Below are positions 1 through 64,000 of a stretch of DNA of 64,000 bases, one piece after another. The first letter of the stretch is position 1; each line of letters starts with the position of its first letter. Both the position numbers and the translations under genes were made by a program. Source of the DNA: Watersipora subatra (Eukaryota > Bryozoa > Gymnolaemata > Cheilostomatida > Watersiporidae); the NCBI RefSeq assembly GCF_963576615.1, contig NC_088717.1:31743324-31807323 (forward strand), in the 5' to 3' direction. The notes beneath the pieces are model-generated. The model was given only the letters and a program-made list of their open reading frames with translations, made no database searches and was not told where the DNA came from.

Positions 1-428
1 TTCTATGCAAGATATGTTATTATAAATTCAACATATTCAGGATTTTTATTTTGTTTTCTCAGTTTGTATTAATTGTATCATTACAGAATCATCTTTTATT
101 GTAATCATAGCAAAACAGACTTAATTTAGCTATTACTTACTAATTATTTTACTTTTAAACCCTTTTATAGTTGTTTTATTTTATTTTTTATTTATTTGAC
201 CAGCACAAAACATTTTCCTCGTGATATGAAGTTTGAAAGTTACAGTTGCTTGACAATGTTTGAAAACTACAGTTGTTTTTATTTTCTCAATTTATTTCAA
301 CTACACAACACTTTTCTCATGATATGCAGTTTGAAAGTTAGAATGGCATATGCTATATGTTAAATACAAATAAATTTACCGTCCAAAGACTTTGTTATTA
401 CCCGGGCAACGTCGGGTAGCACAGCTAG
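1..428 (+). mobile_element. Helitron 3' part (5' end outside window)
   Basis: The segment ends with a GC hairpin at about 401-416 (arms cccgg / cgggt around gcaacgt), then eight bases later CTAG followed by T. This is the Helitron 3' signature (hairpin, then CTRR, host T). The same terminus recurs at 52033, 26010 and, inverted, 48787. The preceding 200 bases (text such as ctcatgatatgcagtttgaaag) match 51905-51990. No RepHel coding sequence is present, so it is non-autonomous. The 5' end must lie left of the window. Confidence 0.7.
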
Positions 429-440
429 TATATATATAAG

Positions 441-480
441 CTGTTTTTTTACTTGTGCAACGCAAGGCATTCATCTCGTT
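441..480 (+). mobile_element. Degenerate second Helitron-like 3' end
   Basis: Directly after the first terminus, a decayed version of the same end is seen (gtgcaacgcaaggcattcat, then ctcgt in place of ctagt). It resembles the variant at 25984-26010. This suggests one Helitron inserted beside or into an older one, but the match is short. Confidence 0.35.
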
Positions 481-544
481 TTAAATATAAAACTTAGCTA
501 TGGCAAGCTACTTATGTTCTACATGAGTGAACTGTTTAATTTAA

Positions 545-965
545 TTGATTTATGACTGTGTCCAGTTTAGTATGACTGTGTCCAGTTCAGTTGATTTATG
601 ACTTTGTCCAGTTCAGTTGATTTATGACTGTGTCCAGTTCAGTTGATTTATGACTGTTTACAGTTCAATTTATTTATGACTGTGTCCAGTTAAATTTATT
701 TATGACTGTGTCCAGTTCAATTTATTTATGACTGTGTCCAGTTCAGTTGATTTATGACTGTGTACAGTTCAATTTATTTATGACTGTGTACAGTTCAATT
801 TATTTATGACTGTCCAGTTCAATTGATTTATGACTGTGTCCAGCTCAGTTGATTTATGACTGTGTCCAGTTCAGTAGATGTATGACTGTGTCTAGTTCAA
901 TTGACTTATGACTGTGTTTAGTTCAGTTGATTCACGGCTTTGTACAGTTCAGTTGATTTTTGAAT
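545..965. repeat. 26-bp minisatellite, about 15 copies
   Basis: Tandem units of about 26 bp read gttcagttgatttatgactg plus tgtcca. Variants include tacagttcaatttattt. Copies diverge toward the right end. Confidence 0.9.
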
Positions 966-1449
966 GCGTATATTTCATGTGATTAACTTAAATCCAGCTA
1001 CACTTTGCGCACAAATTAAGTGACCAGAATCCTTTGAGCCATTAGTTTTCACAGTATTCACACAATACACGGCTTACTATCCATTTTTTAAAACCTGATT
1101 TGCTAGAAAACTCAATTTTAGATATTAGAAGCTTGTGTACCTCATTACATTTTACACACTCTGCAAGTTATTTCCTCACAGAAAGAAATGCTATTTTTGG
1201 GAATGCACCATAGTCCAATCTAAGCAAAACAGGATGACTAAATAGTAAAGATATGGAAAACAATCCAACTGCCAAGTCAACATGGCTAGTGACTGTGTAA
1301 TATAATATTGCTATACCAAAGCGGTATTACACTGTACATAATGAACTTTCTAGTTGGTGAACTGGATGAATGCCTCGGTAAAATAATTGCAACGCAAAAA
1401 GCTGCAACAGCAGACCACCTGTAAATAAGAGAGAACTTGATGGAAACTA

Positions 1450-1580
1450 TATGGAATGCTGCTACACGTAATGCTGCTTCGCGTAATGCTGCTTCACGTA
1501 ATGTTGCTTCACGTAATGCTGCTTCACGTAATGCTGTTCATGTAATGCTGCTTCAAGTAATGCTGTTTCACGTAATGCTG
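1450..1580. repeat. 15-bp minisatellite
   Basis: Eight to nine tandem copies of taatgctgcttcacg. The unit length is a multiple of three, so it gives a spurious open frame of repeated Asn-Ala-Ala-Ser-Arg. No flanking coding signal supports a protein. Confidence 0.85.
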
Positions 1581-1995
1581 CTGAAGCCCATGTATGTAAA
1601 TCTACTTTTCCACCCAAGCTACTGTGTGTGGAGTTGAAACATCCACTGGTCTACCACTTCTGTTTTGGCTCAATGGTAATGCCTTCTCACCCATTCTTGC
1701 ATTCATCAACCTAACTATAGCAATGTGTTTGTGACATACCGCTTTCCTAATACTGTTTCTTCATTCTACTGTGTACGAAACATGTTTTTACAAACCCTCA
1801 GTAGTCTAAGCTTTTATAACAGTTCTTTGCTCTATGAGTGAGCATGTTTTCAGATTGGCAGCCATTCTGAATACAAATATTGTCAGAAATTTTGGGGTAT
1901 ATGATGACAACTCCCATTAATAAATGTATCTGAAATACTAAATGGCTAAAATAGAAAAGAGTTATGACAAAATTCCCCCAACTTATTGACAGACC

Positions 1996-2048
1996 TTGTA
2001 TATGTAATATATATGTAATATATATGTAATATATGTGTAATATATGCA
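1996..2048. repeat. AT-rich short tandem repeat
   Basis: Four to five tandem copies of an 11-bp unit, atatatgtaat. Confidence 0.75.
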
Positions 2049-2439
2049 AACTCTAAAGCCATTAGACAACCTAATGCAGTTATTTCAACTAGTAAAACTA
2101 CACACAACTGATTTGGAGTTACTTCCTCCTCTACTACCACAAACAAATAATTTGGTGTTGTTTTAACCTGAGAAACCATAAGCTAACCTGTGGAGCTGTT
2201 AAGCATAAGAGACAACTGACAAATTGATTGGAGTTAGTCAACTTCTGAAAATAACAGCTTAATTTAAGTTGTTTCAATCTGTGGCCAAAAATATATGATT
2301 TTGACTTGCTTCAACTTGTGAAACTGCAAGCATGTGGTTTATGTAATACACTACAAATTCCCCTATCATACAGCCTACGACCTGATAATGGAATAAGTGA
2401 TAATGGAAAAAAGAAATGGCAGTGCTGGTTGTTGAAAAC

Positions 2440-2640
2440 ACACAAAAAATCACACCTAATCTACTACTATCTCAAACCTATGTTTTATAACAATAAATCA
2501 CACCTAATCACACAAAAATCACACCTAATCTACTACTATCTCAAACCTATGTTTTACAACAATAAATCACACTTAATCACACAAAAAATCACACCTAATC
2601 TACTACTATCTCAAACCTATGTTTTATAACAATAAAATAA
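2440..2640. repeat. Minisatellite, about 70-bp unit, nearly 3 copies
   Basis: Three near-identical blocks contain tctactactatctcaaacc followed by tatgttttataacaataaat and cacacctaatcacac. The open frame across it is a by-product of the repeat. Confidence 0.85.
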
Positions 2641-2649
2641 ATATTAATT

Positions 2650-4700
2650 AAAGCTGTAAGCCGAACCTACTGTAATGTATGTAATTTAACAACAATAAGG
2701 AAATATGTTTATTATAACTCTGAAATGCAAAATTAGAAGTAAAATGGCAGGCTACTGTGTACTATACACAGTTTGAAAGTTGGTTGTGTTGAATGTAGAA
2801 TGGTTTTGATAGCGATTTTTAACAGAAAGCAAGTATGAGAGTTCACACGTCTGGAAGTTTTCTGCAAACTGGAGCTAAATAAAAAATGTTCTCGTCATAA
2901 AGCGGCATTGTAGTTCGGCCCTAGCTTGTACATAAGTTGTAAAGAATTTCGGCTAACGTTTTAAATAATTTAATGAAACCTTCGGTAATTGGACAAAAAA
3001 ACATAGGCTGATAAACTGTGTACCACAATTTCATACCTGTAAATCGGTCTAGGCCGCAAAAGGTCTACGTTTATTACAGAAACCTTCGGATAAATTCGAT
3101 TAATTATTCTTATAATTAAATCTAACAAAAATATTAGACACATTAGCAAGTAAACAATGCCATAGACTGGTGAGATGAGCACGGTTTTCTCGTGAAATGC
3201 GCACTGTTAAATAGTTTTACTATCTGTCGCACGGCTTTATTGGCGTATCTTAACTTTTATTAAACCAAGCTTTTTAAGCGTTTTGTGGCGATTTTTGCCG
3301 AATTAATCTGTCTATTTATGTATAATCCGATCAGATGGGTAAGTTTTAAGATGCTGTCGAAACTTTTCAAAGACTTGGTAATATATTTAAATAGGTTTAT
3401 ATGTGTTTTGTATCGTTATTATACTTTTAAACGACTCCACAGAAAAATTGTAAAATTTGTTGATGAGATTTCGGCACAAGGGTTTGCGACGTAGTTGATG
3501 AATAATTTTCGTAAGTTGTGTGCACATGCATTTATCATAAAAACTCAAACATTCGCTCCGCTCATTTGGTCATGAGATGATTTGATTTATAATAGGTGTT
3601 AAACACCTTTGTCAAACACGTGTGCACTAGGTTATATCTTTTGAACCTTTAAAAAAAATTGTGTTGCGATTCATACAGTGACAATAATAATAAGACATTT
3701 AGTAGTTAAATGTCGCCTAATCATAGTTGAAACCCGCATACATGTATTATATTTATCCAGCACAACACCACATATGAGCTTCATAAACAAGGAGCAGAAC
3801 TTTAATATTATCTTCTACATGTTTACTGAACTAGCTGTATTCTACTTTCAATGACCAAGTTTATATGCATTATACTGTAAAAAATGTCAATCAAAGAAAC
3901 CTTCTTCGTGGTAGACTATTGTAAATAGTACTACAGTAACACATGCTTGTGTTTAATGATGACGTTAAATAAATAAATAATAAACATTTCCTGTAGTCTT
4001 TTCAACTTCAGGGAAAACTCAAATAGGATTACTACTAATCTTCATAAGATTACTACTAATCTTCATTCGCAAGGAGCTGAAGGGGTAAATGATCAGTAAG
4101 TAATTCTATCATTCTGTTACCTACTGATGACATGATAGAAGCCTTGATAGCTGTTATATACTCAAGTAAAATTTTTCAATAACCAATTATCTGGTCTATT
4201 GTGGTGTTGTCCGTTTAATATTATTAAAACACTAGGTATAACAATTATTTGGAATAACTTTAAGACCCTCAGATTGAACAAAAAACCTAGAAAACTTTCT
4301 TTGTCTATTCCCACTTTTAGTTTTCTTTTTGATTTAGTTATTCCTCCACAACTGTGATTTTCAGATTATAGCACCAGTAGTCATCATCATTAGTACTGCC
4401 AAAAAAGGCAACTAACCTTAACGGCTTCTGTGCTTTAGTAGTGCCTGTTAGCATGACGGTTTGATCACTGCACTCCATTTTTCTACATAATTACGTAGAA
4501 CCTCACTCTTTCTCCTCTCTTTTACATTATCATTTATCAGTTTCTATACAAACCCGTAGTTGACAAGATTAGTAAGTGGCTTCTCAAATGATTTTCAAGC
4601 ACCCTTTAGTGAAAAGAACTCGGCAATGATAAGTAACTACCTATATAAAGAAGTGCCATCTGGCATATGAGAAAGACAGAAAGGAACTGGAAGACCAGGA
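2650..4700. other. No gene recognised
   Basis: AT-rich unique sequence. Short open frames at 2970-3182 (-) and 3285-3494 (+) show no family motif, splice context or codon bias that I can recognise. I see nothing to annotate. Confidence 0.5.
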
Positions 4701-4714
4701 GGGACTGATAGAGA

Positions 4715-4885
4715 GGTCTATGTCATACACCAAGGCATATGAGCTCATACACCATGGCATATGAGCTCATACACCAAGGCAAATGAGCTCATACACCAAG
4801 GCATATGAGCTGATACACCAAGGCATATGAGCTCATACACCAAAGCATATGAGCTCATACACCATGGCATATGAGCTCATACGTA
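4715..4885. repeat. 22-bp minisatellite, about 7 copies
   Basis: Tandem units catatgagctcatacaccaa plus gg, with variants ccatgg and gctgat. Confidence 0.9.
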
Positions 4886-4889
4886 TCTA

Positions 4890-6070
4890 TTACCTAATAT
4901 TTGGCTACATTTACGCATGTAGCTGTTTAGATACTTGTTTATTATAACTGCATAGTCATGCTAGCATGATATGCCTTGGTGTATTTGACAGTATTTATCT
5001 GTGTATTACTTGCCTGTAATAAAACTTGTCTAACAGAAAGCAATAAAAACTACGCCTCACAAACAACCATCTAATATATTAGTGGCAATTGCAGCAGTAC
5101 ACAATATCATTCTTATTTAGAATTGAATAACTTGCAATAACAGCCTATTGGCAAGCAGAATAGACATTAAATTGAATATGCCAGTTATATCCTGGAACAA
5201 TCTTAATTTTCTTTATTTTGTTTAAATAAAACTTTTTTTTCTCAACATTGTTTATCTTCTGTAATTTTATTGCCAACTTTCCTTGTTTTGCATTTATGCC
5301 TTTCGCAAAAGCTTGTGTTACAAAAGTGATATTTTTTAACAAACCAAATTGGTCCTTGACCGAGTCGTGATTGTTGTCACGGCAATATCTGCTATGTATT
5401 TAATGTTGAATAGAAACGAATCACTTTAGCAAATTATCTTAGTCATTCACGTATGTGCTCAGTGTGAAAATACATACTGTCATACACTGATTTATTAGGT
5501 GGGTTATACTGTCGTATAGAGATATCAGCAAAACTGGGTGCCGAAAGGGAAAAGAGTATAAGCAATGTGCACAGTCAATTTAATCAGCAAACATGTCTGG
5601 TCCATTAAGAAGATTGAATAAAAAGGTTACATCAACCTGTAGATCAGGGAACCGCCAAGGACATTAGTGCACAGCTCTGTATACCTCTACTAAACACGAC
5701 CAAAATAGCAGAAGGAAATATGACATTTTCATGACATACCCAAAACATTATTCACTCAGAAACCGATTGCAAAAACATAAATAACAAAACCTGAGCACCT
5801 AAACATCTTTTCATAGACTAACAGAGACATCTCTAAAAAAACAGCTCCGATTACTCTTCCTCTTTTGACTGTTGAGACCCGCTCTCTTTGGACAGTTTAA
5901 AACTGAGTTAAAGAGCATGGACAGCTGTTTATGTAAGGCTGTAACCTTTATTGGCTAATTTTAATTTTTTTTCACTATTACTCTTGTTTTAAAAAAATTT
6001 GTTAGTTCGTATAGAGTTTTTAAGTATTGGACTTGCAGAAATAAAGATGTCTCATTTGCTGGTAAATACT
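4890..6070. other. No gene recognised
   Basis: AT-rich unique sequence between the 22-bp repeat and the first MITE. The lysine-rich frame 5342-5145 (-) has no recognisable domain and sits in low-complexity sequence. Confidence 0.45.
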
Positions 6071-6078
6071 GGTATTAC

Positions 6079-6256
6079 CAGACCTGCCAACCCAAGAGTG
6101 GGGCAATGTGTGAGATTTGGTTTTGAGGCAATTGATGTATCAATGATAGTATATATAAAACTGTAAAAATTGGGGCAAAAATCTCACGCATTTTCATTTT
6201 TTCTTTGGGATGATTGCGTGAGTCTCACGCCCAATGCGTGAGAGTTGGCAGGTATG
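6079..6256 (+). mobile_element. hAT-like MITE, copy 1 (178 bp)
   Basis: Terminal inverted repeats CAGACCTGCCAAC and GTTGGCAGGTATG bound a non-coding body. The 8 bp outside each end are ggtattac (6071-6078) and agtattac (6257-6264), a 7/8 target-site duplication. CAG-type termini plus an 8-bp duplication are hallmarks of the hAT superfamily. The body (ctcacgcattttcatttttt) recurs at 19057-19225 and, inverted, at 23102-23290. Confidence 0.85.
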
Positions 6257-6756
6257 AGTATTACTTATAGTTTATCGCTTTCAGTAGTGTCTGAACCAAT
6301 ACTAATCAATGAGTTCACACAACCAAAAAAGGTCAAACTAAATAGAGTCAACATGAAATAAGATAACAAAGCAAATTCAACACTGACGTATAAGTGGACA
6401 GGAAGGAATGGTGCATAATATCATTCTTCCAAACCCATATAACAATGATCACACTTTGACTTTCTCCCAAAACGGCTTTCCGGTTCGCGCGTTTTGGGAG
6501 ATAGTCGTGTTTTTCAGAGCTCTTCGAAGATTTCTAGATTTCTTTTTACAATTTCTTTCACATACCTTTTATTACCCCTTTTTATTATCCTTTATTTATC
6601 CTGATTTATATTTTATACTAACATAACACATTAATATTGTTTTGAGATCAGAGGGAAGGTAGTTTGGCCGCTTCAGGCACTACCAGGTATATGACACTGA
6701 GTGGGATCTTTTTAATTTTTGAGTCCCTACTTTTTAATTTTTAATTACTAGACTCA

Positions 6757-7732
6757 GTGGTCATCATGGCAGGTGGGAAACAAAAAGCAAGGAAAAAAGC
6801 AATGTCAACATCAGGTGCTGGCAGTGCAGAGCCATGTGCAAAATGTAAGAAAGACATAGATGAAAGTTTGGAATCCTCTATTGAGTGTGAGGTTTGTCAT
6901 CTTTGGTTTCACAACTCCTGTGTTGATGTTCCTGAGAGTCTTTTAGATCTCTTGGGTACTAAAGGGTTGCACTGGTTCTGTTCAAAGTGTGATGGTCAGG
7001 CTTCTAGGCTACAGCAAAATGTAATGTGTGAAAAACTCTCTGAGCTTACGTTAGAATTGCAAAAAACTGTTGACAAAGCAAGAGCTCAATTTAGTGAAGT
7101 GTGTAGAAACCAAGATGTTTTTAAGACGACTCTTGCTGAGGTTACTGAGACATTAGAAACAAACAGAAATAAATTCAATGAGATGAATAACCAACATCAG
7201 ACTCTTGAAAAGTCGTATGCAGATGTTGCAAAAGCTTTGGAGCAAAATAGTCTTAAAGTTCAAGAGAATTTTGCAAGGCAGGCTAGTTCCTTGGTAGCCC
7301 AGTTGGAGGATAAAGAAAAGCAAGACAAAGACTCTGAATTTAGAGCCAAGAACCTGATCCTTTTTGGAATAGAAGAGAGTGACAATAGAGAGGAATGGGC
7401 ACAGCAAGTAGACAAAATCATTAAAGATTGCCATATTGACATGAAAGTAGAAAAAAAATAACAGCTATAGGTTAGGTAGGTACGATGCTTCAAAGCACAA
7501 AGAGCGACCTCGCCCTCTTAGAATATCCACCAGGTCTGAAAATCAAATGTTTGAGTTGTTGAGCAGGATTAATGGCATGAAGCTGTCAGGTATTTTTGCT
7601 AGAAAAGATCTTTCTAAAAAAGAACAAGAAGAGGATTTTCGGCTTCGAAAGGAGTTGAAAGAAACGAGGGAGGCAGACCCAGATTCTGCGTACAAAATCA
7701 AAAAAGGGAAAATAATAAAAGTGAACAAGTAA
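6757..7732 (+). pseudogene. LINE ORF1 (PHD-finger nucleic-acid chaperone type), frameshifted
   Basis: An ATG at 6757 (or 6766) opens a frame to a stop at 7459. Residues about 28-80 form a PHD-type zinc finger: CAKC, then CEVCHLWFHNSC, then WFCSKC. A long coiled coil follows (about residues 90-200). The C-terminal part (…NLILFGIEESDNREEW) looks like the RNA-recognition fold of LINE ORF1 proteins. After a run of eight A (7451-7458) the conserved continuation, with RLGRYD and RPRPLRI, is in the next frame and runs to 7732. One extra A, or a programmed +1 shift on the A run, explains this. Together the two parts give about 325 residues, a normal ORF1 length. It lies 17 bases before the first recognisable ORF2 codon. 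Confidence 0.75.
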
Positions 7733-7749
7733 TAACATCGATTAAAATC

Positions 7750-10479
7750 TTGCTGCTCAATGCTAGATCTGTCAGAGGCAAACTGAATGATATCCAAGTT
7801 CTGTTTTCGGAATATGATATATTGTGCATAACCGAAACCCATCTTGATCCATCATTTAATAATGAAATGATTCTGAGCTCTTCTCAAAAAATTATATACA
7901 GACATGATCGAGATTGTCATGGTGGTGGTGTTTTGTTAGCTTTGACAGCCAGTTTGCCTCAAGAACAAGTCTTTTTCAAAAGATCTTTCTTACCCGTTGA
8001 GGCTGTTTGTGTGAAAGTTGGATGTCCTAGAGATGAAAATGAATTTTTTGTTCTTTGTTGTTATGTTCCGCCTGGGCTGACAGGAGAGGCAGTTGCACCG
8101 CTTGAGGAATTGCTGGATTTTATGACCTCTGATTTTCCAGGGTCTAATGTACTAGTTGTGGGGGATTTTAATTTTCCAGATATAGATTGGTGCAACCTAC
8201 AAATTCGATCAAACTCAAATCAAAAACAATTGCATAGATCTTTTTTGAACTGCATCTTGTCTCATGATATGCGTCAGATTATAATGGAACAAACACATCA
8301 GCTAGGAAACACTTTAGATCTAGTTATGACAAATAAGTCTAGTTTTATTTATGACTACAGGATAATCAACCCCGGTATCAGCGATCATTTTTTAGTTGAA
8401 CTCTGTGTAGCAGCAAATTTTAAGACATCTCATGAACAGCCTTCTTTTATCAAATTATACCACAAGGCTGATTCTACTGCTATTAAGGAACTTTTGACTG
8501 ATTCTCTGACAGAGATAGTACAGGCAATTGAAAGTAAAGCGAGTATCAACTCCGTCTGGCAGATTTTTGAGACGTCCATGAATCGAGCTGTCAATAGATT
8601 TGTTCCTAAATGTATCCCTAAGAAAAATGATAACAGGGAGCCAATATGGTTTAATAACTCAGCCAGGCGTGCAGTGAAACAACAGCGAAAACTTTATGAC
8701 AGAAGTAAGCACACTGGGTTAGAAGTAGATTTCTCCAAGTATAAACAAACTAGGCGTACCAACAGAAAGAGTTTTCGTAAAATGGAGCAGGAATATTACC
8801 ACCGAGTGCTGTTTGAACCCTTGGAAAGGGGTGATAGCAAACCATTTTACTCTTTTTATAGGCGGAAAACTGGAAAAAACTCACAAGGCACTGCGGTTTT
8901 CAAAAATAAATCAGCCTTAGAATCATCTGAGATTTTTAACGAATTTTTTCAGGGTGTTTTTTCAAATAGTGACTGTTTTTCCACAACTCAAACTGAACTT
9001 TCTGCAGATAAATGCCCTATACAAGTAACAAGTGATGGAGTTCTCAAACTTCTAAATACTCTTAAGCGCGGGAAAGCCCCGGGCCCAGATAAGTTTAGAA
9101 AAGAAGATCTTTGCCTAGAACCTGAAATTATTAGTAAGATATTGGCGAGCATATTCCAGTACTCGTTGAACATTGGAAAACTTCCAGATATCTGGAAAGT
9201 GGCCAATGTAGTTCCGGTACATAAAAAAGGCAGTCGGGAAGATCCGGGAAATTTTAGGCCCATATCTCTGACATGCATTGCTTGCAAATTGTTAGAACAT
9301 ATTGTGCTTAGTAACATCAATAAAGATCTGGAAAATGTCATATATTCTAACCAACACGGTTTCAGAAAAGGCCTATCTTGCTCCACCCAGCTAGTCTCTA
9401 CTGTGAATGAAATAATGAAATTAGTAGATAACAATAATATAGTACATGCAGCGGTACTGGATTTTTCTAAGGCATTTGACAAGGTGTCTCACGGCTTGTT
9501 GATCGACAAATTGATAAAATCAAACATAAACCCGTACATGGTAAATTGGATTAGGGACTTTCTGTCAGACAGACTCCAAAGAGTAGTGATAGAGGGTGCT
9601 GCATCTTCTGACCTGCTGGTTTCATCGGGCGTTCCACAAGGGTCTGTCCTCGGGCCCACCCTATTTTTGGTGTACATAAATGATATCTCCGATAATCTAA
9701 AGTTTTCTGCTATCAAGCTTTTTGCAGACGACGCTTTACTTTTTTCTCAGGTAAACACCCTTCAGGATTCAGTGAATTTCCAGGAGGATTTAAACATATT
9801 AGACCAGTGGGCCTATAACTGGAAAATGAATTTTAACACTGATAAATGCCAAATCGTTCGTTTTGCAAGGCAGAGTAGCGGAAACCCAGATGTGGTGTAT
9901 TACCTAAGTGGCAGACCTTTATCTTTAGTAGACAGTTTTAAATACCTCGGAGTTTTTATATCAAATGATTTTAATTGGGATTTACATATAGACTCAATCA
10001 TATCTAAGGCAAGTCAGCGATTGGGAATGATGAAACATGTTTTGTTTAATGCGCCGATGAGGGTTAGAAGGGTTGCATATCTCACTCTGTGTAGACCAAT
10101 ATTGGAATATGCGAGTGAAGTATGGGACCCTCATTTGATGCGACAGGTAGCATCATTGGAGGCAGTTCAGAGAAGGGCGGTTAGGTTTATATCTGGTTTG
10201 AAAGGTAGGCAGAGTGTTACAGAGGCAAGAATTTTTATAGATCTAGAACTTTTAGAACTAAGACGCAAACATGCAAGAATGTCTCTCATGCTAAAGATTT
10301 TATCTGACGACTGCCATGAATCTCTTATCGAAAGTTTTAACCAAATACAAAATGTTCTTCACAGTCATGAAACAAGATTGGTTACGGGGGGTGCTCCTTC
10401 AGCTGTATGTGCAAACACCGGGTTTTATATGAATAGTTTTTTACCTAGAACATCGCGCAACTTGCGCGGCTTACCATAA
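7750..10479 (+). CDS. LINE ORF2: endonuclease and reverse transcriptase
   Basis: An uninterrupted 909-codon frame. The N-terminus is an exonuclease-endonuclease-phosphatase domain: NARS near residue 4, ITETH near 27-31, VGDFNFPDIDW near 136, SDHF near 211. This domain nicks target DNA. The central reverse transcriptase has RPISLTCIACKLLEHIV, DFSKAFDKVSH (about 571), GVPQGSVLGPTLF and the catalytic FADD at 658-661. A thumb/connection region follows. No ATG begins the frame: the first plausible codon is TTG at 7750 and the frame is open further upstream into the ORF1 end. Translation by reinitiation or readthrough after ORF1, as in other LINEs, is therefore likely. All catalytic residues I can check are present. 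Confidence 0.88.
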   Translation: MLLNARSVRGKLNDIQVLFSEYDILCITETHLDPSFNNEMILSSSQKIIYRHDRDCHGGGVLLALTASLPQEQVFFKRSFLPVEAVCVKVGCPRDENEFFVLCCYVPPGLTGEAVAPLEELLDFMTSDFPGSNVLVVGDFNFPDIDWCNLQIRSNSNQKQLHRSFLNCILSHDMRQIIMEQTHQLGNTLDLVMTNKSSFIYDYRIINPGISDHFLVELCVAANFKTSHEQPSFIKLYHKADSTAIKELLTDSLTEIVQAIESKASINSVWQIFETSMNRAVNRFVPKCIPKKNDNREPIWFNNSARRAVKQQRKLYDRSKHTGLEVDFSKYKQTRRTNRKSFRKMEQEYYHRVLFEPLERGDSKPFYSFYRRKTGKNSQGTAVFKNKSALESSEIFNEFFQGVFSNSDCFSTTQTELSADKCPIQVTSDGVLKLLNTLKRGKAPGPDKFRKEDLCLEPEIISKILASIFQYSLNIGKLPDIWKVANVVPVHKKGSREDPGNFRPISLTCIACKLLEHIVLSNINKDLENVIYSNQHGFRKGLSCSTQLVSTVNEIMKLVDNNNIVHAAVLDFSKAFDKVSHGLLIDKLIKSNINPYMVNWIRDFLSDRLQRVVIEGAASSDLLVSSGVPQGSVLGPTLFLVYINDISDNLKFSAIKLFADDALLFSQVNTLQDSVNFQEDLNILDQWAYNWKMNFNTDKCQIVRFARQSSGNPDVVYYLSGRPLSLVDSFKYLGVFISNDFNWDLHIDSIISKASQRLGMMKHVLFNAPMRVRRVAYLTLCRPILEYASEVWDPHLMRQVASLEAVQRRAVRFISGLKGRQSVTEARIFIDLELLELRRKHARMSLMLKILSDDCHESLIESFNQIQNVLHSHETRLVTGGAPSAVCANTGFYMNSFLPRTSRNLRGLP

Positions 10480-10804
10480 TTTTATGTTTTATTGACTATT
10501 TTTAAATAAAGTTCTCAACGGCCTTCTTTTGCCCGATTTCGGGATTTACAGGTTCTTAAAACACCTAGACCTAGACCTAGACTGCAGCCCATGTTATGTA
10601 AAACACATACTCTATACATTACAATCGGCAGCTTAGTATATTTTTAAAGAGACAAATCGATAATAAACTTATTTAGCTTGGTTATTCAGTTGGTGCAGAA
10701 TACAATCACATGAACATTGGAAAAGCTGTCAACATAAAGTTAAAAAGTAGGTTCGTAAAATTACGCAGCTAAAGCTATCTATCGGCTGCTTCGAATACTA
10801 TGTA

Positions 10805-11060
10805 GAACGTGAGTGGAGACAGCTCGGGTATTCGTATTACGGCTATGTGCAGACTATGTGCAACTGTAGACTTCTCTGCAGTGCAGAGGAGTGTTGGAGA
10901 CACAGCTTTCCCGGTGCCGCGTATGAAGCTAGTTCCTATCAGAAAAGTCGTGCGCCCTAGGCATGCGGTATATACGGTAGAAATATCCCATCAGAACAGT
11001 CTCGCTGTTGTATATGCAGGCGTCTCTCGGGTACCTGACTATGTTACAGGAACTTAGGTT
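10805..11060. repeat. Interspersed repeat shared (inverted) with 18.8 kb
   Basis: About 65 bases at 10935-11000 (containing gtcgtgcgccctaggcatgc and ggtatatacggtagaaatat) recur in reverse complement at 18808-18875. The open frame over 10809-11057 has no recognisable domain. The element type is unknown. Confidence 0.5.
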
Positions 11061-11373
11061 AAGGAAACCAGCTAGGCTATAGAAGGAAAAGTCTCTCACA
11101 CAGGCTTGCAGGATTATTTAGCTTTCTCAGCTTATTGAGCTTCTTAGCTTCAGCTTATTGAGGTCCCTAGGTATATATCTATACAACTATACGAGGGTGA
11201 ATTGAATAGAATTCTGCTTCAAGCTAGTGAAGACGTGGTGAGTGCTTATCAAACACTCGCAACAACCCGCTTTATTTTATCAAGGTTTATATATATATAA
11301 TGGTTTACATATAAACAAACTTTGCTTGTTTGCGGTGCTCTAATTTTTTGTTTAATCAATCTTTTCAGCGCAG

Positions 11374-11486
11374 AAAGTTTTGCGAGGAGGTCAAGGCGTT
11401 TCATTGGAAAGATCCTAAGTACGATTGTTAGTTTGAAGATAATGTTATGCAAACATGGCCAAGATATCGACATAAGGAAGAAATAG
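11374..11486 (+). pseudogene. Inverted duplicate of exon 2 of the Ulp1/PHD gene
   Basis: Behind an acceptor-like tract ending gcgcag, the frame reads SFARRSRRFIGKILSTIV and then SLKIMLCKHGQDI. It closely matches the minus-strand exon at 16549-16401 (SIAKKSRRFIGKTQSTIV, GLKIMLCNNGQDI). An in-frame TAG at 11484-11486 replaces a His codon of the other copy. No neighbouring exon of the family is visible on this strand, so it is a stray, decaying duplicate. Confidence 0.6.
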
Positions 11487-11639
11487 CAATACAAAGTTCA
11501 AGCGAGTGACAGCAGATCTTCGTGTATAAGGGGATGGCGTACTGCACTCACGATAGATGTCAATAGCAAGGCTAATTTTCTACATGTATCAGACTAGTCT
11601 GTTATTCTTGCCAAAATTTTATGTATTGTGTTAAAATAG

Positions 11640-11710
11640 GAAATCAATTCCTTTTGTTGTATCTTTGTTGTGCTTTTTGTTGTATCTTTGTTGTGCTTTT
11701 TGTTGTATTG
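11640..11710. repeat. 23-bp tandem repeat, about 2.5 copies
   Basis: tgtatctttgttgtgctttt plus tgt repeated. Confidence 0.7.
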
Positions 11711-12298
11711 GCGTAATCTTGATATCTGCTTTACTCAGTAAAGCCATATTTAAAGCAAGGAATATTTATTTAACTGTGTTACAGATGAGATATTGTGGCT
11801 CATGTGCCGAACAACAGGTTGAGTGAGCACCAGGAACCTATGATATCGTTATCAACAACTACATCTTCTTACTGGATATAACATCGTTGTAATTATATAT
11901 GTGTCAGATGTATTCACACAATAATCAGATTATAAATACACGACTGTACAGCTCAGCAGCGGCAATTCAAAAGAAAGCTTACATAATAAGACAGCCTAAT
12001 GTGCTGACTTTCAATTCAAAACGAGGCTTGAATCCTGTCATATCTATGACAATTAATTTGTTTACAAAACCCAGCAATAGGGAAGACAATTTCAATGTCT
12101 AGGATATTACACTGGACAATATCTACAAATGTGTTTTTTTGCATATATACTAAATCAATTACTTTGAAAAGAATGTGCAGGTTAGGCCAGCATAACTGAC
12201 ACAAGATCAGTTTTATATTCACGTTGTCTTAGATATGAAGAGGAAGAGCTCATTTATTACCTCACTCATACAAAAGCTTAAAATAAATTAAATTGTCA

Positions 12299-12598
12299 AT
12301 AAATCTATAAACAAGTATTGGTATATCTCTCAACATGTGTAACACTAGAAAAACATGAAAAATATTAAACATATCACCCTGATGGCTTCTGGTGCTAATA
12401 AATCTATAAACAAGTATTGGTATATCTCTCAACATGTGTAACACTAGAAAAACATAAAAAATATTAAACATATCACATTGATGGCTTCTGGTGCTAATAA
12501 ATCTATAAACAAGTATTGGTATATCTCTCAACATGTGTAACACTAGAAAAACATGATAAATATTAAACATATCACATTGATGGCTTCTGGTGCTAATC
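12299..12598. repeat. 98-bp tandem repeat, 3 copies
   Basis: Units start at 12299, 12397 and 12495 (aataaatctataaacaagta…). The copies are almost identical. The minus-strand open frame across them is a by-product. Confidence 0.9.
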
Positions 12599-12765
12599 GG
12601 CCATGATAAAAACATAAAAAAGCACCTTCATTATCACACAAATACAAAATATAAACGGAAACAATACGTGTTGACACAAGCAGATTGAAAACTTCATCAT
12701 GATAATATATAACAAGTTTATACATATGCCATATAAATTTTGCATCATGTATGTAAATAAAAAAC

Positions 12766-12954
12766 CTAACCTAAAGGATCACACCTTCTACATTGCCATT
12801 CGTGATCCACAGCGCCAGTGAAAGGGTCAAAATCTGTGCGTTTCATAATGCACCGACGGTGAAACCACTCATTGCAATTGCCACACAGAACCATCTCTCC
12901 ACCGGGTGAGTCCAAATCGATGTTGTCATGAGGCCTTCGACATGGGCAGAATAG
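12766..12954 (-). CDS. Terminal exon: PHD finger
   Basis: An acceptor (tgttcattttag) precedes CTA at 12954. The 62 codons read LFCPCRRPHDN, then MVLCGNCNEWFHRRC, then HEWQCRRCDPLG and TAG at 12768-12766. The Cys4-His-Cys3 pattern with WFH is a PHD zinc finger, which usually reads histone-tail methylation. The phase (0) agrees with the preceding exon's donor. The protein ends two residues after the last zinc ligands. Confidence 0.75.
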   Translation of the reverse strand, partial: LFCPCRRPHDNIDLDSPGGEMVLCGNCNEWFHRRCIMKRTDFDPFTGAVDHEWQCRRCDPLG

Positions 12955-15900
12955 CTAAAATGAACAGTTTGGCTTGCTAACAGAATGTATAAAAATGAAA
13001 AAATTACTTTATTCCAAATATTATTCACTATGAATAATAAAATACCACCTACGAGGTTTTAATTGAAAAAACCTCGCTATTCTCTCATAAAACTCAAAAC
13101 TGATAGCGGCACCTCCAGACCAGCCATTGACTTTGCCACAAACCAATACATTGTGTATATAAAGTTTTTAAAGAGCGGAAGTCCAATTGAAACACCCCTT
13201 CCACCAAGAACATGCAGTAAACAGCTGAGTGGAAGTTTTTAAGGATAATTGAAACACCCAGGTTTTTTGTCAAGTTTGCCATCTATAACAAGGGGTTTGT
13301 TGAGGAAGGCGAAAAATTGATGTGAAAAATTCGCATGGCTGTATCAATGATTTCTCACCTTGTCACGGATGGTGTGTGCCCTGGTCCGGCTGACCTTTGA
13401 TGGCAGTTGTAATCGAGAGAACCAGGTCCATTCATTCTGCTGGAGGCAGGTCACAACATGTGCCCTGAGTTTCTGCTGATCGAATGCAGTTTTGTGGAGG
13501 TTAGTTCCAAATAAGGTTTCAACGAAGTACATAACTGCAGATAGGCCACAATCGGTGGAGCCGTTTTGTGCTTGAACTGATTCAACCGTCACTGCCAACT
13601 CCTCGCCAGGATGTTTCCTAAGCTTTCAAAGAGACAATCGTTAAGCAGTGAGACATTTTCCCCCACAAACTGTAGTAGTAGACTTGGTTGTTATCCAACA
13701 GAAACAATGGTTTTCATACGACATTTCATTTATTGCAAGTAAAAATTTCAATGGGTAAAAATTATAAAAGAAAAACATAATGAGACCCATTACCTAGACC
13801 AAGAAATTATTTTGGACAGGACCTAAAAATTATTTAAAGCATAATAAAAATGGCAAATATTTATTAGCTGACGGTGCTATTTTGTATATTAAGGCAGCAT
13901 TCCTTTATTTTACTTACTGGCTATGGCGCATTTAGTGCTGTGAGGAATAGCAAGATTCAAACTGTCAAACTACTTTACTGTTCCATATGAAGCTCCAATA
14001 TTCGTAGCTGACACCCAATGATGTTTCTCAGACATGTGGGGGACTTGAGCATATCTTTTTGTGCCATACTGCACAACAGCATCAAACATTTCTGGCCGCT
14101 GGATAAGGTGGCAATCTTGAGTGACCACATCAGACCACTGTTTGGTGATGAGCTTGAAGCAAGGGTCGATATCATCGTCAAACAAGCAAGTAATTTGGGT
14201 CCAGGATCCGGCTATAGTCTAGAGTTATCTGTAAACATAAAAACAGAATCCAAACGTGTTGAAAAAGGATTCACATCTATATGTGCTTTAAAGGTTGACT
14301 TGCAACAAAATTCACATTACATTTATTTGATATCAAAAGATTCACAGTGTCTTACTCTGTTGTGTAGTAGGTGCCAAATATGTGGGAATGTGATTACAAG
14401 CTCTTAAAAGCTAAAAAACGAACAGTTAATCGCAGCCATACAAGACCGCCGTAGTTTGTATTCTCTTTCCAAAGCGGCAGAAATGTGACGTAGCTGTGTT
14501 AGATGATTTCTGTTTACACTTTCATGCAACCTTATTCGTCGAAATATTTTCACAAATATACTTCACGCATTCCATAGAACCATGTCTATTGTTCTTACGC
14601 GTCTGTTTTATCGTCATTGTAAATGCTGTCACTTTTGGCAGTGATATCTTATAACTTGCTGTAAAAACTTGCTTTATTTTTTAGCCTTACCTTGAAGGAG
14701 TACATATCATTGTTTGATAATCATGACGAGCCTGTTGGTCACCTGTGATAATCGAAAAGTGCTGCAAAAATTATTTTCGAAGTATTGAGTCACATGTTCA
14801 GATTACGACTTGCCGATTAGACCAGGCCGAAACAAAACTGTAAAGTAGCCAGCGTCTATATTTGATACGGGGTCTTCGGTAAAACCCGAAGTGTTTGTCA
14901 TAAACTAGTGCTACGATAAATTTTATATTGAGCTTTTTATTGGCCTTTCAATTCACGTGAGAAGATCCGTGACAAGACAATAAATAAATTTCATGGCTAC
15001 GTCGGAGAAATAAAGAGATCCCAATCTACGGCAGCTTTTCGTTTTTGAGCTTTTAAGAGCTTGTAATCACTTTTCCACACATTTGGCACTTACAACACAA
15101 CGGAGTAAGACATGGTGAATCTTTTGATACCAAATAACTGTAATGTGAATTTTGTTGCAAGTCAACCTTTAATATAAAATTTCCCTACACAGGCAGTCCT
15201 GTGTTTATGGATATAACGATCTAATCCATAATTCGAACTAAGATAACTAAAGGTATAGACAGCTACACACACAGTACATACATGCATACAAGCAAATGTA
15301 CATGTATATGTATATGCTAAATATCAAGGTGTTGTTACGACGAAGAACCTCAAATAGTTACTAGTATGTAAATACAAATGTGAATATGTTAAAATATGCG
15401 ACGTTGTCAATTAACTCCCAATTGGTTTAAGCCATTTATATACATTTTGTTTAAATCACACAAGTTTAACACAAATATTCTGCTCACCAGGCTAGGACTG
15501 CTCTTAGTGGATCGAGTTTTACTGGGTGAAGTAAAGTGAGACTGTTTCTTTGCCTTTAGAAGTATCTGATAACAGCGATAATAGCAATATTTATAAAGAG
15601 CAATCACACTTTGATCCGCTTCTTTGATAACAATGGACAATTGCAAGGTTATTCTGTATATTATGAAAGAAAATCAAACAGATATATCCAAAGGCATTAA
15701 TCGTAAGGACGATACTTTTAACATACTTTGCGCACTGGGTGATTTTTATGGCATTCCACTTTGGGTAGACTGAGTAAGAAATACTCCTCTACTTTTATTG
15801 GCCAGGCATCCTTCATGCTCTTCAGCATCTTAGTCTTCTGTGTTTTGACAGAAATGTTTTCAGACATCGACTTCAGCTTAAAATTAAATAATGGTTGTTG

Positions 15901-17876
15901 TTGGTATAAATGTCATCATTGATAACGGCATAAATGAAACTGATCAGACTAAGGAGACAAAATAAATGTTCAATATTACTAAGAAGTTTGGAAAAAATTG
16001 ATGCACATGTATATAACTGACATAGGACAACAACTAGAATGTTTAAGTAATAGCATGTAATTTATTTCAATGCTGGCATTGCTATCTAGAGTAGTGAATA
16101 GTTATGAAAGAGATTTATACTGGCATTTTCACGTTAAAACCAAAAATTAAAATGTTGTACAACTTTGAAACACCAACCTTGAAATCGGGATACCCGACTA
16201 TTTTTTTTATTGTCAACCTGGCAGGGCAATCCATCTTTATCGAGTCCTGAACCAGATTTCGCCGTTTTCTGACTGATGGATGGTCAGAATTAATCTCATT
16301 CTACAACACAGTTGGATAAATATTCCATGACACAACAAAGCATAAATTTACTGAGTGAAGCAGATACAAACGTTACACTGAAACATGTTCACAAAAATAC
16401 CGCTATGTCATTCACTTGCACTCTGTCTTTGTATTGGTGTTTCTTCCTTTTGTTGATATCTTGGCCATTATTGCATAACATTATCTTCAAACCAACAATC
16501 GTACTTTGGGTCTTTCCGATGAACCGCCTTGATTTCTTAGCAATACTTTCTGCAACAAAAATATTAACTAAACAAAAAAAATTGAGCACCCAAACAAGCA
16601 AGTTTATATAGAAATTGTGTCTTTTAATGGTCCAATGATTCATACGCTATTAGTACCTTAAAGGTTGACTTGCAACAAAATTCACATTACAGTTATTTGG
16701 TATCAAAAGATTCACTATGTCTTACTCTGTTGTGTTGTAGTTGCCAAATACGTGAAAATGTGATTACAAGCTCTTAAAAGCTCAAAAACGAAAAGCCGCC
16801 GTAGATTGGAATCTCTTTATTTCGATGACGTAGCCATGAAATTTGGTTATCGTCTTGTCACGTGATGTTCTCACGTGAATTGAAAAGCCAATAAAAAGCT
16901 TAATATAAAATTTATCTTAGCACTAGTTTATGACAAACACTTCGGGTTTTACGGAAGACCCCGTATCAAATATAGACGCTGGCTACTTTACAGTTTTGTT
17001 TCGGCCTGGTCTAATTGGCAAGTCGTAATCTGATCATGTGACCCAATACTTCGCAAATAATTTTTGCAGCACTTTTCGATTATCACAGGTGACCAACAGG
17101 CTCGTCATGATTTTCAGACAATGGTATGTACTCCGTCGAAGTAAGGTTAAAAATTGAATGAATTTTTACAGCAAGTTATAAGATATCAGTGCTAAAAGTG
17201 ACAGCGTTACAATGACGATAAAACAGACGCGTAAGAACAATAGACATGGTTTTATTGAATGCGTGAAGTATATTTGTGAAAATATTCTGATGAATAAGGT
17301 TGCATGAAAGTGTAAACAGAAACCATCTGACACATCTACGTCACATTTGAGCCATTTTGGAAAGAGAACCCAAACTACGGCGGTCTCGTGTGGCTGCGAT
17401 TAACTGTTCGTTTTTTAGCTTTTAAGAGCTTGTAATCACATTCCCACATATTTGGCACCTACTACACAACAGAGTAAGACATGGTGAATCTTTTGATATC
17501 AAATAACTGTAATGTGAATTTTGTTGAAAGTCAACCTTTAACCAAAAACCTAGTGTAGTATCACTAAACAAAAACAGAAGGCTGATCAATCACGCTTGCT
17601 ATACATACAATAAAATCTGTAACTCATGAATCAATGCTAGCCCGAGTAGGCCTGATTGAACACTACATACATGTGTATACATGTTTTAACTTGTAATTAA
17701 CCAAAGTTTCAGAACTTACCGACATTCAATAGAGCAGTAAAGCTCTTGTCTTGCTGCTTGACCACAAATTTCACCGTGTATCTCAGCTCATATTCTTCCA
17801 TGTACTCTTGGAGATCGCCTAAATTGCCGAATGTATGTATAGTATACATCGTAATGGAGTAGCCACCGTCTTTAAG
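12766..17876 (-). CDS. Ulp1-like cysteine peptidase / PHD-finger protein gene (5' end not found)
   Basis: At least eight minus-strand exons can be read: 17876-17720, 16549-16401, 16300-16178, 15876-15727, 15565-15488, about 14209-13979, about 13669-13359 and 12954-12766. The first three junctions agree in phase (1, 0, 0). N-terminal exons resemble the zinc-binding, FAR1/CaRF-like DNA-binding region of large Ulp1-containing invertebrate proteins (MDCPARLTIKKI, then KNHPVRK). Later exons carry the C48 peptidase triad region (HHWVSATNIG, NDC, QNGSTDCGL) and the last a PHD finger. Such peptidases cleave SUMO-like modifiers; many related genes are transposon-derived, so host function is uncertain. 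An intervening exon may be missing between 15488 and 14209, and a one-base frame break near 13622 may make it a pseudogene. No start exon was found up to 19 kb. Confidence 0.6.
13359..13669 (-). CDS. Ulp1/C48 peptidase exon with catalytic Cys
   Basis: Reads NDCLFESL, a break, then KHPGEELAVTVESVQAQNGS followed by TDCGLSAVMYF. Gln and Cys of Q-N-G-S-T-D-C-G are the oxyanion and nucleophile positions of C48 peptidases, and the Asp of NDC is placed where the family has its catalytic Asp. The two halves lie in different frames, offset by one base around 13618-13625. Either a single-base deletion inactivates the gene or an exon starts near 13622 (acceptor-like gaaag or gcttag). The donor is gacaag|gtgaga at 13359. 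Confidence 0.55.
13979..14209 (-). CDS. Ulp1/C48 peptidase exon with catalytic His
   Basis: The frame contains FDDDIDPCFKLITKQWSDVV and, 40 residues on, HMSEKHHWVSATNIGASYGT. HW followed by V-x-x-x-N-I is the C48 histidine motif. The donor is ggaaca|gtaaag at 13979. The acceptor is ambiguous (ctctag or actatag, 14200-14215), so the start is approximate. A foldback element begins about 80 bp upstream of the exon. Confidence 0.6.
14288..15172 (+). mobile_element. Foldback DNA element, copy A (about 885 bp)
   Basis: Ends TTAAAGGTTGACTTGCAACA and its inverse GTTGCAAGTCAACCTTTAA. The terminal inverted repeats extend about 140 bp, through cttactctgttgtg and gagcttttaagagcttgtaa. TTAA is present at both outer edges, which could be the target duplication (TTAA, or TA with longer termini). 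There is no coding sequence. Copy B at 16658-17541 is the same element in the opposite orientation. It lies in an intron of the Ulp1/PHD gene. Confidence 0.85.
15488..15565 (-). CDS. Putative small exon of the Ulp1/PHD gene
   Basis: Acceptor ttatcag, 26 codons (ILLKAKKQSHFTSPSKTRST…SPSL), donor ctg|gtgagc. Phase 0 at both ends suits its neighbour. The sequence is basic/serine-rich without a domain, so support rests on the splice sites and the phase only. Confidence 0.35.
15727..15876 (-). CDS. Exon of the Ulp1/PHD gene, CaRF-like region
   Basis: Fifty codons between acceptor attttaag and donor cgcaaa|gtatgt, phase 0 at both ends. It reads …SMKDAWPIKVEEYFLLSLPK then VECHKNHPVRK. The Y-F-x-x-L-P and H-x-x-H-P pattern occurs in the CaRF-like DNA-binding region of related proteins. 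Confidence 0.5.
16178..16300 (-). CDS. Exon of the Ulp1/PHD gene, Cys-containing DNA-binding region
   Basis: Forty-one codons, acceptor tgtgttgtag, donor ttcaag|gttggt. It reads NEINSDHPSVRKRRN and then MDCPARLTIKKIVGYPDFK. The K-x-D-C-P-A-x-(6)-K block is typical of FAR1/CaRF-like zinc-binding DNA-binding domains. Phase 0 matches the donor at 16401. Confidence 0.6.
16401..16549 (-). CDS. Exon of the Ulp1/PHD gene
   Basis: 149 nt between acceptor ttgttgcag and donor atagcg|gtattt. The two leading bases complete the codon left open at 17720. It reads SIAKKSRRFIGKTQSTIV, then KIMLCNNGQDINKRKKHQYK. An inverted, stop-containing duplicate lies at 11374-11486. Confidence 0.55.
16658..17541 (-). 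mobile_element. Foldback DNA element, copy B (about 884 bp)
   Basis: Reverse-complement counterpart of copy A over its whole length (for example cacttcgggttttacgg here against ccgaagtgtttgtcat there). Terminal inverted repeats and edge TTAA are retained. It occupies the intron between exons 17876-17720 and 16549-16401 of the Ulp1/PHD gene. Confidence 0.85.
17720..17876 (-). CDS. Most upstream exon seen of the Ulp1/PHD gene
   Basis: Acceptor tttgtttacag, then LKDGGYSITMYTIHTFGNLG and DLQEYMEEYELRYTVKFVVK, donor gtcg|gtaagt, ending phase 1. The pattern F-x-(4)-L-x-x-Y-x-(9)-T-x-F-V-V is familiar from the N-terminal part of CaRF/Ulp1 proteins. The acceptor shows that earlier exons exist to the right; I could not find them. 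Confidence 0.55.
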
Positions 17877-18429
17877 CTGTAAACAAACAGCATGAGTACT
17901 GTAAGAGGATTTTAGGAATAGGAAAACCGCTACTAAGAAACATCTAGTCCTTCTGCATATCTATTGACCCATGCCATTTTGTTCTAAAGGGTGATGCTGA
18001 CAAGAAAAACGGCACAAGGTACAGCTGCAGTTGTTTTAAGTAAATTGGTAATGTTGTGCACGGTATAAATATGATACACTGTGCATGTACTCATTTTTAG
18101 CAATTAATAATATTATTCCTTGCTTTTGGCTAGGCTTGTCCTGGTTATTGATAACTAGAATTTGAGCTAACCTGTGCGCAGTCACAATGAAAAGTTTGCT
18201 ACCACAATCAGCCTGTCACACAATAAGTGGTGTAATATTAACAAGGAAAAAAAAGGGAGAGTAATATTAACAAAGGAAAAAAAAGGATATTAACACAAAT
18301 ATTTCGTAATAAAATAATAAATGCAAGCCAAACAGGGGGGTTTATATACAGGCTAGTGACAAGTGGTGGTCATTATTTCATCAATTTACAATAAGGCTCC
18401 ACTATACAACTACTTACCTCAGGCCGGTA

Positions 18430-18650
18430 GCGGGATGAGTACAAAATATACCACTCAAATTCCACAATACACCACTCTCAAGTTAACAATATACTACTCC
18501 AAGTCAGCAAAACACCACTCTCAGGTCGACAATACATAATTCACCACTGTAAATTGACAATATACCACTCGAAGTCAATAATACGCCACTCAAACAACAA
18601 AACGCCATTACAAGTCAATACTATTTCACTCAAATTCGACAATATGCACT
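18430..18650. repeat. Diverged minisatellite, about 26 bp
   Basis: Degenerate copies of caccactcaaattcgacaat with substitutions and indels. Confidence 0.7.
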
Positions 18651-18807
18651 AACTTAACTTACCACTTATCTCTTAATCAACAATGAAGATGATGCACGAT
18701 GTATTCTCAATAGAGGAGCTTATTTTCTCAACCGAGCACTCGCAGCGTGAGGATGAGAAAGGAATATGTTCGCGGGTTGTAGCGAGTTAGAGCGGAGCGA
18801 AGACTTT

Positions 18808-18875
18808 TTTGATGGGATATTTCTACCGTATATACCGCATGCCTAGGGCGCACGACTTTTCTGATGGAAACTAGC
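18808..18875. repeat. Inverted copy of the repeat at 10.94 kb
   Basis: gatgggatatttctaccgta, then tataccgcatgcctagggcg, is the reverse complement of 10935-11000. Confidence 0.6.
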
Positions 18876-19056
18876 TTTTACCGTATGAAGAAGTCATGAA
18901 ACAAAACCAGAAACAGAATATGCGTGATTCCAAACAGATGTGCTGCGACCACTATTTTAACAAATCCCTAAGGAACAAACCACAACATTAACAAACAAAA
19001 ATAACTTCTTTTTGCAGCAGCGTTATAACTTATTGCTGTATTATACACCATGCAAG

Positions 19057-19225
19057 CAGACCTGCCAACCCAAGAATGGGGCAATGCGTGAGATTTGGTT
19101 TTGGGGCAATTGATGTATCAATGATAGTATAAATAAAATTAGGGCAAAAATCTCACGCATTTTCATTTTTTCTTTGGGGTGATTGCGTGAGTCTCACACC
19201 CAATGCGTGAGAGTTGGCAGGTATG
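19057..19225 (+). mobile_element. hAT-like MITE, copy 2 (169 bp)
   Basis: CAGACCTGCCAAC … GTTGGCAGGTATG, same orientation as copy 1. Flanking octamers catgcaag (19049-19056) and tatgcaag (19226-19233) match at 7/8 positions. Confidence 0.85.
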
Positions 19226-19849
19226 TATGCAAGATACAAGTTCCTACAAGATAATGGCAATAATTTTATAATTTAAAGCAAGATAAGTTAGATAGCCCTT
19301 CTGAAGCTCTGATCAAAGCACAAGTCTTACCTAAATTAGCATAAAGGTAGCATAAAGGTAGCTCAAATTCTGAAAGGTATTGCATCAGCAACTAATTTCT
19401 GGTTTGTGTTTTAGAAGAATTACATGTATATATCTTTTGCTGTCTGTGTAAAATCCTTGGCGCTGTTTCTAAACGGTCAATAGATATACCCTAACAACCA
19501 AAATTGTCAATTAATAATGTGCAGTGTTATATATAAAAGAGGCGCGAACTTTATAGCGGGCAGTTGGTGTTTAGACACGATACGGATAAAACACGTTTAC
19601 AAGTATTTTACCCGCAACCATAGATATATAAACCTATATATCTATGTATATACGTATCTAATGCCCCGGTTTATATATCTATGCCCGCAACCACTGAATT
19701 ATGTTACCCCTAGAACAGCCAAGGTCATTTATTAGTGTAACAATGTAGACGCCATCTTGAACTAGGCCCCCTTTATAGTAACCCAGCAACATTGTACAAC
19801 ATTTAATCTCAATGAGCTTGTGGTTGCTTTTATCCATCCCCAACCCTAA

Positions 19850-20190
19850 TCAACATATATATCAAAGTCAAAATGAAGATCTACATATTCATTCAACTTA
19901 TATATCAAAGTCAAGCTAGCTAAAGATCTACAGATTCATTCAACCTATATATCAAAGTCAAGATAAAGATCTACAGATTCATTCAACCTATATATCAAAG
20001 TCAAAATAAAGATCTACATATTCATTCAACTTATATATCAAAGTCAAGATAAAGATCTACAGATTCATTCAACCTATATATCAAAGTCAAGATAAAGATC
20101 TACAGATTCATTCAACCTATATATCAAAGTCAAGATAAAGATCTACAGATTCATTCAACCTATATATCAAAGTCAAGCTAGCTACAGATC
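19850..20190. repeat. About 43-bp minisatellite, 8 copies
   Basis: Units read caacctatatatcaaagtca then agataaagatctacagattcatt. The last copy is truncated at 20180. Confidence 0.9.
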
Positions 20191-20946
20191 TACAGATTTA
20201 TAGACTATAAGTTTTTGTTGTAGATGGCAATTGGCATGGTTTCAACAAAAGGCAGACAACTCTATATGGGCTCTATATAATTTGCACTTATTATCAACAG
20301 ATGTTTCCACTGGATTTAATGGTATCATTGGCATCGCTCGCCTTACCAGCCTAATGAATTCTAGCTTTAAAACTTATTGACTATCTAATTAGAGATCACA
20401 ATAGTTGTTTACATCACCAAGAGCAGAAAACTGGCCAAAACTGTTGTATACATTTGACTAAAATTTTGCAACCTACATTGCTTTGTTCGCAAAGTGGTTA
20501 GATTGGCCCCGAGCTTAGATTAGCTTTAGCTATTGCGCCAGTAGGACCTAACACTCAATATATCTTGATTTGTGTTATATTTATATGTGTTATTCATTGA
20601 AATATACCAAAAGCAAACTATAAATCTTAATTACATTATGCTTGACCATCCAATTCGTTTGTGATTTAGAAAATAATTGATTTATGCATAAAAAATTAAT
20701 GAGCCAGATGCTCTGATGATCCTAATATAACGCTTAATAGTATTATAGTATATTTAAATTTTACTGTATAATAAAATGAACTACTACATGCCTGCAAACT
20801 GTACAACTTGTATGCTCTTCAGCTTTATACTTCAGTGCATATATACACTATATACATTTAGTCTTAAAAATAAATACTAGCTTAAACCGGCTATAGTCAA
20901 CTTATGTCACAGCGACATAACAATTCACTGTCATCTAAATATTATA

Positions 20947-21923
20947 TCAAGAAATCAAGCCACCGTTGTTCTTAACTCTTAACAGAACATGAATATCATC
21001 ATATTTGCTAACTTCCTTAGACTGAATTAGGGAGAGTCTACATGGCTCACAACGCAACTTTTTAAGCAGTTTTCTGACAAGCCAACCAGATAAATATACA
21101 GTAATGTTACCAAGAACATGTTATGATGTTATGTTTAGCATTCCCTTGGGAAGCATAGTTTGTCTGTCAATAACATCTTCAACATAATCTTCACTACCAA
21201 CAGTTGGTGGCACATAGGTAGTAGAAGCTTGTAACAATGCAGTGTCATCCATAGATCTGACATTACAAGTAGCTCCTGGTGTAACACCACACCTTGCAAC
21301 CAAGCGCCTAAAGATATGCTGGAACTGCTCTACTGATGGATTGTGGTTCCAGCCTCCTGAAATAATAACAGTTATCCTCTGTTGCAATTGGAAATAAAAT
21401 GGAGATGGTATTAAAATATGGACTGAATAATATTGATTTTTAAAAGAAAATTGTTAAGCAGTTAAGGCATCAGCCAAAATGTCCCCATTACAATCAAACA
21501 TACCAAAAAAATAGATTCATAGTCGAGCAATATCACGGTCTCCAGCAATATATGAATTGATTATATTTAGGTTTTGGCGCCTATTATCTTGAAGCTTGGT
21601 GATATCATGTTTTGTATCATCCTTGATTTGGCCCACTTGATCTATTTTGCTTGAAAGCGGCATGTGGTCTGAAAAGCTATATCCAGCAGGTGAAATCGCA
21701 TACTGCAAAACATAATATGTGCGTTTTCAGCTATACTTGGATGAGATTAATTAACAAGCACTGTACTACATACCACACCTCCGCACAGCGGTAAAGAACA
21801 ACTCTAGATGGTTTTTTGAGAACTTGTACATCAGCGAGCAATCTAAATGACCAGGCTTCAGTAGCTTCTCAACTAAACCAAGCACTACATCAACAGCACA
21901 CCAATCCAGTAATGCAAACATAC
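20947..21923 (-). pseudogene. P-element/THAP9-like transposase, C-terminal part
   Basis: Two exons join in phase. The first, 21923-21774, reads …YKFSKNHLELFFTAVRRC and ends at donor tgtg|gtatgt. The second starts at 21356 after ttatttcag with GGWNHNPSVEQFQHIFRRL. H-L-E-L-F-F-x-x-(IV)-R…G-W-N-x-N-P is the conserved C-terminal signature of THAP9/P-element transposases. After an in-frame TAA at 21123-21121 the same frame continues with VYLSGWLVRKLLKKL, CEPC and NNGGLIS to a TGA at 20949-20947, also family-typical. So one nonsense mutation interrupts an otherwise readable C-terminus. Upstream parts (THAP domain, main catalytic core) were not found. Confidence 0.7.
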
Positions 21924-22714
21924 CTACAAACAAACCCCCAAAATATGTCAATACATAAACATTGTTCATTTTTCTTACAGTACATGAGGAATGCTCAAAA
22001 AGCGACCTGTGATGGCCCACTATCAAATTTAACGTGGCCCACCTTACAAGGCCTCCAAAAAAATACCTTTTGCACATACAGTATTTGGAATGCAACCCAT
22101 TTTAGGCTGGTGAGTAAAGCTTTACGTAGAGTATTTCTCTATACAAATGGCGCTCATAATCTGTATTTCATATTTACTAAAGACAACTAAACATAATTTG
22201 TTATTGACACATGGATGTAATAGTAGAGAAATATAATATATAGTGTTATAGAAATACAATAATGGCCAATAATGTTTTTAAACTCATACACAACTTCATT
22301 TCATATCATCATAAATCTTGTGGCCTACAAAAATTCTCAAATATATTAAATATTGACCCTCAATTAAAGACATTTGGGCACCCCTGTTGTACATCAATAT
22401 AAGTTAATGCAAGCTTATAACAATTACCGTATGCACTAATATCGCACCACACTACATGATGCAGCTGCTAGTCTAGAAAGCTGATAAGCAGAACAATACA
22501 CACACAAAGATCATAAACTAGAAAAGGGAACAATAAACGCAGAATATTTAACCGAAGAAACAAACCGAAATACTATGAAAAAATAACAGACTATATACTC
22601 AATTGTGGCATCACAGTCTTGAAACTGTGGAAAATTTAACTCTTTCAGAGCAATTAGACAATCAGCCACTGATGCAGATAACACCTGGGTAACAAGAGCA
22701 ACCTAAATTAGCCA

Positions 22715-23068
22715 ACCAGCTGCTAGCAAGCTACTAACCAACTACTAGCAAGCTACTACTAACTAGCTACTAGCAAGCTTTTAACCAGCTACTTGCAATC
22801 TTCTAACCAGCTACTAGCAAGCATCTAACCAGCTACTAGCAAGCATCTAACCAGCTACTAGCAAGCGTCTAACCAGCTACTAGCAAGTTTCTAGCCTGCT
22901 ACTAGCAAGCTTTTAACCAGCTACTAGCAAGCATCTAACCAGCTACTAGCAAGCATCTAACCAGCTACTAGCAAGCATCTAACCAGCTACTAGCAAGCAT
23001 CTAACCAGCTACTAGCAAGCTTCTAACCAGCTACTAGCAAGCTTTTAACCAACTACTAACAAGCTTCT
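22715..23068. repeat. 22-bp minisatellite, about 15 copies
   Basis: Unit aaccagctactagcaagcat plus ct. An hAT-like MITE lies 35 bp to the right. Confidence 0.92.
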
Positions 23069-23101
23069 TCTATACAGCTACTGCTGCACTAGTGGTACTA
23101 A

Positions 23102-23290
23102 CAGGCCTGCCAACTCTCACGCATTGGGCATGAGACTCACGCAATCACACCAAAGAAAAAATGAAAATGAATGAGAAATGCGTGAGATTTTTGCCCCAAT
23201 TTCCACAATTTTATATATACTATCGTTGATGCATCAATTGTCCCAAAACCAAATCTCAAGCATTGCCCCACTCTTGGATTGGCAGGCCTG
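23102..23290 (-). mobile_element. hAT-like MITE, copy 3 (189 bp, inverted)
   Basis: The most complete terminal repeats of the three: CAGGCCTGCCAAC … GGCAGGCCTG. Flanks ggtactaa (23094-23101) and gctactaa (23291-23298) match at 7/8 positions. Its body is the reverse complement of copies 1 and 2. Confidence 0.85.
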
Positions 23291-23479
23291 GCTACTAATG
23301 CAGGAATAAAACGCTAAACTCACTGGTGAAATGATATATCATTAACCCACTGTGTTTCAGGGTTGTCATAGTAGTAGCAATTAATGGCAAAACAATGATT
23401 TCCAGCAGATGAGTTTTTTTCTTGGGATAATTATAATCCGCCACTTCACTAATTACAGCCGGAAGCCCATGTAGCATCG

Positions 23480-24360
23480 TTCAAGATGGCGCTCAAATTG
23501 TCGCACGAAAGTTCATTGGTTTAGATAGGCCGATGCCATTCCAGGGGTAGTATAATTCATTGCCCGCAATAGTCTTATTTACTAAACCGAATTATCCGCA
23601 GGGTAATTGGATACGACCCGATATCTGCTTTAAGGACACAAAAATCGGGCTACAATATATTAACAAGGCTGGTGTCCGGACTACGCAACACAACACTCAG
23701 TGGCCAACATAGTCAATAACAACAGATAGTAAGAAACTGGGTAGAACTTTAAAGGCAGTTGCCCACAGTCCATTACAGTTTAATCAAATGCTTATTTGAT
23801 AGTTTAATTTGATAGTAATTCAGCTTTCATGAAAAGTTAATTCACTAGTTCTGATAATTAATGAATGTGCTTCTTTGGCAAAGAATGTAGTAGTTAAATG
23901 CACAATTCAAATTAATTGCTATTTAATAAATTTAACTATTAATGCATTTAATTTATAAATTAATTTGTTAATTTATTGTGTAGTTTAATTTAAGTATGAA
24001 TTAATTTGTTAATTTACTTATTGATGCAAATGTTTTAGAAATAAATTTGGTAATTTAATTCATGCTGAGTAAAAATACCCCAATCAAATCATAATACTGA
24101 ATATTCATATACATATTCATATACTTGTAGAATGGCACTAGAGCTGTCCTATAAATACCAGAAGACTCAAATCCAACCAATAATTTGGCAGAAGCAAGGT
24201 TGTTGCATACAGGCAAATCTAGCCAGTAAATATTTGTGTGTATTGCTTCTGTGTTACAAGCTCTACTTCAGTAGAAAAACTGTTGACCAGTGCTGAGCAG
24301 ATTCTTAGCCTGAAAGTTTGATGTAATTTAAGAGATGACACATTTGAAATGATAATCTAG
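23480..24360. other. No gene recognised
   Basis: AT-rich unique sequence with short runs of attaatttgttaattta between 23860 and 24060. No domain or exon could be supported. Confidence 0.4.
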
Positions 24361-24384
24361 GATATAATACTCATTACTGAGTAT

Positions 24385-24505
24385 AAGTATAAATATGTAT
24401 ATATCATATATATACTGTATATGTACCGTACATATATATACAGTATATATATCATATATATACCGTATATATATACAGTATATATACGGTATATATATAT
24501 TGTAC
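24385..24505. repeat. Palindromic AT array (tatatac/gtatata)
   Basis: Alternating tatatatacagtatatata and tatataccgtatatatat units, each self-complementary around CG or AG/CT. Potential cruciform-forming DNA. Confidence 0.85.
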
Positions 24506-24519
24506 TGGCTCAGAGGAAA

Positions 24520-25320
24520 TTAAAGATGGAGTCCAACTGATTGTTTGGTTAATAATAGTTTATTAAATCGTAAAGCATTGAACCGTGAAAACTGTAAACA
24601 AATACATGTCAATTAATAACATAATAAACATAAAAGTAATTAGCAAGAAAAACTATTAATGTAGGCCCTACATGTATATAGAACTGATTAAAATGATGGT
24701 AAGACGCAATACAATTAAAACATCAAACGCATTCATAAATCCGTAAAAAATCCATCAGGCAAACAATAAAATGAAATATGAATGATATAATATATTATAA
24801 AAAAAACATACCTCTTTTGCCTATTCCCAATTGAGTCAGTAACCTTGATATAATTGCAGAAGATTATATATTGTAGTAAGATGACGTAATGCGTTCGAAT
24901 GAAATAATTGAAGTCACAATGTACACAAATAGTCAATAGTGTAGGATAAAATTGACTACATGATTCTGTAAGTTGTCTGACAGAGTTACTGGACAATAAA
25001 CGAATTTGCTGGTTCTTATGCTTGATTTTATACAAAATTAACAAAGACATGTTTTTATGTTGAAATTTTGTTACAAGAAGTATGAATCTCTGGTTTACAC
25101 CTGAGATTCATAAAAAAGATATTTAAAGATAGATAAAAATAATGAATCAATGCTGCTGAGTTTCACAAAAAGTGTTTTTCCTTGTTTACTGGTTAATTGC
25201 ACTACGCTATACATTTGTATAAGAAATATGCTGCTAAACTGCTGTGGTCAGTGCAACAGAAACCTGCTTCATTTATATAAGGTGAATCATGATGACCCAC
25301 GATAGAGGCAATAAATTGGG
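24520..25320. other. No gene recognised
   Basis: The minus-strand frame 25050-24733 lacks any domain or splice support; the codons are those of random AT-rich DNA. Confidence 0.4.
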
Positions 25321-25324
25321 TTGA

Positions 25325-25563
25325 CTACATATATACCAAATATATATACTGTATATATATACCGTATATATATATACCGTATCTATTTATACGGTATATA
25401 TATACAGTATATATATACCGTATATATATACCGTATATATATACCGTATATATATACCGTATATATATACCGTATATATATACCGTATATATATACGGTA
25501 AATGTATACGGTATATATATACGGTATATACATATGGTATATATATACGGTATATAGATACCG
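25325..25563. repeat. Large palindromic AT array
   Basis: About fifteen copies of atatatataccgtatatata-type units, which change orientation (accg to cggt) near 25490. It is open on both strands, giving spurious Tyr-Ile-rich frames. It abuts a Helitron start at 25564. Confidence 0.9.
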
Positions 25564-26010
25564 TCTCAAAATGTCTTTCTCCAAACTTATGTGTTTTTCC
25601 AGCTATAGCTATTAAAATCTTGGAATAAAGAATCTGTATCGCAGAAAATTTGATCTCAGACGTTTTGATCTCAGATTCCGATCTCAGATCTTCCCGTTTG
25701 CCAGTCTAAACCTTTACCAATTAAGCTACAGGCGATTGATGGATTCATTAAGCAATATATGTTGTTATATGGGTACAAATACGCTACCTCTCTCTGTTAC
25801 GAGGCAACGTTATGACTTAACATCATGGAGGGTAGCGTAATTTTATGTGTGCTCACTCGTGAGCGCAAGTAGTTAGCTCTTATTACTAAGCTTACACAAA
25901 TTAGCCATTGGCAATCTGCCAGGCTAATAGCGAGTGGCAGGCAACTACATTACCTCTCATTATTTATAAGCTGATTTTTAATACCCGGTCAACGCCGGGC
26001 ATTCATCTAG
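25564..26010 (+). mobile_element. Short non-autonomous Helitron (447 bp)
   Basis: The 5' end is TCTCAAAATGTC and the 3' end is hairpin ccggtcaacgccggg followed by cattcatCTAG|T. The AT-rich insertion site agrees with Helitron preference for A|T. Between 25640 and 25740 the reverse strand reads tagcttaattggtaaaggtt, resembling a tRNA A box and adjoining arm. A similar block occurs in the element at 51594. It lies directly upstream of a Penelope fragment. Confidence 0.75.
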
Positions 26011-26084
26011 TATATATATATAGTAGTTATATGACAGTGGTTATAGCCACACACTAAAATACAAACACAAGCCGACTCAGCCAG

Positions 26085-26800
26085 TGCCTAATACGAGACA
26101 GCGTAAGCGACATGTAACATGGTACAACCCACCTTTTAACGCTACGTGCAGATTAACATAGGCAGAAAGTTTATAATCATTATAGATACATGCTTCCCAC
26201 CTACTCATTCGCTGCACAGGGTAATTAATCGACACACTCTAAAATTCAGCTACTGTTGCATGCCTAACATGAAACAGCACATAGACTCACATAACAGACA
26301 CTTGTTGAACAACCAGCAGAGCACGACTACAAGTAGGGCCTGCAATTGTAGAGTAAAGAACATCTGCCAACTGGACAGAAACTGCCTAAATACAAACATA
26401 ATATACCAGGTCATAGTAACTAGAAAAGATGCAGGCACCGAGCGCACCTACACAGGACTATGCACAACCGCCTTCAAATCTAAATATAAAAACTGCAAGG
26501 CCTCATTCATGCACAGTAGCAAACAGTACAGCACAGAACTCCACAAACACGTCTGGAAACTTAAGAATGACAATACAAGCCACAGGATTAAATGGAAAAT
26601 TATGCAGAAAGCTAAACTTTAATCAAATCAAACAAAAAAATGCTATTTGTGCCTTACTGAAAAGTATTACATCATCTGCATTGCAGAAACAGCGACCTTA
26701 AACAAGAGAAGTGAGATGAACAATACATGCCGCCATTCCAAGAAATATCATCTTAGCCGATACGATCCAGGCAGAGATGAAGCTACTAATAACAACAGCA
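26085..26800 (+). pseudogene. Penelope-like element, C-terminal GIY-YIG fragment
   Basis: After a decayed start (a W-Y-N-P-P-F motif), the frame from 26146 reads GRKFI…HRVINRHTLKFSYCCMPNM, then CNCRVKNICQLDRNC, then IIYQVIV…TYTGLC. This is the Cys-rich linker and GIY-YIG endonuclease of Penelope-like retroelements; here the pair is YQV/YTG. The C-terminus, CLTEKYYIICI and NKRSEMNNTCRH, is in another frame from about 26640. At least one frameshift separates the parts, and the reverse transcriptase is missing. It is a 5'-truncated dead copy. Confidence 0.7.
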
Positions 26801-27057
26801 ACGCCAGGAGAGGCAATTCTACCAGCTGTTTAACGAAAGTCACCTGACAAGTGCAGAAGCACGAAACAGACCTGTCGTGACCCCCGAGAAAAACACCAAT
26901 CTGGAAAAAGATAAGTAACCTTAACCCATTCAAACACTCTAGTTAGTTATAACACTCTATATCTTTTATAGCTTAGAGTGCTGTTAGCAGTGGGCCTGAC
27001 CCCTTATGTATTATATTTATATATACGTATATATATAATATATATAAATAAATATAT

Positions 27058-27798
27058 CTTTATAGTTTATATATATATGTATATATAAAAATTGTTTTTC
27101 ACCCCAGTTAACCCATATGGGTGGTAATTTCGGCTCTAACTTGGGCCTCCTACCAGAGACCTGGGAGTTTGAGCACTCGAAGATCTTAACTGTTCCCAAT
27201 AGCGCACTTTTCTGCAACTGACTTGAGTTGATTGCTGCCGGTATCTGGGCAAGCCACATTTAATGCACAAGTGTTATTGCGCTCAGTGCCCCAATAATTG
27301 CTAAAATTACAGTTGTTCGTTCATCCCAGCATTTTCAATCTCTTCTCCGAGAGGGAGATATTTCTCCACTTTTTCTTTTTCTTTGCTGGCTACAATGTAG
27401 TCATTGGGTACTCCTATATGTATTATAGTAGCCCTTTTGTTTTCCTTGTCCACCACCACTATGCCTGGTTGTTTTGCTAGGACATGCTTGTCAGTCCGGA
27501 TGTAGAAGTTCCAGAAGATCTTAGCGCAGTCATTCTCATTGACCTTACCAGGAGCTTCTAACCAATGTTGTAGTTTATCAAGGCCATAGTCATCACATAG
27601 ACTTTTGTACACAGCACCTGCAACATAATTATGCTGCTCAGTGTATGCATTTCCGGATATCTGTTTACATCCACTGATGATGTGTTGGATGGTTTCGCGT
27701 GCGTCTTGGCACAGTCTGCATATAGGATCGTTTCTAGTGTGATAGATCTTGGTTTGGAGTTGCCTTGTTGGGAACTCCGACAAGGCAACTCCAAACAA
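27058..27798 (-). pseudogene. LINE 3' fragment: zinc knuckle and restriction-like endonuclease
   Basis: The frame 27798-27307 reads NDPICRLCQDARETIQHIIS followed by GC (a CCHC knuckle), then KIFWNFYIRTDKHVLAKQPG and IVVVDKENKRATIIHIGVPN. This is the C-terminal knuckle plus PD-D/E nuclease of early-branching LINEs (R2/R4/NeSL type). Where the family has RPD…D and IIDIAVP, this copy has KQPG and IIHIGVP, so two acidic catalytic positions are lost. The last codons continue in another frame to about 27058 and end in a TATA-rich tail. No reverse transcriptase remains. Confidence 0.55.
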
Positions 27799-27808
27799 TA
27801 CATATATT

Positions 27809-27890
27809 TCTCAAAGTGTGTGTGTTTGTCCATGTGTGTGCGTGTGTGTCTGTGTGTGCGTGCGCGTGTGTGTGTGTCTGCTCTACTCGG
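27809..27890 (+). repeat. GT-rich microsatellite at a Helitron-like 5' end
   Basis: TCTCAAAGTGTGTGTG matches the Helitron start at 51594, then degrades into (GT)n. It is probably a fragment of the same family whose tail was lost. Confidence 0.45.
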
Positions 27891-27959
27891 TAAGAGTTGT
27901 CTGCCCTGAGTTGTCTGCCACAACTCGGGAATGTCCCGCTGCTAATATGTAGCTGTCAT

Positions 27960-28890
27960 TACAGACTGGCAACTTGGCAACATAAGGCCGACTAAGGCTA
28001 CCCTTGGACAACCAGCCACCTTCACCTGACATACTACTAACCAGAGATGAAACCGGCAGTAAGGAGACTGATCAAAAACTATGAAGTATGCCAGACAGCA
28101 AAGCATAAATGAGCAAAGACTATGAGAGACACCCCTAGCAGAAAGTAGTCATGGACTTGACAGGACCACTACGAATGATGCCAAAAGGGAACAAATGGAT
28201 TCTGGCACTGACTGACTGCTTCACTTGGTGGCAGGATGCTTGAACCCTTCTGGAAGCCACATCACCAGTGGTGGATAGCACTGTAGATGAAAGAATCTTC
28301 TGTCACATGAGCTTGCCAAAACAAATCCACACAAACCAAGGGGCACAGTTTGAGAGCAAACTAATGATTAAGCTGTTCCATCTCTGGAGTGTGAAGAAAG
28401 CGTACACCACCACCGACCATCAGCAAGTTGTGAACTCAGCTCTTGAGTTATTAACAGCTGAGTCGCAATATGTCGAGTTATTATGCTCCATACGGAATAA
28501 TAGAGCATAATAACCGGCAGTTGGGCAACTCACTCCGCGCGCTGCTGCTGACACGAGGCTAAGAGATACGGATACGAGCTAAGGGATATGCTGCTTTTCC
28601 AGTTAATGAGGTAGTAAATAAACACATCCCACTAGGCAACTGAAGAAACAGCCAACCTATCTAACTGTAGTATCATTCCACCACCACGGAAGTTCAACCG
28701 ACACATGTGTACATGGTGGCAATGCTCAAGCGTTTGGAACAAGTACATGCCACCCTTCGAGAAGATCAGTTAGTCATCAGACAGGAAAACAATGAGGTGC
28801 CATCCGTCCATGTCACAAGAGACTGAGTGTGTTTAGTAAACAGGCAGCTGAAGAAAGGAGATAATCCTAGCTACAGGCAAGTTCATGTGG
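27960..28890 (+). pseudogene. Gypsy integrase fragment, heavily decayed
   Basis: Pieces in several frames match the Gypsy element at 40-45 kb: RRLIKNYEVCQTAKH (zinc region, 28045-28105), LALTDCFTWWQDA (first catalytic Asp, about 28205-28245), then from 28268 DERIFCHMSLPKQIHTNQGA followed by QFES (second catalytic position Asn instead of Asp), and near 28700-28850 a linker-like EALREDQ/VRQE region. Stops and frameshifts are numerous. It runs opposite to the intact-length element, so it is a separate insertion. Confidence 0.65.
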
Positions 28891-28899
28891 TCATACTAG

Positions 28900-31100
28900 C
28901 CTGACCTGTGTGGTTAGGTCAGCCATTATCGAACCTTGTCAAGGTCCCATCATGAAGGGGCCAGAGCCAGAAGAAACAAGGTGGAAACCAAGCTAGAGAA
29001 TGAGCTGGATTTGGCCAAACCTGAGATCTGAGACTATAAAGAGCTCAGAGTTTGACTAAGATATAGAGGCTCAGCTGGAACGGCTTCAGACAAGATTGGC
29101 TCCGCATTCTCGAACAATCAGCCAGGCCTTGGAATCTAGAGGAATTAGCACTAGATATTGTTTGGCACAACCCTCGGCCAGCTCAGACAACTTGGCAACC
29201 TGACTGGTATGGAAAGTGGATGTGGCTATCTATAATAATGGCCACCTTTGAGCAATTTTTGCGAAGGGATACAAAAGGCAAGAGAAAGCGCCAAACATCA
29301 AAAGATAAGCAGGGCAAAGCCATTTGCACTTGAACACTATGACAAGCGAGTACTGCCCAGGATACTTTTTGAAACTCATCAATCGAACACTTTACAGCTT
29401 TACACTTTATTCTTACGAACCTGTTACCATGGCTCAACAAGGTAAGACTATCAATTCTCTTGAAGATATGATGAGCCAAATATAGCTTTTGGAAGCAAGA
29501 TAATAGGAATACTTGTGGAGGCCTCCTAGACTTGGATGTGGAGCCTGTGTTCATGTGCCTGAGCACGGGCATGACAGACTTGCATGAGACAGTGAGGTTC
29601 TCCAACAACAAAGAAGGAGAGCTTCTTGGCCAGGCTGCTTACATGAGCAACCTGTTCCTCATAACATGGAAACTCATGTCGAGTCACATTGGTTGAGGCT
29701 CAACTTTCCATTAATCACTCAAGGACAGTCAAAGGACAGTCAAAATCAAGCTTTTTAATTTGATAGCCAACACTGCTAGCCAGCCAAGTAAAGTTGAGTC
29801 TCTTTCACTCGAGATTTACAAAACCCTCAACTGGTTGGAAGAGGTTGAGAAGGCTGGGCTTGCCAGAACGGCTCGAATCTTTTGCGTGACCAAGGCAGAG
29901 TTAACTAAGGAGCCAATCGCAACTTGCATTGAGGCTAGGATAAGGATGCCAGCATTGGAGTTGGAGAACATACCTACTCAACCAGCCAAAAGGACGTCAT
30001 TAGGGTGGAGCATTTCGTTAGTGGCACCACCTAGACAAGAACAACCAAAGCCATGAAGAACAAGCCCAGCACTTGCGGACTGTGTGGCGCGTCACCAGCA
30101 TCCAGAGACGTCGAAAACACGTTCTAAAGTACTTTGCCATTGTCGTGTGTCCCAGTCGATGTCAGCATGTTTCACGCAACCAAATGATGTCACACCAAGG
30201 GGCACATAGATGTGGCTAGTGCGGGATTTCCATATACTTCATTGACAAGGCCAAGTGAAAGACATTTCTAAAAACAAAAAGATGGCCTGCCAAATCCCTG
30301 ATGAACCCGTGTACACCCACTTAGCGACTCACTGGCCTTGCAAGAAGCCAAAAGTTAAGCCAGTCAAAGTGGACAGCCAACCCACACCAGTGGTATCGAG
30401 TAGTAGCGCCAAGTCGAGAGACCAATGGAATCATCGGAGCCAAAGCTGATTCGGCGATCAAAAGTCGCTTCTCCACAACTGAGCCAGTCTAGATCTGCTG
30501 ATGGCTGGATCAGCCTGTGTACAGCCTGACTACCAAGCCTTCTAGACGAACAGAGAAGACTCTGGCACAGCCCGAGTCACGCTCAGAACCACTGGCTCAT
30601 GTTCTAGGATGCCCGTCCGCAGACCAGCCTCTGTATCACTGCCAGGAAGGGCGAGTCTGCCAGCTACTAAAAGACAGCTGTCCCTGGAAGAAGCTGGCCA
30701 TGCGAACCACTAACCTAGTTCTACCCGGATGTTGAAGGAAGAGGATTGTGTCTTCGCAGAAGCAGAAGGTCTCCGCCTCGAGTATGAGGCTGGACAGCAA
30801 CAGCTCTGGTTCCAGATTATCTTTTCTTCCGGCTCTGAGTGGATGGCTTCCTGGGCCTCTTCTGAGGAGGAAGAGTGTGGTGACTGATCGCTAGAAACAA
30901 TGGAAAAGACTGTTGAGACCGAGGCGATGAACGCCACGACCAGGCCGAGCCTGACCTCGATAGATGATACAGCCCTTGGTAACGTTTCCGGTCGGCTGAG
31001 GGTCGACTGTCGAATCGGCCCTACAACCAAGGGGCAAAGCCTAACTAATTCAGAAGACTATATAAAACACCGCAGAAGCGAGAGAGAAAACACTTGAAAG
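28900..31100. other. GC-richer degenerate region, probably old retroelement
   Basis: Base composition is clearly less AT-rich than the surroundings. Short frames at 29760-30056 (+) and 30255-30449 (+) look protein-like (ELTKEPIATCIEARIRMPAL; an RCGHVSRN-like Cys/His cluster near 30140 in another frame), but I cannot name a family. Near 31060 a tatataaaa box precedes a purine-rich gagagag stretch, as in an LTR promoter. Annotated only as probable transposon residue. Confidence 0.3.
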
Positions 31101-31126
31101 TCTCACACTGTGCAGTTAATTATATG

Positions 31127-31132
31127 TTTATT
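31127..31132 (-). terminator. Candidate poly(A) signal of the Toll-like receptor gene
   Basis: AATAAA on the minus strand, about 570 bp after the TLR stop codon. It is the first canonical hexamer I noticed; this is inference only. Confidence 0.3.
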
Positions 31133-31697
31133 GCATATTTGACTATATCCTTACATATATTTGCAAAATGTATACTCTTATTGCCTTTTACTCAAGTGGT
31201 CTGAATTTTGGGGAGCAGGTAGACAAACTCGGTCGGTCCTTTACGTATGTATACATATGCATATATATAATATGGTTATATATAAGATATATGCAAAACT
31301 CATGCAGTAGCAAAATCAAGCAGGCGCACATAATGTTACAAACATTATGTATCTATATATGTATATAAAGCTAGACGATTTTTAAGATGAAAGTGTCTAA
31401 GTTAATCCAGTTGTTTAAAAAAAATTTATATATATACATAAAACATGTATAATATGTATATACAAAGTCAAGCAGGCACACAGTATGATAAATTAGAGCT
31501 TTGTTTTCATATGCATATGCGGCAATAAGCTGACAGTTCAAAAACCAAATGACACTTTTGCTACTACATGCTATAGAAACTGTCTGAAAACTATAATACC
31601 TATTTGGTGCTTTTACCAGGCAATCGCCTTGCATTTCCTTAACAAAACTTGGCCTGACAGCTGATTCATGCAGTCTTTTCCACTACTACATGCTCTG

Positions 31698-32089
31698 TTA
31701 ACATGGACTTCCGAGTCTCTGTGAGAGCGCTTCTACTGCTGCCCGCTCCTTAGATGCACTTCCTGTACACTGTCCTTTTGGCCAATCAATATGTTTCTCA
31801 TTTGAAATTATGTCCTTTATTAGAGCTGGTAGATGCTTCAGCTGTTGGACTGACTCGATGCCGCAAATAATAAGAGTCAGCATGCTCAAGTCCTTGTGCT
31901 TGAAAAGCTCAAATTCAAACCTGCTGGTTGCATCTTCGAGGTAATCTGGTGTGAGAAACAGGATCAATCTGTCAGACTTGGCGATGAGTTTGGCTATGGA
32001 GACTTGGGTCATCAGCCCTGGTGTGGCATTTCGATCTCTTGTTATGATGCTGATATGGCTTGCACTCTCTTGCAGTCTCTTCTGCACAC
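31698..32089 (-). CDS. TLR exon 5: most of the TIR domain
   Basis: Acceptor tttgttatgcag. The two leading bases complete the Cys codon opened at 33690. It reads VQKRLQESASHISIITRDRN then ATPG (box 2), LILFLTPDYLED, RFEFELFKHKD, and HIDWPKGQ near box 3, ending LSQRLGSPC and a stop at 31698. About 130 residues, so TIR plus a short tail of normal size. Confidence 0.88.
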
Positions 32090-32283
32090 CTGCATAACAA
32101 AGAGACACTCAGTAAAGTTAATCTTGTTAATTAAAAGGAATGTAATTAACAATTGTCCACCAGTTGAATTTGCTACTTAAATCTGTAGACTGTCAACCAT
32201 TAACTGTCGCAAATAATAAGGTAGTTGGAATTGGTCCGCTAAAGCAAGACATATATTCAGCTGTTGTTTCAGTTTTAGATCCC

Positions 32284-32332
<49 letters not shown>

Positions 32333-35300
32333 CTTTATCGTTTTTGAGCTTTTAAGAGCTCGTAACCGCGTTTCCACATATTTTGCTTACAACGCAGCAG
32401 AGTAAGACATGGTGAACCTTTTGATGCTAAATAACTAATGTGAATTTTGTTGCAAGTCAACCTTTAAGAAACTAGCATTTGTAGCAATAATAAAATAATA
32501 TATATATCTTATATCTTCTTTATTATTCTTTCTTCCATATATATATATATATATAAATCTCAGTATTTGTTTTGTCGTTTGTTGGTCTGTCATCCGTATG
32601 TCTAGTTGTAGCAATAAAGTTCTATGGATGAAAAAATCACTTTGCCCAGCCATTGAACCCGCCATTGAACTCAAAAACAACAGTTTTGCTGACAGGTGCG
32701 CTATCTACTACCACTCACAACCTACTAGTAGTGCTATGAAATACTATCTACGACCACTCACAACCTACTAGTAGTGCTATCTACTACACCCCTCACAACC
32801 TACTAGTAGTGCTATCTACTACCACTCACAACCTACTAGTAGTGCTATCTACTACCCCTCACAACCTACTAGTAGTGCTATCTACTACCACTCACAACCT
32901 ACTAGTAGTGCTATGAAATAATTAGCACACTTGAATGATTCTAGGCTTCTCGCAGGGTTGAAGATCACGATTGCGTGAGAGATTGTGGCATGTAATGAAT
33001 ATAAGTACAATTATTCCAAGCCATGGCAATCTAGTTGCGTGGCTTAGTGGTAATGCAATTAGCTTAACATCTGTGCATCCACAGAATGTAGGAGTTCAAA
33101 ACATGTGAGGTGCAACCCTTTTTCTTAATGCCCAGACGGAAGGACGAACACAGCTCTTATTATAGTAAAGATTTAGGCTAGATTAAGTTACTCAAACTCA
33201 TTGGGTAAAGAAACTTAACCAATGGCAACTACATTAGCTGCCACTGTTTATAAGCTGTTTTAAATCTTGGATGCACGCGTAGAAAATTTTTTCAATGATC
33301 TATTTTAGCTATGTCTCGAGCTTTCAAATATTTGAATTCTGCATTGATCGGACACACATAGAAATAAACAAACACCTTCATTTAAATGTAAAAATGGTAA
33401 ATGCTGTATATGTTGATTAAAAAAATATATAGATATTACTTTATTGGCAAAACTTTCATGTTAATTAAAATAAATCTCTTGTGCAAAAATTTTGCCATTG
33501 CTTTGCAACACCGAGCATTCACTTCGTATATATGTACAAATGAGTAGATCTAATTTTAAAATGCTGTCAGTTAACTTTTAAATTAGTTAAGCTAAGCGGC
33601 AATTTGTATTGGTAACTAGTAAAATGCAGTACTAATAACCTTGTAGAGGTCTTCTTAACCAAACTGCAGTTGTAGTAGATAATACTTACAGATTATGTCT
33701 TCTAAATGCTTCTTTGAGTAGCTTGCATAAACATTGATATTGACTCTGTTTTGGGTATCTTCCCCTTTTTTGGAGGTGAGCACTTTTCGATGATACCATC
33801 GATAAATGATTGTGTATCGCTTGGTCCATCCTATCAACAGCGTACCTAGAACCGTCAAAACAAAAATACTTGCTATAATTATTGTGAACAAATGAACATT
33901 CTCTTGGTATATAATGTCTTCATTTGGAGGTTGTTGTTGGGTTCTGAGGTATTGCATGATGGTCATTTTGGATTCTGCGCATCTGATTTTATGAGCATCA
34001 GCAATTGCTGAGGAGTTGAGAAGCCAGTCAATATATAGCAATGAGGAGTGATCTGTGCATTGAATGTCGTTCCCTTCAAGGTAAACTAGTAAAGCAGTTT
34101 CCTCATTCTGATCGTTTATCTCTCTTCGAAAGGCCTCCTCAATGTAGGATATCTCATTGTCACGGAGATCAAGGAGGAGAAGATGTCTGTTCGCAGCAAT
34201 AGAGATATTCCAAGCATGTAGGCTGTTTCGTTGTAGATCAAGATGTGTGAGACTAGGCTGGTTAAATAGAATGCTCGAGTTGCTGAAATATTTAATTCCC
34301 CCATCTTGTTGCTCTCCAAGATAAAGTCTCTCTAACAAAGGAGCACCTTTCAGCCTTTCCGCCTTTTCATCATCCCGTAAAAATCGCCCGAGCTTATTTT
34401 TTGAGACTTCAAAGTTTTTGAGTGGAATGTTCTGGAATGTATCGTCTTGCCACCCTTGCAAACCGCACTCTGTGCAAGAGATATTGGTAAGGTATTTGAA
34501 GCCTATCACTTGGTTGCACACGCCGAAGGCAAAGTTGGAATAAGAAAAGTTCAATGTGTCAGCATTATTGGGGTACATGTAAATGCTTGAACAGAAACCA
34601 CTCAAAGTTTCATGCTCACTTTCAGTTACAAAATTGTTATATCCGAGAGCAAAGGTGGTAACATTGGTGAGAAAGTATCGAACATTTTGTAAGTAGCTAG
34701 GGATGTTTGGTAGACCATCAGCTTCCTGAACTAGATAATAAATAGTGTTGTTAATAGCTCGGTGAGGTGTGTAATTCACATTCATATTTTCTAAAGTAGT
34801 GCTTATTAGACTCACAACATCATCCGTAGAATAGACCCCTAGCCATATGTATGTTAAGTCTAACTGACTCATAGCACTCATGGCATTGACTAAAAGTTGG
34901 TAATCCATTATGTCTGATTGATGGTTATGATTCCAATAAAACTCGTCATCCAAGAAAAGAGGGCTGTCTTCATCGCAGTTCAAGATTCTCCTGTCATACC
35001 TCCCACAGGAAAATTCTTTCGTCAGTGCCTGCATTCCTATAAATCTAAGAGCGGGTGGTTGCAAGTTTTTGTTGTAAAACAAAGCTAAGTCTGCGCTGGG
35101 GATAGGTTGTCCTTGTACAATTCGTGCGATGTAAAATGCCGCCCCGTTAAAGTCATTCTGACTAATATCAAGGTAAATTAATTTAGAGCATGTATCTCTT
35201 AGATTCAGATTTCCTGTACTCTTTAATTGGTTAGCTTGAAGGGAGAGCATCTTAAGATCGGTGTTGTTGAGAAACACTAGATCACTATTGGATTCATTGT

Positions 35301-38300
35301 TCCATGGACACACAACACCTTCTCGATTTATATTGTCTAAGATTAAAGTGTGTAACTTGCTTCCAACACCAAGTGTGATCTCCCTTAGAAACTCTTTTAA
35401 GTGATTACATGATAAGTCCAGTCTTTCTAGCGTTTCCCTCATGTTATGTAGAAATGCCCTATCAATTCTTCGTATCCTACAGTTTCTTGCTGATAGACGT
35501 GCTAGTGGTAGAGCTGACAAGGCTGGCTGGTCGTTGTAGGTCATTGATGTTATATTGCATTGGGAACCTCCTAAAACATAACAATCGAGTTTGATGAGTA
35601 TAATACTTATAGATACAGTAGTTGGTAATAGTTATGGGTATAGTACATATAGATAGTTGGTGATAGTTATGGGTATAACACTTGTAGATAGTTGGTGATA
35701 GTTATGGGTATAATTTGAGTCATGGTAACAGCACTAAGAACATTCATAGTGTGTGTTAATATAGTAATAACACAGTGTGTTTTAATATAGTAATAACATA
35801 GTATGTGTTAATATAGTAATAACATAGTGTGTGTTAATATAGTAATAACATAGTGTGTGTTAATATAGTAATAACAACATAGTGTGTGTTAATATAGTAA
35901 TAACATAGTGTGTGTTAATATAGTAATAACAACATAGTGTGTGTTAATATAGTAATAACATAGTGTGTGTTAATATAGTAATAGCATAGTGTGTGTTAAT
36001 ATAGCAATAACATAGTGTGTGTTAATATAGTAATAACATAGTATGTGTTAATATAGTAATAACATAGTATGTGTTAATATAGTAATAACATAGTGTGTGT
36101 TAATATAGTAATAACATAGTGTGTGTTAATATAGTAATAGCATACTGTGTGTTAATATAGCAATAACATAGTGTGTGTTAATATAGTAATAACATAGTGT
36201 GTTTTAATATAGTAATAACATAGTATGTGTTAATATAGTAATAACATAGTGTGTGTTAATATAGTAATAACAACATAGTGTGTGTTAATATAGTAATAAC
36301 ACAGTGTGTTTTAATATAGTAATAACATAGTATGTGTTAATATAGTAATAACATAGTGTGTGTTAATATAGCAATAACATAGTGTGTGTTAATATAGTAA
36401 TAGCATAGTGTGTGTTAATATAGCAATAACATAGTGTGTGTTAATATAGTAATAACATAGTGTGTTTTAATATAGTAATAACATAGTATGTGTTAATATA
36501 GTAATAACATAGTGTGTTTTAATATAGTAATAACATAGTATGTGTTAATATAGTAAAAACATAGTGTCTTTATAGTTGCAATAAGGTATATCTAATCAAC
36601 TAGTGGTCATGACACTCGGGCTGCCATGACACTCGTGCTGCCATGACACTCGGGCTGCAATGACACTCGGGCTGCCATGACACTCGGGCTGCCATGACAC
36701 CCGGGCTGCCATGACACTCAGGCTGCCATGACACTCGTGCTGCCATGAAACTCGTGCTGCCATGACACTTGGGCTACCATGACACTCATGCTGCCATGAC
36801 ACTCGTGCTGCCATGAAACTAGTACCGCCATGACACTTGTGCTGCCATGACACTCGTGCTGCCATGAAACTAGTACTGCCATGACACTCGTGCTGCCATG
36901 ACATTCGGGCTGCCATGACACTCGTGCTGCCATGACACTCGTGCTGCCATGACACTTGGGCTACCATGACACCCGTGCTGCCATGACATTCGGGCTGCCA
37001 TGACATTCGGGCTGCCATGACACTCGGGCTGCCATGACACTCAGGCTGCTATGACACTAGTACTGCCATGACACTGTGCTGCCATGACACTCGGGCTGAC
37101 ATGACACTCCTGCTGCTATGACACTCGTGCTGCCATGACACTTGGGCTACCATGACATTCGGGCTGCCATGACACTCGGGCTGCCATGACACTCGGGCTG
37201 CTATGACATTCATGCTGCCATGACACTCGCGCTGTCATGACACTTGCGCTGCCATGACACTCGCGCTGCCATGACACTCGCGCTGCCATGACACTCGCGC
37301 TGCCATGACACTCGCGCTGCCATGACACTCGCGCTGCCATGACACTCGCGCTGCCATGACACTCGGGCTGCCATGACACTCGTGATGCCATGACACTCGT
37401 GCTGCCATGACACTCGTGCTGCCATGACACTCGTGCTGCCATGACACTCGTGCCACCGGAATAATGATGAATATTCATTTAGGTTTTAACAAAAGTGAAA
37501 AGAAGAAAAGATTAAAGCTAGCAGAGGAAATTACAACTAGGCTTATAACATAGTAGAGAGTACAACTAGATTACAGCAGGTAGAGCGCATCTTTTTAAAG
37601 CCAGCCATACCAACCGCCTTTCTTTTGGCTACGCAACATTTCATTCAACTAAGGCCTCACATATGATACACATGAGCTGCTTACCAAGACTGAGAGTACT
37701 AAGTCTCGAGGCCTCACATATGATACACATGAGCTGCTTACCAAGACTGAGAGTGTTAAGTTTGGAGAGCCCTATCAGTTTCTTGCTGAATGTTGGTGTC
37801 CCAGTTATATATAGCTCCTCTAGTGTCTCATTTAGGACTGCCACGGCAGCGTAGTCAAACTCTTCTGGCTTCTTGTTTTGCTTCATCCTATAAGTATCAA
37901 ATGTCATCACAGGTCATACCAGTTTGTGCCATGTTTATTATTCAATGCTGTTCGCCGTAGAAGAGATCATTAAACTTTTCATGTTTGTCAGCAGTCATTG
38001 AACATCACTGATGTTTAAAAGCTCGATGAACTTATCATCAAAAATCCGATGCATCTCTTTTGAAGTAGTTGGTTATGTTTAAAACAGCTCTAATTGTGTA
38101 TCTTAAGATGTTTAGCATATTAATCTGTCAACAGAATTTGGAAGACTCCAAGAATATAAGTATTGCAAGTTTTTTTTCAATTTTGAAAGTTGAGAGACAA
38201 AATCTGAGTCGCCACGTAGATAACTTTTAACTCTGTAATTTACCTAATTCTAAAAGTTCGTTAGGTAGAGAGAGTTATGGTGCAGAAGTGAAGTTAGAAA

Positions 38301-41300
38301 GCTAGTTGTTGAATTTCAGCAGAGTTTGGTTTTGCTACCTATAGTTTTGAGTTTAGGAAATCTTTCTTTCATTCGTGTAAAATGCAGCAACTAAGCTGAG
38401 ATGTTACTATCTTAGTGTCACAGGTTCATGGCAGGTTCAGGCAGGCTCAAGCAGGTAGTTCTGCAATTCATTGATTGCTCAGTAGCAAATGTTTAGTTTA
38501 TAACTGTTTGTTTTATTTTACATTAAATCGTAACATAACAAGATGATAAAAATAGTAAGGTGCAATGAGGGCTCACATGCGCAGTAGCATGGCTATTCGA
38601 GGCGCAGAGGCCGAGTTAACGGTTGAGATTGTTAATGAAGAAAACATGGTTGTCTAAGCAAAAGAAATCCGAACAAATTTATTCCAGAGAGTACAGCAAG
38701 TACCGCTTGAAAGCAGCCCTAAAACCATCATGACTATCAATTTTCCTTAGCCGAATTGGCAAAGAATTCCAAGCTGATGCCACACAATAGCTAGGCCCTC
38801 CATAGGCAACCCATCTATGGCCACCAGCAGAGGAGGAGAGTGGAAAAGGTGAGAAAAATAAGGATTGATAAAGGTTGTAATGCATTGACAAGTTAGTTTG
38901 AGATTTAAATTGTGTTAAGGCTAAATGATATATTCTTAGTTGGTATAGTTGATGTATAGGCAAAACACGAGATCCTTCAAACAAAAGAGTTGATGGAAAA
39001 CAAGAGTTTTTATGATATACTATTCTAAGCAATCGCTTCTGGATGACCAAAATTTTGTTCAAGTAACCATGTGGAGAATTTTCCCATGATTCCAAGCAAC
39101 AAACTATTTTGCTGTTAATTAGAGCATTATATAAAAGCAAAAGAAGCATTTCTGGTAAAATCAATAAGGCTTGGTAGATAAGTCCCAAGCTTTGTAGCAG
39201 TTGTTTTCTCAATAGTTCTATGTGTTTTGACCAGTTTAGTGTACTATCTATTGTAATGCCTAAAAATTTATGCAATCCGTCATTTGCGTATTTGGTCCAT
39301 TTACGAAAACTTTTTTGTTAATCGAAATTCATTTTGTTGATCTTGAATAACTATGAAATTAGTCTTGTCAACATTCAATGTTAGTTTGTTTTAGTCACAC
39401 CAATTTTTTATCACGTCTAATTCTTGGTTTATTACCGCTACATCTTTATTCAAGTTTTTAGCAGTATAAAATAAAATCATCAGCAAACAAAATAGTTTTA
39501 AATTTATCAGTACCCTTTACAAGATCATTTATATATGACAAAAATAATGTTGGTCCAAGTATGGATTTTTGAGGTAATCCACATTTCATTACCAAAGGTT
39601 GGGATATTTTTTGAGTTATTATAACACTTTGAAAACGATTTGACAAACTATTTTGAATTAATTCTAGACTCGAATGAGAAAAGTTATTTGCTTATTAATG
39701 AAAACAGAGTGATCTCTTGTATCAAAAGCCTTTGAGAAATCAATGACTATACCTAAACAGATAGACTGTTGTTTAAAGCTGCAAGTGTATTGTTTGAAAA
39801 TTCTATCAATACTTCACAAAGTTCCTTTCCTTTCCCTCTGAAATTTAAATTGAGATTCTGCAATAATGTTTTCTTTAATAGTGTAAAGGTTTTGTGCGAC
39901 CTTCACTTTCCTCCACCAGTACAAGACTCGTGCATGAGTACAATACATATATTTCTGCTTAGTTCATCAAGGTGTACAAGAAAGAATCAAGTAATAGGCA
40001 ATGAACAGGCCCAGAACAGCTCTGCTCTTCTACACAAATGTTCGAGCTTATATAGCTAGTAAGCTCCACCTCTGTTCTACTTGGCTAGACCCGGCATGGC
40101 TCTGGGTGGGCTTGGCTGAACTCCGACCTCATTAACATTTGTGACTGAAGACAGCTTGGCTTGGCTTAACTCAGCCCTATGCTCAGCTCCTAGTGGACCA
40201 CATTCCACAACACTCTCCCCCCATTGGTGACCATGGTCTCCAATCTAGACCTTGGGAGAGAGCCAACGGTAGCCACGTGGCAGACCTCCTCTCCTGACAG
40301 GGTTCTGCCCAGGTCCTCCACATCCGTGTCTGAGACAGCTGCCACGGGGCAGCTCATGTCGGCGGCTGAGCCGACACGAGCCGAGGCCTCGTGTCGGCCT
40401 CGGCTCGTGTGACGCCTTCTCCCACTTTCGATCTCCCTAGTCTGCTGCCACACCGACTCGACTGGCTTCGGTGCACATAGGGCTTCCTCAGCTTCTTTCA
40501 AGCTCTTGGTGACCGAAGCCAATAGTTCTGGCAAAGACGCATCACATGCATCATCCAAGTTCTCCAAAAAACTGAGGGCGTCCGGGGTGAGCGAGTGTTC
40601 CAACAGAAAGGCCCTGGTAGCGACCATGAGAACTACCTGGTTGTCCTCTTGTCCCACCTCCGGGTCATTTGCTGGTGACTCCATCGAGTAGCACACTCCG
40701 TTCCCGTACCGATCTGACCTTCTAGTAGTCCGGGCCGGCCTTGGGTTGTGGCGGACAGGTTCTGATGAAGTCTCTGGTGTAGGAGTCGTTCCGGTTTCCT
40801 CCGGGTTTGATTTCGGTTCTCCCGAAACTTCTTTTAGTGAGAACGGATTGGCTTCTACCGAACTTGGAGAGAGTCTTTGGCGTCTCTGGGGTTCTCCTTC
40901 CGCCGGTCCGGCCGAGTTTTCTCCCGGAATTACCTCCTGTCCTTGCTTTTTAGCAGCCTCCAGCAGCAACCTTTCTCAGTTCGGGGGCGGCATTATCGGC
41001 ATAGGGTCCACTCTGGCCTCTTCCTGCCTTTTCTCCGGCCTGCTGTGTCGAGCTCCCTTCATGTTGAGACCCCTCCTTGGCTCCGGAGTGGCTGGGGCCT
41101 GTCCCAACCTCTCTGGGCAAGCATGATGGGGTTTGAGCCTTCCTTCGCTCTGAATAAAAGACTGGCTCTGCCGTTCCACCAGATATGTGTGGTTCCCCCA
41201 GACCTTCAGGACCTGGTATGGTCCTACGAACTTTGCCTGCAGCTTGGGATTTTCTCCCCGTCTCCGGCGTTTGTTCGTGAGCAATACCCAGTCGCCTGGG

Positions 41301-44300
41301 GTGTACAGCGGTGGCTCTTTCCTGTCTTCTTGCCGCACCTCCATCTGTCTTTGCTGTAGTGCCTCGTGCACTGTCTGCAGTCTCCCCTGCACCTCCAGAG
41401 CGTGCTCGTGGGCAGGAAAGAACTCGGTCGGTGGAGGGTGGCTTTCCAGTTGGTCTGGCAACCTCTGCTCCCGTCCCAACATTAGCATGTTGGCCATTTC
41501 TCTAGTCGCGGAGTGGGGGTGCCTCTGTATACCCTCATCAGCTGGGGAGCAGTAGGTCCCACTCATCCTGTCCCCGAGCCAGAAGCAGCACCCTCAAGGA
41601 GTCTCCGAGTCCCCGGTTATTCCGCTCCATGATTTCGTTTGCCTGTGGATGAAACGGAGTCGTGTAGCTCTTTCCCATGTTCCAGAGTTGGCACAGTTCG
41701 GCCATCATTTGGCTCTCAAACTGCACCCCCTGGTTCGTGTGGATCTGCTCAGGCAATCCCAGGTAGCAGAAGACCCGCTCATCCAGTGCATTGACAACCA
41801 CCGGGGCCATGGCGTCAGGTACCAGGCGTCCTGCCACCAGATGAAGTGGTTGGTGAGAACCAGCACCCACTTGTTCCCCCTTGGTGTGACAGGAAATGGC
41901 CCGACCAGAACCACGGCCACCTTCTGCCAGGGTCGTCCTGCATAAAGCCTCCTTTTTCCTCTGGCCGCCTTTGTCCCTCTATGCTTTGCGGCCTGGCACA
42001 CCTCGCAACTCTTGATGAGCCGTCTGACTGTGGAAGTCAGTCCGGGCTAGTACCGCGTCAGTTGGAGGCGACCTATCGTCCTTCCCACCCCAGAGTGAGC
42101 CAGGGCGTGTGTTTGCCACACCATGGTGTCCTGCATAGCTGAGGGGTAAATGGCGCATCATCTAGCGTGGCCCTGCGGGTCCACATGTGCTTCCAGCACG
42201 CCGTCCTGTCGTTTGCGCAGAGAGCCTCGCATGCGATGCAGAATGTCCAGCTCTCTGCTCTCGACCTCCAGGTGTTCTGCTGGCACCTCCTCTCTTGTGA
42301 CAATGGCACGGTACATGATGGCCACTGGTCCCTGTCCGGTAGCCTGTGTCCTTGCCAGTTCACCCTTTGGTCCTGTCACTCCTGGTGGGGCTGATAGCCC
42401 CTCGGGGGAACCTCCGACACCCAGGTTCAATCTTGCCACTGTTGGGGCGACAGTCCCGTGCGGGTTGCCCGCCGGCCCCCCAGGGTTTGCGACGTTGCCC
42501 AGGGTCGGTCCCGCTCTATCGAGGGCAGGAGTCCCATCCAGGCAACTGGTCGGTACACACGCGGCCAACGGCCCTTGTTCCCCTGCCAACTCCTTCCGTG
42601 AAGGGCCCTCATCCCTCTGTTCAATGCTTGCGCATTGCCGGCAGTCCTCGCAGGTTTGCCTGCTCAATCCACCTGCATTCCCGTGGCGAGTCCCTGACCG
42701 GTGCTCCAGGATGTAGCGGAACTCCGCCAAGATCTCAAGCCACCGAGCTACTTGGTTCGAAGGTTCTCTCCTCCAGCATAACCACCGGAGTGATGCGTGG
42801 TCCGTCCATAGGAGGAACTTCTGGCCATACAGATATGGCCAAAAGTATACGGCCAAGATACCGCCTTCACTACCGCAAGTAGCTCCCGTCGAGTGAAGCG
42901 GTAATTGCGTTCCGAGGGGGTGAGAGTCTTGCTGTAGTAGGCAAAGACCCTTTCGCAGCCCTCCTGTACTTGGGACAGCACGGCCCCACTCCACATTCGC
43001 TGGTGTCTGTGTCCAAGATGCACTGCCTCCGAGGAACTGGATAGCCCAAGATCGGGGCGGTGCTGATGCTCTCCTTCAGCATGTTGAAAGCGGCCTGTTC
43101 TTCCTCAGTCCATCTCCAGGGCTCTCCCTTTGCAGTCAGTCGGTGCAAGGGGTGCGCTAGCGTGGCAAACGCCGGGATATATTGCCGGTGGTAGCCGACC
43201 GTCCCGAACAATCCTTGGAGTTCCCTCACTCTGTGCGGACTCGGCCACTTTGCGACTGCCTCCACCTTGTCGGAGTCTGTAGAGACTTTGTCCTGGCTTA
43301 CTATATGACCCAGGTAGCAGACTTGGGTTTGCAATAGCTCGCACTTGGAGGGCTTCAGCTTCAGTTTGGCTTTGTGGAGTCCAGCCGATGTAGATGCGTA
43401 TCGAAATCCGGGGCAATGACGATAATATCATCCAGATATAGCAGCAGCGTTCTCTAGTGGAGGCCATGTAGAACGCGTTCCACGAGTCTTTGGAAGGTGG
43501 CGGGGGCGGACGTCTGTCCGATAGGCAACACTTTCCATTTCCACAGTCCGGACCGTGTCGAGAAAGACGACTTTTCCTGCGCCTCTGCATCCAGGGGTAC
43601 CTGCCAATACCCGCTCACCAGATCGAGCGTGCTAAAATAGTGAATGCCGGACACTGAGTCCAGGCTGTCATCGATCCTGGGTAGCGGGTAGGCGTTCTGC
43701 TCCGTTACGGCGTTGAGACGCCGGTAGTCAATACAGAAGCACCATTTCCCATCCTTCTTCCGGACCAAAACCACGGGGGAGCTCCAAGCTCCTCCGGCTG
43801 TCTTGATGAGCCCTCGTTTGAGCAGATCCTGGACCTGCCTCTCGACCTCTGCCTCCATCTTCGGTTCGAGTCTGTGAGGGAGTTGTCGGATTGGCCGAGT
43901 GCCCTCTTTAAGTGGAACAGAATGTTCCACCTTCGAGGTCCTTACCACCACGTAGTTGTCACCCGTACTGAACACTGTGGCATACCGACGCAGCAGGGAT
44001 GCCAACCTTGACATTTGTCACATGTCCTCACAGTTTGGCCGAGCCGCCTGGAACAATTCCTCAAGGTGAGCCGGCACTCCATTGATTGAAGTCGGACCGG
44101 CGTCACACAACAAGGGATTGTCCTCCTCAACCTGTGGGGTCTCCACTCCCGTGTAAGTGCCGATAGTGGCTCCAGACTGAAAAATCAAAGGTCAATCCGT
44201 AGTGTTCATGCAGTGGGTGATGACCTGTCCCTTGGGTCCCGGCTGGTTCAGGCTACTGGCTACTAGAGGTCCGTCGGGTCCCTCGATTAGTTCCATGGGG

Positions 44301-47300
44301 CAATAGTTCCACGTGGTGATGCGACAGTGTATCGCCATCTCTGTCCGGGCGAGAACCACTACCCCCCTTATCACCTGTACTTTGCTCTGTAGCAGCCGCC
44401 CATGCCGGTCCGTGCAGACTAGCTGTCTGCCATCCACTTGGACCACCGGTTGCTCAAACTCGAGAGCGCATTGAGGGGCAAGGAAGAACAGCATTCCGAG
44501 TATGGCATCTTCGCTCAGTTGGCTAACTACGAAGACTTCCTCTGTCTTCACATCCCTCAAGCGCAGTGGTTTCCAACCTGGGGGGAAATCCCCCAGGGAG
44601 AAATTGTGTAAAGGTTTACAAAACCAGTATAAAGGTTTTGCGTGACCTTCACTTTCCTCCACTAGTACAAGACTCGTGCATGAGTACAATACATATATTT
44701 CTGCTTAGTTCATCAAGGTGTACAAGAAAGAATCAAGTAACAGGCAATGAACAAGCCCAGAAAAGCTCTGCTCTTCTACACAAATGTTCGAGCTTATATA
44801 GCTAGTGAGCTCCGCCTCCATTCTACTTGGCTAGACCCGGCATGGCTCTTGTTCTACTTGGCTGAACTCCGACCTCATTAACATGCCTGACTGAAGACAG
44901 CTTGGCTTGGCTTAACTCAGCCCTATGCTCAGCTCCTAGTGGACCACATTCCACAACAATAGTGTAGTTATAGATTTGTTGGTTAATAAGATGCTCAAAG
45001 ATTTTGAAAAAAACTGGCAGAATATAAATAGGTTTATAGTTACTAGATAAGAGCTTATTACCTTGGTTTTTAAATATGGGTAAATCGTTAACACATTTCC
45101 TTTTATTGTAGGAAAACACATTGCTTTATGCTCATGTTGAATAAGTATGCTAAAGGTTTGATAACTCAGGTGAACATGCTTTCACCAAATTCGCAGATTT
45201 CAACTATGCCTTCTGCTTTGTGTTCATTTACATTTGCAATAACTCTCTGAACTTCTAGAAAATTAAAATCTGTAGATGTATTCATCCCTAAAGTTTGATG
45301 CTTTATATCTATATTAGAAAAAGCTTGCGCAAGCCTAGGTTTTATTTCTGTAAAATAGGTGTTAAATTCTGTAGCTATTTGTTTGTCATCGGCTAATTCC
45401 TTGGATTTAGAGTCTAAAAGCTTAGTAATTTGTTGAGCTTTACCTTGGTTTCATCCACAAGCATTATTTATGAAATTCCAAAGCTTTCTCGTGTCATTAA
45501 TTTTTGATATTTCATTACAATAATAATAATCAGCTTTTGCTTTTTTAATAAGGAATAAAACTTTATTTCTAACTTTTATGTAGTTCTTTTTTAAATTACG
45601 ACTGAAGGGGTAGGCTCTGTACTCGCCAAACAATCTGTCTTTTTTGCGTATCTCCAAAATAAGCTTTTTGGCATCCAAAAAGTTTTTAAAGCTTTTGGGC
45701 TTACAACAAGTTTTTTCCTTTATAGGAGCAATTTGGTCAAATATTTCTTTAGTCATGTTTAGAAAGTTGTTATGCGCCAAATCTACACTTTCTATCTGGT
45801 AAGCCGAGGTGTCCCAGTCAACCTCATTCAAAAGATGTTTTACTTTGTCCAAAGAAAAATTGTCAATATGCTGTGAATCATGTGTTCAGCAGGATTCACA
45901 GCATATTGACAACAAATTGTACTTACTTGGTGCCCAGTGATTATCTTCTATATGCTGCGCAATCTGAGCAACCCCTCAATCATAGAGTATGGTGTTTGCT
46001 TAGCAGAGGCTGTGTATAGGTTTTAAGCCCTCAATCATAGAGTATGGTGTTTGCTTAGCAGAGGCTGTGTATAGGTTTTAAGCCCTCAATCATAGAGTAT
46101 GGTGTTTGCTTTGCAGAGGCTGTGTATAGGTTTTAAGCCCTCAATCATAGAGTATGGTGTTTGCTTAGCAGAGGCTGTGTATAGGTTTTAAGCCCTCAAT
46201 CATAGAGTATGGTGTTTGCTTTGCAGAGGCTGTGTATAGGTTTTAAGCCCTCAATCATAGAGTATGGTGTTTGCTTAGCATAGGCTGTGTATAGGTTTTA
46301 AGCCCTCAATCATAGAGTATGGTGTTTGCTTAGCAGAGGCTGTGTATAGGTTTTAAGCCCTCAATCATAGAGTATGGTGTTTGCTTAGCATAGGCTGTGT
46401 ATAGGTTTTAAGCCCTCAATCATAGAGTATGGTGTTTGCTTAGTAGAGGCTGTGTATAGGTTTTAAGCCCTCAACCATAGAGTATGGTGTTTGCTTAGCA
46501 TAGGCTGTGTATAGGTTTTAAGCCCTCAATCATAGAGTATGGTGTTTACTTAGTAGAGGCTGTGTATAGGTTTTAAGCCCTCAATCATAGAGTATGGTGT
46601 TTGCTTAGCAGAGGCTGTGTATAGGTTTTAAGCCCTCAATCATAGAGTATGGTGTTTGCTTAGCAGAGGCTGTGTATAGATTTTAAGCCCTCAATCATAG
46701 AGTATGGTGTTTGCTTAGCAGAGGCTGTGTGGGTTTTAAGAACATTTTTACGCAAACAGTTGCTCTATGATCTTGGCTGGAGTCTGATTCTATTGACAAA
46801 GAAATCTCTGCAACTGGAGATATGCATAGTTGCGAAGAGCAAATTATGGTTGGATGTCATTCCTTGTCAGCACCGAAAGCCTTTTTGGAATTAAACCCAA
46901 CCTGTTGTTCGCGGGGTCAGGCTATCTAGGCCACTAGCTGCCACGGTGTTCAGCGGGCCAGGCTATCTAGGCCACTAGCTGACACGGTGTTCAGCCGGCC
47001 AGGCTATCTAGGCCAATACTAGCTGCCACGGTGTTCAGCGGGTCAGGCTATCTAGGCCACTAGCTGCCACGGTGTTCATCGGGTCAGGCTATCTAGGCCA
47101 CTAGCTGCCACGGTGTTCAGCGGGTCAGGCTATCTAGGCCACTAGCTGCCACGGTGTTCAGCGGGTCAGGCTATCTAGGCCACTAGCTGCCACAGTGTTC
47201 AGCGGGCAAGACAATTGAACCACTTCTTCTCTATGGGAGAAGCAGCTGAAGTCAAAAGTTTCAAACCGACCAAATGTTTATCGGCCAATTTAATGTAAGC

Positions 47301-50300
47301 GAATGCGATTTTCAATTTATTGTTTTCCTTATTTATTCGCTATAATTTAATAGCACAGAATTAAATTGGGAAACAAGTAATTGTCTTCCTTTCTCATAAT
47401 GGAAAAGCTTTTATTTGAGTTTGTTTGGATGATTTATCGGAGCAAATGCGATTTTCAATTTATATAATAAAGAAAGCTTTTGCAAGGTACAGTTTGCCTA
47501 CCATGTGGTCATCCGTGCAGGCTATCCAGTTTTAGTTCAGCCACTAATACGGAATTAGGTACCTTCGTCATTGGACTCATCATGTAAACACTTAGGTACA
47601 GTAATACTACAGTAGTACATGTAGGTAGTAGTTTTGACAATTTCTTTCAGGTGTATTAAGGTAGGTAGGCATTTGAAGCTGGTTTAATTTTGATAATTTT
47701 CTTAGCGGATATATGTAATCAAGAGGGGTGTCCATAACTTCTTTTAATTAATATAGTAAAAACATAGTGTGTTAATATAATAATAACATAGTATGTGTTA
47801 ATATAATAATAACATAGTGTGTGTTAATATAATAATAACATAGTATGTGTTAATATAATAATAACATAGTGTGTGTTAATATAATAATAACAACATAGTG
47901 TGTGTTAATATAGCAATAACATAGTATGTGTTAATATAATAATAACATAGTGTGTGTTAATATAATAATAACATAGTATGTGTTAATATAATAATAACAT
48001 AGTGTGTGTTAATATAATAATAACAACATAGTGTGTGTTAATATAGCAATAACATAGCATGTGTTAATATAGTAATAACATAGTGTGTGTTAATATAGCA
48101 ATAACATAGTGTGTGTTAATATATCAATAACATAGTGTGTGTTAATATAGTAATAACATAGTGCGTGTTAATATAGTAATAGCATAGTGTGTGTTAATAT
48201 AATAATAACAACATAGTGTGTGCTAATATAGTAATAACATAGTGCGTGTTAATATAATAATAACATAGTGTGTGTTAATATAGCAATAACATAGTGTGTG
48301 TTAATATAGTAATAACATAGTGCGTGTTAATATAGTAATAACATAGTGTGTGTTAATATTATAATAACAACATAGTGTGTGTTAATATAGTAATAACATA
48401 GTATGTGTTAATATAGTAATAACATAGTGTGTGTTAATATATAATAACATAGTGTGTGTTAATATAGTAATAACATAGTGTGTGTTAATACAGTAATAAC
48501 ATAGTGCGTGTTAATATGGTAATAACATAGTGTGTGTTAATATAATAATAACATAGTGTGTGTTAATATAGTAATAACATAGTGCGTGTTAATATAGTAA
48601 TAACATAGTGTGTGTTAATACAGTAATAACATAGTATGCGTTAATATATTAATAACATAGTGTGTGTTTATATAGTCATAACATAGTGTGCGTGCGTGTG
48701 CTTGTGCTATGCGTGGATCCGTATAGCAAACATAAGTCACTAAGCTTGCCAAATCACTGCTAATTTAGTTGTTATTATAGGTATGACTTGCTGTGCTACC
48801 AGGCGTTGCCCAGGTATTAAAAATCAGCTTATAAACAATGAGAGATAATGGGAGTTGCCTGCCATTTGCTATTAGCCAGTGGCACATTGCCAATGGATAA
48901 TATAAGTAAGCTTACTAATAGGAGCTACTGCTCCGCCATCACTTTGCGTCGTGACCAAAAGTGGTAGCCTATTTGCTCCCATATAGCGCTATATATTACC
49001 TAGCGAATCTCTCAAGCTTCGTAAGGTGTCGGACTTGCGAACGGGAAGTTCCGAGAACAAATCTTCTGCTTTACGAATTCTTTTTTCCAAGAATTTAATA
49101 GCTATAGCTAGAATGACACACATACCAACTTTGAGAAATACGTACATGTACATAGATTGATAGATTGACAAGGAAAGCTTTGACAATCGATCAAGACTAA
49201 ATACAACCGTAAAAGAATCAGTTTGCTATATCTGACTTACTTCAGAGTCCTGAGCTTAGACAGTCCATGGAATGAATCTGTCCTAACAGTTCTTTCAGAC
49301 AAGGTAATGTTATTGAAGGAGATGTCTAAGTGTAGGAGTTGCATGAGAGAGGAGAAAATTCCGGAAGGTATCTCTGTGATATCGTTATTTGAGAGGTCAA
49401 GGGTGTGAATCTCATCAAATTTGTGCAGTTCTGGTATTTCTCGTAGATGATTGCTGTTGAGCTTGAGGACACGAAATAGTTTCAATTTTTCTAGATCTGT
49501 CTGTGATAAGTCAAATGTCTCAAGTTTGCTTCCGGAACAATCCAATACTGGGGAGCTTGTACAGTAGCAGCCTTTGGCCACACATGGCCACCGAGACATT
49601 TGTACGGCAACAGCCTAGAAAATAAGGAGCAAAAGAGAATTAATTCCTACTTGTCTGTGCAGAAGCTAACCTAACTGAGACAGAGATTACTTCCTGTCTG
49701 TACAAAAGCTATCCTAACTGGGATAGTGATTACTTCCTGTCTGTACAAAAGCTAACCTAACTGGGATAGTGATTACTTCCTGTCTGTACAAAGTCTAACC
49801 TAACTGGGATAGTAATTACTTCCTGTCTGTACAAAAGCTAACCTAACTGAGACAGAGATTACTTCCTGTCTGTACAAAAGCTATCCTAACTGGGATAGTG
49901 ATTACTTCCTGTCTGTACAAAAGCTAACCTAACTGGGATAGTGATTACTTCCTGTCTGTACAAAGTCTAACCCAACTGGGATAGTAATTACTTCCTGTCT
50001 GTACAAAAGCTAATATAACTGGGATAGAGATTACTTCTTGTCTGCAAAAAGCCAACCTAACTAGAATAGTGCTTACTTCCTGTCTGTACAAAAGCTAACC
50101 TAACTGAGACAGAGATTACTTCCTGTCTGTACAAAAGCTATCCTAACTGGGATAGTGATTACTTCCTGTCTGTACAAAAGCTAACCTAACTGGGATAGTG
50201 ATTACTTCCTGTCTGTACAAAGTCTAACCTAACTGGGATAGTAATTACTTCCTGTCTGTACAAAAGCTAATATAACTGGGATAGAGATTACTTCTTGTCT

Positions 50301-53056
50301 GCAAAAAGCCAACCTAACTAGAATAGTGCTTACTTCCTGTCTGTACAAAAGCCAACATAACTGGGATAGAGATATCTAAAACTGAGTACTAATGAATCAG
50401 AGACTTCTTTGCCTGACTAGTTTCTCTTTACTCAAATAAACCTGGTTTCGATTGCTTGCAGGAAACCTTAAAACATATCATGGTTAAAATTTGATGGTCA
50501 TCATATCTGCATTAAATTAGCGTTTAAAACATGATATTTTTAAATCAGAGTTTTGGTTAGTAAAATTACAACAAAAGAATGCGCAAATTAGTGAGATATG
50601 GATAATAATTGAATAACAATTTTCTACAGTTGGTAGTAATGGATCTGACAGAACAAAGGTAATTCAAATAAAGATTCATAAGGCAAAGCGATTTTAACAA
50701 ACTGGCAAGTTTACAAAAACCTTTCATGTCTAATCTTTAAGATCTATTTTAATTCTAGTGATGAGAGAGTCTGTCGGTCTCCTATAGATTAACAGAATAA
50801 GGGAGGTGCTAAAGCTTGGTTCTCACCCCACTGTAAGAAGCGGTGGTAGTGCAACCAGCGGCTGCTGGTGGTTGCCGAGAACCAGCAGGCCAGCGGCATT
50901 TTTCCTGCTGGCAGTGGCCGCCAGCAAAGCTCAGCGAGTTGAACTTTTCTATGATCTCATTGTAGGTTGCAGGATATCGCCAATAGTGAAAATCTAAAGC
51001 CTGGTTCCCATATCGATTGCGAGACTCCGGCGGTAGCTTGCGCAGCAAAACGCTTGAGACACTAGGCTCGGCGGCATCTGTTCACATATAAGCTGCATCG
51101 CTAATCATAATCGTGGAATCAAATAAAATGTTTGCTCGCCATGTTGTTTCTGTAATGGTGACCTTCACCTGTACAGTGCATTTCGGGAAGGTTTTGCCTG
51201 CGGCCTTCTGCGAAATTTGAACAGCGCTAAACTATTGCGATGCCGCCGGCAACTACCGGCGGTCCTCGGCGGTACCCGGTGGGTAGGTTCCCATTTCACC
51301 GCCAATAGCCTGTGGTACTGTTGCCGGTGCTTTGTGATGTATATGAGAACCAGGCTTCACAAGTGACCCCTGACAAGTGACTAAAGAAGAATTTGACTTT
51401 CCAGATAAATTTTGCTTTAATCAATTATTCTACTTAATAATATTAGTGTAAAGTTCTTTTATAGTTTTAAATTTTACTTATCTTATTTATGTTTAATCAT
51501 ATAATTACTTTTGCACATAACCAACTTTTGTATAATCAAGTTTTGGATAACCAACTACTTATACTCATATATTTATATCTATATATATATATTTCTCAAA
51601 GTATGTGTGTACACATTCCGGCTATAGATCTTCAAATCTTGGAATAAAGATTCCGTACCGAAAAAGATGCGATCTCTTTGCCTGCCCTTCACCAGACTGA
51701 CATGCTATCTACTAGACCACAGAAATTGAATTGCTACCTTACCATTATAGGTCAGTATATGAGAGCAAATATCCAACAGATTTGCTTACGACACGGTCAT
51801 AGCATAACGTCACGAGAAGCTGTTTGCTCACATTATTAGAAGTACTGGCTGATAGCGCGCAGGCTAATAGCGAGCAACTCTCACTACTTCTCATTGTTTA
51901 TAAGACAAAACACTTTTCTCATGATATGTAGTTTGAAAATTATAATGGCAAATGTTGTTATATGTTAAATACAAATCAATTTTCTGTCCAAAGACTTTTC
52001 TATTACCCGGGCAACGCCAGGTAGCACAGCTAGTATATAGACATATATATTTAGATATGTACAATTTTTATAACTCCAAGTTTTTGTACTAACAATATTA
52101 ATTCTACTTGATGTTTATGTCAGCTCAAATTAGCAACAAATACCATAACTTGCACAAAAATTTTTTAAAACTCATACTTTTGATTACAACAAAATCAAAT
52201 ATCAAAGATGCTAAAAGCCATACTTTAATCAACAAATTAGGCAGTTTTTTGCGCAAGCATTTGTTTTGATGTAGGAGAGGAGTTTATTAAACATCAATGT
52301 TCTATAGACAGAGAACTAACAACTACCATTTACTACATAAGAGTTCCAACTTCAATCATGCAAAATACAGTAGACACAATGGAGATCAATTGTGTTAAAC
52401 CTTTCTACATCGCTTTAAAGATTCAAACCTTTTGCACCCACTGTTTCACAAAAAAACATTCCTTAAAACTTATTAGCGAACCTGTTGAGTGTGTCAGACA
52501 ACCTGTTGAGTGAGTCAGACAACCCGCCGAGTGCTGCTAGACAACCTGTTGAGTGTTGTTTTGTTTGTCAGACAACCTGTTGAGTGTGTCAGACAACCTG
52601 TTGAGTGGGTCAGACAACCCGCCGAGTGCTGCTAGACAACCTGTTGAGTGTTGTTTTGTTTGTCAGACAACCTGTTGAGTGTGTCAGACAACCTGTTGAG
52701 TGGGTCAGACAACCCGCCGAGTGCTGCTAGACAACCTGTTGAGTGTTGTTTTGTTTGTCAGACAACCTGTTGAGTATGTCAGACAACCGTTGAGTGCTGC
52801 TAGACAACCTGTTGAGTGTTGTTTGTCAGACAACCTGTTGAGTGGGTCAGACAACCTGTTGAGTGGGTCAGATCATGTGCTGATTGTGTCTGGCGACCAG
52901 CTCTTTTGTTCCAATAAAATAACCATAGAATATAGGTAGGCCTAAGTAATTAGCAAAGAGGCGTAATAGCAGCATAGTTGAACTTACCTGAAAAGAGATC
53001 AAAGTGAAAAATATTAGAGTCATTTCATAACAATGAAGCTGTGCCATGATTTCCAT
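31698..53056 (-). CDS. Toll-like receptor, five exons, about 953 aa
   Basis: Spliced model: 53056-52988, 49614-49241, 37887-37742, 35570-33690, 32089-31698. Every junction is GT-AG and in phase (0, 2, 1, 1), and the sum (2862 nt) is divisible by three. Layout: signal peptide (1 to about 26), LRR N-cap with Cys34/39/41/49, leucine-rich repeats to about 700, C-cap Cys701/727, transmembrane segment 757-778, cytoplasmic TIR domain from about 808. This is a cell-surface or endosomal pattern-recognition receptor that signals through TIR adaptors. A single membrane-proximal cysteine cluster suggests the single-cluster (sccTLR) class. TIR box 1 is weak (INVYASYS), box 2 keeps RD…PG, and box 3 has DWP. 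The gene covers 21 kb because introns 1-3 hold minisatellites and retroelements. Expression cannot be judged from sequence. Confidence 0.88.
32285..32330. repeat. (TA)n microsatellite
   Basis: About 22 TA dinucleotides in TLR intron 4, directly beside a foldback-element end. Confidence 0.95.
32335..32466 (+). mobile_element. Solo terminal repeat of the foldback DNA element
   Basis: gagcttttaagagctcgtaa … gttgcaagtcaacctttaa matches the terminal inverted repeat of copies A and B. The other end is absent, and a TA microsatellite sits at the internal boundary. Confidence 0.75.
32690..32925. repeat. About 34-36-bp minisatellite
   Basis: ccactcacaacctactagta plus gtgctatctacta, six copies. Confidence 0.9.
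33025..33525 (+). mobile_element. Decayed Helitron-like element with tRNA-like segment
   Basis: gcgtggcttagtggtaatgc (A-box-like) and, 45 bp on, aggagttcaaaac (B-box-like), followed by text matching other Helitron copies (aagctgttttaaatcttgga) and a ruined 3' end near 33495-33525 (gcaacaccgagcattcactt). It lies in TLR intron 4. Confidence 0.45.
33690..35570 (-). CDS. TLR exon 4: main LRR ectodomain, C-cap, transmembrane, TIR start
   Basis: Acceptor ttatgttttag, then GSQCNITSM (an N-glycosylation-like Asn). LRR motifs include LERLDLSCNHLKEF, LKMLSLQANQLKST, LIYLDISQNDF, LTHLDLQRNSLHAWNIS and LLLLDLRDNEISYIEEAF. Then the C-cap (GNDIQCTDHSSLLYIDWLLN … IRCAES), the hydrophobic helix LFTIIIASIFVLTVLGTLLI, a basic stop-transfer, and INVYASYSKKHLEDI. 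Donor aatct|gtaagt at 33690. There are no stops in 626 codons, so the ectodomain is under coding constraint. Confidence 0.9.
35625..35705. repeat. Short tandem repeat in TLR intron 3
   Basis: tagatagttggtgatagtta plus tgggtataa, two to three copies. Confidence 0.7.
35745..36568. repeat. 26-bp minisatellite, about 31 copies (TLR intron 3)
   Basis: Unit aatatagtaataacatagtg plus tgtgtt. Some copies carry an extra aac or gcaata in place of gtaata. The same family forms a second array at 47750-48690 in intron 2. Confidence 0.95.
36603..37455. repeat. 17-bp minisatellite, about 50 copies (TLR intron 3)
   Basis: Unit gccatgacactcgtgct with variants cgggct, cgcgct and cttggg. The unit has no stop on the minus strand, so it is open in all three minus frames and gives a 17-residue periodic polypeptide (MAARVSWQHECHGSTSV-like). 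I treat it as non-coding intron. Confidence 0.93.
37660..37773. repeat. 57-bp tandem duplication spanning the exon 3 donor
   Basis: ggcctcacatatgatacaca plus tgagctgcttaccaagactgagagt occurs twice, offset by exactly 57 bp, with few differences. Each copy carries the last coding bases of the exon and a full GTAAGC donor. Confidence 0.92.
37742..37887 (-). CDS. TLR exon 3: LRR exon with duplicated splice donor
   Basis: Acceptor gatacttatag; one base completes Lys. It reads MKQNKKPEEFDYAAVAVLNE then TLEELYITGTPTF, LIGLSKLNTLSLG. Donor cttg|gtaagc at 37742. A second, identical donor lies 57 bp further at 37685; its use would add 19 residues (KQLMCIICEASRLSTLSLG) in frame. Confidence 0.82.
37990..38650. 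other. Intron sequence, no gene recognised
   Basis: Unique AT-rich sequence in TLR intron 2 between exon 3 and the LINE. A short aggttcaggcaggctc repetition at 38425-38455 is the only structure seen. Confidence 0.4.
38660..39887 (-). pseudogene. LINE reverse transcriptase, 3' half (disrupted)
   Basis: Read right to left: GIVIDFSKAFDT (RT motif A, about 39750-39715), then CGLPQKSILGPTLFLSYIND and LFADDFILYC (39570-39460; both catalytic Asp kept), then KFLGITIDSTLNWSKHIELL and a thumb/C-terminal region to a stop at 38679. Frames change several times. An AATAAA on the minus strand lies just past the stop. The 5' half continues at 44963-45861; the Gypsy element separates them. Confidence 0.75.
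39892..40212 (-). repeat. Gypsy 3' LTR
   Basis: Left copy of the pair. Text such as gactcgtgcatgagtacaat and gttcgagcttatatagctag is shared with 44628-44958. It differs from the other LTR by scattered substitutions and a few short indels, so the insertion is not recent. Confidence 0.88.
40190..40969 (-). pseudogene. Gypsy 3' accessory open frame
   Basis: A 260-codon open frame downstream of integrase, running into the LTR (…LETMVTNGGRVLWNVVH). Rich in Pro, Glu and Ser with no domain that I recognise. It overlaps the polypurine tract. Gypsy elements of this kind often carry an uncharacterised C-terminal extension. Confidence 0.45.
40976..42142 (-). pseudogene. Gypsy integrase, several frames
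   Basis: Right to left: zinc region (HALAHSGVG … CEVCQAAK), core with VLVLTNHF where a catalytic Asp is expected, then EQIHTNQGVQFES where the second Asp is expected, and NEIMERNN with the Glu kept, then the chromodomain-free C-terminus GDWVLLTNKRRR and AKFVGPYQVLKVW (GPY/F motif). Two of the three DDE residues are Asn, and frame changes occur near 41870 and 41560. It cannot integrate. Confidence 0.75.
42158..43334 (-). pseudogene. Gypsy RT connection and RNase H
   Basis: 43334-42990 reads VCYLGHIVSQDKVSTDSDKV and LQGLFGTVGYHRQYIPAFAT (RT thumb). Then ILDTDTSECGVG, YYSKTLTPSERNYRFTRREL and LLWTDHASLRWLC (RNase H; Asp, Glu and Asp visible, in three different frames). The frame to 42158 continues as the spacer before integrase. 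Confidence 0.7.
43345..44014 (-). pseudogene. Gypsy reverse transcriptase core
   Basis: KVEHSVPLKEGTRPIRQLPH, then SSPVVLVRKKDGKWCFCIDY and RRLNAV, TLDLVSGYWQV, and after an in-frame TAG at 43456-43454 (a Trp codon in relatives) LLLYLDDIIVIA with the YLDD active site. A frame change follows near 43375 before KPSKCELLQ. Confidence 0.75.
44192..44580 (-). pseudogene. Gypsy protease-like remnant
   Basis: SEDAILGMLFFLAPQCALEF and LVCTDRHGRLLQSKVQ are the C-terminal flap of a retropepsin (family form D-A-I-L-G-M-D-F-L). The N-terminal D-T/S-G active-site loop is gone, consistent with the deletion that removed gag. Confidence 0.6.
44628..44958 (-). repeat. Gypsy 5' LTR
   Basis: Right copy of the LTR pair (331 bp). 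The sequence just inside it reads TGGTTTTGTAAACC on the minus strand, the position of a primer-binding site; I cannot assign a tRNA. Confidence 0.85.
44963..45861 (-). pseudogene. LINE reverse transcriptase, 5' half (disrupted)
   Basis: 45852-45451 reads LNEVDWDTSAYQIESVDLAH, FLDAKKLILEIRKKDRLFGE and LFLIKKAKADYYYC: the spacer between endonuclease and RT. After a break, 45121-44963 reads LPIFKNQGNKLLSSNYKPIY and ILPVFFKIFEHLIN (start of the RT fingers). Reading would then pass directly to the fragment left of 39888, showing that the Gypsy element interrupted it. Confidence 0.72.
45862..45910. repeat. 18-bp inverted repeat (hairpin)
   Basis: Arms gtcaatatgctgtgaatc (45862-45879) and gattcacagcatattgac (45893-45910) are perfect complements around a 13-base loop. 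It marks the 5' edge of the LINE fragment. Confidence 0.85.
45972..46737. repeat. 55-bp minisatellite, about 14 copies (TLR intron 2)
   Basis: Unit ccctcaatcatagagtatgg, tgtttgcttagcagaggctg, tgtataggttttaag. Copies are over 95% alike by eye. Confidence 0.95.
46905..47210. repeat. About 41-bp minisatellite, 7 copies (TLR intron 2)
   Basis: gtcaggctatctaggccact then agctgccacggtgttcagcgg. Confidence 0.93.
47750..48690. repeat. 26-bp minisatellite, second array (TLR intron 2)
   Basis: Unit aatataataataacatagtg plus tgtgtt, about 36 copies. Same family as 35745-36568, separated from it by exon 3 and the retroelements. Subtypes gtaata, ataata and gcaata are interspersed. Confidence 0.95.
48787..48985 (-). 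mobile_element. Helitron 3' fragment (inverted)
   Basis: On the minus strand it ends with hairpin cctgggcaacgcctgg, then tagcacagCAAG|T (CTAG in other copies). The preceding 150 bp (aagcttactaataggagcta region) match 25870-25980. No 5' end was found to the right. Confidence 0.6.
49241..49614 (-). CDS. TLR exon 2: LRR N-cap and first repeats
   Basis: Acceptor ccttattttctag, then AVAVQMSRWPCVAKGCYCTS with the N-cap cysteines, and LRRs LKLFRVLKLNSNHLREIPEL, IHTLDLSNNDITEIPSGIF, LLHLDISFNNITLSE. It ends LRTL(K), donor ctgaa|gtaagt, phase 2, matching exon 3. The Ala-Val-Ala at its start fits a signal-peptidase site. Confidence 0.88.
49640..50370. repeat. 43-bp minisatellite, about 17 copies (TLR intron 1)
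   Basis: Unit ctaacctaactgggatagtg then attacttcctgtctgtacaaaag. A block of several units is itself repeated (higher-order pattern near 49670 and 50090). Confidence 0.93.
50997..51357. mobile_element. Small DNA transposon/MITE (361 bp)
   Basis: Terminal inverted repeats AAGCCTGGTTCCCATAT and ATATGAGAACCAGGCTT (16/17). The body is GC-rich (cggcggtcctcggcggtacc). A related end, AAGCTTGGTTCTCA, lies at 50812, so a second, partial copy adjoins. Target duplication not clear; superfamily not assigned (Harbinger/ISL2EU-type termini are possible). Confidence 0.65.
51594..52033 (+). mobile_element. Short non-autonomous Helitron (440 bp)
   Basis: Starts TCTCAAAGTATGTG, ends hairpin cccgggcaacgccaggt, then agcacagCTAG|T. 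No terminal inverted repeats and no target duplication, as expected. The reverse strand of 51670-51725 carries a tRNA-like tggtctagtagatagcatgt block. It lies in TLR intron 1. Confidence 0.78.
52480..52880. repeat. Compound minisatellite (TLR intron 1)
   Basis: Core gtcagacaacctgttgagtg with interspersed acccgccgagtgctgctaga and ttgttttgttt segments. A higher-order unit of about 120 bp is visible. Confidence 0.9.
52988..53056 (-). CDS. TLR exon 1: signal peptide
   Basis: ATG at 53056 (a second Met three codons on), reading MEIMAQLHCYEMTLIFFTLI then SFQ, donor tttcag|gtaagt, phase 0. The hydrophobic core followed by AVAVQ from exon 2 makes a standard signal peptide. No stop or ATG conflict upstream was checked beyond the first codons, so the start is probable rather than proven. 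Confidence 0.72.
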
Positions 53057-53524
53057 GGTTAGAGAGCTCGGGCTGGCCAGTCAACACCTACCAGAATGTA
53101 TGATATCATGCATTCGGGTTACTTTTAAGCTCTTCTCAAGCGATTAATCTATTCCCTGATTGGACGAGTTGCAACATTTCCTTCTTCACAGATCTATTTG
53201 AAGCGAAACATAGAAACTCATCAGGTCTCATGACAAACTGAACAGATTACCCGACTCATCCTGCTCGACACACTTAGCAGGTGCCTTGTAGACTGCAGCT
53301 TCTCATAAAATGATAATTTAATTTAATGCATAAGCCCTGCAGGTGATAAATGTACACTGACTGATATTCATTGCATATAAATTGGATAGAATAAAGCACA
53401 AGCGAGGGATAAGGTATACATGTTCAACTCAGAACAATACAAACAAGTGATAAGGAGAGGTTGCCAAGAGATTGAGTGTCACACTGCTACTTGCATGGTT
53501 GCTTACTCCTAACTACTATACAGG

Positions 53525-54608
53525 TTAACTAGTTGTTCTATATTAGCTGGTCTCACACACTGCTAATTGTATGGTTGCTTACTACTAACTACTGTACAGG
53601 CTAACTAGCTGTTCTATATTAGCTGGCCTCACACACTGCTACTTGCATGGTTGCTTACTCCTAACTACTATACAGGTTAACTAGTTGTACTATAGTAGCT
53701 GGTCTCACATACTGCTACTTGTATGGTTGCTTACTCCTAACTACTATACAGGTTAACTAGTTGTTCTATATTAGCTGGTCTCACATACTGCTACTTGCAT
53801 AGTTGCTTACTCCTAACTACTATACAGGCTAACTAGTTGTACTATATTAGCTGGTCTCACACACTGCTAATTGTATGGTTGCTTACTACTAACTACTATA
53901 CAGGTTAACTAGTTGTTCTATATTAGCTGGTCTCACACACTGCTAATTGTATGGTTGCTTACTACTAACTACTGTACAGGCTAACTAGCTGTTCTATATT
54001 AGCTGGCCTCACACACTGCTACTTGCATGGTTGCTTACTCCTAACTACTATACAGGTTAACTAGTTGTACTATAGTAGCTGGTCTCACATACTGCTACTT
54101 GTATGGTTGCTTACTCCTAACTACTATACAGGCTAACTAGTTGTTCTATATTAGCTGGTCTCACATACTGCTACTTGTATGGTTGCTTACTACTAACTAC
54201 TATACAGGCTAACTAGCTGTACTATATTAGCTGGTCTCACACACTGCTACTTGTATGGTTGCTTACTCCTAACTACTATACAGGCTAACTAGTTGTTCTA
54301 TATTAGCTGGTCTCACATACTGCTACTTGTATGGTTGCTTACTACTAACTACTATACAGGCTAACTAGTTGTACTATATTAGCTGGTCTCACATACTGCT
54401 ACTTGTATGGTTGATTACTCCTAACTACTATACAGGCTAACTAGCTGTTCTATATTAGCTGGTCTCACATACTGCTACTTGTATGGTTGCTTACTACTAA
54501 CTACTATACAGGCTAACTAGCTGTACTATATTAGCTGGCCTCACATACTGCTACTTGTATGGTTGCTTACTCCTAACTACTATACAGGCTAACTAGTTGT
54601 ACTATATT
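53525..54608. repeat. 76-bp satellite, about 14 copies
   Basis: Unit includes ctcacacactgctacttgta, tggttgcttactcctaacta, ctatacaggttaactagttg, ttctatattagctggt. Lies about 0.5 kb upstream of the TLR start. Confidence 0.95.
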
Positions 54609-54699
54609 TTCAATGTAAATTATTTTCAAACTTTAATGAAAGGTCTTGTTTAAACAGTTTTGGTCTAATATATTTATAGTTCAAAACAGTATCAAATCT

Positions 54700-55062
54700 T
54701 ACTGCTGTGAACTATAACTGTTTCAGCTATAATTTTTCTGTTGTGAACTATAACTGTTTCAGCTATAATTTTACTGTTGTGAACTATAACTGTTTCAGCT
54801 ATAATTTTACTGCTGTGAACTATAACTGTTTCAGCTATAATTTTACTGTTGTGAACTATAACTGTTTCAGCTATAATTTTACTGTTGTGAACTATAACTG
54901 TTTCAGCTATAACTTTACTGCTGTGAACTATAACTGTTTCAGCTATAATTTTACTGCTGTGAACTATAACTGTTTCAGCTATAACTTTACTGCTGTGAAC
55001 TATAACTGTTTCAGCTATAACTTTACTGCTGTGAACTATAACTGTTTCAGCTATAATATGGA
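54700..55062. repeat. 36-bp minisatellite, 10 copies
   Basis: Unit gctgtgaactataactgttt plus cagctataattttact. Open on both strands because 36 is a multiple of three. Confidence 0.95.
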
Positions 55063-55344
55063 GCACTCTGTACTTGTTTAAAGACTGGCAGTACCTGTAG
55101 GCTATAATATTTATCGACCATTTTTAACTGGTTGCTAGAAAATACTCGAAAACGTTTTGGTTGCTGCGAGAAGGCTGAGCTGTAGCTGAAACTTCAGCTG
55201 CAGTTTTTTTTATTTCTGGCAGCCGCTAGACTCTGGTGATTTACATGAATGGCTACATCTATTATTTAGGTAGTCACTATTTTGGTGACACCTATAGTTA
55301 CCTTAGTCACCGATATAAAGGGGTGTGCATGAGATTGGCTGTAC

Positions 55345-55630
55345 GTAGTTCAATACAGTACGAGAGAACTTTACAGTAGGAGAGAACTTTACAGTAGGAG
55401 AGAACTGTGCTGTTCGAGAAAACTGTACAGTAGGAGAGAACTGTACAGTACAAGAGAAATGTACAGTAAGAGAGAACTGGACAGTAGGAGAAAACTGTAC
55501 AGTATGAGAAAACAGTACAGTAGGGGAGAACTGTACAATACGAGAGAACTGTACTGTAAGAGAGAACTGTACAGTACGAGAGTACCGTACAGTAGGAGAA
55601 AACTGTACAGTACGAGAGAACTGTTGATGA
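55345..55630. repeat. 18-bp minisatellite, about 15 copies
   Basis: agtacgagagaactgtac-type units with variable middle bases. Confidence 0.9.
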
Positions 55631-55689
55631 CCCTAAAAAGCTACCAGCAGTTGCAGGCAGTTTTTGCAAAATGTTAAATTAAAACAACA

Positions 55690-56180
55690 CTGTTAACCAT
55701 GAGGTGATGCACTTCCATAACAGCTACGCTTGCATGACCTCTACACTTACACTATAGCTACACTTACACAACACATCCACTCACCCTACAACAGTATTGC
55801 AGGGGCTGCCTGACACCCACTCACACCTTAAACATTTCCTAAAGAATCTTTCTGTACTTTCAATTATACCATGAAGAAAGTTGAGCATTACCTGACAATG
55901 TGACTTCTACGTAAGTAAAGTGGTTCATCATGTTCCCGACGAGGAGTGCTTCCATTTTAGAAATGAGCAATCATATCAAAGGGTACCACATAAACAGGCT
56001 ACAATACTGCTCAAGTAGATTGTAATAGAAGCAAGATGTGTGAACGTTAGCAAGAGATAGTTAGATGACTGAAGTGTTTGCAACTCAATCCTAATCATTT
56101 AGGATTGCAACTCTCTCTCCTTTCTCTTCTGTCCTTGTAGCATGCCGCTCTTTTAAGCTCTGAATACATACACAGAAATT
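55690..56180. other. No gene recognised
   Basis: Unique sequence between two arrays; nothing supported on either strand. Confidence 0.4.
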
Positions 56181-56184
56181 TTTT

Positions 56185-58700
56185 TATCAGGTCTATCACA
56201 GGACCCCTTCACTATGTTTGACAATTCACTACCATCATGCATTAGTAAGTTTTATCAGGTCTATCACAGGACCCCTTCACTATGTTTGACAATTCACTAC
56301 CATCATGCATTAGTAAGTTTTATCAGGTCTATCACAGGACCCCTTCACTATGTTTGACAATTCACTCCCATCATGCATTAGTAAGTTTTATCAGGTCTAT
56401 CACAGGACCCCTTCACTATGTTTGACAATTCACTACCATCATGCATTAGTAAGTTTTATCAGGTCTATCACAGGACCCCTTCACTATGTTTGACAATTCA
56501 CTCCCATCATGCATTAGTAAGTTTTATCAGGTCTATCGCAGGACCCCTTCACTATGTTTGACAATTCACTCCCATCATGCATTAGTAAGTTTTATCAGGT
56601 CTATCACAGGACCCCTTCACTATGTTTGACAATTCACTACCATCATGCATTAGTAAGTTTTATCAGGTCTATCACAGGACCCCTTCACTATGTTTGACAA
56701 TTCACTCCCATCATGCATTAGTAAGTTTTATCAGGTCTATCGCAGGACCCCTTCACTATGTTTGACAATTCACTCCCATCATGCATTAGTAAGTTTTATC
56801 AGGTCTATCGCAGGACCCCTTCACTATGTTTGACAATTCACTCCCATCATGCATTAGTAAGTTTTATCAGGTCTATCGCAGGACCCCTTCACTATGTTTG
56901 ACAATTCACTCCCATCATGCATTAGTAAGTTTTATCAGGTCTATCGCAGGACCCCTTCACTATGTTTGACAATTCACTCCCATCATGCATTAGTAAGTTT
57001 TATTAGGTCTATCGCAGGACCCCTTCACTATGTTTGACAATTCACTCCCATCATGCATTAGTAAGTTTTATCAGGTCTATCACAGGACCCCTTCACTATG
57101 TTTGACAAGTCACTCCCATCATGCATTAGTAAGTTTTATCAGGTCTATCGCAGGACCCCTTCACTATGTTTGACAATTCACTCCCATCATGCATTAGTAA
57201 GTTTTATCAGGTCTATCGCAGGACCCCTTCACTATGTTTGACAATTCACTCCCATCATGCATTAGTAAGTTTTATCAGGTCTATCGCAGGACCCCTTCAC
57301 TATGTTTGACAATTTACTCCCATCATGCATTAGTAAGTTTTATCAGGTCTATCACAGGACCCCTTCACTATGTTTGACAATTTACTCCCATCATGCATTA
57401 GTAAGTTTTATCAGGTCTATCACAGAACCCCTTCACTATGTTTGACAATTCACTCCCATCATGCATTAGTAAGTTTTATCAGGTCTATCACAGGACCCCT
57501 TCACTATGTTTGACAATTCACTCCCATCATGCATTAGTAAGTTTTATCAGGTCTATCACAGGACCCCTTCACTATGTTTGACAATTCACTCCCATCATGC
57601 ATTAGTAAGTTTTATCAGGTCTATCACAGGACCCCTTCACTATGTTTGACAATTTACTACCATCATGCATTAGCAAGTTTAATCAGGTCTATCACAGGAC
57701 CCCTTCACTATGTTTGACAATTCACTCCCATCATGCATTAGTAAGTTTTATCAGGTCTATCACAGGACCCCTTCACTATGTTTGACAATTCACTCCCATC
57801 ATGCATTAGTAAGTTTTATCAGGTCTATCACAGGACCCCTTCACTATGTTTGACAAGTCACTCCCATCATGCATTAGTAAGTTTTATCAGGTCTATCACA
57901 GGACCCCTTCACTATGTTTGACAATTCACTCCCATCATGCATTAGTAAGTTTTATCAGGTCTATCACAGGACCCCTTCACTATGTTTGACAATTCACTCC
58001 CATCATGCATTAGTAAGTTTTATCAGGTCTATCACAGGACCCCTTCACTATGTTTGACAATTCACTCCCATCATGCATTAGTAAGTTTTATCAGGTCTAT
58101 CACAGGACCCCTTCACTATGTTTGACAATTCACTCCCATCATGCATTAGTAAGTTTTATCAGGTCTATCACAGGACCCCTTCACTATGTTTGACAATTCA
58201 CTCCCATCATGCATTAGTAAGTTTTATCAGGTCTATCACAGGACCCCTTCACTATGTTTGACAATTCACTCCCATCATGCATTAGTAAGTTTAATCAGGT
58301 CTATCACAGGACCCCTTCACTATGTTTGACAATTCACTCCCATCATGCATTAGTAAGTTTTATCAGGTCTATCACAGGACCCCTTCACTATGTTTGACAA
58401 TTCACTCCCATCATGCATTAGTAAGTTTTATCAGGTCTATCACAGGACCCCTTCACTATGTTTGACAATTCACTCCCATCATGCATTAGTAAGTTTTATC
58501 AGGTCTATCACAGGACCCCTTCACTATGTTTGACAATTCACTCCCATCATGCATTAGTAAGTTTTATCAGGTCTATCACAGGACCCCTTCACTATGTTTG
58601 ACAATTCACTACCATCATGCATTGGTAAGTTTTATCAGGTCTATCACAGGACCCCTTCACTATGTTTGACAATTCACTCCCATCATGCATTAGTAAGTTT
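56185..58700. repeat. 68-bp satellite array, about 37 copies (2.5 kb)
   Basis: Unit aagttttatcaggtctatca, caggaccccttcactatgtt, tgacaattcactcccatcat, gcattagt. Copies are nearly identical. Diagnostic variants (cacagg/cgcagg, actaccatc/actcccatc) occur in runs. This is the most homogeneous and longest array in the window. Confidence 0.97.
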
Positions 58701-58704
58701 ATCG

Positions 58705-59440
58705 TGAGAAACTAATGAATTCGAAAAGAAGTTTTGCTCTCACAGGTTTAATCCCAAGACTAATCATATTTCGCGTCTTTATGTGTGACATGTTCATGTA
58801 AGCTATTTATCTGCTGTGTCACATATAAACGTATTAGCCTTTCTCTGCATTACCCCTTCAAATCGAACCTTGACCAAGAGCGTGACCTTGGCAACTCTAG
58901 CCATTTGAGCCAAGTTTACTTTGATGGTTGACGAATTTGGTGATGCAATGATGATGAGGCAATAGCTCATCACAGCCATAGGCAGACATCGATTTTATTG
59001 AAATAGAGAACGCATGATAGCTCAACCGTGAAAATATTCATTTAAACTGGTTTCCCATGTCAAATTATGGAACATCTGGTAGTGCAGACCTACGACAACA
59101 AATCAGGAACCAGGAAGAACATAAAAGACAAGCGCTATGTATTTGAAACTGTTCAGCAAATCAGATGAAACAGGTGAAGCAGTGCGAAACACAAGAGTGA
59201 ATCTCATTGTAATACAGAGACTTAATAACAAACGTTATTTCAAAATAAAGGCATGAAGACGAGTCAGAGAGATAAACAATTAGATGTACACAGAGTGAAT
59301 AACAAAACATATAACAAAAAACAGCAGTGGGTAATTATCCCACAAATTGCGTCATAGCTTTCATATGACAACTGAAATGCCCACCCACATTATTAGAATG
59401 CCTTTGTCTTAAGTGATCTAATCCCAGAAATATCAGAGCG
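58705..59440. other. Intergenic / 3' UTR region of the ecto-NOX gene
   Basis: No coding signal. A minus-strand AATAAA at 58999-58994, about 440 bp past the ecto-NOX stop, is a candidate poly(A) signal. Confidence 0.35.
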
Positions 59441-59441
59441 A

Positions 59442-59659
59442 TCAACTAGATGTGCCTGGCGGAAAGCCAATGAATGTCCAGCGTTTTTCCAAGTTCAGTC
59501 CTACTCCGACGAACTTCTGAGCGAACATGGTCGGATGGGCCTCTAGCAATGACTCGAGTGCTGACGATTTGGTAGGTAGGCCGCCTCGTTGCAGATATGA
59601 CCAGATGTAGTCCATGCTCGCACCAAAAGGATGTACGTGTAAAAAACATACGATAAGAC
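59442..59659 (-). CDS. ecto-NOX terminal exon
   Basis: Acceptor acattttatag; two bases complete Gly. It reads LIVCFLHVHPFGASMDYIWS, then LESLLEAHPTMFAQKF and LEKRWTFIGFPPGTSS, TGA at 59444-59442. The usual C-terminus of the family ends a few residues after the K-R-W motif, so the length is normal. Confidence 0.82.
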
Positions 59660-62600
59660 CTATAAAATGTAATGGACACACCTTAAAATACGAACATTTT
59701 TACCGCAAATAAAATTTGCGCTAGAAATACATCCCGATTTTGGTTGTCGTTACAAACAAGATGTAAAGATGTTACAAAAAAGTTTTAAAGTTAAATTTTA
59801 ACTAATTAACGGAAATAATTTAATATTTAAGAAATAGCTTCAGGCTTGTCATTTTGCTTCACTATACTCATATAATGACTGAATAAGTGAGTCTAAAAGC
59901 TTATGGAGCCATTTAATAGAATAAACAGAAATATACTGTAAAACCTCTAATTGAACGCCGTGGCGCTCTATTTTTCAACCCTTCCTCTCTATTGGCGGTC
60001 AATTGGAGACGGCGTTCAAATAGAGGCTGGCGATGTATTTTACAAATGGCTTGTCAGAATTTTGGGAAAATAAATTTAGCCCTATGACGGGCGAAGCGAA
60101 TGTCGCCTATATTTTGCTCTCTGTTTCCAGTGGAGCAATATTAAACCTTTTGGATGCAATAAATCTGCTAACTTACCTCCAACTTGACAAAGATCTCTTA
60201 ATAAATATGCATTGAGGAACCAAGAAATATCTCTATGAGTTGATATCTATTGCTTGCAATTGACCTGTGATGATGTTATAGTCTGGGTCCTTCTTTGCAA
60301 TTTGTTGGTATTTTCAATTTTTATTTCATTCTAAATTTGAAGGCATGTTTTTTATTTTATATCTATATTTAACATTGTTGTATAAAAGCTCATTGCACTC
60401 ATCGATATATATGTTTGCTACAGTTTGCAGCCAAAACTAGTTTTTATGTGCATTAGAAGTGGAATTATGAGCATCGACCCATTGTAAGCCGTATTAAGAT
60501 AGCTACAAGGATGCTATTAAATAACATGCTATAAATCTGCATATTTCTAAGTTATACAATGATAATCTATTAAATGGTACAAATATATATTCATCAACAA
60601 GTGACATAAATGAACCATAGTTATATTACATGCAGAAACAAAAATTAAAGTTTTTAAAACAAAAATATTTGCATCATTTGCTCGGGTAGCTGCGTTCTGT
60701 TTGTTGCTTTCGATGGAACGAACATCTTCTATTTGTCCAATACCTTCCACAATATCTTCTGACCTCAACTCTTCTTTTGCGCTTCTAAACTATTCGATAT
60801 CAGGGTCCAAACAACTTGTTGGCAAAGCAAAACTTTCACACCCTGCATTAGCACCAATGCAACGCTTAAAAGTTTGCTCGCTAAACGTAACCTTTGGCCC
60901 AAAACTTGCAAACCGTTTTTTATATGCATGTTCTTTGAAGTATTAAGACTGTGTGAAACGAGGAACTGCTAATAGCCTGAGACTCTTACTGGTTATTATT
61001 ATGGTGTTGCTTTCAAAGTTTTAATGAAAAAATCGAAAGGCTTTGGAGTCGGACAGCGAGAGAATTAGTTGTTATTGATGTCAACGAATCATTATTAATA
61101 CGATTTTGTGGACACTTTTACTGATCACTTGATATTATGGGTTCATAAAGATGAAAGATTGTCAAAGTGGCGTTCAAATGGAAATGGTGGCGTTCAAATA
61201 GAGGGTGGCACTCTATTTTTCAACCCTTCTCTTGTAATGACAGTCAAATAGAGGTGGCGCTCAAATAGAGGTGGCGTTCAAATAGAGGTGGCGTTCAAAT
61301 AGAGGTGGTGTTCAATTAAAGATTTTTACGATATCTTGCATATGCTCCTCACATATGCTCCTAACATATACTCTTCACATATACTCTTCGCATATGCTCC
61401 TCATATATGCTCCTCGCATATGCTTTTCACATATGCTATTGAGATATGCTCTTCACATATGCTCCTCACAAATGCTCCTCACATACACTCGTTACGTATA
61501 CTCCTTACACATGTTCCTTACATAGTCACCAACAAGCAATATAGTTTTACCTAGCAAACGCGCATCCCCTTCATTGATGGTTCTTGTACAGGGTGTAGGC
61601 TCTATCGAAAAGGTGGTAGGGGAGTTCTGGTTGGCCTCAGCTTTCTCCGTCTCCGCCGCTGGTTTAGGTGTCTCGGTCTCTCCAGTAGCTTTCTCTGGCT
61701 CCTTAGCATCATCAAACTGCAGCAAGATGTACTGATCAAACAGTCGACATACAGTCAAACCTCGAGATACAGTCAACTCGACATACAGTCAAACCTCGAC
61801 ATACAGTCAAACCTCGAGATACAGTCAAACCTCAACATACAGTTAAACCTCGACATACCGTCAAACCTCGACATACCGTTAAACCTCGACATACAGTCAG
61901 ACCTCGACATAATAAGTTGAGCCTGCACAAAATTTTCTATGTATGCCAGGACTATCATATAAAGCTGAATATTTCCAGAAGCATTTTACTTCATTTAAGC
62001 CAACTTACAGCTATCATTTTTAATGATAAGTATTTCAGGTAACCATATGTAGCATTAAGACTAATGCATTATATAAAAATATCTTAATAATTAAATTAAA
62101 AAACTAAATGAAATGCAGAAGCTCAATAAATAAAGTAATACTAAAAGAGGGTTTTATGCTCACTTAACATTTACATTAGAGGCAAACAAATGTATGCGTA
62201 TCCTTGGCGATACAGGAGATGAAAAGTGCCAACTTAATTCTGTTTGAAAGATGCTGGTGGAAAATGAAAATAATCATAGCGCGCAAGCTCTGCTGCCTTC
62301 GAGTTCACGAATAATATTGATGCACTGAGGGAAGTAATTAAAAGACTATAGTTATTAGCTCTATTATTATGAAAAACCACCATGAGATTGAGGTTTGAAC
62401 GAAAGAAAAGGAGGTAAGGGCAGGTACCTTTCTCTGGAGTTGTATTACTTCATTCCTCGTAGACAAGAGTTGCTACAATGTAGAGGAACAAGTGGATAAT
62501 CTGGATGAGCTTACAATCACCATCTTTTCTTCTAGAATGACATTTGGAGCCCAACAACAAGATCATTGGCACTCCTTGTGGTATCAATTGGGTGAAATTA

Positions 62601-63164
62601 ATAAACAGCACTGATAATACACCCATTTTTAAGTGAATATTTACGTCGAAACTCTAAACTGGTACAAGTTTCATGCCTGAAGAATAGTGACCGGAAATGA
62701 CTAGCTAATGATGGCGGCAAATCTGTTGGTAAAGTATTACTTTAAAACAGCAACTACTACAAGTAATAAGCGAGATGATAGTAGAGTATGGTAGAGAGAT
62801 GATAGTAAAGGATGGTAGAGAGATGATAGTAGAGGATGGTAGAGAGAGGACAGTAGAGTATAGTAGAGAGATGATAGTAGAGTATGGTAGAGAGATGACA
62901 GTAGAGTATAGTAGAGAGATGATAGTAGAGTATGGTAGAGAGATGACAGTAGAGTATAGTAGAGAGATGATAGTAGAGTATGGAAAGATCAATGTGGTCC
63001 AACCTCTTGCATTCCTCTAAGGGTCTGCTGTAAGAGTGTAATCTGTGTGTTCTTCTGTTCAAGTTCTGATTTTCCCTCGTGCTTGCTCATGTCCAGCTCA
63101 TTCTTGTACGCTTCCAGCTGACACTTGAGAGAGTCATTTTCATCTTGCAGACTATTCATCTCAC
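59442..63164 (-). CDS. Ecto-NOX disulfide-thiol exchanger, last four exons
   Basis: Exons 63164-63004, 62472-62428, 61716-61551 and 59659-59442 join in phase (0, 0, 1). They encode a coiled coil (LQDENDSLKCQLEAYKNELD … LLQQTLRGMQE, then QLLSTRNEVIQLQRK), an acidic linker and the C-terminal domain LLGLIVCFLHVHPFGASMDY … GVGLNLEKRWTFIGF. The HVHPFGAS and GVG-x-x-L-E-K-R-W motifs and the preceding GMQ coiled coil are those of ENOX1/ENOX2, cell-surface copper proteins with NADH/hydroquinone oxidase and disulfide-thiol exchange activity. The RRM and N-terminal exons must lie to the right of the window. The family call is from memory of the vertebrate C-termini. Confidence 0.8.
59936..61331. mobile_element. 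pogo/Tigger-like DNA transposon remnant (1.4 kb)
   Basis: Ends CTGTAAAACCTCTAATTGAA and, inverted at the right, TCGTAAAAATCTTTAATTGA, each flanked by TA (59934-59935, 61332-61333). Subterminal repeats ggcgttcaaatagaggtggc occur at both ends, five copies on the right. A minus-strand fragment near 60950-60660 (YKKRFASFGPKVTFSEQTFK…) looks protein-like but has stops and no motif that I can name. It lies in the last ecto-NOX intron. Confidence 0.6.
61340..61525. repeat. Short tandem repeat, about 11-bp unit
   Basis: cacatatgctc/cacatatactc repeated with variation, in an ecto-NOX intron. Confidence 0.8.
61551..61716 (-). CDS. ecto-NOX exon with acidic linker
   Basis: Acceptor atcttgctgcag, then FDDAKEPEKATGETETPKPA, a Glu/Ala/Pro-rich stretch, and INEGDARLLG, donor ctag|gtaaaa, phase 1. 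The low-complexity linker is where vertebrate ENOX proteins also vary. Confidence 0.75.
61735..61915. repeat. 21-bp minisatellite, about 8 copies
   Basis: cagtcaaacctcgacatacag-like units (20 shown: cagtcaaacctcgacataca), directly upstream of an ecto-NOX acceptor. Confidence 0.88.
62428..62472 (-). CDS. ecto-NOX 45-nt exon
   Basis: Fifteen codons (QLLSTRNEVIQLQRK) between acceptor ctacattgtag and donor agaaag|gtacct, phase 0 on both sides. It continues the heptad pattern of the previous exon. Confidence 0.68.
62770..62985. repeat. 24-bp minisatellite, about 9 copies
   Basis: gtagagagatgatagtagag plus tatg, alternating with a gacagtagagtata variant, about 20 bp after an ecto-NOX donor. Confidence 0.92.
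63004..63164 (-). CDS. ecto-NOX coiled-coil exon
   Basis: Acceptor tgttggcag, 53 codons, donor caagag|gttgga (weak after position +3). It contains LQDENDSLKCQLEAYKNELD and LEQKNTQITLLQQTLRGMQE. The leading two bases need a phase-1 upstream exon, not found in the window. Confidence 0.72.
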
Positions 63165-63169
63165 CTGCC

Positions 63170-64000
63170 AACACATATCAGACAAAGCAACTTATTGCTC
63201 AGAGCTAGTTGTAGTGATACACACTAGGGCAGTAGTTGCAACGATATTCTTCTGAAAAAATGAAAACAGAGAAAATTGGAAAACAAAAGGAACTAAAACA
63301 GCAATAAGTTACAGCAATGGAAATGGAGGAATAATTTGGGTGATGCCCATAGAGTATGAAACTCAATGAATCATGGCTGAACTGCCTTGCATAGAATGTG
63401 AATAAGGCAAAAGTGATGCTATGATATCTTCCCTTAGCCATAGTTCATGATTAAATTTGGGTTGAATATTAAAAAAAATATACATTGTGATATTTGCAAG
63501 ACGTACGTTTAATTATACTTCACAAGATAGACCTTTCGTACTGGCTCGCTGACACCTTAATCTGTGTTCATGAATGCTAAAGGAAATGCCGTGTCAATGT
63601 CGGCAGCATATATTATAGGAATGTGTCGCAATGCAGCTTCTATTTAATGTCTATCATTTATATAAAATATTTTTTACTATATTTATTCTTTTGATATTTT
63701 AGAGCTCTCTTTCTTCTATAAGCGATATTTGATCAACTTATTTAATCAACTATTTTTACTAATCTTCGAAAGCATCAACAATTTACTAACAAGCTTCTGT
63801 CATGCTCAGCGGATCAAAGAGCTTCTTCACTCAGTTACCTCAGGCCAACACAAACTCATTGATATTAATGGAAGACCTCGTCTCAAAAACCACAGAAGTA
63901 ACAGACATCTGAGTTTGAATATTATGTTATTATAATTCGTGTGAGCCCATTAATGTGTCACAAGTGCTTGTCTTGGTGTAACCGGTTGAGGAAGTACATC
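63170..64000. other. Intron of the ecto-NOX gene, no exon recognised
   Basis: AT-rich. The plus frame 63729-63935 and the minus frame 63441-63205 have no domain or splice support. Confidence 0.4.

Follow-up and report, generated by a model that had tools for sequence, protein, structure and literature searches.

Toll-like receptors (TLRs) have a working definition, set out in PMC8609888, as proteins with a TIR domain, a transmembrane segment (TM) and at least one LRR. The same source names LRRNT as common in P-types. The type criteria applied here, which also follow PMC8609888, are one membrane-adjacent LRRCT for V-type (single cysteine cluster, scc) and at least two LRRCTs for P-type (mcc). 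In the Pacific oyster, 83 TLR genes are reported, nine of them with frameshifts (PMC4346834). The literature found on TLR exon structure gave little information about where introns lie. In an earthworm, one mccTLR is described as having no introns (PMC6591376), and an account of Ciona in which gene naming is inconsistent contrasts a single-exon TLR with others for which three exons are presumed (PMC12816324).

Our analysis of a window of 64,000 nucleotides from Watersipora subatra produced what is very probably an intact TLR gene, judging from its sequence, with five exons over 21.4 kb and, tentatively, the single-cysteine-cluster (V-type) layout. By themselves, the gene and the mobile elements would point to an animal, probably an invertebrate. 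Annotation might overlook this gene model or break it up. The parts of the gene, in gene order, are as follows.

52988..53056, minus strand: exon 1, 69 nt, with its ATG in the context AACCATGG
49241..49614, minus strand: exon 2, 374 nt, with an LRRNT-like cysteine cluster and the first LRRs
37742..37887, minus strand: exon 3 as ended by its distal donor, 146 nt, with 48 full LRR codons
37685..37741, minus strand: optional exon-3 extension, 57 nt to a second, identical donor, with 19 in-frame residues and no stop
33690..35570, minus strand: exon 4, 1881 nt, with most of the LRR ectodomain, a reduced LRRCT-like stretch, the TM and the start of the TIR
33829..33891, minus strand: transmembrane segment, about residues 757-777, LFTIIIASIFVLTVLGTLLIG, where the 19-residue hydropathy reaches its maximum for the whole protein (2.64)
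31698..32089, minus strand: exon 5, 392 nt including the stop, with the remaining TIR

The coding sequence rebuilt from the minus strand is 2862 nt long, encodes 953 aa, ends in TAA and joins the five exons in one frame. This agrees with the first-pass annotation, which had proposed five exons with phase-compatible GT-AG junctions and a single 2862-nt frame. The junction phases are 0, 2, 1 and 1 in exon order, and all four GT-AG junctions are compatible. A TGA is found in frame 27 nt 5' of the exon-1 start codon. Introns 1 to 4 measure 3373, 11,353, 2171 and 1600 bp, and the second of these bears out the earlier description of exons as much as 11 kb apart.

The donors read GTAAGT, GTAAGT, GTAAGC and GTAAGT in exon order, and the acceptors of exons 2 to 5 end in CTAG, ATAG, TTAG and GCAG. 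The sequence GTAAGY occurs at 13 sites in the 21,359 bases of the gene strand, and five of these 13 are possible donors of the gene, if both exon-3 donors are counted. The acceptors differ in pyrimidine-tract score: the share of the strand's AGs that score equally well or better is 0.1% for exon 2, 13% for exons 4 and 5, and 42% for exon 3. The frame of exon 4 extends for 658 codons from stop to stop. By comparison, the longest forward frames of 300 random sequences of equal length, generated by a second-order Markov model trained on the 21,359-base stretch itself, have a mean of 96 and a maximum of 191 codons. Given 953 codons that are free of stops and frameshifts, and GT-AG at each junction, it seems very improbable that this locus is a TLR copy that has lost its expression and is decaying among repeats, even though its surroundings are full of repeats, its LRRCT is reduced and a sense-strand LTR element in intron 2 might end transcripts early.

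A tblastn search of the window with the protein (E up to 1) returned its own five exons only, with this gene as the window's sole TLR. Rfam (gathering threshold) and ARAGORN gave no matches over the window, and when viral contigs were scanned with exon 4, two pattern matches but no confirmed relative came up.

Three of the four junctions fall within a domain that is completed by joining, and the join of exons 1 and 2 yields a signal-peptide-like sequence. The exon-1 product, MEIMAQLHCYEMTLIFFTLISFQ, is hydrophobic by hydropathy and is followed in exon 2 by AVA/VQ, where an A-V-A cleavage site was placed by eye. Cysteines C34, C39, C41 and C49, also in exon 2, form the cluster that was labeled LRRNT-like by eye. 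When first exons of 30-150 nt were enumerated with an ATG between 56000 and 49640 and phase 0, 24 candidates were obtained, five of them with a GTRAG donor. Four candidates tie for the highest hydropathy (2.28); all four start in exon 1, and three of them use the exon-1 donor.

A direct join of exons 2 and 4 is out of phase, and skipping of exon 3 breaks the frame. Joining exon 3 to its neighbors completes an LRR core on each side, LRTLKMKQN with exon 2 and LNTLSLGGS with exon 4. Enumeration of phase-compatible, stop-free bridging exons of 30-400 nt between exons 2 and 4 gave 769 candidates. LRR cores form at both joins in two of these, both of them exon 3, although this junction-motif test is weak because marginal rates of 25 and 31 in 769 already predict about one such candidate. 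The test was also devised after exon 3 had been seen; therefore, candidates were scored with an LRR profile that leaves exon 3 out and draws on eleven repeats taken from exons 2 and 4.

With this profile, all gains are small: the 146-nt form of exon 3 gains 1.9 bits (rank 11) and a longer, 203-nt form gains 2.0 bits (rank 10), while the best candidate gains 3.4 bits; the ten candidates ahead of the 146-nt form thus include its own longer form. Codon log-odds, with exons 2, 4 and 5 as the training set, place the 146-nt form fourth (score 6.2) and the 203-nt form ninth (4.4). The three candidates ahead of the 146-nt form lie in intron 2, within its remnants of LINE-like and gypsy-type coding sequence. 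Among the 24 bridging candidates with a GTRAG donor, the two donor forms of exon 3 take ranks 1 and 2 by summed score.

Exon 3 alone has no match in Pfam. This fact, coupled with the weak acceptor of exon 3, might suggest that the true gene combines exons 2, 4 and 5 with some other bridging exon, or with another first exon, since the support for exon 1 consists of hydropathy, start context and splice sites. However, exon 3 has the best summed score of the 24 candidates with a GTRAG donor, and exons 2 and 4 require a bridge, so an error in exon 1 or exon 3 is judged improbable. The exon set proposed in the first pass stands as the best among the enumerated candidates with a GTRAG donor, but a second, equally good donor of exon 3 had been overlooked.

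This second donor stems from a tandem repeat at 37652-37761 (period 57, 96% matches), in which the last part of exon 3 is duplicated together with the first part of intron 3. Because the 57-bp duplication spans the donor, exon 3 has two identical donors, at 37742 and 37685, that both read CTCAGTCTTG followed across the splice point by GTAAGCAGCTC, and the choice between them is ambiguous. If the intron-proximal donor at 37685 were used mainly or alternatively, the same gene would encode a variant of the main model with 972 aa and an extra 19-residue LRR-like unit. The extension is in frame and free of stops, the donors are identical and our home-made LRR profile rates the longer form as good (2.0 versus 1.9). 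However, the extension lowers the regional Pfam scores (LRR_4 from 30.0 to 26.2 bits, LRR_8 from 28.9 to 25.4 bits) as well as the codon score (from 6.2 to 4.4), and 19 residues are short for an LRR, for which a length of 22-26 residues is given in PMC8609888. Use of the proximal donor is thus a substantial possibility, but not the favored one.

It is also conceivable, although rather doubtful, that the tandem duplication, by doubling the 5' splice site of an ectodomain exon in frame, lets this one TLR gene give rise to two receptors, one of which carries an LRR insert of 19 residues. A change in the copy number of the minisatellite-like unit would then alter the solenoid between individuals.

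Profile searches of the spliced product, a check suggested in the first pass, recover both LRR and TIR domains. For the whole protein, Pfam LRR_8 matches with 2.3e-17 (62.9 bits against a cut-off of 27), and the same profile matches exon 2 (49240-49614; 8.9e-11) and exon 4 (1.2e-08) singly. The TIR_2 match of the whole protein (2.7e-5, 25.1 bits) is under the curated value of 28, whereas residues 805-953 alone exceed it (1.7e-6, 28.9 bits). Exon 5 alone gives 9.8e-05 and 23.3 bits, below the cut-off; joining the end of exon 4 to exon 5 lifts the score from 23.3 to 28.9 bits, with a match that crosses the junction. PF01582 is below its own cut-off both for the whole protein and for the TIR alone. 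By eye, exon 5 carries an RDRNATPG loop and an HIDWPKG end as TIR motifs.

Windows of 19 residues with a hydropathy of at least 1.6 start at residues 753-762 and otherwise only at the N-terminal positions 9 and 12. AlphaFold models made without an alignment were too poor for use (mean pLDDT 40.5 for exon 5 and 36.8 for exon 4), apart from a helix of moderate confidence in exon 4 that coincides with the TM segment (block means 84, 86 and 72). The LRR-TM-TIR order from which a TLR had originally been proposed is reproduced, with LRR and TIR from Pfam and one strong TM from hydropathy.

An LRRCT usually has four cysteines. The reduced LRRCT-like stretch next to the membrane (residues 701-727, by eye) has two, C701 and C727. 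Because this is the single LRRCT-like stretch, the protein is tentatively closest to V-type (single cysteine cluster). No second LRRCT-like pattern was seen by eye in the cysteine list, and Pfam gave no LRRCT or LRRNT match in the whole protein up to E=1. The lack of any Pfam LRRCT match is weak as a point against P-type, since Pfam missed the membrane-proximal stretch as well. The assignment is tentative because the LRRCT is both reduced and unrecognized by Pfam, and because LRRNT is common in P-types.

The greatest distance within the gene, intron 2, contains several repeats.

47748..48690, no strand assigned: 26-bp minisatellite, of the same family as one at 35745-36567 in intron 3
44959..45885, minus strand: probable 5' part of a LINE-like reverse transcriptase frame, by eye
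39882..44958, minus strand: Ty3/gypsy-type LTR element, 5,077 bp, in sense with the gene, with broken frames
38679..39317, minus strand: probable 3' part of the same LINE-like element, by eye

The LTRs, at about 39880-40212 and 44626-44958, are 94% identical over 333 bp, and the element is flanked by a 4-bp duplication, CTAT. Pfam detects RVT_1 (6.5e-16) and an RNase H-like domain (2.4e-07) in it, together with a weak integrase zinc-binding match (0.00047) that is below its cut-off. The flanking LINE-like frames gave no Pfam match at 0.01, the 5' part being searched over 45451-45885. Restoring the empty site yields 27 codons in one open frame, IFEHLINQQIYNYTIKENIIAESQFKF, although at this short length two of the three frames are open. 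As read by eye, the LTR element was probably inserted into an older LINE-type reverse transcriptase frame.

Beyond the LTR element, tandem arrays account for another 2,057 bp of intron 2, and 4,217 bp remain, in which a further exon is possible. The LTR insertion and the tandem arrays therefore explain most of the length of the intron, which is long because it holds an LTR element within a LINE-like frame as well as minisatellites. The intron presumably grew through such nesting of mobile elements and through the minisatellites.

Other repeats were observed in the window. The minisatellites at 35745-36567 (intron 3) and 47748-48690 (intron 2) flank exon 3 and are ~90% alike. A 68-bp minisatellite with 37 copies (98% matches) occupies 56182-58700, upstream of the TLR gene. 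An inverted pair at 14288-15172 and 16658-17541 (886 bp, 93% identical) has end fragments that recur at ~32328-32474, in intron 4. A LINE at 6745-10479 on the plus strand has long open frames, one with a PHD finger (PHD, 1.1e-07) and one of 953 codons with endonuclease and reverse transcriptase (RVT_1, 2.2e-36). Finally, a plus-strand frame at 26140-26622 resembles a Penelope-type remnant by eye and has no Pfam match at 0.01.

The anatomy of the gene is read from the DNA itself, and what is known of the family would predict how its product works. The five exons would be spliced from a pre-mRNA over 21.4 kb, and the protein would enter the secretory pathway. By analogy with other TLRs, it would cross the membrane once and expose the LRR solenoid, which may bind a ligand or partner. 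Dimerization would then lead the TIR to recruit MyD88-like adaptors, with NF-kappaB-type signaling as the presumed outcome.

Comparison with proteins of known structure brings in LRR receptors and the IL-1 receptor family besides TLRs. The whole protein has 148 PDB matches; among the best 60, the top places go to designed LRR proteins and LGR4, with TLR3 further down. LGR4, LGR5 and LRRC15 align with the exon-2 LRRs and their continuation, LGR4 more strongly than TLR3 within those 60 matches; these three proteins are not known to carry a TIR domain. Within the same 60 matches, the LRR part matches TLR3 with 1.1e-09 at best, and its alignments to TLR3 include stretches within residues 91-338 that run across both exon-3 junctions.

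The IL-1 receptor family (IL1RAP, IL18RAP and SIGIRR) shares the TIR domain. The best PDB match of the TIR is that of IL1RAP (1.9e-05), with an alignment through the exon 4/5 junction, and further TIR matches are TLR1 (0.0014), TLR6 (0.0053), IL18RAP (0.013) and SIGIRR (0.065). However, the ectodomain here consists of LRRs, and Pfam detects no immunoglobulin domain up to E=1.

The protein as predicted fits the working definition of a TLR in PMC8609888. Like V-type/scc TLRs, it appears to have an LRR ectodomain, one TM, a C-terminal TIR and, by eye, a membrane-adjacent LRRCT-like stretch. Unlike them, it has an LRRNT-like cysteine cluster, a two-cysteine LRRCT and a divergent TIR (RDRNATPG loop by eye), and its gene has four introns in the coding region, one of them inside the TIR. 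Apart from the doubled splice site, its one unusual feature, the gene is an unremarkable TLR. It adds another member to a family that has grown large in certain invertebrates; the duplicated donor offers a concrete case for asking whether donor copying diversifies an immune receptor.
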